NCBI GenBank assembly: GCA_029555885.1
Contig: JAKPQT010000722.1
Location: forward strand, 1-35,816
Source of the DNA: Chloroflexota bacterium
Lineage (GTDB): Bacteria; Chloroflexota; Anaerolineae; CG2-30-64-16
DNA length: 35,816 nucleotides
Reading direction: 5' to 3'
Below are positions 1-35,816 of this stretch, in pieces. Every line of letters starts with the position of its first letter. Within the stretch, counting starts at the first letter, position 1. The notes under the pieces are model-generated. The model was not told where the DNA came from. It saw nothing but the letters and a program-made list of their open reading frames with translations, and searched no databases. The translations under genes and the position numbers were made by a program.

Positions 1-856
1 AACTCTCGACCCAGTTGGCGTTGGGGTAGACGAGTTGCGGTGTGGCCGAGATGACCTGGCCCAGGTCGAGCCGGAGTCGCGCCAGCAGTCCGTGTTCATC
101 AAGCGTCGGGTCGAGCTGTTCGCCCTCCGGCAGCGCCAGCAGGGCCTTCCGCCGCGGCCGCCAGCGCAGCGGGAGGCTTGAAGCATCACCGACAGAGAGT
201 CCTGACACTACCACGATGCCGTTGCACGGCTCGAAGCGCAGGCCGGCGATAGCTACGTCTGGCCGTGGGTTCTGCCACGCCCAGAGCCAGTTGACCCACT
301 CGGACCAATCAGCGGAGAAGGCGCGCGTCTGGCTGAAGCCCCAGTCCGGGTTGGTCTGCTCGTGCGAGGCGCGCACCGGGTAAGGCTTGTGATGCGCCAC
401 GGCTTCGAAGCAGTTTTCGCCCCAGCGCCGGGTGACCATGCCGATCTGATGGCGGCGCTTGATGGGCAGCCGCATCTCCTCGCCGTCCGCGTAGATGACG
501 GTATAGCTTGCGGCCAGTTCGCCCAGTTGGCCCTCCCCCCGCATGGGGGAGATAAAACCGCCGGGGCCGGGCTCGACAGGGCGGATGTCGGATGTATGCA
601 GGAACACGAGCCAGCCGGCGCGGAAGGCGTCCAGCGTCAATTCGACGGGCTGGCCAATCAGGAGGATGCCGGCGCCAATTTCGAACGGCAGGCCCCAGGC
701 AACAGCGGCGCCGGTCGGCGCGTGCGCAGCGGCCTCCGCCATCGCAGGGGACACGGCCTGCTGCGGTAGGTCTGCAAAGGGGATGTTCCCTGCCAGCGGA
801 ATCGGGCGAAACAGTGGTGACGCGGGGCCGTCATGCGGCATGTTGAGCTCAGTCAT
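1..856 (-). CDS. Unrecognised protein, C-terminus beyond the window edge
   Basis: The minus strand is open from an ATG at 856-854 to base 1 (285 codons, no stop), so the gene is truncated by the window. The start is well supported: AGGAGGCG lies six bases upstream, and the ATG overlaps the TGA of the preceding URO-D gene as ATGA, implying coupled translation. I do not recognise a family. There is no signal peptide or membrane segment. The sequence looks like beta-sandwich material, for example the stretches WLVFLHTSD, YTVIYADGEE and WVNWLWAWQNPRPD. The 'FLHT ... Y.V.YADG ... L.I' pattern resembles accessory beta domains I associate with glycan-active proteins, but that is a weak impression. 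Its position as last visible gene of the corrinoid/URO-D operon is the best clue to its role. Confidence 0.75.
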   Translation of the reverse strand, partial: MTELNMPHDGPASPLFRPIPLAGNIPFADLPQQAVSPAMAEAAAHAPTGAAVAWGLPFEIGAGILLIGQPVELTLDAFRAGWLVFLHTSDIRPVEPGPGGFISPMRGEGQLGELAASYTVIYADGEEMRLPIKRRHQIGMVTRRWGENCFEAVAHHKPYPVRASHEQTNPDWGFSQTRAFSADWSEWVNWLWAWQNPRPDVAIAGLRFEPCNGIVVVSGLSVGDASSLPLRWRPRRKALLALPEGEQLDPTLDEHGLLARLRLDLGQVISATPQLVYPNANWVES

Positions 857-1914
857 GGGAATCGCCTCCTATGCGCCTCATCGTACAGGGTCAGGATGTT
901 CTCGACCGGTGATACCGCCTGCAGGTTGTGGCACGGTGCGAGGATGAAGCCGGTGCCGTCGCCTCCCAGCGTGTCCAGCAGCCAACGCACCTCGCGGCGC
1001 ACGTCCTCCGGCGAGCCGAACGGCAGGGTGGCCTGGTTGTCCACCCCGCCGTGAAAACAGACGCGCTTGCCATAACGTGCCTTGAGGTCTGCCAGGTCCC
1101 AGTCGCCGCAGCGCCACTGGATCGGGTTGAGCACATCGATGCCCATCTCGACCAGCCGGGGCAGCAGCGGACGCATATCGCCGTCGTCATGGTGGAAGAC
1201 GATCAGCCCGTATGACTTCGCCAGGTTGATCGCCCGCTGGGTGGGTTCCCGGTAGAAACGGTCGAAGATGCGCGGGCTGACCAACAGGCCGCGCTGTGCG
1301 CCCCAGTCGTCCGTGACCTGCGTGATGTCGATGACCCCGCGGCCGGCCTCGAAGCAGCGGCGGTGGTACTCCGTGAAGAAGTCCGAGAGATGGCGGAGCA
1401 GGTGCGCGGTGAAGTCGGGCCGCAGGAGCGGGTCCATCAGCATGTTCTCCTGCCCGCGCAGTTGCAGGTGAAAGTACTGCGGCGCAGTGTAGCCGCACAT
1501 GATGGCGCGGCCCGGCCACTCGGCTGCCGCGGCAGGGATGGCGCTGTAGTCATACCAGTCCGGCGAAGGCCAGCCGTAAGCATCCAGGTCTGCGATGGTC
1601 TCTGCGCCGGCCAGCGGGTAGACGACCTGCTCATCGTACGTGCCGGTCTCGTAGACTTGCGAGCGATAGCCCATGCCCCACTCGTTTTCCCAGTAACCGG
1701 CCTCAGGGTCACGCCGGAGCCGGGGACCCACATAGCGTGGGCCGACGCCCGGAATGCCGTCGATGTCCAGCGCGTCGTACAAGGCCTGGGCGGAGCTGAC
1801 GCCATAGTGAGCGTACAGCTTGCGCATCACCTCGGCCGTGGCCCAGATGTCGGTCGGGATGCGGTCGACCGGCTGATGTCGAATGGCGGCGAGGATGCGC
1901 TCGCGATGGTTCAT
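853..1914 (-). CDS. URO-D superfamily protein (MtaA/MtbA-like methyltransferase candidate)
   Basis: The 353-residue protein opens with the family signature MNHRERILAAIRHQPVDRIP and keeps the TIM-barrel layout of uroporphyrinogen decarboxylase homologues. Candidate metal-site residues are H241/H242 in FHHDDGD and C328 in APCHNLQ, followed by the usual VSPVENI helix. Classical MtaA/MtbA enzymes use a His-X-Cys...Cys zinc site, and here the first Cys is replaced by Asp. Heme-pathway HemE is unlikely because this gene lies 30 bases behind a second URO-D gene and in the same operon as a corrinoid protein. The known role of such pairings is methyl transfer to or from a protein-bound cobalamin in the cytoplasm. 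The substrate cannot be read. A GGAG sits upstream of the start with rather long spacing. Confidence 0.85.
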   Translation of the reverse strand: MNHRERILAAIRHQPVDRIPTDIWATAEVMRKLYAHYGVSSAQALYDALDIDGIPGVGPRYVGPRLRRDPEAGYWENEWGMGYRSQVYETGTYDEQVVYPLAGAETIADLDAYGWPSPDWYDYSAIPAAAAEWPGRAIMCGYTAPQYFHLQLRGQENMLMDPLLRPDFTAHLLRHLSDFFTEYHRRCFEAGRGVIDITQVTDDWGAQRGLLVSPRIFDRFYREPTQRAINLAKSYGLIVFHHDDGDMRPLLPRLVEMGIDVLNPIQWRCGDWDLADLKARYGKRVCFHGGVDNQATLPFGSPEDVRREVRWLLDTLGGDGTGFILAPCHNLQAVSPVENILTLYDEAHRRRFP

Positions 1915-1944
1915 GGGTGTTGTGCTCCGAGGGTATGGCCTGGC

Positions 1945-3045
1945 TTAAGCGCGGGTGCGGGCGTCGTCGCGCGCCAGCACCTTGAGGAAAGCCTGGGCTG
2001 CGTCAGGGTCGCGGAAGTCGTGGCCGTTGTGCTGGATGATGAGGTAGAAGCCCTTGCCGCCCAGGGTCGAGACGATGCGCCGCGCGCCTTCCGGGCTGAC
2101 AAAGACCTGGCACAGCTTGCCGGCATCGCGGATGCGTTTGAGCAGGTCGAGCCACTGGTCCGGGGAGGGCTGGCCGTCGCCGGGAATCCACTGGATGCCG
2201 CGCAGCCGCGGGATCGCCAGCAGGAGATCCAGGTGCGGGATCTGCCCTTTGCCATCGAGATGATAGAAGCCGTGGTCGAGGTGCGCGCAGCACGCTTCCA
2301 GGTCAGGCAGGACGAAGCGTTCGAACATGCGGGGCGAGATCATGTAGGCGAAGTCGCTCTGCAGCATGTACGTCTTGCCGGTGGAACGGATGGGCACCCA
2401 CGTGGATGTGCCGCCGCAAGCGGGCCGGATGATGGCATCGAGTTCATCGTAATAGCGCAGCCAAAGGCGGGTCAGCGCGCCGGCCAGCCGCACGACCTCG
2501 GTCGGTTGCTCGATGACGTCGTACAGCAGTTGTGAGGTATCACGCAGTGAAGCCAGGATATCCAGATTGCCGCCGAGATCGGTGTGCCCAATCTGGAGCT
2601 GCCTGCAGTACCGCACCGTGAACGCCCGCGCGACCTCCTGCACGCGGCGCCACCATACGTTGTCAGGGTCATAGGCGAGGGTGAGCTCCGCAAGGTCGGT
2701 CGGGCCATGAGGTGAAAACCAGACTGTTTCGGATGGCTCGCTGACGCTGTGGACTACTGATCCGAGGAAGCCTGCAACGATGCCGGGGCCGAAGTTCAAC
2801 CAGAAGTATGGATAGGCGTCTGCATAATAGCGGGTGGCGGCGAGCGCCGGCGCAACGCGGTCCACAACGGCGGCAGCAGGCATGTCCAGGGGATAGTTGC
2901 TGAGATAGCCGAGGGGTTTGGGGCCCGGATAGGGATCGGTCGCGGCGAGGTAGACCAGCGGGCGTTCTAGCTCGCCGGTCCACCAGGCCGCGTAGTCTCT
3001 ATCGATTCTTGCCCAGTCCTCAGCCGTGAAGTTGAGCGTGGGCAT
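1945..3045 (-). CDS. Divergent URO-D superfamily protein
   Basis: This 366-residue protein belongs to a divergent URO-D branch (N-terminal D-x-W...WW.GELERPL). Homologues in databases often carry the uninformative label 'trimethylamine corrinoid protein 2'. I place the start at MPTLNFTAEDW (3045), 22 bases after the corrinoid gene's TGA. The longer frame from 3147 would overlap that gene by about 80 bases. No good Shine-Dalgarno is seen before 3045, so translation may depend on coupling. The usual zinc His sits in YHLDGKG (261-267), with no Cys at the companion positions. The C-terminal FYLIIQHNGHDF stretch replaces the normal Cys loop. Partnership with the upstream corrinoid protein is the obvious hypothesis. 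Substrate is unknown. Confidence 0.8.
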   Translation of the reverse strand: MPTLNFTAEDWARIDRDYAAWWTGELERPLVYLAATDPYPGPKPLGYLSNYPLDMPAAAVVDRVAPALAATRYYADAYPYFWLNFGPGIVAGFLGSVVHSVSEPSETVWFSPHGPTDLAELTLAYDPDNVWWRRVQEVARAFTVRYCRQLQIGHTDLGGNLDILASLRDTSQLLYDVIEQPTEVVRLAGALTRLWLRYYDELDAIIRPACGGTSTWVPIRSTGKTYMLQSDFAYMISPRMFERFVLPDLEACCAHLDHGFYHLDGKGQIPHLDLLLAIPRLRGIQWIPGDGQPSPDQWLDLLKRIRDAGKLCQVFVSPEGARRIVSTLGGKGFYLIIQHNGHDFRDPDAAQAFLKVLARDDARTRA

Positions 3046-3067
3046 GTGGAGGGGATACCTTACCGGC

Positions 3068-3700
3068 TCAGCCGAGCAGGCTCTTTGCCAGGCGGGTCGC
3101 CGAGCTGGCATCCGGGCTGTAGCCGTCTGCGCCGATCTGCTTGGCAAAGCTATCGGTGACCGGCGCGCCGCCGATCATGACCTTGACCTTGCCGCGCACG
3201 CCCGCTTCCTCCAGGGCCGCGATGGTGCCCTTCATGCTCGGCATGGTGGTCGTCAAGAGGGCGGACATGGCAACGACGCCGGGCTGGTGGTCGATGACCG
3301 CCTTGACGAACTTCTCAGGCGAGACATCGGTGCCGAGGTCAACGACCTCGAAGCCTGCACCTTCCAGCATCATGGCGACCAGGTTCTTGCCGATGTCGTG
3401 GAGGTCGCCCTTGACGGTGCCGATGACGACCTTGCCGGCGGATGTGGTGCCGGCTTCCGCGAGGTACGGCTTAAGGAGCGCAAGGCCGCCCTGCATGGCA
3501 CGCGCGGCAACCAGCATTTCCGGCACGAAGTACTCGTTCTCCTCAAACAAGCGGCCGACCTCGGCCATGGCGCCAATCAGACCATCCTTGAGGATCTTGT
3601 CTGCCGGAATGCCCTCCGTGAGCGCGGCCTCCACGCCGGCTTTTGCAGCGGGCGCGTTGCCGTCCAGTACCGCATTGTAGATGGTTTCGATGGTGGACAT
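3068..3700 (-). CDS. Corrinoid (cobalamin-binding) protein of a methyltransferase system
   Basis: This 210-residue protein has the two-domain build of MtaC/MtbC/MttC and the MetH B12 module. A helical cap (about 1-88) contains MAEVGRLFEENEYFVPEML. A Rossmann B12 domain follows, with the lower-ligand motif D99-L-H101-D-I-G104, the SALLTTTM strand-loop and the GGAPV loop that cradles the nucleotide tail. H101 is the expected cobalt ligand. The start is MSTIETI at 3700, with CAGGAG nine bases upstream. The longer frame from 3796 would run through the operator region. It is the first gene of a minus-strand operon with two URO-D proteins, as expected for a substrate:corrinoid methyl-transfer unit. 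A dedicated substrate methyltransferase of the MttB or MtaB type is not visible. Confidence 0.92.
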   Translation of the reverse strand: MSTIETIYNAVLDGNAPAAKAGVEAALTEGIPADKILKDGLIGAMAEVGRLFEENEYFVPEMLVAARAMQGGLALLKPYLAEAGTTSAGKVVIGTVKGDLHDIGKNLVAMMLEGAGFEVVDLGTDVSPEKFVKAVIDHQPGVVAMSALLTTTMPSMKGTIAALEEAGVRGKVKVMIGGAPVTDSFAKQIGADGYSPDASSATRLAKSLLG

Positions 3701-3779
3701 GTGGGTGTACTCCTGGTGTGTCTGAAGATGAGATTCGGACTCTCTGGTTAGCAAGTGGAACTGGCGTGGTGCAAGCACA

Positions 3780-3797
3780 AGTGTTATACGTAACACT
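3780..3797 (-). promoter_or_regulatory. Palindromic operator at the corrinoid operon start site
   Basis: AGTGTTA-TACG-TAACACT is a perfect 7-bp inverted repeat with a 4-bp spacer. It begins four bases downstream of the proposed -10 of the corrinoid operon, so it would cover the transcription start, a classic repressor position. The cognate regulator is not identifiable in the window. Confidence 0.55.
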
Positions 3798-3801
3798 GCT
3801 T

Positions 3802-3830
3802 ACCTTAACCCATTCGCGGGTGGATGTCAA
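3802..3830 (-). promoter_or_regulatory. Predicted sigma70 promoter of the corrinoid/URO-D operon
   Basis: On the minus strand a perfect TTGACA (3830-3825) is followed after exactly 17 bases by TAAGGT (3807-3802). The -35 is consensus and the -10 matches three of six positions. A start near 3795 would give a leader of about 95 bases and fall inside the adjacent palindrome, which fits a regulated promoter with a weak -10. Confidence 0.5.
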
Positions 3831-3890
3831 GAATCGCTTTCATGGCTTTGCAGATGCCGACTACCCGTTGGGCCAACGCTACCCGTCTAG

Positions 3891-3906
3891 TGTAAAACGT
3901 TTGCGC
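3891..3906. promoter_or_regulatory. Possible LacI-type operator
   Basis: TGTAAAACGTTTGCGC contains the 8-bp palindrome AAACGTTT centred on CG, the typical core of LacI-family operators. It lies in the divergent region between the corrinoid operon and the hydrolase gene. A single short site is weak evidence. Confidence 0.2.
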
Positions 3907-3981
3907 GATTCGCTGTATGATTTGCAACAGCTTTTCGCTCAATCTGTGCAAACAGTAGGCTCACAGACATCTGCTCCGAAG

Positions 3982-4010
3982 TTGACATGCTGGTCCGTCT
4001 GCAACATAAT
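3982..4010 (+). promoter_or_regulatory. Predicted sigma70 promoter for the MBL-fold gene
   Basis: TTGACA (3982-3987), a 17-base spacer and CATAAT (4005-4010) make a near-consensus promoter. Transcription from about 4017 gives a leader of roughly 57 bases to the ATG at 4074. The rest of 3701-4073 is gene-free, AT-richer than its surroundings, and otherwise holds only the divergent control sites listed here. Confidence 0.6.
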
Positions 4011-4073
4011 AGCTCAGAATATAGACTAATGTTATTCAAGTAGCGCATGATTTATCTACAAATAGGGAGCACT

Positions 4074-4784
4074 ATGGAAGTTGTGCCTGGCATTCATACT
4101 CTATGGCAGCAGAAGGGCGCATATGTGCGTGCCTATTTGCTGCAACACGCCGGTGAGTTGATCCTGATAGATACACTGTATGACAATGATGCCCACCGTA
4201 TCCTGGAACTTCTCCGGCAGATCGGATGCACCCCAAGTGACCTGAAGCACATCATCCTCACGCACGCCCATCGCTCCCACCTGGGTGGCTTGGCGCTGCT
4301 GAAGCAGTTGAGCGGTGCACCCGTATATGCCCATGAGTGGGAATCGGACCTGATCTCCGGTGACCGTGCCGCGCAGCAGGTATCATGGCGTCCGCAGCCT
4401 GCCTTCCGCACCTATCCCTTTCAGATAGCCAACAATTTGAACCTGGTTCATCATCCGCCATGTGAGGTTGACCATTTTATCCGCCAGGGCGACCGCATCG
4501 GCCCGCTGGAGGTGCTGGCAACGCCCGGCCATTCGCCGGGACATCTGGCCTTCTACTGGCCGGAGCGCCGCGCCCTGTTTTCTGGGGATGCTATCGTCAC
4601 CTGGCCGCACTTCGAGTTAGGATGGCCGGGCTTTCTGCTGAACCGGCGGCAACACCGGGCATCTCTGCGCAAGATGGCCGACCTGGACACTGATGTTCTC
4701 TGCACGGGACACGGCGCGCCCATCCAATCCGGTGCGGCGGCCAGGATTCGCACGGCACTCTCGCAAGCCGAGCCGCTCCGGTAG
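4074..4784 (+). CDS. Metallo-beta-lactamase-fold hydrolase with altered metal motif
   Basis: This 236-residue protein has the MBL fold: L-I-D33 in the second strand pair, the metal motif H64-A-H66-R-S68-H69, the distal ATPGHSPGH loop, SGDA carrying the bridging Asp, and a C-terminal CTGHG. In the canonical HxHxDH motif the fifth position is Asp and binds the second metal; here it is Ser. The first metal site (three His) looks intact. I chose ATG 4074 because AGGGAG lies just upstream; an ATG at 4047 is in frame but lacks a ribosome site. The nearest general types are glyoxalase II-like or other small MBL hydrolases. The substrate cannot be read. The membrane protein gene follows after 19 bases. 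Confidence 0.85.
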   Translation: MEVVPGIHTLWQQKGAYVRAYLLQHAGELILIDTLYDNDAHRILELLRQIGCTPSDLKHIILTHAHRSHLGGLALLKQLSGAPVYAHEWESDLISGDRAAQQVSWRPQPAFRTYPFQIANNLNLVHHPPCEVDHFIRQGDRIGPLEVLATPGHSPGHLAFYWPERRALFSGDAIVTWPHFELGWPGFLLNRRQHRASLRKMADLDTDVLCTGHGAPIQSGAAARIRTALSQAEPLR

Positions 4785-4803
4785 TGCGGCCGAGGAGGGA
4801 AGC

Positions 4804-5619
4804 ATGATTCGTGTCCCGAGTTCGTTGCGGCCCTGGGGCGCCATCGGTGCGCTGGTCGCCGCCGTCTTTGCCTTGTGGATGTTCTTCTTCCCAGAGTACA
4901 TCCCGGTGCACTTCGCCTGGAATGTGCAGCCGCGCATGGCCCAGGCCTTCATCGGTGCAGGCTATGTCTTTCGCGTGTTCTTCTTCTTGCTCTTCGTGTT
5001 CGTGGCCGACTGGCGGTTGTTGCGCTGGAGCTATGTGGGCAATCTGTTCTTCACCGGCGCGCTGCTGCTGGCAACGCTCTGGCACGCCGAAAACATGCAC
5101 TGGCGGAGCCTGGTCGGCCATTTGTGGATCGTGTTTTACACGATGGAGCCGGTGATCATGCACTTCTCCGTGCCGCGCGGGGCCGCCGACCGAGGCGAAC
5201 CCGCGACAAGCGGCGGGCCCATCCTGCCGTGGTTCCGGCGTTTCCTGATCGTGGAGGTCGCCATCACCGGCCTGTTCGGCCTGGCGCTCATCATCAATCC
5301 GGAGTGGCTCAACACCCGTTGGCCCTGGGAACTGAACCCGTTCGACGCACGCATTGTATCGGCCTGGTGGGTCGGCTGGGCGGGCTGGGCAGCCGCCATG
5401 ATTCAGGTTGCCGACTGGGATGAGGTTCGCCTGGCCGCCATCGGCAACCTGATTCTGGGCATCAGTCTGACCGTTATCAACGTGGTCTTCTACCCGTACT
5501 TCAACCATGCGCACCCGACCGTGCGCGCGTACATCCTCGGCGTGATCGTCCTGACGGCGGGGATGGCCTTCTTCTACTGGCAGCAGGAACGGCAGCGCCG
5601 GCGGCTGGCAGCCACATAG
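4804..5619 (+). CDS. Polytopic membrane protein of unknown function
   Basis: This 271-residue protein has about seven or eight hydrophobic segments, for example IGALVAAVFALWMFFF, YVFRVFFFLLFVFVADW, NLFFTGALLLATLW, FLIVEVAITGLFGLALII and AYILGVIVLTAGMAFFYW. It ends in a basic tail rich in Gln and Arg. The start at 4804 follows GAGGAGGGAAGC; upstream in-frame sequence belongs to the overlapping hydrolase region. It contains many Trp and aromatic residues at membrane boundaries and no recognisable catalytic motif. It is probably cotranscribed with the MBL gene, and a 9-bp hairpin lies 15 bases after the stop. I do not recognise the family. Confidence 0.8.
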   Translation: MIRVPSSLRPWGAIGALVAAVFALWMFFFPEYIPVHFAWNVQPRMAQAFIGAGYVFRVFFFLLFVFVADWRLLRWSYVGNLFFTGALLLATLWHAENMHWRSLVGHLWIVFYTMEPVIMHFSVPRGAADRGEPATSGGPILPWFRRFLIVEVAITGLFGLALIINPEWLNTRWPWELNPFDARIVSAWWVGWAGWAAAMIQVADWDEVRLAAIGNLILGISLTVINVVFYPYFNHAHPTVRAYILGVIVLTAGMAFFYWQQERQRRRLAAT

Positions 5620-5634
5620 CGGTAGTATGTGCGC

Positions 5635-5665
5635 GGGCAGCCCATCGTTGACGCACGGGCTGCCC
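5635..5665 (+). terminator. Hairpin downstream of the membrane protein gene
   Basis: GGGCAGCCC (5635-5643) and GGGCTGCCC (5657-5665) form a perfect 9-bp stem with a 13-base loop. There is no T-run, so it is either a weak intrinsic terminator or an RNA stabiliser. It sits between the membrane protein stop and the transpeptidase start. Confidence 0.45.
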
Positions 5666-5674
5666 TCGTGTATC

Positions 5675-6457
5675 ATGCCGCCCGTGAATCGACGTCTGGT
5701 ATGCGTGATTGTGCTGGGGCTCCTGCTGGGGTTGACGCCGTTGTCCGCGTCGGCAGCGCCGGGCGCCAAGTGGCCCGACGATGTGGATCTCTTCCCGCGG
5801 CCGCTGGTTCGCGCGCCGGCGACTACTTTCGCGACCGGGCCGACCGTCGCGGGTGACACGCCGGGTGCGCTTTACTACACCGTCCAGCCGGGCGACAGCC
5901 TGTGGCTGATCGCGCGGCGCTTCGGCATCACTGTCGAGGTGCTGGCGCGCGAGAACGGTTTCACGGGCCGGAAGGTGCTGCGCGAGGGAATGGAGCTCTT
6001 TCTTCCGTACAGCAACGAGATCGGCAGCGCGCGCTACGTCGGGGGCAGGCCGGTGGTCACCGGCCAGGGCTTGCACTTCGTCGCCAGCATCTCCCAGCAG
6101 CAGTGCTGGCTCTTCCGGGATGGCAAGATCGCTGAGCACTGGACTTGTTCGACCGGACGCCCTGAATCCCCCTCGATTCCTGGCAACTACACGGTGCAGA
6201 CGAAGATACCACGCGCCTACAATACAGCCGCCGAGTTCTGGATGCCTTCCTGGCTCGGCATCTACGATGCAGGCGACGCCGATAACACCGAGAACGGCAT
6301 CCACGGCATCCCCTACCGCGCGAGCGACGGCGAACGCCTCTAGACCGACCTCGTAGGCACCCCCATCACGTTCGGCTGTGTCATGTTGAGTGATGACCTT
6401 GCACAACAGCTCTACGATATGGCATATATCGGGATGCCCGTGACCGTGCTGCCGTAG
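5675..6457 (+). pseudogene. LysM + YkuD L,D-transpeptidase interrupted by in-frame TAG
   Basis: From the ATG at 5675 the frame encodes a signal peptide (about 1-28), a LysM peptidoglycan-binding domain (67-111, YYTVQPGDSLW) and a YkuD domain with the conserved H210-G211. It then stops at a TAG (6341-6343, codon 223) inside the domain. The same frame continues for 37 codons to a second TAG at 6455-6457 and supplies the missing end, including the catalytic-Cys motif TFG-C235-VML and the final GMPVTVLP strand. Family members usually have Trp after the G-x-R-L residues at this point, so one TGG-to-TAG change explains the break. The shortened 222-residue product would lack its nucleophile. An ATG at 5627 is in frame but precedes the hairpin and has no signal-peptide logic. 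Confidence 0.85.
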
Positions 6458-6494
6458 CGCGCGGGCTGCCCAATCCGCAACTTCCCGGCTAAAT

Positions 6495-7550
6495 CTACTT
6501 TCCCATCTGCATTCTGCGCAGCAGCAGGGTGACGGCCGCGATGGCGGCCGCGCTAAGGAGGCTGCCGATGGCGAGTGCGGGCAGGTACGCCGCATCGCGC
6601 GTCGGTTGAGCTGCCCGGGCCACAGGCGTGACTGAGGGCGCGGTCAGTCGCATGGACTGCAACAAGGGGGTGCTGGAGGGCCGCGGGGCCGCAGCAATTG
6701 CCTGGGCCGTAGGGCGCGGCACTGCGTCCGCCGGTGGGGGCATGGCCTGGGCGGTCACGAGCGGGACTGCGGTTGTGGACGCAGCCTGGGCCGGCGGAGA
6801 AGGCTGCTCAGCGAGGGCTGTGGAATTGCCCATCCCGACCGGTGACTCTATCGTCGCGCCGGGCAGAGGCGCTGTCTCGACTTGAGGCAGCGGCGTGGCT
6901 GCAGAACTCGTCGGCGGGCCGGTCGGAGGGGCAGCCACGGTTCCGGCCGGTGCTGCGTGGGGTGTCTCAGGGGTGGCGGTCCGGTACGTAGCCTCGCCGG
7001 CAGGCCGGAGCGTCGCGCTTGCAGTCGGCTCTGGCACGGCTGGCTCCAGCGCGGCTTGCTGCTGTGGGGTGGGTGTTAGCGTCGGAGATGCTGCATCCAA
7101 CGCGGGCTCCTCATCCCCGACACGCAGATTGAGCGGTGTCAGGCCGCTCGCCTGGAACGGGAAGGTGTCCTGCCAGGTCCCGCCAAGCGGGGCGCAGGCC
7201 GCACGAGCGCCGTTGACATAGAACTCGAGGGCCAGGCCATCGGCCACGCGGCCCTGCACAACCAGCTTGGCCTCCTGCAGCAGGGGGCCGCCATACCGCC
7301 CGGCCACAGTCGTCGTAATGGGATTTCCCGGAATGCCCAACCGGATACCTTCTGCGCGTCCCTCGATGACCGTGCCGGCAGGGGCCGGCTGGCCGTTGAT
7401 GGTGACCTCACCGAAGAAGGCGTGAGGCGGAGGGGGTGGCTGCGCTTCAGCCAGGCCTGTATTCAGGAGCCACAGCAGGACGGCCACTCCAAAGCAGGTG
7501 GCGGCACGCGTGAAATGCGTCCGGTTTTTCGGACCGAGCCAAGCGATCAT
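6495..7550 (-). CDS. Surface protein with HxFFG domain, Ala/Pro/Thr linker and C-terminal anchor
   Basis: This 351-residue protein has an N-terminal export segment (about 15-36), then a domain at 42-145 starting PHAFFGEVTINGQPAPAGT and containing IPGNPITTTVAGRYGG, FYVNGARA and LNLRV. A long Ala/Pro/Thr linker (about 150-315) follows, then YLPALAIGSLLSAAAIAAV, which looks membrane-spanning and ends in a short Arg/Lys tail. The order suggests a cell-surface protein held by its C-terminus. The domain is clearly homologous to those in the next two genes upstream. Its ATG overlaps the preceding TGA by one base (TGATG), so translation is coupled. I know no function for the domain; binding or adhesion is a guess. 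Confidence 0.8.
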   Translation of the reverse strand: MIAWLGPKNRTHFTRAATCFGVAVLLWLLNTGLAEAQPPPPPHAFFGEVTINGQPAPAGTVIEGRAEGIRLGIPGNPITTTVAGRYGGPLLQEAKLVVQGRVADGLALEFYVNGARAACAPLGGTWQDTFPFQASGLTPLNLRVGDEEPALDAASPTLTPTPQQQAALEPAVPEPTASATLRPAGEATYRTATPETPHAAPAGTVAAPPTGPPTSSAATPLPQVETAPLPGATIESPVGMGNSTALAEQPSPPAQAASTTAVPLVTAQAMPPPADAVPRPTAQAIAAAPRPSSTPLLQSMRLTAPSVTPVARAAQPTRDAAYLPALAIGSLLSAAAIAAVTLLLRRMQMGK

Positions 7551-8425
7551 CAGCCCGGCTCCTGCTGCAACACAAGCGGTAGAAACACCCGGTGTACCGG
7601 CCTGCTTGTGGCGCTCGCCGTCGGACTTGCCGTGGGCGAAGGCTCAGGCGTGTAGGTGGCGGTCGGCGTCGCTGTCGGCGTCCATGTCGCGGTGAGCGTC
7701 GGCGTTGGGGATGCGGTGGGCGTGCTCGTCAGCGTTACCGTCGGCGTGGAGGTGAGCGTCTCTGTTGGCGTGGGGCTGGCCGAGGGTGTCACTGTCGGAG
7801 TTTCGGTAGGCCGCTCGGTTGCAGTTGCGGTTCGGGTCGTCGTAGGAGTCGAGGTCCGAGTTGGGGTGAGCGTCCTGGTGGGCGTCCGGCTTGGCGTGCG
7901 CGTCGGCGTCGCCGTCGGTGTTTCCGTCACATCGACGATGCGCAGGTTGAGCTGGGTGGTCGCGCCGGAGGTGAACGGGTAAGTCGCCTGCCATGCGCCG
8001 CCGACCGCAGCACATTGTGCGCGTACACCGTTGATGTAGAACTCGATCGGCGTCCCATTCGCCAGGCTGTCATTGCCCTGAACGATCAGCTTGGGGTCGT
8101 CGCGGCCGGGCCCGCCATACTCGCCGGCTGTGGTTGTGATGAACGGATTGCCCGGTATATCGACCAGAATGTTCTGCCCGCGTGCCGTGATGCTGGACCC
8201 GGCCGGTGCTGGTGCGCCATAGATCGTGACCGTGCCGTAGAAGGCATGTGGAACCGGCGGGATCGCGGGCGCTGCCGGAGCATCGTGTGCTGAAGAAGCG
8301 GCAGGTGCGGCAGACGAGGCCGGGATCGCGCCGGTTTGCGCCGCAGCGATGGAAAGCGCCCCGGTCAGCGTCACAGCCAGGTAGACAAGCCCGATGGATA
8401 GCCAGCGCCCGCTGTCACGTCGCAT
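7550..8425 (-). CDS. Secreted protein with HxFYG domain and Thr/Pro linker
   Basis: This 291-residue protein has a signal peptide ending near SIAAAQ (about 30). The shared domain follows at 59-166 (PHAFYGTVTIYGAPAPAGSS, IPGNPFITTTAGEYGG, FYINGVRAQC, LNLRI), then about 110 residues of Thr/Pro-rich repeat (167-275) and the tail VHRVFLPLVLQQEPG. The start at 8425 is set by GGAGG five bases upstream. It is the middle gene of three tandem paralogues. The linker is probably an O-glycosylated stalk, and the F-L-P-L-V-L tail recurs at the end of the next paralogue. It has no transmembrane anchor, unlike the downstream copy. Confidence 0.82.
   Translation of the reverse strand: MRRDSGRWLSIGLVYLAVTLTGALSIAAAQTGAIPASSAAPAASSAHDAPAAPAIPPVPHAFYGTVTIYGAPAPAGSSITARGQNILVDIPGNPFITTTAGEYGGPGRDDPKLIVQGNDSLANGTPIEFYINGVRAQCAAVGGAWQATYPFTSGATTQLNLRIVDVTETPTATPTRTPSRTPTRTLTPTRTSTPTTTRTATATERPTETPTVTPSASPTPTETLTSTPTVTLTSTPTASPTPTLTATWTPTATPTATYTPEPSPTASPTASATSRPVHRVFLPLVLQQEPG
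7601..7927. repeat. Thr/Pro-coding low-complexity tract, copy 1
   Basis: On the plus strand this tract is a degenerate array of six-base units of the GTCGGC/GTCGGT/GTGGGC type. It encodes the T-P-T-x linker of the secreted protein on the minus strand. It is tandem and purine/pyrimidine-skewed, so length changes by slippage and assembly collapse are both plausible. Confidence 0.85.
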
Positions 8426-8509
8426 CTCTGCCTCCTGTGCTGCCAGGTCTGCGGGCAAGGCGGCTACCCTCCCCGCAGACCCGCCCCCGATAAATACTCC
8501 GCTCTGACT

Positions 8510-9697
8510 CTACCGCAATACGAGTGGCAGATAGACGATGTTGACCTGCTGCGTCGGCGTGGCCGTCTCCGTTGGCGTCGCAGACGGCGTTGCCGTTGGG
8601 GTCTCCGTCGGTGTGGCCGTGGGCGTCTCGGTCGGTGTGGGCGTCGGCGTTTCAGTCGGCGTCGTTGTCGGCGTGGCCGTCGGTGTCGCCGTGGGTGTCT
8701 CAGTCGGCATGGGCGTGGGCGTCCACGCCTGTTCGCCGAAGTTGGCCACAACCATGCTGCCCGCGACCACGTTGACTACCACGGAATCCGGGCTTGTGCT
8801 GGCATAGCCGAGAGGCTGTGTCTCCTGCACGGTATATTGGCCCGGCGCCAGGCTGGCGAACTGGTATGCTCCGTCCGGCCCCGTTGTCAGGGTTGTCTGG
8901 GTGCCGCCGCCCGGCAACACGAGTGTAATCGTAACCCCTGCCAGGCCGGCTGTCTCGCTGTCCTCGCGGATGCCATTGCCGTTGGTATCCAGGAAGACGT
9001 AGCCGGACAGATCGCCGGTCAGCCGCCGGAACGAGGCGGTGATGGTGTGGTTCGCGGTCACATTGCTGAATGTGTACGTGCTGACCGCGCCCTTCGATGC
9101 TCCGTCAACGACTACGTCGGCAATGGCATAGCCCGCAGCGGCCGCAATCGTGAAGGTCTTGCTGCCACCGAGAGGCACCGATACGCTGCCGGAGGGGGTG
9201 ATCGAACCGCCGGCGCCGGCCGATGCCGTGATGGTGTAATAGACATCGACCTGCAGATTCAGGTTGGTTGCGCTGCCGGAATGCCAGGCGTAATTAGCGA
9301 CCCATTGGCCGGTGGCAACATCATAAAGCTTGGCCTTTACGCCGGCGACATAGAAGATCATGGGGGTCCCGGCGGTGGCGCCCTCGATCGCGGCCGTGTC
9401 CGGGTCATCTCCCGGGACAGTCAAAAAATAGGCGCCGGAAGAGGCATCGGGTGGGCCGATCTTCGTGGTGACGTTGCCGGTCCAGGGGCCGCTGGCAGCC
9501 TTCGCTATAATGGATGTGCCGTTAGGCAGGAAGCTGCCCGCCGAATTCTTGACGGTGCCGTAAAAGGTGTGGCCGATAGGAGGGATGGCATTCGCCCGAG
9601 TTGCCATCATGCCGAACACAACCACGAGCACGAGCAGCAGAGAGCTCCAACGGAGCAGACGCCCGCGGTTGGTGCGGGCAAGAATCATGTGACCCAT
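8510..9697 (-). CDS. Secreted multidomain protein: HxFYG domain, InlB-like repeat, SdrD-B-like domain, Thr/Pro stalk
   Basis: This 395-residue protein starts at 9697, where GGAGG lies eight bases upstream; an ATG at 9715 is itself part of that ribosome site. Order: signal peptide (about 1-37), HTFYGTV domain (43-153), a bacterial-repeat/divergent InlB-B-like domain (154-226, [15 protein letters not shown]...ANHTITASF), a Cna-B/SdrD-B-like domain (229-322, [17 protein letters not shown]...[18 protein letters not shown]), a Thr/Pro stalk (326-382) and the tail IVYLPLVLR. SdrD-B-like domains are stalk modules of surface adhesins, often calcium-stabilised, and the [10 protein letters not shown] loop fits that. 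It is the first gene of the three-paralogue set. The tail lacks an LPxTG signal. Confidence 0.85.
8552..8722. repeat. Thr/Pro-coding low-complexity tract, copy 2
   Basis: This is a hexamer-based GTCGGC/GTCGGT/GTGGGC array like the one at 7601-7927. It encodes the T-P stalk of the largest HxFYG paralogue. Repeat purity is higher than in the first tract, so recombination between the two tracts is possible. Confidence 0.85.
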
Positions 9698-9813
9698 CGC
9701 TTCTGCCTCCTCCATTCAGGTGCGAACCGGCATACCGGTTTATTGCCTGGCAGGTGTTAGTATCTGGTGATATGGCCTTGGCTGCGAGTGCGGAGTGCAG
9801 CATCCGCATTCTG

Positions 9814-9847
9814 CCTCTGGCAGGCGCCGTCCGGCGCCTGCCAGAGG
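9814..9847 (-). terminator. Perfect 15-bp hairpin after the Ig-like protein gene
   Basis: CCTCTGGCAGGCGCC (9814-9828) pairs perfectly with GGCGCCTGCCAGAGG (9833-9847) across a 4-base loop, GTCC. It lies 49 bases past the stop of the minus-strand Ig-like gene and before the next minus-strand gene. It is very stable but has no U-tract, so it is either an L-shaped or Rho-assisted terminator, or an mRNA 3' stabiliser. Confidence 0.65.
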
Positions 9848-9895
9848 GTGTTACTTCAGCTCACGCAGCCAGGCTGAGGGGCTGAGCCGGACGCG

Positions 9896-12607
9896 TCACG
9901 GATAGATTGTACCATTCTGACTGAGGGCCAGCCAGTAGCCCAGGCCTGCATTGTAGGTCCAGGTCTGATAGTAGTAGTCACCGTCAGGGTTGAACGCGTA
10001 GTTGGCCTGCGCCGCATTGTAGACGGTGGGGCCGAGGTAGTCGACTGCGGACTCGTTCGTCATGTTGTAGCGGGCCGTGTAGCCAATCAGGTTCCAGCCG
10101 GCGTTGACCGCATAGGCGGGCAGGACGTTCGGCGGGGCGCTGAGGTACCGGCCGCTGATGACCAGCGTGCCGTTGCCCGGCATCTCCACCCAGTACCCCT
10201 GGCCGTCCTTGAAGGTCTTGAGCGTGCCGCCCACACCCGGGATCCAGGTCTGCTGGACGAGCTTGCCGCCCGACCAGATGAAGGTCGCGACCTGCTTGGC
10301 GCCCACGTTCTTCATGACGTTGGCAATGTTCGTGTCGTAGGGTACCAGCGGCGTCGAGACGAGGTTCCACCCCGCCTTCAAGGCGATGGTGTAGGTATTC
10401 TTCACGTCGGCCTGGACGGCCTGGGTGCTCGTCATGAGCCCGACCTTGTCCTTGGCCGTTGCGCGGAAGCAGTGCGTGCCGTCCGGCAGCGCGGTCGTAT
10501 CGAAGACCAGCTTGTACGGGGCCGCGGCGACCGTGCCGAGCGTGCTCCAGGCGCCCGCGCAGCCCGGCTGGACCTCGAACATCACCGAGGCCACGCCGGA
10601 GCCGGCGTCAGCGGCATCCGCGATGAACTCGAACGTCTTCCCGGAGATGATGTTGCCTGCGACCGGCTGTTGCAGGCTGACCGTCGGCGGGGTGTTGTCC
10701 ACGTGGACCGTCACCACCGCAGATGTCGTCTCCATGCCGACGCCGTTCCGGGCCGTGACCTTGAGCGTGGCGTCGCCGTTGTAGCCGGCCGTGTTCCAGC
10801 CCTGCTCGAACGGTGCAGCCATGTCCGGGTTAGCGGCCCAGGTACCCGTGGAGGCCCAGAAAGTGACCTGCAGGATGCCGGACTCCGCATCGGCTGCCGT
10901 GGCCTTCACCAGCTTCGTACCCGTGACCCACGCGCCCGCCGTCGGATCGGTGATGGACACGGTTGGCGGCGTGTTGTCTACCGCGAAGATCGTGAATGCC
11001 GCGTCGCTCATGTCAGACGCCGTGTTCCCGACTTTGTCCGTGGCGATGATCTTGATCCACGAGTTGGCGCTGGGGATGCCTGCGACCTTCCAGTCGTAGG
11101 CGCCCGTGTTCGCCAGCGCACCGTCGATCTGGGAGAAGGTGACACCGCCGTCCTGTGTGAGCCACAGCGTGATGGGCTTGTCTGCGAGGTTGGCATCGGT
11201 GATGTCGGCCTTGTTCCACTTGATGGTGTAGATCAGGCCAATCTGCAGCCCCTCGCCGCCGTTGGGCTGGATCAGCGTGGTGGCCTTGATGGCGGGCGCG
11301 GTGGCGTCCACCATGTACTTCACCACCGCGGATTCCTCGCTCAAGCCGGCGCCGTTGGTGGCAGCTGCCTTGACCCAGACCGGTCCGCTGGGTGCAATTA
11401 CGTTCATCTCATAGGGCGCGGTGTTGTCCGTGCCATCCATCGTCCAGCCGGCGACCGTGTTGGAGTACCAGAACGTCACACCCACGATGCCCGAATGGGC
11501 ATCGCTTGCATCGGCCTTCCACATATGGCTGCCTGCCACCAGAGCGCCCTCGGTCGGCGCGGTGATGGCAACTGCCGGCTTGCTTCGGTCGATGACGATG
11601 TTGGCATTCGAGTCCCAGGCCGACGCACCCACACCGTTATGTGCGGTGGCCCTGACCCAGACCTTCGTGCCATCAGGCAGCGCGGTGACGTTCCAGTCGA
11701 GCGAGTAGGGCGCAGCCACATCCGTCCCGATGGCGGTCCAGGCTACACCGTCCTTGGAGTACTCGAACACGACCTGGGTGATGCCCGACTCGACGTCGGT
11801 GGCCGTCGCCGCCACTGTGGCGGTGTTCGTCGTGATGAAGGCGTTGTCCAGGGGTGCCGTCACATTCACGACTGGCGGGGTGTTGTCCGTATTGAAGATC
11901 GTGAAGACGGCATTGCTCTCGTCCGAGGCCGCACCGCTCGCCTTGTCCTTGGCAATCAGCTTGACCTTCGCCTCCTGGGTCACCATGGCCGGGACCATCC
12001 AGGCGAACGTGCCGGTGTTGCCGAGGCCGGTGGCGATCGTCGAGTGGAAGGCGCCCGCCACCCACAGCTCGAGGTCGATGCCGGCGAGATTGGCCTCGGT
12101 AATCTTGGCCGGATTCCACTTGATGTCATAAGCGGAGCCGACCTGCAGGAATTCGCCGCCGTTCGGCTGAATCAGCGTGTCGGCGGCAACCACCGGCAGG
12201 GTGCTGTCGACGATGACGCTGGTCGGTTGCACTGCGGCAACCCAGTTGTCCTGGCCGATGTTCTTCGCTTCAACGGAGAGGTCCCAGGGGCCGTCGGCTG
12301 TGCCTGCCGGGATCGTCAGGTTCATGGTCTTGGCAACCGGGAGTGTGACAGCTTCCTCTGCCAGCTTGATGGTGCCACCCAGCCAGTAGCGGATGGTGCC
12401 GGAATCGGTGCCGTCAGTGGAGAAAGTGACCGGCAGGATGGATCCAACCTTCACGAATGCCGGCGCGGCGGTCGTCGGAGCGGTGATCGTCACCGCCGTG
12501 ACATCGCCGGGCACATCCGGTGCGGCCAACACTATCGCGGGAAACAGCAACAGAATGGCTATGACGATGTTGAGCACGCGATAGAGCGGCCTGATACCTT
12601 TATACAT
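9896..12607 (-). CDS. Large secreted Ig-like repeat protein with internal 300-residue duplication
   Basis: This 903-residue protein has a signal peptide (about 1-29) and an N-terminal beta module (30-135). Two copies of one block follow: a Kre9/KNH-like domain (LIQPNGGE at 145 and again at 445, ending TIF.(T/V)DNTPP), then two Ig-like domains of the 'D..SGI..V.F..S' type (about 243-436 and 546-736). The C-terminal region (739-903) has paired AGWNLVSTP / AGWNLIGY and GYWVEM / GYWLAL motifs, as seen in other bacterial extracellular proteins. GGAGG lies five bases before the ATG. It has no catalytic motif and no LPxTG or membrane anchor. It is probably an extracellular matrix or adhesion protein. 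It is transcribed in the same direction as the HxFYG genes but separated from them by a strong hairpin. Confidence 0.85.
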   Translation of the reverse strand: MYKGIRPLYRVLNIVIAILLLFPAIVLAAPDVPGDVTAVTITAPTTAAPAFVKVGSILPVTFSTDGTDSGTIRYWLGGTIKLAEEAVTLPVAKTMNLTIPAGTADGPWDLSVEAKNIGQDNWVAAVQPTSVIVDSTLPVVAADTLIQPNGGEFLQVGSAYDIKWNPAKITEANLAGIDLELWVAGAFHSTIATGLGNTGTFAWMVPAMVTQEAKVKLIAKDKASGAASDESNAVFTIFNTDNTPPVVNVTAPLDNAFITTNTATVAATATDVESGITQVVFEYSKDGVAWTAIGTDVAAPYSLDWNVTALPDGTKVWVRATAHNGVGASAWDSNANIVIDRSKPAVAITAPTEGALVAGSHMWKADASDAHSGIVGVTFWYSNTVAGWTMDGTDNTAPYEMNVIAPSGPVWVKAAATNGAGLSEESAVVKYMVDATAPAIKATTLIQPNGGEGLQIGLIYTIKWNKADITDANLADKPITLWLTQDGGVTFSQIDGALANTGAYDWKVAGIPSANSWIKIIATDKVGNTASDMSDAAFTIFAVDNTPPTVSITDPTAGAWVTGTKLVKATAADAESGILQVTFWASTGTWAANPDMAAPFEQGWNTAGYNGDATLKVTARNGVGMETTSAVVTVHVDNTPPTVSLQQPVAGNIISGKTFEFIADAADAGSGVASVMFEVQPGCAGAWSTLGTVAAAPYKLVFDTTALPDGTHCFRATAKDKVGLMTSTQAVQADVKNTYTIALKAGWNLVSTPLVPYDTNIANVMKNVGAKQVATFIWSGGKLVQQTWIPGVGGTLKTFKDGQGYWVEMPGNGTLVISGRYLSAPPNVLPAYAVNAGWNLIGYTARYNMTNESAVDYLGPTVYNAAQANYAFNPDGDYYYQTWTYNAGLGYWLALSQNGTIYP

Positions 12608-13061
12608 CTTGTCCTCCTCTGTGGACCAAAAGTACTCGAAGATTATCTGTGCGCGTGAGCAAGTTCCAACTCAGGACGGGTACACGGAGGCACGCCGCCC
12701 GGCCGTGAAGATTGCACCTGCCTGGCCTTTGTACTCACCCCCTTTCTGTCTTCTTAATCCGAGGTCCGTAGTCGCAAGCCGTGCCGCCGGGGTTGTGTCG
12801 GCCACTCAGGTAACCCCTGCGCGTTTACTGATGCCAGAGGGACAAGATAGTGAATCTGTCCTGCGTCGCCGTGGCTCATGCCGATGAGCTGCTGACCGTT
12901 AGGGCGGCGCGCAGTGCCGCACTCTACTTTGTATACGCCCGCAGTAACATGCATAAGCTGCATTTTCCTCTGACATTCTAGCAGTCTGTGCCACCCACTG
13001 GAATACCATTCAGTCCCGACATCTAGCGGCACCCGTACCTGTCACGAAGTACTCCGGTCGC
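12608..13061 (-). other. 454-bp gene-poor leader region upstream of the Ig-like protein
   Basis: No convincing gene is seen. A 92-codon minus frame (13032-12754) exists, but it has mixed codon use and only an AGAGG close to an internal ATG, so I leave it uncalled. In the minus-strand transcript GTGAG (near 12735) and CTCAC (near 12655) could close a structured segment of about 85 bases, about 50 bases before the Ig-like start codon. I could not match it to a riboswitch class by eye. Confidence 0.4.
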
Positions 13062-13295
13062 TCAGCCTCCGGTTTCCGCCACTGCAGGTCTCTCCGGCGG
13101 CCCGGTTGCTGATTCCGGCAAGCCGATTGTTTGCTGTTGTGCCGCAACCAAACCCTTGAGCACCGGTTCCGAGATGCGCCATTCCCGGCCGATTTTGAAC
13201 GCAGGCACTTTCTTGGCCTGGCACCAGCGCCATACGGTTGACCGGCTCACACGCAGGTAGGTGGCGACCTCTTCGACGGTCAGGAGTTCATCCAT
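13062..13295 (-). CDS. Small excisionase/MerR-type helix-turn-helix DNA-binding protein
   Basis: This 77-residue protein has the compact winged-helix HTH of the excisionase-family domain: LLTVEEVATYLRVSRSTVWRWCQ (helix-turn-helix, about 4-26) followed by KVPAFKIGREWRISEPVLKGLV. A disordered Pro/Glu-rich tail ends the protein. Start 13295 is preferred because GGAGAA lies about ten bases upstream and the domain starts at once; the longer frame adds 21 unrelated residues. There is no integrase or phage gene nearby, so 'excisionase' should be read as a fold name only. BldC-like small regulators share this fold. It could regulate the adjacent surface-protein genes, but nothing in the sequence proves that. 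Confidence 0.85.
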   Translation of the reverse strand: MDELLTVEEVATYLRVSRSTVWRWCQAKKVPAFKIGREWRISEPVLKGLVAAQQQTIGLPESATGPPERPAVAETGG

Positions 13296-13521
13296 GGCAT
13301 CTGGTTCTCCTCCGTGTTCCGGCGAACGGAGCGAGCAAAAGCGCGCACCGATACACATAAGACCTTAGCAGCTAACAGGAGTCGGCAACGAGTTACATAA
13401 ACCAGCACAGACTACTACAATCATAGTCCGCTTCCGGTCATCCTAGAAGGCCCAAGTCTCTCTAGTTTGCGTTGCGAGGAATACTCAAGAGGAAGTACGC
13501 GGGTACCGTTACGGAAAGGTA

Positions 13522-14187
13522 TTACGCCGCGTCGCCGTCGAGGGAAATGAGGCCGAGGCGCAACGCCGTCGCCACCGCTTCCGTGCGGTTCTCCACGCCG
13601 AGCCGGCGGTATATATCGGACAGTTCATTCTTGATGGTCTGCTCTGAGAGAAACATTCGTTGTGCGATGTCGCGGTTGCCCGCACCCTGTGCCAGGGCAC
13701 GCAACATCTCCAGGTCGCGTGCAGAGAAGTACTTCTCGCAGTCTCCGTTGTTCTGCGTCGCGAGCCGCCGGTACTCTGACAAGACCTGCATTGCGATGGG
13801 GGGAGCGATCACTGCGCCGCCGTTGGCTACGCAGCGGATCGCCTCGACCAGCTCGCTGACATGGGTATCCTTCATCAGATAGCCCCGTACGCCGGCCTGC
13901 AGGACGCGCGTCACTGTATCACGATCTGGTGAGCCGATGAGGGCGATGATCCTGGCGTTCGGATTGTCGGTCAGGATCTGCTGCGCCACCTGCACGCCGC
14001 TCTGCATCGGCAGGTGCAAATCCAACAGGATGACATCCGGGTGTTTATCGCGCACCGCACGCATGGTCGACCCCAGATCCGATGCTTCATCGCAGACCAG
14101 CAAATCCGGTTCGCGCTCCAATACGGACCTCAGCCCGGCGCGAAACAGGGCGATGTCAGCCACCAGGAGAATGCGGATCGTCTCCAT
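13522..14187 (-). CDS. NarL/FixJ-type response regulator with atypical receiver
   Basis: This 221-residue protein has an N-terminal receiver (about 1-120) and a C-terminal LuxR HTH (about 155-215; FSARDLEMLRALAQGAGNRDIA...SEQTIKNELSDIYRRL). The phosphoacceptor D56 (VILLDLHLP) and the conserved K106 (GYLMKD) are present. Two pocket positions are not standard: the acidic pair is A10-D11 instead of two acids, and the switch Thr/Ser after strand 4 is I84. The protein may therefore respond weakly or differently to phosphorylation. No sensor kinase is present in the window. The next gene upstream is the MalT-type regulator, on the same strand 233 bases away. The ribosome site is weak (AGGAC or AGAAGG). 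Confidence 0.9.
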   Translation of the reverse strand: METIRILLVADIALFRAGLRSVLEREPDLLVCDEASDLGSTMRAVRDKHPDVILLDLHLPMQSGVQVAQQILTDNPNARIIALIGSPDRDTVTRVLQAGVRGYLMKDTHVSELVEAIRCVANGGAVIAPPIAMQVLSEYRRLATQNNGDCEKYFSARDLEMLRALAQGAGNRDIAQRMFLSEQTIKNELSDIYRRLGVENRTEAVATALRLGLISLDGDAA

Positions 14188-14420
14188 CGTCGGCCTTCTG
14201 TCCTGTGAGTACTTGTTCAGGTCCGCCAGAAGCGACTCGTCTGCTCAACCCGGTCGCCCGACTGTGTGCCAGGGGTACTCGCGCGCAGCAAACTTTCGGT
14301 TGCGCCAACGGTACCAGGGCCATCTGCAGTGAGACTATCACGCAGTACGTTCGGATTCAACCCCTAAAGGATGTATCGTGGCAGTTTATTTTTCCTTGTG
14401 GCCGGCTGTCACCACGATTG

Positions 14421-17101
14421 CTATAGCAGGCCGAGTTTGCGCGCACGCGCCACGGCCTCGGTGCGATTGGCGGCGGCGAGCTTGCCGCTGATGTTGTGAA
14501 TGTGCTTCTTGACGGTGCCCTCACTCAGCACCAGGTTCGTGGCGATGGCCCGGTTGGAGAGCCCCGCGGCCATCAGGCGCAGCACCTGGAGCTCGCGCAG
14601 ACTCAGCGATGATGGTGCGGGCTCAGGCGGCGCACTTGTGGCGTGCTCGGAGATAGCCTGCAGAACCCTGCCCACGTATTCCGGTGCAACGCCCTGGCGC
14701 TCGGCCTCCTTGAGCAGGGGCACGATGGCGGGGCCTGCATCGACGAAGGTCCGGATGAACCGTTCTGGTGCACCCCGGTGCAGCGCATCCTTGAGGAAGG
14801 TCAGGCCGGCCTGCTGACTCTCTGCGGTCACGGCCTGCCAGATACGCACCGCGATGGCGCCCCATTCCCAGCCGGCATCGGTGGCCGTAGTGTAGAGCGG
14901 GTGCAGCACTTCGCTGGCGGCGCGGCGGTCGCCGCGGGCAAGCAGCAGCCGCGGCCACACCAGGTTAAGGTGACGGTAAAACGGATGTCCGCCTGCCTCA
15001 GGGCTCATTCTGGCAGCCCAGTGTTCTGCTTCGGCCAATGATCCGCTGGACAGAGCTACTTCCACTCCCGTGGCAGCAACGTGAGCTCGGAGACTGGTCG
15101 GCGATTCGGATGCCTTGAGCAACTGATCTATCTGATCCACAGCCTGTAGAGCTCCGCGCAGATCACCGCGCGCGGACCGGAGGCGCGCCAGTATCAGATT
15201 CACGGACACGCGATACTCGACGTCGCCGCTGGGTTCCGCAAGCGCCTGTCCCGCGCGCATGTGGCTTTCGGCCACGTCCAGATCGTTCCACTCATAGTTC
15301 AGATAGGCGAGATCGACATGGGCCAGGATCGTGACGGGAACGGGCAGGTTCTCGTCAACGACATCCTGGAACAGCGCAGCCGCAGCATGCAGTTCTCCGC
15401 GCATGGCCTTGCTCCGACCGAGAAAGGTCTGGGCAGTCAATCGCGCAAAGTCGTTGCCGTAGCGCTGTGCGGCAGTGGCCGCAGCCTCGAGGATTGGCTC
15501 GGCTTGATCTATGTGTCCGCCATACCAGTAAGCCAAGCCCAGGGTTACCCCCAGCACCGCTCGCAGGGTCTCTGCGGTTTCCGGTAAAAAGGTTAGCGCA
15601 CGGTGCGCCAACTCAGCCGACTGGCGCAGGTCGCCGCGGGCGCGTGCCAGGCCTGATTCGGCGGCTGTCACTTCACCCAGAAGGCTACGCGGATCGCCCC
15701 CAGGCGGCGGGTCTTCGCCGGCAGCCAGTTTCCGTGCTCTTGCCAGCCATTGTTCAGCGGCGTCGAGTCGACCGGTGAGCAAGAAGGGCCAGGCATAGGC
15801 GAGGCAGAGCTGTGCGCTGGCCTGGATTATATCGGAGGGTAGCGCAGCCAACCAGCCCATCAAGGTGAGCAGCTCTCCACGCTGCACCATGGGCTGGGCT
15901 TCCCTTTTGATCAGGTTGGCCGCCTGGTCCCAATCCTCGCCGGCGAGCGCATGGTGGATGGCCTCCGGCATGAATCCGTGCTCGGCATACCACCGGCTGG
16001 CCCGGCTATGTAGTGTGTTGACCCTGTCGGCCAGCTCCCGTTGGAGGCAGCTTTGCAGCAGCTCAGCGAAAAGGTGATGGTAGCGATACCGCTGCCTTTC
16101 GGTGTCCAGGGGAACGATGAAGAGGTTGGACCGGTCGAGGTGTTCCAGGATGTCCTGGGCCGGCAGAGCGTGGGGTGCCTGCGCGGGTGTATCGCTGTCT
16201 TGGGGCAGCCAGCCATCCTGTCCCAACATGGCCTCGCACAGGGGCGCACACATGCGATCAAGGATGGAGGTGTGGAGCAGGAAGCTATGCACCTGCGGCG
16301 ACTGGCGGGCCAGCACTTCTTCAGTCAGGTAGTCCAGGATGAAGCGATTCGTGCCGGTCACGCTGGTAATGAGCCGGCGCATATCGCCCCCCCCGCGCGT
16401 GATGAGAGCACGGCCAGTTGCAGCCCCGCGACCCAGCCTTCCGAGCGGTCATGCAGCGCAGCGATCTCGGCGTGAGAGAGGCGCGCGGTCATGTTGCGCC
16501 GGAGAAACTCGGCCACTTCCTCGAAGGTGAAGCTGAGGTCGCCCTGGCGCACTTCGACCAGGACGGCGCGGGCGCGCAGGCGTGCAAGCGGCAGGGGCGG
16601 GTCCTCGCGCGTGACGATCACGATGTGCATGTGCGCCGGACGATGCTCGAGGAGGAAGCCGACCAGTGCATGGATGGCGGATAGGTGGATGACATGATAG
16701 TCGTCAAGCGCCAGGATCAAGGGTCGGGCGAAAGCTGCGAGATCGTTGACGAGAGTTGCGAGCAGCGATTCTACGGGCGGCGGCGCGACGGTATCCAGCA
16801 TGGCCTGCGCGGTGACCCCGATGCCAGGGTCCACATTCCGAAGGGCAGCCAGCAGGGCCGCGAGAAATCGTGCGGGATCATTGTCGCCTGCGTCGAGCGA
16901 AAGCCAGGCGGCAGGCGCGTCGACACTGCGGATATAATCTGCCACCAATGTGGTCTTGCCGAAGCCGGCGGGGGCGGAGACCAGCGTCGTGCCGGCGTGA
17001 CTGCCCTGGGTGAGGAGCTCAAGGAGGCGAGGGCGTGCTACAAACGTAACTCCTCTGGAGGGGGGAGGCGTGAGCTTCGTCGTCGCCACCACTATGTGCA
17101 T
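14421..17101 (-). pseudogene. MalT-type LuxR ATPase regulator, frameshifted at a G8 tract
   Basis: The first frame (17101-16358) begins ATTKLTPPPSR and has Walker A APAGFGKTT (43-51), Walker B LILALDDYH and the family block HDRSEGWVAGLQLA. It then hits a stop just after a run of eight G (16394-16387 on the coding strand). The second frame, whose first ATG is 16382, continues with the expected RRLITSVTGTNRFILDYLTEEVL, a long TPR-like helical region and a C-terminal LuxR HTH (LSLRELQVLRLMAAGLSNRAIA...SEGTVKKHIHNI). With nine or six G the two join into one protein of about 895 residues, the normal LAL/MalT length. As written the gene is broken. Family members bind ATP and an inducer and activate sugar or secondary-metabolism genes; the neighbouring glycosidase locus is a plausible target. 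GGAGAGG precedes the start. Confidence 0.85.
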
Positions 17102-17264
17102 GTGGGCCTCTCCGTCAGTATCTACGAGTAGCCGGAGGAAGTGTCAACCCACGCTTATCTTAGCACAAGTTATGCTTCCTGGCAATCCCTTTTATGTGAC
17201 AGTTTTTGCATATCAGGCTGATTCTGGTGACAGTACATTCATTTTGTGGGACGCGCGCGGACAT

Positions 17265-17296
17265 CCCTCCCGAACAGACGCGGCTGCGCGGGAGGG
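17265..17296 (-). terminator. Hairpin after the GH51 gene
   Basis: CCCTCCCG (17265-17272) and CGGGAGGG (17289-17296) give a perfect 8-bp GC stem with a 16-base loop, 17 bases past the GH51 stop on the minus strand. It has no T-run. It separates the glycosidase from the MalT-type regulator gene. Confidence 0.45.
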
Positions 17297-17313
17297 GAGC
17301 GCTGTAGGTCTGG

Positions 17314-18807
17314 CTACCCTGCCAGCACTGTCGTGAACGACAACGGCGGCAGGACGAGGAGATACTTCCCATCGGTGACCGGCCCGCCGGCGTGCTGTGC
17401 AGGCACGATGCGATCGGGCTGCTCAAAGGTGTTTTCGGCCTTGACATCGGTTCCGGTGAGTTGATGGATGGCTGTGACCTGTGCGGGCGGGGCGTCCTGC
17501 CATACCAGCTCCGTGGTGATGGTCTCCGTCTGGCTCCTGTTGACGATGAAGACGGACTGCCGGCCCGTCTCCGGGTCATGGCTGGCCGCAACATCGAGCA
17601 GCGGCATCGTGCCGAACTGCTTCGTCTCGTACTGCGGAGCTTTGACCAGCACATCGAGCGAGTTGCCGCGCGCGTGGTTGCTGACGAGCATGAAGGGGTA
17701 GTAGGATGTATGCTTGAGCAGCCCTTCGCGCGTCGTGTGCAGCCACGAGATGATGTTGACGATCTGCGCCATGCAGGCAATCTTCACGACATCGCACTTG
17801 CGCAGGAAGACATTGAGCCACTGGGCCACTACCAGCGCGTCTTCTAAGTTGTAGCCCACCTCGGCCAGGTGCGGGGCCTCGGTCCAGCGGCCGTTCGTCT
17901 CGCCCGGATGCCACACCTGCCATTCATCCCAGGACAGGTAGACATCGTGCTGGCTGCGGTTCTTCGCCTTCACATACCGCAGCGTACCGGCCATCGTATC
18001 CACGAAGTCTTCGAAGCGGCGGGCCAGCGCGAGATAGCTCGGCGTGTCCTGCTCGTGGTGGTTGCTGACGTACATGTGGATGGACAGGTAGTTGACGTGC
18101 TCCCAGCAGGTCTCGAGCGCAACGCGGTCCCATTCGGGGAAGGTCGGCATCCGGTCATTCGAGGAACCGCATAGCACGGTCTCGATGCCGGGGTCCTGCC
18201 AGCGCATCAGCTTGGCTGCTTCGCGGGCCTTGTTGGCGTACTCGTGCATGTCGAGGTGGCCGATCTGCCAGGGGCCGTCCATCTCGTTGCCGAGGCACCA
18301 GTATTTGACGCCGTACGGCTCGGCATGGCCGTTTGCGGCCCGCAGGTCGGCGTAGTAGGTGCCCGCGGGTGCATTGCAGTATTCGACCAGCGCGGATGCG
18401 GAATCGATCGTGCCGGTGCCCAGGTTCACGCCGAGCATGGGGGCCGTGCCCACCTTGCGGCAGAAGGTCATGAACTCGTCGGTGCCGAACTGGTTGGTTT
18501 CGATGGAAAACCAGGCGAGGTCGCGGCGCCGCGGGCGGTGCTCCTTCGGGCCGATGCCGTCCAGCCAGTGGTAGCCGCTGAGGAAGTTGCCGCCGGGATA
18601 GCGGATCACCGTGTAACCGAGCTCACGCAGCGCGGCCATGACATCGGTGCGGAGGCCGTCCTCGTCCGCGTGAGGCGACGCAGGGTCATAGATGCCTTCG
18701 TAGACGCAACGTCCCATGTGCTCGGCAAAGCCTCCGAACAGCAGCGGCGATATGGCACCGACCGTACGGTGGGTGTCGAGATAGACTTGAGCGGATGATG
18801 CAGGCAT
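17314..18807 (-). CDS. abfA: GH51 alpha-L-arabinofuranosidase
   Basis: This 497-residue protein is full length for GH51 and has no signal peptide, so it probably acts in the cytoplasm on imported arabino-oligosaccharides. It starts with the family's [24 protein letters not shown] and has [15 protein letters not shown], the acid/base E175 in [11 protein letters not shown] and the nucleophile E295 in [10 protein letters not shown]. These positions agree with my memory of the characterised Geobacillus enzyme (E175 and E294). A C-terminal beta-sandwich ends [19 protein letters not shown] lies seven bases before the ATG. It is transcribed divergently from the GH3 gene through a shared promoter region. 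The reaction is release of terminal L-arabinofuranose from arabinan or arabinoxylan fragments. Confidence 0.95.
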
Positions 18808-18858
18808 GGCTGGCTCCTTTGTCAGGGTAGCGAAAGGTTTTCTCTAACGGCGTGGTAG

Positions 18859-18888
18859 GCATTATAATGCATGGACTCTTCCCATCAA
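18859..18888. promoter_or_regulatory. Symmetric divergent promoter for GH51 and GH3
   Basis: GCATTATAATGC (18859-18870) is a perfect 12-bp palindrome holding TATAAT on both strands (plus 18863-18868, minus 18866-18861). On the minus strand TTGATG (18888-18883) lies 16 bases upstream, giving a good GH51 promoter. The plus strand has no clear -35 (TTCTCT at 17 bases). Leaders would be about 47 bases (GH51) and 39 bases (GH3). The two polymerases could not bind at once. Confidence 0.55.
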
Positions 18889-18913
18889 ACACCTCATCAA
18901 GGAGACGCTTTCA

Positions 18914-21049
18914 ATGACTGAAGCCACAGCTCCCTACCTGAACCCTGACCTGCCCGTCGAGCAGCGCGTGGATGACCTGATCGGCCGCATGACGTTGGCG
19001 GAGAAGCTGAGCCAGATGTGCAATGCCTGTCCGCCGATTCCCCGGCTGGGCATCCCGGCCTATGATTATTGGAGCGAGGCCCTGCACGGCGTGGCCCGCA
19101 ACGGCCGCGCCACCGTGTTCCCCCAGGCCATCGGCATGGCCGCGACATGGAATCCTGACCTGGTGCGGCGAGTGGCCTCGGCCATCGGCGACGAAGCGCG
19201 CGCCAAACATCACGAGGCGATGCGGCGCAACGGCGGGACGATGATCTACCAGGGCCTGACATTCTGGTCGCCCAACATCAATATCTTCCGCGATCCGCGC
19301 TGGGGCCGCGGGCAGGAGACGTGGGGCGAAGACCCCGTGCTGACGGGCGAGATGGGCGCCGCGTTCGTGCGGGGGCTGCAGGGCGACGACCCGCGCTATA
19401 TGAAGGCGGCGGCGTGCGCCAAGCACTACGCGGTCCACAGCGGGCCGGAGAAGCTGCGCCACACCTTCGACGCGGTCGTCTCGCAGCGCGACCTGTACGG
19501 GACGTATCTCCCTGCTTTCCGCAAGCTGGTGGTGGACGCGCAGGTGGAGGCCGTCATGGGCGCGTACAACCGCACGAACGGCGAAGCATGCTGCGCGAGC
19601 CAGACGTTGCTCGTGGACATCTTGCGCGGGGAGTGGGCCTTCCAGGGGCATGTCGTGTCCGACTGCGGCGCGATCAACGACATCCACCAGGGGCACAAGC
19701 TCACGGCGGACGCGGCCGAAAGCTCCGCGCTGGCGGTAAAGGCGGGCTGCGACAATGCCTGCATCTGCACATACGAGCACTTGGGCGAGGCGCTGGAGCG
19801 CGGGCTGCTGACCGAGGCGGACGTGGACCGCTCGTTGGCCCGCATGTATCGGACGCGCTTCAAGCTCGGCATGTTCGACCCGGCGGAGCGCGTGCCGTAT
19901 GCGAACATCCCCATGAGCATCGTGGGTTGCGAGGAACACCTCCAGCTGGCGCACGAGACCGCAGTGCAGTCCGTCGTATTGCTCAAGAACCGGAACAACA
20001 TCCTGCCCATCAAGCCGGATGCGAAGGTCATCACGGTCATCGGGCCGGCGGCCGCGAACCTCGACGTGCTGCTCGGCAACTATCATGGCATGAACACCGG
20101 CATGGTGACGCTGGTGGAGGGCATCGTCGCGCGTGCGCCGGAGGGCGTCAAGGTCGAGTACCGGCCCGGCTGCCAGTTCACACAGCCGAACGCGACCGCG
20201 CACGACTGGTCGACCTACATGGCTGCGGGCAGCGACGTGACGATTGCCTGCGTGGGCCTGTCGCCGCTCATGGAGGGCGAAGAGGGCGACGCAATCATGA
20301 CGCCGGAGAACGGCGACCGGACCGAGATCGAGATGCCCGAGGCACAGGCTGCGTACGTCAAGAAGCTGTGCCTGGCGGGCGCGAAGGTGGTGCTCGTCAT
20401 CACCGGCGGCGCGCCGGTTGCGCTGGGCGAGCTGGCGGACATGGTGGAAGGCGTCGTGTACGTGTGGTATCCGGGCCAGCTCGGCGGCGCAGCGGTGGCA
20501 AGCGTGCTGTTCGGTGACGTGGCGCCGTCCGGCAAGCTGCCGCTGACCTTCCCCAAGGCGACCGCAGACCTGCCGCCCTTCGAGGACTACAACATGGCGG
20601 GCCGCACCTATCGGTTTGCCACGGTCGAGCCGCTGTACCCGTTCGGCTTCGGACTCAGCTACACGACGTTCGCGTATGAGGGGCTGGCGCTGGACCACGC
20701 CACGATTCGCAGCGGCGAGAGCGTTAGCGCGACGGTTACAGTCAGGAACACGGGCTACCGGGCCGCAGATGAGGTCGTGCAACTCTACGTCGCGGACCTG
20801 GAGGCGTCAGTGCCGGTCCCGCAGCAAAGCCTGGCCGCGTTCCGCCGCATCCACCTCGCGTCGGGCGAGAGCCGGCAGGTGGTGTTCACGGTGACGCCGG
20901 ACATGCTGGAACTCGTCAACGACGAGGGCGCGCGCGTGCTGGAGCCAGGTGTCTTTCGGCTGACCGCGGGCGGCAGCTCGCCGAGCGCACGGGCGACCGC
21001 GCTGGGCGCGGCAGCACCTGCCGTTGCCGAACTGACCGTCACAGCCTGA
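18914..21049 (+). CDS. GH3 beta-xylosidase/beta-glucosidase-like enzyme
   Basis: This 711-residue protein has the full GH3 layout: an N-terminal TIM barrel (RMTLAEKLSQM, YDYWSEALHGVAR, NINIFRDPRWGRGQETWGEDP, the K-H pair at 170-171) with nucleophile D250 in VVSDCGAI, an alpha/beta sandwich with the candidate acid/base loop GLSPLMEGEEGD, and a C-terminal fibronectin-III-like domain (VTVRNTGYRAADEVVQLYV). VSDCGAI and the SEALHGVA block are typical of the beta-xylosidase branch. There is no signal peptide. AAGGAG lies nine bases before the ATG. With GH51 it would finish arabinoxylan oligosaccharides to free pentoses in the cytoplasm. Glucosidase or mixed arabinosidase activity cannot be excluded. 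Confidence 0.93.
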   Translation: MTEATAPYLNPDLPVEQRVDDLIGRMTLAEKLSQMCNACPPIPRLGIPAYDYWSEALHGVARNGRATVFPQAIGMAATWNPDLVRRVASAIGDEARAKHHEAMRRNGGTMIYQGLTFWSPNINIFRDPRWGRGQETWGEDPVLTGEMGAAFVRGLQGDDPRYMKAAACAKHYAVHSGPEKLRHTFDAVVSQRDLYGTYLPAFRKLVVDAQVEAVMGAYNRTNGEACCASQTLLVDILRGEWAFQGHVVSDCGAINDIHQGHKLTADAAESSALAVKAGCDNACICTYEHLGEALERGLLTEADVDRSLARMYRTRFKLGMFDPAERVPYANIPMSIVGCEEHLQLAHETAVQSVVLLKNRNNILPIKPDAKVITVIGPAAANLDVLLGNYHGMNTGMVTLVEGIVARAPEGVKVEYRPGCQFTQPNATAHDWSTYMAAGSDVTIACVGLSPLMEGEEGDAIMTPENGDRTEIEMPEAQAAYVKKLCLAGAKVVLVITGGAPVALGELADMVEGVVYVWYPGQLGGAAVASVLFGDVAPSGKLPLTFPKATADLPPFEDYNMAGRTYRFATVEPLYPFGFGLSYTTFAYEGLALDHATIRSGESVSATVTVRNTGYRAADEVVQLYVADLEASVPVPQQSLAAFRRIHLASGESRQVVFTVTPDMLELVNDEGARVLEPGVFRLTAGGSSPSARATALGAAAPAVAELTVTA

Positions 21050-21059
21050 CGATCTCGCC

Positions 21060-21100
21060 GGCCTGCCTGGGAGCATGTACGCCGCGCTTCCAGGCAGGCC
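21060..21100 (+). terminator. Hairpin between GH3 and transketolase genes
   Basis: GGCCTGCCTGG (21060-21070) pairs perfectly with CCAGGCAGGCC (21090-21100) across a 19-base loop, 10 bases after the GH3 stop. No T-run follows, so it may attenuate rather than end transcription into the transketolase genes, for which I see no separate strong promoter. Confidence 0.5.
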
Positions 21101-21148
21101 GCTACTCGACCCCTGGGTGCTTCCCACCACCATCGGAGACGCGGCCGC

Positions 21149-21991
21149 ATGACGTTAACAACCGACCTTGAACTCAGGCTGAAATCCATCGAGTACCGGC
21201 AGACCATCCTGCGTATCATCACGCAGGCGCGCGCGGGTCACACGGGCGGCGACCTGTCTGCCATCGACATCCTCAACGTTCTGTACAACGACAGCCTCAA
21301 CGTCAGTCCCGCCACGATGAGCCATCCTGACCGTGACCGTTTCGTGCAGAGCAAGGGGCACTGTGTCGAGGCACTTTATACGGTACTGGCGGACCGCGGG
21401 TTCTTTCCCGCAGAACAACTCGACACGCTCTGCCGCTACGGCTCGCCCTTCATCGGTCACCCGACCCGCAGCGTGCCCGGCATCGAGCACAACACCGGCG
21501 CGCTAGGTCACGGGCTGGCGGTCGCGGCGGGCATGGCACTGGCCGGGCGGCTGGACGGCCGCACGTATCGCGTGTTTGTGCTGATGGGCGATGGCGAGCT
21601 CGACGAGGGCTCCGTGTGGGAAGCCTCGCTGGCCGCGGTGCGTTACCGCCTCGATAATCTCACCGCCATCGTCGACCGGAACGGGCTGCAAATCACCGGG
21701 CCCACGGAGAAGGTCCTGCCGCTGGAGCCGCTGGCGGACAAGTTCCGTGCCTTCGGCTACGCCGTCGCTAAAGTGGACGGCCACGACGTGCGCGCACTGA
21801 GGGATCTGTTCCGTCGCGTGCCCCTTGAGCCGGGTCGGCCGACACTCATTCTTGCGCATACGATCAAGGGCAAGGGCGTCAGCTTCATCGAGCATGCCGC
21901 GAGCTGGCATCACCGGGTGCCCACCGATGTGGAGTACGCGGTGGCTTTGGCTGAGCTGGACCAGGCGCGCGCAGAGCTCCAGGGGAGTTGA
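21149..21991 (+). CDS. Transketolase, N-terminal (ThDP-binding) subunit
   Basis: This 280-residue protein corresponds to the first half of transketolase. It has the QARAGHTGGDLSAIDIL start, SKGHCVEALYTVLADRG, NTGALGHGLAVAAGMAL and the thiamine-diphosphate motif GDGELDEGSVWEA...N, followed by HTIKGKGVSF. Split transketolases of this type assemble with the C-terminal subunit, encoded here by the next gene one base away. The substrate in the pentose phosphate pathway is a ketose phosphate (two-carbon transfer). Its place between the GH3 enzyme and a sugar isomerase/kinase pair suggests it is dedicated to pentose use rather than being the only transketolase of the cell. The upstream ribosome site is weak (GGAGACGCGGCCGC). 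Confidence 0.93.
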   Translation: MTLTTDLELRLKSIEYRQTILRIITQARAGHTGGDLSAIDILNVLYNDSLNVSPATMSHPDRDRFVQSKGHCVEALYTVLADRGFFPAEQLDTLCRYGSPFIGHPTRSVPGIEHNTGALGHGLAVAAGMALAGRLDGRTYRVFVLMGDGELDEGSVWEASLAAVRYRLDNLTAIVDRNGLQITGPTEKVLPLEPLADKFRAFGYAVAKVDGHDVRALRDLFRRVPLEPGRPTLILAHTIKGKGVSFIEHAASWHHRVPTDVEYAVALAELDQARAELQGS

Positions 21992-21992
21992 T

Positions 21993-22931
21993 ATGGAGAC
22001 AGGCCGTCCTAACGTGGAAGTCTTTGCCGAGACGCTGCTGGAAGTCGCGCGGGAGGACCGCGATGTGCTGGTCGTGACCAGCGACTCACGCGGCTCCGGC
22101 AAGCTGGCTCCGTTCGCAGATGCGCTGCCGGGACAGCTCATCGAGGTCGGCATCGCGGAGCAGAACGTGGTCGGCATTGCCGCGGGTCTGGCCTCCGCCG
22201 GCAAGCGTGTGTTTGCCGTCTCGCCGGCCTGCTTCCTGACGGCCCGCGCCTTCGAGCAGATCAAGGTGGACGTCGCCTATTCTGATCAGCCGGTGCGCGT
22301 CATCGGCATCAGCGCGGGCGTCAGCTATGGCGCGCTGGGCGCCACCCATCATTCGCTGCATGACTATGCCGCGCTGCGGGCCGTGCACAACATCACAGTG
22401 GTCGCGCCCGCAGATAACTTCGAGACCCGCGAGACCATCCGGGCCATCCACCGGGCGGACCATCCTATCTATGTGCGCCTCGGCAAGGCGCCGCAGCCGC
22501 ACGTCCACCCGGCAGGCAGCCGTTTCATCCTCGGTCAGACTGCCCAACTTCGAGAGGGCCGCGACCTGACCTTCGTCGCATGCGGCGAGACCGTCGCGCC
22601 CGCCGTCGCCGCGGCAGACCTCCTGGTCGCGGGGGGCATTTCCTGTCGCGTCCTGAGCATGCATACGCTCAAGCCGCTCGACGCTGCGGCTGTGCTGGCG
22701 GCCGCGGTGGAGACACGCGCGATCATCACCGTCGAGGAGCACAGCGCGCACGGCGGGCTGGGCGAGGCGTGCGCGGCAGTCTTGCTGCAGGCCGGCGCGT
22801 GCGTGCCTTTCCGGATTGTGGGCTTCCCGGATGAGTACATGGTCACCGGATCGCAGGCCGACATCTTCCAGCATTACGGCATCTCGCCCGCGGGACTCGC
22901 GGCAACGGCTCGCGCGCTGCTGTCCCGCTGA
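21993..22931 (+). CDS. Transketolase, C-terminal (pyrimidine-binding) subunit
   Basis: This 312-residue protein matches the second half of transketolase. It carries the catalytic Glu in VGIAEQNVVGIAAGLA, the pyrimidine-binding domain (FAVSPACFLTARAFEQIKVDVAYSD), THHSLHDYAALRAV and the C-terminal domain (ISCRVLSMHTLKPLDAAAV, VEEHSAHGGLGEA). I start it at ATG 21993 because GGGAG lies about six bases upstream and the ATG is one base beyond the N-subunit stop. The in-frame sequence further upstream belongs to that subunit in another frame. Both subunits are full length and intact. The related 1-deoxyxylulose-5-phosphate synthase is less likely, because that enzyme is normally a single longer chain. 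Confidence 0.92.
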   Translation: METGRPNVEVFAETLLEVAREDRDVLVVTSDSRGSGKLAPFADALPGQLIEVGIAEQNVVGIAAGLASAGKRVFAVSPACFLTARAFEQIKVDVAYSDQPVRVIGISAGVSYGALGATHHSLHDYAALRAVHNITVVAPADNFETRETIRAIHRADHPIYVRLGKAPQPHVHPAGSRFILGQTAQLREGRDLTFVACGETVAPAVAAADLLVAGGISCRVLSMHTLKPLDAAAVLAAAVETRAIITVEEHSAHGGLGEACAAVLLQAGACVPFRIVGFPDEYMVTGSQADIFQHYGISPAGLAATARALLSR

Positions 22932-22951
22932 GGGCAAACTCTGGAGGCATC

Positions 22952-24385
22952 ATGGCACAGAAGCAGGCCGTCCTGGGCGTCATCATCGGCAACCGGGACT
23001 TCTTCCCCGACCGGCTCATCACGACTGCGCGGCAGACTCTGCTGGATGTCTTCGCAGCCCTCGATATCGAGCCGGTCATTCTGGACGAGAGCACCACCAA
23101 GCTCGGCGCAGTGGAGACCTGGAGCGATGCGCGCAAGTGCGCGGCGCTGTTCGACGAGCACCGCCACCGCATCGACGGCATCCTCATCAGCCTGCCCAAC
23201 TTCGGCGACGAGAAGGCCGCGGTGGAGGCCATCAAACTATCGGGCCTGCAGGTCCCCATCCTGGTACAGGCGTTCCCGGATGCCCTCGATGCCTTGACGC
23301 CGGAGTTTCGCCGCGATGCCTTCTGCGGGAAGATCTCCGTCTGCAATAACCTCTACCAGTACGGCTATCCCTATTCAGTGACGGAGCAGCACACGCTGCG
23401 GCCCGATACGGAGGATTTCCGGAACGAGCTGCGTAAGTTCGTGGGGGTCTGTCGCGTGGTCAACGGTCTGAAGCGCGCGCGCTTGGGTGCGGTCGGCGCG
23501 CGGCCCAACGCGTTCAACACGACGCGCTACAGCGAGAAACTCTTGCAGGCGCACGGCATCAGTGTCCAGACGGTCGACCTGTCCGAAATCCTGGGTGCGG
23601 TGGGCAAGCTGGCTGATGACGATGCGCGGGTGATCGAGCGGCTGGGGCGGCTGCGCGGGTATGTCAACACCGCGGGGGTGCCCTCCCCCTCCCTGGTGCG
23701 CATGGCGAAGTTCGCCATCGTGCTGGAGGACTGGATGCAGTCGCTGGACATCCAGGCATCGGCCCTGCAATGCTGGAATTCGCTGCAGCAGAACCTCGGC
23801 GCGAATGTCTGCACGGTCATGAGCATGATGAGCGAGCAGCTCATGCCGAGCGCGTGCGAGGTGGATGTAACCGGCGTTGTGTCCATGTATGCGCTGCAGC
23901 TGGCCTCCGGCACGCCGAGTGCGCTCGTCGACTGGAACAACAACTATGCCGACGATCGGGACAAGTGCGTGTTGTTCCATTGCGGCAACTGGGCCCGCAG
24001 CTTCTACGGCGACGAGTTCAACATGGAGTATGCCCCGATCCTGGGCTCGACCCTCGGCAACGAGAATACCTACGGCGTCGTCGCCGGCCGCGTGCCCGCG
24101 GGGCCGTTCAGCTTTGCGCGCGTCAGCAGCGATGACCGGCACGGCCGCATGCAGGCGTACGTGGGCGACGGGGAGTTCGTGGACGACCCACTGGACACCT
24201 TCGGGAGCCGCGCGGTGGTGCGGGTGCCGCGGCTGCAGGCGCTGATGCGGCACATCTGCAAGCACGGCTTCGAGCACCACGCCGCGATGAACCGTTCGCA
24301 CGCGGCCGCAGTGCTGCACGAGGCATTCACGACCTACTTCGGCTGGGAGGTGTACTATCACGGCAGGCCAGATGATGGCTGTTAG
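22952..24385 (+). CDS. L-fucose/L-arabinose isomerase-fold sugar isomerase
   Basis: This 477-residue protein has the three-part fold of the FucI/AraA superfamily: an N-terminal Rossmann-like domain (VLGVIIGNRDFFP...DGILISLPNFGDEKA), a middle domain (GAVGARPNAFNTTRYSEKLL) and a C-terminal barrel with metal-ligand candidates E303 (ACEVDVTG), D327 (LVDWNNNY) and H343 (LFHCGNW). The reaction class is aldose-ketose isomerisation using Mn2+ or similar. It is shorter than E. coli FucI (about 590) and diverges from AraA. It sits between transketolase and an FGGY kinase, and overlaps the kinase start. I infer that it is the pentose isomerase of this locus (D-xylose, L-arabinose or D-arabinose). L-fucose itself is less likely, as no aldolase is present. 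Confidence 0.85.
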   Translation: MAQKQAVLGVIIGNRDFFPDRLITTARQTLLDVFAALDIEPVILDESTTKLGAVETWSDARKCAALFDEHRHRIDGILISLPNFGDEKAAVEAIKLSGLQVPILVQAFPDALDALTPEFRRDAFCGKISVCNNLYQYGYPYSVTEQHTLRPDTEDFRNELRKFVGVCRVVNGLKRARLGAVGARPNAFNTTRYSEKLLQAHGISVQTVDLSEILGAVGKLADDDARVIERLGRLRGYVNTAGVPSPSLVRMAKFAIVLEDWMQSLDIQASALQCWNSLQQNLGANVCTVMSMMSEQLMPSACEVDVTGVVSMYALQLASGTPSALVDWNNNYADDRDKCVLFHCGNWARSFYGDEFNMEYAPILGSTLGNENTYGVVAGRVPAGPFSFARVSSDDRHGRMQAYVGDGEFVDDPLDTFGSRAVVRVPRLQALMRHICKHGFEHHAAMNRSHAAAVLHEAFTTYFGWEVYYHGRPDDGC

Positions 24386-25859
24386 GCAAGGCGGCGCGCG
24401 CTTCATCCTCGCGATTGACGAGGGCACGACAAACGTCAAGGTCATGCTGGTGGATCGCGCCGGCCGCGTCGTGGCAGAGGCCGCGCGGCCCCTGTCTATC
24501 GCCTATCCGCAGCCCGCGTGGGTCGAACAGGACGCACTCGAGATCTGGCGCACGTCGCACGCGGTCGCCGCGCAGGTGCTGGCCACCGCACCGGCAGGGC
24601 AGGTAGTGGCCCTGGCACTCACCAATCAGCGGGAGTCGGTGCTGGCCTGGGACCGGGGCACCGGCGAGCCGCTCGGCCCCTGTGTCTCGTGGCAGTGTCA
24701 TCGCACCGCGCCGTTTTGCGCACAACTCAAAGAGCAGGGCCTGGCCGACACCATCTACGCCCGTACGGGGCTGGCTGTGGATCCCATGTTCTCCGGCAGC
24801 AAGGCGCGCTGGCTGCTGGAGCACATCCCCGAGGGCGCGGCACGCGCGGCAGACGGCGACATTTGCCTGGGGACCGTGGACGCGTGGCTGCTGTGGAACT
24901 TCACCGGCGGCGCGATGCATGCCTGCGATGTCACTAACGCCTCGCGCACGCAGCTCTTCAACCTCGACACTTTGGATTGGGATGACGACCTGCTGCGTGT
25001 ATTCGGTATCCCGCGGCCCGCGCTGCCGGAGGTTCGTCTGTCGAGCGCCTACTATGGCGAGACGTGCGGGTTGCCCGGCGTTCCGGCGGGGCTGCCCATT
25101 GCGACGCTGATCGGGGATTCCCATGCCGCGCTGTTTGGACATGCCGGGTTCAGGCCCGGCTCGGTCAAGGCGACCTACGGGACCGGCTCATCGCTGATGA
25201 CGCCTACCGCCGCGCGGGTTGTCTCACGCAACGGGCTTTCGTCAAGCATCGCGTGGGGCCACCGGCAGGTGACCTATGCGCTCGAAGGCAATATCTACGT
25301 GACGGGCTCCGCAGTGCAGTGGGTCGCGGACCTGCTGGGGGTGGACGGCCCGGCAGCCGCGGAGGCGTTGGCGGCTCAGGTCGCTGACAATGGCGGCGCG
25401 TACTTCGTGCCGGCTCTGGCAGGTCTCGGCGCGCCGTACTGGAACGAGGCCGCGCGCGGGCTGGTTACCGGCCTGACCCGCGGCACGACCCGCGCCCACC
25501 TGGCCCGCGCGACGCTGGAGTCGATCGCGTACCAAATTCGCGATGTATTCGACGTGATGCAGGCCGAGGCGGGCGCGCCGTTGCAGGTACTCCTGGCGGA
25601 CGGCGGCGCGACCCGCAACCGGGCGCTGATGCAGTTCCAGGCGGACATCCTCGGCGTCCCGCTGCTGTCCAGCGCCGCGGGCGATGTGTCGGCGCTCGGT
25701 GCAGCGTATCTGGCCGGGCTGACGGTAGGGCTCTGGGATTCCGAAGCGGAGATTGCCGCACTCGAACGGCCGCAGGTACGCTATGAGCCGGCCATGGCCC
25801 AGGCCCGCCGTGATGCGCTCTACGCCGGCTGGCAGGCAGCGGTTAGGCGCGCGCTCTAA
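24372..25859 (+). CDS. FGGY carbohydrate kinase, glycerol-kinase-like, substrate uncertain
   Basis: This 495-residue protein is closest in style to glycerol kinase: AIDEGTTNVKVMLVD phosphate loop, W-V-E-Q-D, TNQRESVLAWD, TYGTGSSLM, YALEGNIYVTG, GLGAPYWNEAARG, DGGATRNRALMQFQADI and ALGAAYLAGLTVG. Two substrate-pocket positions differ from true glycerol kinases: DPYFS reads DPMFS, and GDQQAALFG reads GDSHAALFG. The NQRE pair that holds glycerol is kept. The start (ATG-ATG at 24372/24375) overlaps the isomerase end by 11-14 bases, so translation is coupled. In this operon a pentulokinase (xylulose or ribulose) is the natural guess. Plain glycerol kinase stays possible. No glycerol transporter or glpD gene is nearby. 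Confidence 0.85.
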   Translation: MMAVRQGGARFILAIDEGTTNVKVMLVDRAGRVVAEAARPLSIAYPQPAWVEQDALEIWRTSHAVAAQVLATAPAGQVVALALTNQRESVLAWDRGTGEPLGPCVSWQCHRTAPFCAQLKEQGLADTIYARTGLAVDPMFSGSKARWLLEHIPEGAARAADGDICLGTVDAWLLWNFTGGAMHACDVTNASRTQLFNLDTLDWDDDLLRVFGIPRPALPEVRLSSAYYGETCGLPGVPAGLPIATLIGDSHAALFGHAGFRPGSVKATYGTGSSLMTPTAARVVSRNGLSSSIAWGHRQVTYALEGNIYVTGSAVQWVADLLGVDGPAAAEALAAQVADNGGAYFVPALAGLGAPYWNEAARGLVTGLTRGTTRAHLARATLESIAYQIRDVFDVMQAEAGAPLQVLLADGGATRNRALMQFQADILGVPLLSSAAGDVSALGAAYLAGLTVGLWDSEAEIAALERPQVRYEPAMAQARRDALYAGWQAAVRRAL

Positions 25860-25860
25860 A

Positions 25861-25956
25861 GGTTTCGGGCGGTTGAAACCGCTGCCACCATTACAAAGTC
25901 TGCCTTTGCAGACGACACGCCAGCAGTCTCCGCAAGGAGACTTCGTAATGGCAGCC
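25861..25956. repeat. Multi-hairpin REP-like element in the kinase/TIM-barrel gap
   Basis: Between two convergent genes this 96-bp stretch folds as a set of stems. GGTTTC/GAAACC (25861-25866 with 25875-25880) is the first. GCTGCC...ATTAC (25881-25894) pairs with GTAATGGCAGC (25945-25955) as an outer stem with a 3-base bulge. Inside it are two hairpins, GTCTGC-CTTT-GCAGAC (25898-25913) and GTCTCC-GCAA-GGAGAC (25926-25941), the latter with a GNRA tetraloop. It could serve as a two-way terminator. The style is that of dispersed intergenic REP/MITE elements. Confidence 0.7.
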
Positions 25957-25978
25957 GTACTTTTGTGCCAGGCGCCTT

Positions 25979-26851
25979 TCAGACAGTCGTCTGATCTGCA
26001 AGTCCTGCGTCCCGCCAGACCTGGTGCAGTGCCTCTGCCGTGGTGCGGACGGCATCCTCCGGCGACATCTCCTTCAGCCGCGGGCTGAACGGCTCCACCA
26101 TGACCGGGCCGCTGTAACTGAGGCGGGCGAGCGCCTGCAGGAATCCCCGCAGGTCGATCACCCCGGTTTCGCCCGGCAGCGCCCGGTGCGTGTCCGGCAG
26201 CTCGTCCAGCGGGATGCCGGGCAGTGCGTCGTTCACATGCACATCCACGATATCCGCATCGCGCAGCCGCGCCAGTTGGTCTAGGGTGCCGCCCGCGGTA
26301 TACCAGTGGTAGGCGTCCAGCAGGAGGCCCATATTGTGTGTGCCGGCGGCCTGCTCGATATCGCGGCACAGGGCCAACATGCCGTCTAATGTATGAACGA
26401 ACTCGTACCGGTGGTTGTTGCGCAGCGTCTTGGGCCCGAGGAACTCCAGACCGAAGCGGATGCCGTGTGTGTCTAGGATGTGCGCGGCACGGCTGAATCG
26501 GTCCACATGGAAGGCGTAGTTGGCACTAAAGTCCAGGCTGTCATGCCAGCTTGGCACCCAGGTGGTCGTGCGTGTGACCCCGATGGCGGCCGCGACGATG
26601 CAGAGGTTCTCCAGTTCCGCCAGACCCTCGCTGAATTCGGCCTCCGGCTTGCGATAGTCGAGCGGAAAGCCGAATCCGCCTGCCTGCACGCCGGCATGGG
26701 TCAGCAGGTCGCGGGTCTGCGTCGCGCCGAGGGCCGCAGCCTCCCGGATGTTGATGTGTAGCGCGTCGAATCCGTTGGCCGCGGCGAGACCAGCGGTCAC
26801 TGCGAGCTCGGCCCGGACGCCGATCGCTGCCGGTGACAGAGACTTGAACAT
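25979..26851 (-). CDS. Xylose-isomerase-like TIM-barrel sugar epimerase/isomerase
   Basis: This 290-residue protein belongs to the AP-endonuclease-2/xylose-isomerase-like TIM-barrel group (IolE, IolH, hydroxypyruvate isomerase, tagatose epimerase relatives). The expected metal ligands are visible: Glu in FGLEFLGP, Asp in LLDAYHWY, His in DVHVNDA and Glu in VMVEPFSP. Start 26851 is supported by AGGAG ten bases upstream; the in-frame extension to 26953 passes through an inverted repeat. It is the last gene of the minus-strand glycyl-radical cluster, 119 bases after a URO-D gene. The substrate cannot be told from the sequence; a sugar, sugar acid or inositol derivative is typical. Confidence 0.85.
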   Translation of the reverse strand: MFKSLSPAAIGVRAELAVTAGLAAANGFDALHINIREAAALGATQTRDLLTHAGVQAGGFGFPLDYRKPEAEFSEGLAELENLCIVAAAIGVTRTTTWVPSWHDSLDFSANYAFHVDRFSRAAHILDTHGIRFGLEFLGPKTLRNNHRYEFVHTLDGMLALCRDIEQAAGTHNMGLLLDAYHWYTAGGTLDQLARLRDADIVDVHVNDALPGIPLDELPDTHRALPGETGVIDLRGFLQALARLSYSGPVMVEPFSPRLKEMSPEDAVRTTAEALHQVWRDAGLADQTTV

Positions 26852-26883
26852 GGGGAGCTCCTTTGTTAACAATGGCTGAATGG

Positions 26884-26978
26884 AACGCTGATGTCGCTGA
26901 TGGTTATGATTGACGCTGATCCTTTCCATTCTGAGTGGGAAATCCGCGTTCATCTTGACCTTCAGCGTTATCAGCGTT
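26884..26978. repeat. 95-bp element with 17-bp inverted ends
   Basis: Left end 26884-26900 and right end 26962-26978 match as inverted repeats at 15 of 17 positions (AACGCTGATxxCGCTGA). Inside are further CGCTGAT direct copies. The right end supplies the last codons and TGA of the URO-D gene at 26971. The look is that of a MITE or REP-type insertion. Confidence 0.55.
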
Positions 26979-27954
26979 GTATCATGCCTGCCCTCTCACA
27001 GATCGCGGCGTACGCCCAGTCGTCCCACTCCTCGCGCACCCCGATGCCGGGCAGGTCGGGATAGTTCTTGCAGATCAGCCCGCCCTCGAAGACGTCGATC
27101 ATGTGCCGCGCGCCCGACTCGATAAGCTGCCGGTCGCCCGTAGGGAGTATCTTCTGAATGTCCACCGGGCTCCACAAAGCAGCCTTCCGTTCGCTCAGGA
27201 GGGCCGCCAGTTTGGGCATGTCGTACAGCGCGGGCTGGTCGAACTGGAAAACATCCACTCCTGCATCCAGCAGATCGGGGACGATGGCCCAGTTCTGCCC
27301 GCAGGAGTGCATGAACACGCGCATCCCGTACTCGTGCGCAATGCTTATCAGTCGTGTATACATTTCCTTGAAATAGAAACGGAACATCTTCGGGCTGAAG
27401 AGCAGGCCCGTCTGTGTGCCCATGTCTTCTCCAATGACGATGCCATCTGCGCCCGCGCGACCGGCCAGGTGGATTTTCTGTTCGTAAACGCCCGCCACGA
27501 CCTCATGCATTCGGCACACTTCGTCGGGGTAAAGGGCCATGTCTGCGAAATACACCTCCATCTTGCGGAGGTAGCGGGCATTATCGAACACCCAACCGCC
27601 GATGCTTGCCAGCTTGAATTTGTCGGTCGGCTGGCTGAACAGCGCGTTCATCGCGGCCGCGCAGTCGGGATGCGTGTAATCGGGGGGCCGCAGGTCGGGG
27701 AGCTGACGCCAATCGGTGATGGCGGGGCGGAAGATCTCGCCTTTGATGGCTCCCTCCTTCATGCGCACCCACAGGTTGCCCCATTCGTCGTCATAGTATT
27801 CAAGTTTGCCTTCGGTCCAACGACGTTGGGTGTACCCATGTGGCCTGAGGCCGGCCGACAGCGTGTCGTTGATGCGGCCGCGGTCGAAGGTCATGCCGGG
27901 ACGCGGCGCGCCGGTGTGCTCGATGTTGGCGATAATGATGTCACGCGAGTTCAT
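26971..27954 (-). CDS. URO-D superfamily protein with intact His-X-Cys site
   Basis: This 327-residue protein has the URO-D barrel and, alone among the five paralogues here, the MtaA/MtbA-type zinc motif H216-S-C218-G with a later Cys at 295 (GGLICKNYP). It is therefore the best candidate for a true corrinoid methyltransferase. Other family marks are GADGIVIGEDMGTQTGLLFSPKMFR and AGVDVFQFDQPALYD. Start 27954 (MNSRDIII) follows GGGGAG with ten bases spacing; a TTG at 27972 is in frame but would sit on that ribosome site. It lies 18 bases after another URO-D gene and downstream of the glycyl radical enzyme. The last codons lie in a short inverted-repeat element. Confidence 0.87.
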   Translation of the reverse strand: MNSRDIIIANIEHTGAPRPGMTFDRGRINDTLSAGLRPHGYTQRRWTEGKLEYYDDEWGNLWVRMKEGAIKGEIFRPAITDWRQLPDLRPPDYTHPDCAAAMNALFSQPTDKFKLASIGGWVFDNARYLRKMEVYFADMALYPDEVCRMHEVVAGVYEQKIHLAGRAGADGIVIGEDMGTQTGLLFSPKMFRFYFKEMYTRLISIAHEYGMRVFMHSCGQNWAIVPDLLDAGVDVFQFDQPALYDMPKLAALLSERKAALWSPVDIQKILPTGDRQLIESGARHMIDVFEGGLICKNYPDLPGIGVREEWDDWAYAAICERAGMIQR

Positions 27955-27972
27955 TGGCGTATTGCTCCCCAA

Positions 27973-29241
27973 TTACCACAAGTCATTGATGAGGTCGCGC
28001 GTGATCTGCACTGCTCGGCCTGGCTTGGACCGGTCGCCGTTGAGCGTATAGATGTCGCGGAAGATGATCTCAGTCGCGCAGCCGCGCGCCGCTGTCAGGG
28101 TCTTGCGGATGTGCGCGGCGAAGCCCTCTTCGTCGAACTCCGTGCCGACGCCGACGAAGTTGGGACTAGGCTTGCGCGAGTAGATGACGCCGCTGCCGCG
28201 CAGCGCCTCGCCCATGTAATCCTCGTTGCACCACGCGGAGATGGAGACCTTCCGTAGGTGCGGCAGCTTGCTCACGTACTTCTCCCATATGTCGTGCACC
28301 GGCTCGCAGCAGCCGTAGTAGGTGAGGCCGAACGGCTCGGCGATTTCGCAATAGTAAGGATAGACATAGCGCCCATACATGCGCGGTGAGATGCTCACCG
28401 TCTCCTGCGAGTTGATGTTCAGCCACAGGTCCGCAGTTGTCACGTGGCCGGTGCGATAGTAGTTGTCGGTTGGCAGTTCGTGTGTAAAACCATAGCTGCC
28501 CGCGCCTGCATAATCGTTGCCATTGTTCAGCGTGAGCAGACCCTCGCGCTCCTGCCACTTCGCAAAGCCCAGGATGCTATCACGAAGGTAGGCGAACAGC
28601 GCGTGCATCGCGTCCGGTTCGTCGATCATGGCGATCATCATCGCTTCCAGACCCATGAGCTGAACGATCTTGGCGCAGGGTGTGGCGTGCCAGCGCAGGC
28701 TGGCGTTCTTGATTTCGACCGGCAGGACATCGCCCAGGATATCTTCCACGAACGATTTCCAGGTGAAGGTGGCTTCCCGGTCCACGGAAAAGGTTGCCGG
28801 TTTGAGCCGTTGGAAGTCCTCTCGGAGGTTCCGGATAGGATGCTGCCAATGGTAGCCCACGGTGCGTCCACTGGCATCGACGCCGTGCTCTGTCGGAATC
28901 TCGATGCCGAACTCATCGATATCGATGTCCCAGTATACGGTGTAGGTCGCAGGGACGACCTTGTCATCGCCAATCTCCTCGTAGTTGACGATGTGCCTCA
29001 GGAGGTTGCGTTCGATCTGGATGGCCGCCGGGGAGGTGCAGCGTGGAGTCGGCAGCATGTCGCCCTCGAATGTATCCATCTCCATGACGATGAGCGGACG
29101 TTCTCCCTGGAGCGCGTTGTGGCGGTACCAGAGTGCGGTCCGTTCGGCCATAATGGGGTGGTTCGCATAGTCGAGCTGGCGTTTGGCGAGCTCGCGAAGG
29201 TAGTGTCGCTCTTCAGGCATGATGCGTGAGGGTGTTGGCAT
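27973..29241 (-). CDS. Divergent URO-D superfamily protein (long form)
   Basis: This 422-residue protein is longer than typical URO-D homologues (about 340-370). The fold is suggested by MIDEPDAMHALFAYLRDSILGF, TVSISPRMYGRYVYPYYCEIAEPFGLTYYGCCEP and a late CNEDYMGEALRG-type loop. The usual His-containing metal motif is replaced by Y-G-C-C-E-P (309-314), a double Cys. The C-terminal 'ATEIIFRDIYTLNGDRSKPGRAV' stretch replaces the standard Cys loop. No good ribosome site is seen (GGGAC before 29241; none before M8). It lies between the glycyl radical enzyme and another URO-D gene. I infer a methyltransferase-like or other metal-dependent role, but the function is not known to me. Confidence 0.8.
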   Translation of the reverse strand: MPTPSRIMPEERHYLRELAKRQLDYANHPIMAERTALWYRHNALQGERPLIVMEMDTFEGDMLPTPRCTSPAAIQIERNLLRHIVNYEEIGDDKVVPATYTVYWDIDIDEFGIEIPTEHGVDASGRTVGYHWQHPIRNLREDFQRLKPATFSVDREATFTWKSFVEDILGDVLPVEIKNASLRWHATPCAKIVQLMGLEAMMIAMIDEPDAMHALFAYLRDSILGFAKWQEREGLLTLNNGNDYAGAGSYGFTHELPTDNYYRTGHVTTADLWLNINSQETVSISPRMYGRYVYPYYCEIAEPFGLTYYGCCEPVHDIWEKYVSKLPHLRKVSISAWCNEDYMGEALRGSGVIYSRKPSPNFVGVGTEFDEEGFAAHIRKTLTAARGCATEIIFRDIYTLNGDRSKPGRAVQITRDLINDLW

Positions 29242-29309
29242 GGCGGTTAAGTCCCTATTTGGGTATTGCTATGACGCCGGAAACGCGCGGTCGCGATCTG
29301 GCAAGGTGG

Positions 29310-31526
29310 CTACAGCTCGTGCTCGGTCCGCGCGATGACTTCTTCCTGCATCTGCGGCGTCAGTTTTACGAAATAGTCCGAGTAGCCGGCAACCCGGACG
29401 AGCAGGTCCTGGTAGTGCTCCGGATGCGCGCGAGCGGCGAGCAGCGTGTCGCGGCTGACCACATTGACTTGCATCTCGAAGCCGCCGCGCTGCAGGTAGG
29501 TTTCGATAAGCTGGCGCATCGCGGCCCGGTCAGCCTCGGACTTGAACAGGTTGGCAGAGAACTTGGCGTTGTGAACGAGACCGCCAAGCGCATTTCGGTG
29601 TGACCAGCAGGTCGTCGAGAGAACCGATGCGGTGGGGCCGCGACGCTCCCGACCCTGCGCAGCCCCTGCACCGTCTGCCAGCGGCCATCCCGCGCGGCGG
29701 CCATCGGGCGTTGCACCGGTCTGCGCGCCCATGCGCTCGTGCATGATCCAACAGAAGAAGCCGGGCACGTAGCTGTGCGGCCCGATCATGTTTGAAGCGG
29801 TCGTCGCCATCAGCCACTTTGCCCAGCGCTGCGCGATCTCGTCAGATGCCTCGTCGTCATTGCCATATTTGGGGAGACGGTTGAGGATGCGCTGGCGGAG
29901 CTGCTCGTGGCCCTCAAAGTCCGCCTGCAGGATGGCCGCCAGCTCCGCCACGGTCAGTTCGCGCGTCTCGTACACCAGGTGCCTTACCGCGAGCAGGCTG
30001 TCCGCCAGATTGGCAAGTCCGACAAGCGAGTTCTCCACCCAATTGTAGCGTGCGCCGCCGCGGTCGTAATCGAGCCCGCGGGCGAGGCAGTCGTTGGTGA
30101 AGCAACTGACCAGCGGGAAGCCGCCATGCACCGTGCGGGCCCGCCAGATGCGGTCCAGATCGGCGGCCGCCTGCGCAATCTGCTCGCGCAGGTTCGCCTG
30201 GACACGTGCCTCAAGCTCCTCGTACGTTGCAGGCTCGGGCTCTGCGCCGCCGGCGACCGCGTCGATCACCGTGTTGAGTGCTCCGGGCAGGTTGAAGTAG
30301 GGTGTGGCGACCCAGACGTTGGATGCGGCCACCGGCTTGATCTCGACGCAGGTGGAGTTCATGTAGTTGACGGAATCCGCAAAGTTGACGCCGTGCTCCA
30401 TCAGCCCCGCGCTGATCTCCTCGTCGTTGAAGAATGCCGGGTCCCCGCGGCCTGCGCCGAGCAATGCTACTGCAAAGTCCATCAACTCCGACGGCGTGCC
30501 GCGGTGCCAGCACAGGCCCACGGTCGGGTAGCCTAGGCCCGTTGCGATGCGCGCGGCCATGCAGAGGTAGGTCAGGTCGTTGGTGATATCCCGGCCCTCT
30601 CCATCGCGACCGCCCACCAGGACGGCAAGCGCTAAGCCGGTAGACATAATGCGATTGACGTTGATGTAGAGCTGGCAGATGAGCTCGAACGCCGCCTGCC
30701 TGGTGATGCGTCCGGCTGCGAGGTCGGCCTCGTAGAACGGGCGCAAGGTGCGGTCGAGCCGGCCGGGGGAGGTGAGGTAATGGTCTTCGCCCTGCCACAG
30801 CGCCACGATGGTCAGGAAGAGGAGCTGGATGGCCTCGTGGAAGGTGCGGGGGGCCGCATGGCTGACCTGGCGGCAAACCGCGGCCATTTCCAACCAGCGC
30901 AGCGATGCCTCACTCATATCTGCGGCCTGAGCCGAGCACGCGTCCGCGACGTTGAGGATATACGCCGACATGCCGTCCAGCGCAATCCGGCAGGCGGCAT
31001 AGAAGGCTGCTTTCTCTGCATCTTCCGCGGCCGTGGCCGCAGTTGCGGCCCCTCGTTCGGCAATCTCGGCTTTTACGCCATCCAGCCCGACCGCAAACAG
31101 CTTGTCGAAATCCGGATGCAGGTGGCCCGCGTCGCCTCCGGGGAAAGGGGGCATGGAGGCCAGCACAGCGCGGGCGGCTTCGAGCGCGGGGCCTTCGGCT
31201 TCAGTGGGCCGGCGGAAGCGAGGACGGCCAACGATCCGCTCGCCGGGATCTAGCTCCACGGGCAACGCTGCCAGTCTGGCCGCAACCATGCGCGCCCGCC
31301 AGACCAGCCAGTGTTCAGCGGACGTATGAAGCTGCCAGGCCGCTGCATCGCTGAGCAGCAGCTCCGGTATAGGTGGCATATCGGTTCCGGTGCGCGTGTG
31401 GAAGGCCAGCGCCGCCTCGCGCAGCGCGGCAAGATCCGCTGGCAGGTGCAAGTCGATCGGCTGTTGCGCGCCGGGAATCGTCAGGTATCGGGACAGTACC
31501 GGCACGGATGCCGCAGTTGGCTGCAT
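29310..31526 (-). CDS. Glycyl radical enzyme of the PFL/diol-dehydratase superfamily, substrate unknown
   Basis: This 738-residue protein has both signatures of the family. The thiyl Cys is C393 in NSTCVEIKP. The C-terminal radical loop is LLVRVAG714YSDYFVKLTPQ, with G714 24 residues from the end, as is normal. E395, two residues after the Cys (C-V-E), is typical of dehydratases and lyases (glycerol/diol dehydratase, choline lyase), while pyruvate formate-lyase has Cys-Cys. TPDGRRAGWPLADG and NVVSRDTLL are further family blocks. The residue before the Cys is Thr, where the lyases I recall have Gly. GGAGG lies just before the ATG. It lies between a TIM-barrel isomerase and two URO-D genes. No radical-SAM activating enzyme is seen in the window. 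It implies an anaerobic lifestyle. Confidence 0.93.
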   Translation of the reverse strand: MQPTAASVPVLSRYLTIPGAQQPIDLHLPADLAALREAALAFHTRTGTDMPPIPELLLSDAAAWQLHTSAEHWLVWRARMVAARLAALPVELDPGERIVGRPRFRRPTEAEGPALEAARAVLASMPPFPGGDAGHLHPDFDKLFAVGLDGVKAEIAERGAATAATAAEDAEKAAFYAACRIALDGMSAYILNVADACSAQAADMSEASLRWLEMAAVCRQVSHAAPRTFHEAIQLLFLTIVALWQGEDHYLTSPGRLDRTLRPFYEADLAAGRITRQAAFELICQLYINVNRIMSTGLALAVLVGGRDGEGRDITNDLTYLCMAARIATGLGYPTVGLCWHRGTPSELMDFAVALLGAGRGDPAFFNDEEISAGLMEHGVNFADSVNYMNSTCVEIKPVAASNVWVATPYFNLPGALNTVIDAVAGGAEPEPATYEELEARVQANLREQIAQAAADLDRIWRARTVHGGFPLVSCFTNDCLARGLDYDRGGARYNWVENSLVGLANLADSLLAVRHLVYETRELTVAELAAILQADFEGHEQLRQRILNRLPKYGNDDEASDEIAQRWAKWLMATTASNMIGPHSYVPGFFCWIMHERMGAQTGATPDGRRAGWPLADGAGAAQGRERRGPTASVLSTTCWSHRNALGGLVHNAKFSANLFKSEADRAAMRQLIETYLQRGGFEMQVNVVSRDTLLAARAHPEHYQDLLVRVAGYSDYFVKLTPQMQEEVIARTEHEL

Positions 31527-31606
31527 GGCGCTTCCTCCATTTTGTTGCGCGGACAGTTACGAATATCGCGCGGGCTTACAAAAAAAATGATGCTACAGCA
31601 CTGGTG

Positions 31607-32413
31607 TCATGCACACGCGGCCTCAGCCTCGTAGGTACGCATCGTCGCCAGCTCGCGGGGCAGATGAATTGCGTAAGGCTCCCAGTCGATCCATTCGCCG
31701 CTCAGATAGCCGTTGTAGCCCGCAGCCAGGAGCAACTGCACGGCACGGCGATGATCGATCGCGCCTGTGCCCGCTGGCCGGAGTTGCAGCTCACCTGCAA
31801 CGTCAACCCCATCATGGAAGTGGACGTGGCGGATCCAGGGCTTCAGGGCATGGTAGGCGCTATCCATCGTCGAGCCGCTCTGGCGGACGGGATGCATGAT
31901 GTCCCAGTTGACCGCAACCGCGGGATGGTTGGCGCGGTGCATCACGGCCGCGACGTGCGCAGGGTCGGTCCAGTCGTCGTGGGTCTCCAGACACAGGGTG
32001 ATGCCTGCGGCAGCCGCCTCATCGGCCAGAGCCGCGAGACTCCCGGCCAGGACCTCGACCGCCGCATTGCGGCCGAGGCCAGGGACCAGTGCGCCCCCGA
32101 ATACCCGCAGCCGGGCGCAGCCCACATCCGCGGCCAGCGCAATCGCACGCCGCACCGCGTCGATGTTTTCCGCTGCCGTCGCCGGATCGGCCAGCCGCGC
32201 GCCGGTCGCCAGACAGCAGAGCGCGATGCCGCTGTCCTCGACCTGCCGGCGCGCTACGCGCCGCACGGCTGAATCAATCGTGGTTTCAATGCCGTGGCCG
32301 TGGCCCGAACTTAGCCGCGGCTCGATCCCATTGTAGCCCAACCGCTGCGCGAGCGCCAGCATTTCTTTCAGGGTCAAGTCAGGGCAGGAGAAGCTCATAA
32401 ACGCATATTTCAT
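31607..32413 (-). CDS. Xylose-isomerase-like TIM-barrel sugar epimerase/isomerase
   Basis: This 268-residue protein starts MKYAFMSFSCPDLTLKEMLALAQRLGYNGIEPR, a common opening for this family. Its metal-ligand candidates are Glu in CLETHDDW, Asp in NWDIMHP, His in HVHFHDG and Glu in SGEWIDWEPY. AAAGG lies about eight bases before the ATG at 32413; the longer frame would run into the divergent URO-D gene's control region. It is the first gene of the five-gene minus-strand cluster with the glycyl radical enzyme 80 bases downstream, so it may prepare the substrate of that enzyme. It is a paralogue of the TIM-barrel protein at the other end of the cluster. Confidence 0.87.
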   Translation of the reverse strand: MKYAFMSFSCPDLTLKEMLALAQRLGYNGIEPRLSSGHGHGIETTIDSAVRRVARRQVEDSGIALCCLATGARLADPATAAENIDAVRRAIALAADVGCARLRVFGGALVPGLGRNAAVEVLAGSLAALADEAAAAGITLCLETHDDWTDPAHVAAVMHRANHPAVAVNWDIMHPVRQSGSTMDSAYHALKPWIRHVHFHDGVDVAGELQLRPAGTGAIDHRRAVQLLLAAGYNGYLSGEWIDWEPYAIHLPRELATMRTYEAEAACA

Positions 32414-32485
32414 CGTACTGACCTTTCTGCTACAATGTATGCCTACGCGATGGGCTACATCTGGTAAACTTTCAGGAGACAAGAC

Positions 32486-33490
32486 ATGAACTCACGCGAG
32501 CGTGTATTGGCCGCCCTGCGCCGCGAGCGACCGGACCGCATTCCTCACTGCGAGTTGGGAATCGACCGGGCGCTGGCCGTGCAGTTGATGGGCTGGGGCC
32601 CGCCGACGGATCAGGCGGCCAGCCTCGAAAGCCAACCCTACACAGTCGAGGAGGCCAAGGCGCTCTCGACCTTCCTCAGTCTCGACAACATCTACTACGT
32701 CCTGCGCGCCCCGGTCCTGGCGCAGAAGATCCCCGGCCAGGACGGCCGCCTGTTCTACGGCGAGGGCCTGCTGCACACGGAGGCGGACCTCCACCTGCTG
32801 CAACTGCCCGACCCGCATGATGCTGCATTGTACGCTGACGCGGCCGCGTTTGCCAGGGAGAAGGGCGACTTCGCCGCCTGGTTCGTCACGCGCATGGGCA
32901 TCTTCTCGGTTATGCTCGGCATGGGCACGGAGGCGTTCAGCATTGCGCTGTACGAGAACCGGCCGCTCATCGAAACCATCCTCGACTATTATGTGGATTG
33001 GACCTGCGCGCTGGCCGATCATGCCGCGGCGCTCGGCTTCGACGTCTTCGTAACCACGGACGACATGGCGTTCAAGTCCACGACCTTCTTCTCGCCCAAG
33101 GTCTTTCGGGAACTGGTGCTGCCGCGCTATCACCGGCTCGCCAGGCACGTCACGCTGCCCTGGGTGCTGCACAGCGACGGCAACATGCTACCCTTCCTCG
33201 ACGATCTCGTCAACGTCGGCATTGCCGGTTTTCACCCGGTGGAGAAGGGCGCGATGGATATCCGGCAGGTCAAGCGGGATTACGGCGACCGCATATGCCT
33301 GTTGGGCAACGTGGACCTGAACCTCCTGGGCTTGGGCACGCCGGAGGAGGTAGATGCCGAGGTGCGCGGCCTCATCGAGGATGTCGGGCCCGCGGGCTAC
33401 ATCCTGACGAGCGGCAACAGCCTCGCCGGGTATCTCAAGCCGGAGTGCGTCATCGCGAAGAGCGAGGCTGTCCGGAAGTACGGAAGCTGA
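32486..33490 (+). CDS. URO-D superfamily protein lacking the Cys zinc ligands
   Basis: This 334-residue protein opens MNSRERVLAALRRERPDRIPHCELG and has typical MFSPKVFRE-like and GNVDLNLLGLGTPEEV blocks. In place of His-X-Cys it has HSDGN (229-233), and at the late Cys loop TSGNSLA (308-314) has no Cys. AGGAGACAAGAC precedes the ATG. It is divergent from the TIM-barrel/glycyl-radical operon, with only 72 bases between the two starts, so the control region is shared. A TACAAT at 32431-32436 could be its -10, but no good -35 is seen. A role in methyl transfer or another decarboxylase-like reaction cannot be separated. HemE itself seems unlikely from sequence style. Confidence 0.87.
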   Translation: MNSRERVLAALRRERPDRIPHCELGIDRALAVQLMGWGPPTDQAASLESQPYTVEEAKALSTFLSLDNIYYVLRAPVLAQKIPGQDGRLFYGEGLLHTEADLHLLQLPDPHDAALYADAAAFAREKGDFAAWFVTRMGIFSVMLGMGTEAFSIALYENRPLIETILDYYVDWTCALADHAAALGFDVFVTTDDMAFKSTTFFSPKVFRELVLPRYHRLARHVTLPWVLHSDGNMLPFLDDLVNVGIAGFHPVEKGAMDIRQVKRDYGDRICLLGNVDLNLLGLGTPEEVDAEVRGLIEDVGPAGYILTSGNSLAGYLKPECVIAKSEAVRKYGS

Positions 33491-33520
33491 GGTGGCTGCG
33501 GCTGGCGGTCGGCGTGGCGG

Positions 33521-33549
33521 TTGACGCTTCATCCCCGTTCGCATATAAT
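33521..33549 (+). promoter_or_regulatory. Predicted sigma70 promoter of glnS
   Basis: TTGACG (33521-33526), a 17-base spacer and a perfect TATAAT (33544-33549) lie just before glnS. Transcription from about 33556 gives a leader of about 34 bases. It is the strongest promoter match in the window, as expected for a housekeeping gene. Confidence 0.75.
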
Positions 33550-33589
33550 GCAGCCCTGAACGAACTCTCAACGGAAACGGAAGACATCT

Positions 33590-35272
33590 ATGCCCACTGA
33601 AATGACTGCCCCGCCCAATTTCATTCACGAAATCGTCGAGGAGCACAACCGCACGGGCCGCTTCGGCGGCCGCGTACACACGCGCTTCCCGCCGGAGCCA
33701 AGCGGCTACCTCCATATCGCGCATGCGAAAGTCGCCAGCATTGACTTCGGCCTGGCGCGCGACTTTGGCGGCAAGTGCAACCTGCGCTTCGACGACACTA
33801 ACCCTATCCGCGAAGAGACCGAGTACGTCGACGGCATCATCGAGACGCTGCACTGGCTCGGCTGGGATTGGGATGACCGCCTCTTCTTTGCCTCTGATTA
33901 CTTCCAGCAGCTTTACGAGTGGGCCCAACTGCTGATTCGCAAGGGTAAGGCATATGTGTGCGACCTGTCGCCGGATGAGGTACGCGAGTATCGCGGCGAC
34001 CTGACCACGCCGGGGCGCAACAGTCCGTGGCGCGACCGATCGGTCGAGGAAAATCTGGACCTCTTCGAACGCATGAAGCGGGGCGAGTTCCCGGATGGCT
34101 CGCGCACGCTGCGCGCAAAGATCGACATGGCACACCCGAATTTCAATATGCGCGACCCGGTCATGTACCGCATCCTCCACGCCGAACACCACCGGACGGG
34201 CAACGAGTGGTGCATCTACCCGATGTACGACTGGGCGCACGGGCAGAGCGACTCGATCGAGGGCGTCACCCATTCGCTGTGCGATGTGGGCTATGAGGAT
34301 CACCGCCCATTGTATGAGTGGTTCTGTAATGAGTTGGGCATCTACTGCCCGCAGCAGGTCGAGTTCGGACGGTTCGCCTTTACCTATACCGTGCTAGGCA
34401 AACGCATCCTCAAGCGCTTCGTCAAAGAGGGCCTGGTGCGTGGGTGGGATGATCCGCGCATGCCGACACTGGTCGGGCTGCGTCGCCGCGGCTACACGCC
34501 GGAGGCCATCAACGACCTCTGCAATCGGACGGGCGTGTCCAAGACGAACACGGTCATCGAGATCCAGCTGCTCGAGTACTGCATCCGCGAGGACCTCAAC
34601 AAACGCGCCCCGCGCGTGATGGCGGTGCTCGCCCCGCTCAAGGTGGTCATCGAGAACTGGCCGGCCGATAAGGTGGAGTGGGTCGAAGCGGTCAACAACC
34701 CCGAAGACGAGTCGATGGGCACGCGTCAGATACCGTTCGGCCGCGAGCTTTACATCGAACGAGACGACTATCGCGAGGATGCACCGAAGGGCTGGTTCCG
34801 CCTGGGCCCGGGCCGCGAAGTTCGGCTCAAGCACGGCTACTTCATCACGTGCCACGAGGCGGTCAAAGACGCGGACGGCAATGTGGTCGAGCTGCGCTGC
34901 ACCTACGACCCCGAATCCGCGGGCGGACAGACACCCGATGGCCGCGTGGTCAAGGGGACGCTACACTGGGTGTCGGCTGCGCACGCGCTCGATGCCGAAG
35001 TGCGCCTGTACGATTACCTGTTCACCAAGCCCGATCCGAACGACGCGCCGGAAGGGCAGGACTTCATGGCGAACTTCAATTACAACTCGGAGACCATCCT
35101 GACGGGCTGCAAGGTGGAGCCGGGTTTGGCGGCAGCGCGACCGGGGGATCGCTTCCAGTTCCTGCGCACCGGCTATTTCTGCCTGGACCCGGACACGACG
35201 CCCGAACTGCTGGTCTTCAACCGCACGGTTGGACTCAAGGATACCTGGTCGAAGGTCGAAAAGAAGAAGTAG
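33590..35272 (+). CDS. glnS: Glutaminyl-tRNA synthetase
   Basis: This 560-residue protein is a class I synthetase of the usual bacterial GlnRS length. The HIGH motif is [13 protein letters not shown] (H42-I-A-H45). [20 protein letters not shown] and the GlnRS block [26 protein letters not shown] follow. The KMSKS region reads YTVLGKRIL (269-272 LGKR), where GlnRS usually has MSKR. The C-terminal beta-barrel anticodon domain ends [15 protein letters not shown]. It charges tRNA-Gln directly in the cytoplasm. GGAAG lies about seven bases before the ATG; an in-frame ATG four codons later is possible. GluRS is excluded by the [18 protein letters not shown] block. Confidence 0.97.
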
Positions 35273-35285
35273 GAAGGAGCTCCCG

Positions 35286-35753
35286 ATGAAAGGCAACGAG
35301 CAGGTCATTGCAACCCTCAACATGCTGCTGGCGGAGGAGCTAACCGCCATCAACCAGTACGTGGTCCACTCCGAGATGTGCTCGAACTGGGGCTATGGCA
35401 AGCTCCACGACGCCATCGAAGCGCGTGCCATCACCGAGATGCGCCATGCTGAGAGGCTCATCGAGCGGCTGCTGTTCCTGGAAGGACGGCCCATCGTGAG
35501 CCAGCTCAACCCGATGCACATCGGCGCGGATGTCGTGGCGCAGTTCCGCGACGATCTCGACGCGGAAACCACTGCGGTCAGGCTCTACAACGAGGCCGTC
35601 CAGCTCGCCGTCGAGCAGCGCGATAACGGAACGCGCGCTATGCTCGAAGGCATCCTGCACGACGAGGAGGAGCATCTGGACTGGTTGGAGACGCAGCTCG
35701 ACCAGATCGAGCAGATGGGCCTCGCGCCGTATCTCGTCGAGCAAGTTGGATAG
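35286..35753 (+). CDS. bfr: Bacterioferritin
   Basis: This 155-residue protein aligns without gaps to E. coli Bfr in the first 130 residues. The ferroxidase ligands E18, E51, H54, E94, E127 and H130 are all present, with Y25 and the heme-ligand M52 (ITEMRHAERL). It is thus a heme-binding 24-mer that oxidises Fe(II) and stores iron. AAGGAG lies just before the ATG at 35286, 13 bases after the glnS stop, so it is probably read from the glnS promoter; an in-frame start at 35229 would lie inside glnS. After its stop only a short tail remains, with two copies of GTGACAAGG (35757 and 35773). Confidence 0.97.
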   Translation: MKGNEQVIATLNMLLAEELTAINQYVVHSEMCSNWGYGKLHDAIEARAITEMRHAERLIERLLFLEGRPIVSQLNPMHIGADVVAQFRDDLDAETTAVRLYNEAVQLAVEQRDNGTRAMLEGILHDEEEHLDWLETQLDQIEQMGLAPYLVEQVG

Positions 35754-35816
35754 GACGTGACAAGGTGAAGAGGTGACAAGGCGATGTCGCGTTGCGGGTT
35801 GGCGTTTCTTTCCACG

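What the first reader, a model, noticed from the sequence alone, without database searches (positions are those of the whole stretch)
25979..33490. Glycyl radical enzyme embedded with three URO-D paralogues and two TIM-barrel isomerases
Five minus-strand genes (TIM barrel, glycyl radical enzyme, URO-D, URO-D, TIM barrel) with short gaps, plus a divergent URO-D gene, form a unit. The enzyme has C393-V-E and G714, so it is a real radical enzyme of the dehydratase/lyase type, but its substrate class is not one I recognise. No activase lies beside it, which is unusual. A possible role is anaerobic breakdown of a methylated or polyol-type sugar derivative, with the TIM barrels isomerising and the URO-D proteins handling methyl groups. 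That link is inference.
Basis: partly seen in the sequence, partly recalled or inferred. Interest (0 to 1): 0.72.

Follow-up and report, generated by a model that had tools for sequence, protein, structure and literature searches.

The report
Unassigned glycyl radical enzyme gene cluster
An anaerobic bacterium carries what looks like a genuine radical enzyme from a widespread but unassigned branch of its family, beside sugar-isomerase-like and methyl-transfer-like genes, so it probably helps break down an unusual sugar whose identity is still unknown.

Summary
The 738-residue protein is a genuine glycyl radical enzyme (Cys393-Val-Glu395, Gly714) in a well-supported clade (100/100) holding none of the named references, spread over Chloroflexota, Planctomycetota, Armatimonadota, Poribacteria, Lentisphaerota and others. 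It fits the eliminase (dehydratase/lyase) type, but most diol-binding positions of glycerol dehydratase are replaced. A missing activase is usual here: 1 of 20 clade loci holds one, yet 29 of 31 genomes encode one over the family cut-off. The neighbourhood is conserved only locally: close homologues of TIM barrel 31607-32482 and URO-D-like 27973-29241 accompany the enzyme in L001 (87%) and L002 (68%), in none of the other 18 clade loci. The URO-D-like protein matches no Pfam or NCBIfam family; its model has the URO-D fold. URO-D matches number 28-70 per genome in 13 Chloroflexota genomes, so mere proximity means little. One paralogue lies near a corrinoid methyltransferase set, another beside an alpha-fucosidase and a sugar-type oxidoreductase. 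Best reading: a sugar-catabolic eliminase, possibly coupled to removal of O-methyl groups. Substrate unknown.

The parts
29310..31526 (-). glycyl radical enzyme, 738 aa; C393-V-E395 at window 30342-30350, G714 at 29385-29387
27973..29241 (-). URO-D-fold protein without Pfam match (called UROD_B here), 422 aa
26971..27972 (-). URO-D family protein (UROD_A), 333 aa, with H222-S-C224-G motif
   Evidence: PF01208 2.7e-12; H222, S223, C224, G225 kept in 5 of 5 aligned proteins, the later Cys (in LICKNY) in 2 of 5
25979..26953 (-). xylose-isomerase-like TIM barrel (TIM1); true start perhaps near 26851
   Evidence: PF01261 4.2e-26; 286-aa homologue in L001
31607..32482 (-). xylose-isomerase-like TIM barrel (TIM2); true start perhaps near 32413
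   Evidence: PF01261 5e-31; homologues in the same cluster as UROD_B in L001, L002 and L096
32486..33490 (+). divergent URO-D family protein (UROD_C), H-S-D-G in place of H-x-C-G
   Evidence: PF01208 4.9e-26; alignment; 91% homologue in the same place in L001
3068..3796 (-). corrinoid (B12-binding) protein; possible methyl carrier, linkage to the cluster inferred from L001 only
   Evidence: PF02607 and PF02310; 92% homologue about 4 kb from the cluster in L001

Best explanation
The cluster encodes part of an anaerobic sugar-catabolic pathway. Its core is an eliminase-type glycyl radical enzyme of a clade without an assigned reaction. Shown by sequence and model: intact radical glycine, active-site cysteine and neighbouring glutamate, the GRE fold, and a clade of its own. 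Inferred: a radical SAM activase encoded elsewhere in the genome installs the radical; Cys393 abstracts a hydrogen beside a hydroxyl, and Glu395 helps eliminate a leaving group (water, or another group) from a carbohydrate-derived polyol, sugar acid or anhydro sugar. The two TIM barrels (and, in relatives, a Gfo/Idh/MocA oxidoreductase) convert substrate or product by isomerisation and redox. The URO-D-fold proteins most likely act as substrate methyltransferases feeding a corrinoid protein, removing O-methyl groups from the sugar. The methyl step is the weakest part.
Against: Close TIM/URO-D homologues are absent from 18 of 20 clade loci (10 of these 18 have at least 5 kb held on both sides), so the core reaction need not involve those partners. 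Four of the ten neighbours are not sugar-type (peptidase/esterase-like, CoaBC-like, two weak matches), and in L003 the two upstream neighbours scanned are a c-di-AMP receptor and a Na/Ca exchanger. Neighbour families were not tested against genome background. URO-D matches number 28-70 per genome; 4 of 12 GRE loci with a URO-D, against about 2 expected, is not convincing (observed values entered by hand). No pterin-binding methyltransferase or RACo was identified in the window, though not every ORF was scanned. The corrinoid protein is 22 kb from the cluster in the window. PF02607, found in 8 of 8 relatives, also rings in 9 of 14 control genomes, so it says little. The window's genome is not held, so its activase is unseen.
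Confidence: 0.4

Rival explanations
1. The enzyme is a sugar-linked eliminase of its own, and the URO-D and TIM-barrel genes are unrelated neighbours from very large paralogue families.
For: 28-70 URO-D matches per Chloroflexota genome; 18 of 20 clade loci lack close homologues of the neighbours; L003, nested among the Chloroflexota members, lacks them with 10 kb held on each side.
Against: TIM2 and UROD_B homologues (62-88%) accompany it in L001 and L002 in different orders, and TIM2 with UROD_A and UROD_B recurs in L096.
Confidence: 0.3
2. The radical enzyme itself cleaves the methoxy or other leaving group of a methylated or substituted sugar, in the way CutC releases trimethylamine, and the URO-D proteins then process the released methanol or methyl compound.
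For: Structural closeness to CutC; URO-D and corrinoid genes in the window and in L001.
Against: No methanol-specific methyltransferase was identified among the window proteins scanned; most clade loci have no such neighbours.
Confidence: 0.08
3. It is a known class (glycerol or propanediol dehydratase, choline lyase, hydroxyproline dehydratase, sulfopropanediol dehydratase) that has drifted.
For: Nearest solved structures are diol dehydratases.
Against: Far below the cut-off of each of the 10 NCBIfam equivalog models it matches, two of which are GrcA cofactors (CutC 298 of 1050, HypD 312 of 1100, HpsG 311 of 1000); at most 30% identity to the solved GREs listed; outside the named references in the tree; most diol-binding positions changed.
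Confidence: 0.07
4. The gene product is inactive or idle, lacking a matching activase.
For: No activase found in the window or within the held stretch of 19 of 20 clade loci.
Against: Strict conservation of C, E and G; activases over cut-off in 29 of 31 genomes; an activase directly beside the clade member in L017.
Confidence: 0.05

Closest known systems
B12-independent glycerol / 1,2-propanediol dehydratase (1r8w, 5i2g)
   Different: 28-30% identity. By my reading of the printed alignment, GDH Asn156, Ser282, Tyr339 and Asp447 correspond to Pro127, Leu251, Ala299 and Ala407, His281 to Tyr250 (His249 next to it), and 12 residues are missing before the VGG strand (residue roles recalled; Asn156 lies just outside the printed stretch and was counted back)
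YbiW / PflD (structures with 1,5-anhydro-sugar 6-phosphates)
   Different: 26-29% identity; E. coli YbiW and PflD fall outside the clade in the tree; both lie beside an annotated activase gene, the window enzyme does not
CutC choline trimethylamine-lyase
   Same: Fold, C-V-E motif
   Different: 298 bits against a cut-off of 1050; outside the clade
UroD-superfamily methyltransferases (MtvB, OdmB, VdmB, MtoB, CdmB as named in PMC13222342; M. mazei methyltransferase 4ay8)
   Different: No Pfam match for UROD_B; UROD_C and the URO-D at 853-1914 have H-x-D-G where UROD_A has H-x-C-G; no activity known

Membership tests
Glycyl radical enzyme superfamily | PFL-like and Gly_radical domains, radical Gly loop, active-site Cys, fold | tested here: met
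Glycyl radical enzyme superfamily | glycyl radical formed by a partner activase | not testable with these tools
   sequence only; activases exist in relatives' genomes
B12-independent glycerol/propanediol dehydratase | diol-binding residues of GDH (Asn156, His164, His281, Ser282, Tyr339, Asp447; roles recalled) | tested here: not met
   only His164 (His135) is plainly kept in the printed alignment
Choline lyase CutC, HypD, HpsG/HpfG, 4-hydroxyphenylacetate and indoleacetate decarboxylase, pyruvate formate-lyase | score over the NCBIfam equivalog cut-off | tested here: not met
   all below cut-off
YbiW/PflD dehydratases | falls in the same clade as E. coli YbiW or PflD | tested here: not met
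   window enzyme lies in a separate clade supported 100/100
UroD-superfamily corrinoid methyltransferase (for UROD_B) | URO-D fold | tested here: met
   (predicted model)
UroD-superfamily corrinoid methyltransferase (for UROD_B) | genomic partnership with corrinoid protein and reactivase | tested here: inconclusive
   seen for a 39% paralogue in L122; in L001 a corrinoid protein is about 4 kb from the cluster; not otherwise shown
UroD-superfamily corrinoid methyltransferase (for UROD_B) | methyl transfer from a substrate to cob(I)alamin | not testable with these tools
   needs an assay
Xylose-isomerase-like TIM barrel (PF01261) for TIM1 and TIM2 | score over the Pfam cut-off | tested here: met
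   92.6 and 108.7 bits against 31.1; below the cut-off of every NCBIfam model listed for them

The most novel reading that the evidence does not exclude
A strictly anaerobic route for O-methylated sugars of plant or algal glycans: UroD-superfamily methyltransferases take the O-methyl groups to a corrinoid protein, PF01261 and Gfo/Idh enzymes rework the sugar, and a new glycyl radical eliminase class completes the cleavage. The 28-70 URO-D matches per genome would then be a repertoire of methyl-ether (or similar) specificities.
Probability: 0.2. Interest if true: 0.8.

Novelty: new variant of a known kind. Interest (0 to 1): 0.5.

Why it matters
Characterised glycyl radical enzyme classes have each opened an anaerobic pathway (recalled). 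This clade is spread over several mostly uncultivated phyla, is strongly conserved (52% or more identity to the window protein across phyla) and I found no assigned reaction for it in the searches made. The URO-D-like partner family has more than 2000 homologues and its window member matches no Pfam model. If the link to corrinoid methyl transfer holds, it would give a route by which anaerobes could use O-methylated sugars; the one search made for that listed no paper.

Tried and rejected
Known GRE class: rejected. Inactive enzyme: rejected on conservation and on activases elsewhere. Neighbourhood conserved across the whole clade: rejected, only L001 and L002 of 20 clade loci. Generic URO-D proximity as evidence: largely rejected; expectation 0.10-0.33 URO-D per locus, about 2 of 12 loci expected to hold one (own arithmetic), 4 of 12 observed (values entered by hand, found by BLAST against the window's URO-Ds, so possibly undercounted). 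An early impression that no clade member has an adjacent activase was wrong, because the gene choice took the wrong strand in L017; corrected. The corrinoid module at window 1-3796 as part of the same operon: not supported, 22 kb away; a close orthologue of ORF 1945-3147 was not found in the nearest relative's genome (34% at best). UROD_A as a canonical H-x-C...C zinc methyltransferase: the later Cys is in 2 of 5 aligned proteins. The extra PF01261 protein of L096 as TIM1: not supported (BLASTP E 0.62). The PADLOC scan had a mistaken threshold and told nothing. The viral-contig scan found no relatives. and gene choices are approximate in these G+C-rich loci. Neighbour surveys used 95 of 116 listed neighbours and 85 of 101. 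Literature searches (open-access library; listings only, except passages of PMC13222342 and PMC11574389) showed no paper on this clade by title or abstract; subscription journals were not searchable.

Full report

Its clade. A maximum-likelihood tree of 38 rows (the window, 12 of the 20 group A loci, 7 group B, 4 of a further class, 6 others, 8 references) puts the window enzyme in group A (13 rows, support 100/100), which joins group B with 100/100; group B itself is not resolved as one clade. HypD and CutC references (by NCBIfam cut-off; two CutC-like rows are below it), E. coli YbiW, PflD and PflB fall outside. Forks relating the other classes are weak, and the PflB branch is long. In a draw of 298 genomes of the nearest relative's class, matches drop from 43-88% identity (groups A and B) to 38% or less. 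Group A hits in genome contigs come from Chloroflexota, Planctomycetota, Armatimonadota, Poribacteria, Lentisphaerota, Omnitrophota, a Gemmatimonadaceae bin and others. The 31 genomes searched hold 2-24 Gly_radical matches each.

Activase. None was found in the window. Within the held stretches, 1 of 20 group A loci has one (L017, next to the enzyme) and 6 of 11 group B loci do (L021, L022, L023, L024, L026, L028; that of L026 is 7 kb off) (room on either side varies). The activase model TIGR02494 is over its cut-off in 29 of 31 genomes. In the nearest relative, G001, the one activase over cut-off lies on another contig, beside a different GRE (26-28% identical to the window enzyme). Activation by a distant gene is therefore the likely and usual state in this clade. 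That is inference; no pairing was tested.

Neighbourhood. L001 (Chloroflexi bacterium ADurb.Bin325, GRE 87%) has UROD_C, TIM2, GRE, UROD_B and TIM1 in the same order, without UROD_A. L002 (GRE 68%) has Gfo/Idh, TIM2, UROD_B, GRE. L096 has Gfo/Idh, TIM2 (61%), another PF01261 protein that is not TIM1, UROD_A (81%) and UROD_B (72%), the contig ending 198 bases after UROD_B; the best GRE of that genome is only 37% identical. A database GRE (P0006) and a UROD_B homologue (P0127, 76%) are both listed with a longest contig of 112,958 bases, which suggests, but does not show, a further instance. The other 18 group A loci show no more than weak (23-28%) hits (10 of the 18 have at least 5 kb on both sides), and UROD_B at 70% or more occurs in 2 of the 31 GRE genomes. 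L003, which sits inside the Chloroflexota part of the clade, lacks the neighbours.

Sugar context. Genes beside other group A members include Gfo/Idh oxidoreductases (L027, L006), a 2-hydroxyacid dehydrogenase (L005), an NAD epimerase (L009), a GH2 protein (L016) and PF01261 (L019); four more of the ten scanned are not sugar-type or match weakly, and in L003 the two upstream neighbours scanned are a c-di-AMP receptor and a Na/Ca exchanger. Among 95 neighbours of 19 group A loci the commonest families are Gfo/Idh and NAD epimerase (6 each), short-chain dehydrogenases (5) and PF01261 (4). No background test was made.

URO-D and methyl transfer. Published UroD-superfamily proteins include O-demethylases (MtvB, OdmB, VdmB, MtoB), the chloromethane enzyme CdmB, and clades of unknown substrate (PMC13222342, passages). 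One UROD_B paralogue, in G003 (39%, L122), lies in a stretch with a pterin-binding protein, a corrinoid protein, a URO-D, an MFS transporter and RACo, separated from them by a channel gene on the other strand; one in G001 (40%, L102) lies among a Gfo/Idh, two URO-D-like proteins (one by Pfam, one by BLAST) and an alpha-L-fucosidase. Among 85 neighbours of UROD_B paralogues the commonest Pfam family is URO-D (8), then PF01261, Gfo/Idh and a regulator domain (3 each). RACo occurs in 8 of 8 Chloroflexota genomes searched and in 1 of 14 controls; PF02607 in 8 of 8, but also in 9 of 14 controls. In the window a corrinoid protein (3068-3796) is 22 kb off; in L001 its 92% homologue is about 4 kb from the cluster. 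In L026 a group B enzyme (47%) lies among four URO-D-like genes and an activase. Against this, 13 Chloroflexota genomes hold 28-70 URO-D matches each, so 0.10-0.33 URO-D are expected per locus by density alone; 4 of 12 loci have one or more (observed values entered by hand) where about 2 are expected, which is not convincing by itself, and URO-D genes cluster among themselves. UROD_A has H-S-C-G; UROD_C and the URO-D at 853-1914 have Asp instead of Cys.

Conclusion. Firm on sequence and model: a genuine glycyl radical enzyme in a clade without an assigned class, and a local, conserved partnership with TIM2 and a URO-D-fold family. Likely: an eliminase in sugar catabolism. Possible: coupling to corrinoid-dependent removal of O-methyl groups. 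The substrate is unknown.

Noticed in passing
window 18914-25859: Plus-strand sugar gene set: GH3, split transketolase, fucose-isomerase-like protein (distantly like sulfoquinovose isomerase) and FGGY kinase; the last three kinds are absent between TIM1 and GH3 in L001. A pentose or branched-sugar route is possible (recalled resemblance only).
   Followed up: partly
window 1-3796: Corrinoid protein, an ORF without Pfam family at the cut-off (1945-3147, Y-H-L-D-G motif, URO-D-like by eye), a URO-D gene (853-1914) and an unassigned ORF (2-856) in a row on the minus strand.
   Followed up: partly
L004:3-2144, L007:6649-9627, L010:7624-9921, L023:11034-13244: A second, separate GRE class (G-G-C-T-E motif, clade 100/100) lies directly beside group A (three loci) or group B (one locus) enzymes, suggesting paired radical enzymes.
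   Followed up: partly
13 Chloroflexota genomes: URO-D (PF01208) matches number 28-70 per genome, far more than haem synthesis alone would need.
   Followed up: partly
L122:133-8870: Corrinoid methyltransferase set (pterin-binding, corrinoid, URO-D, MFS, RACo) with a UROD_B paralogue nearby.
   Followed up: yes
L102:6877-13070: UROD_B paralogue between an alpha-L-fucosidase, two URO-D-like proteins and a Gfo/Idh oxidoreductase in the nearest relative's genome.
   Followed up: yes
L061:6298-8550 and L062:5774-8026: GREs beside activases whose cysteine motif reads G-C-H-W, without the Glu two residues on; function unclear.
   Followed up: no
window 8510-12607 and 13522-17101: Bacterial Ig-like and SdrD-like proteins, then response-regulator and MalT/LuxR-type proteins, between the corrinoid genes and the arabinofuranosidase; in L001 the corrinoid gene follows the arabinofuranosidase directly.
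   Followed up: no
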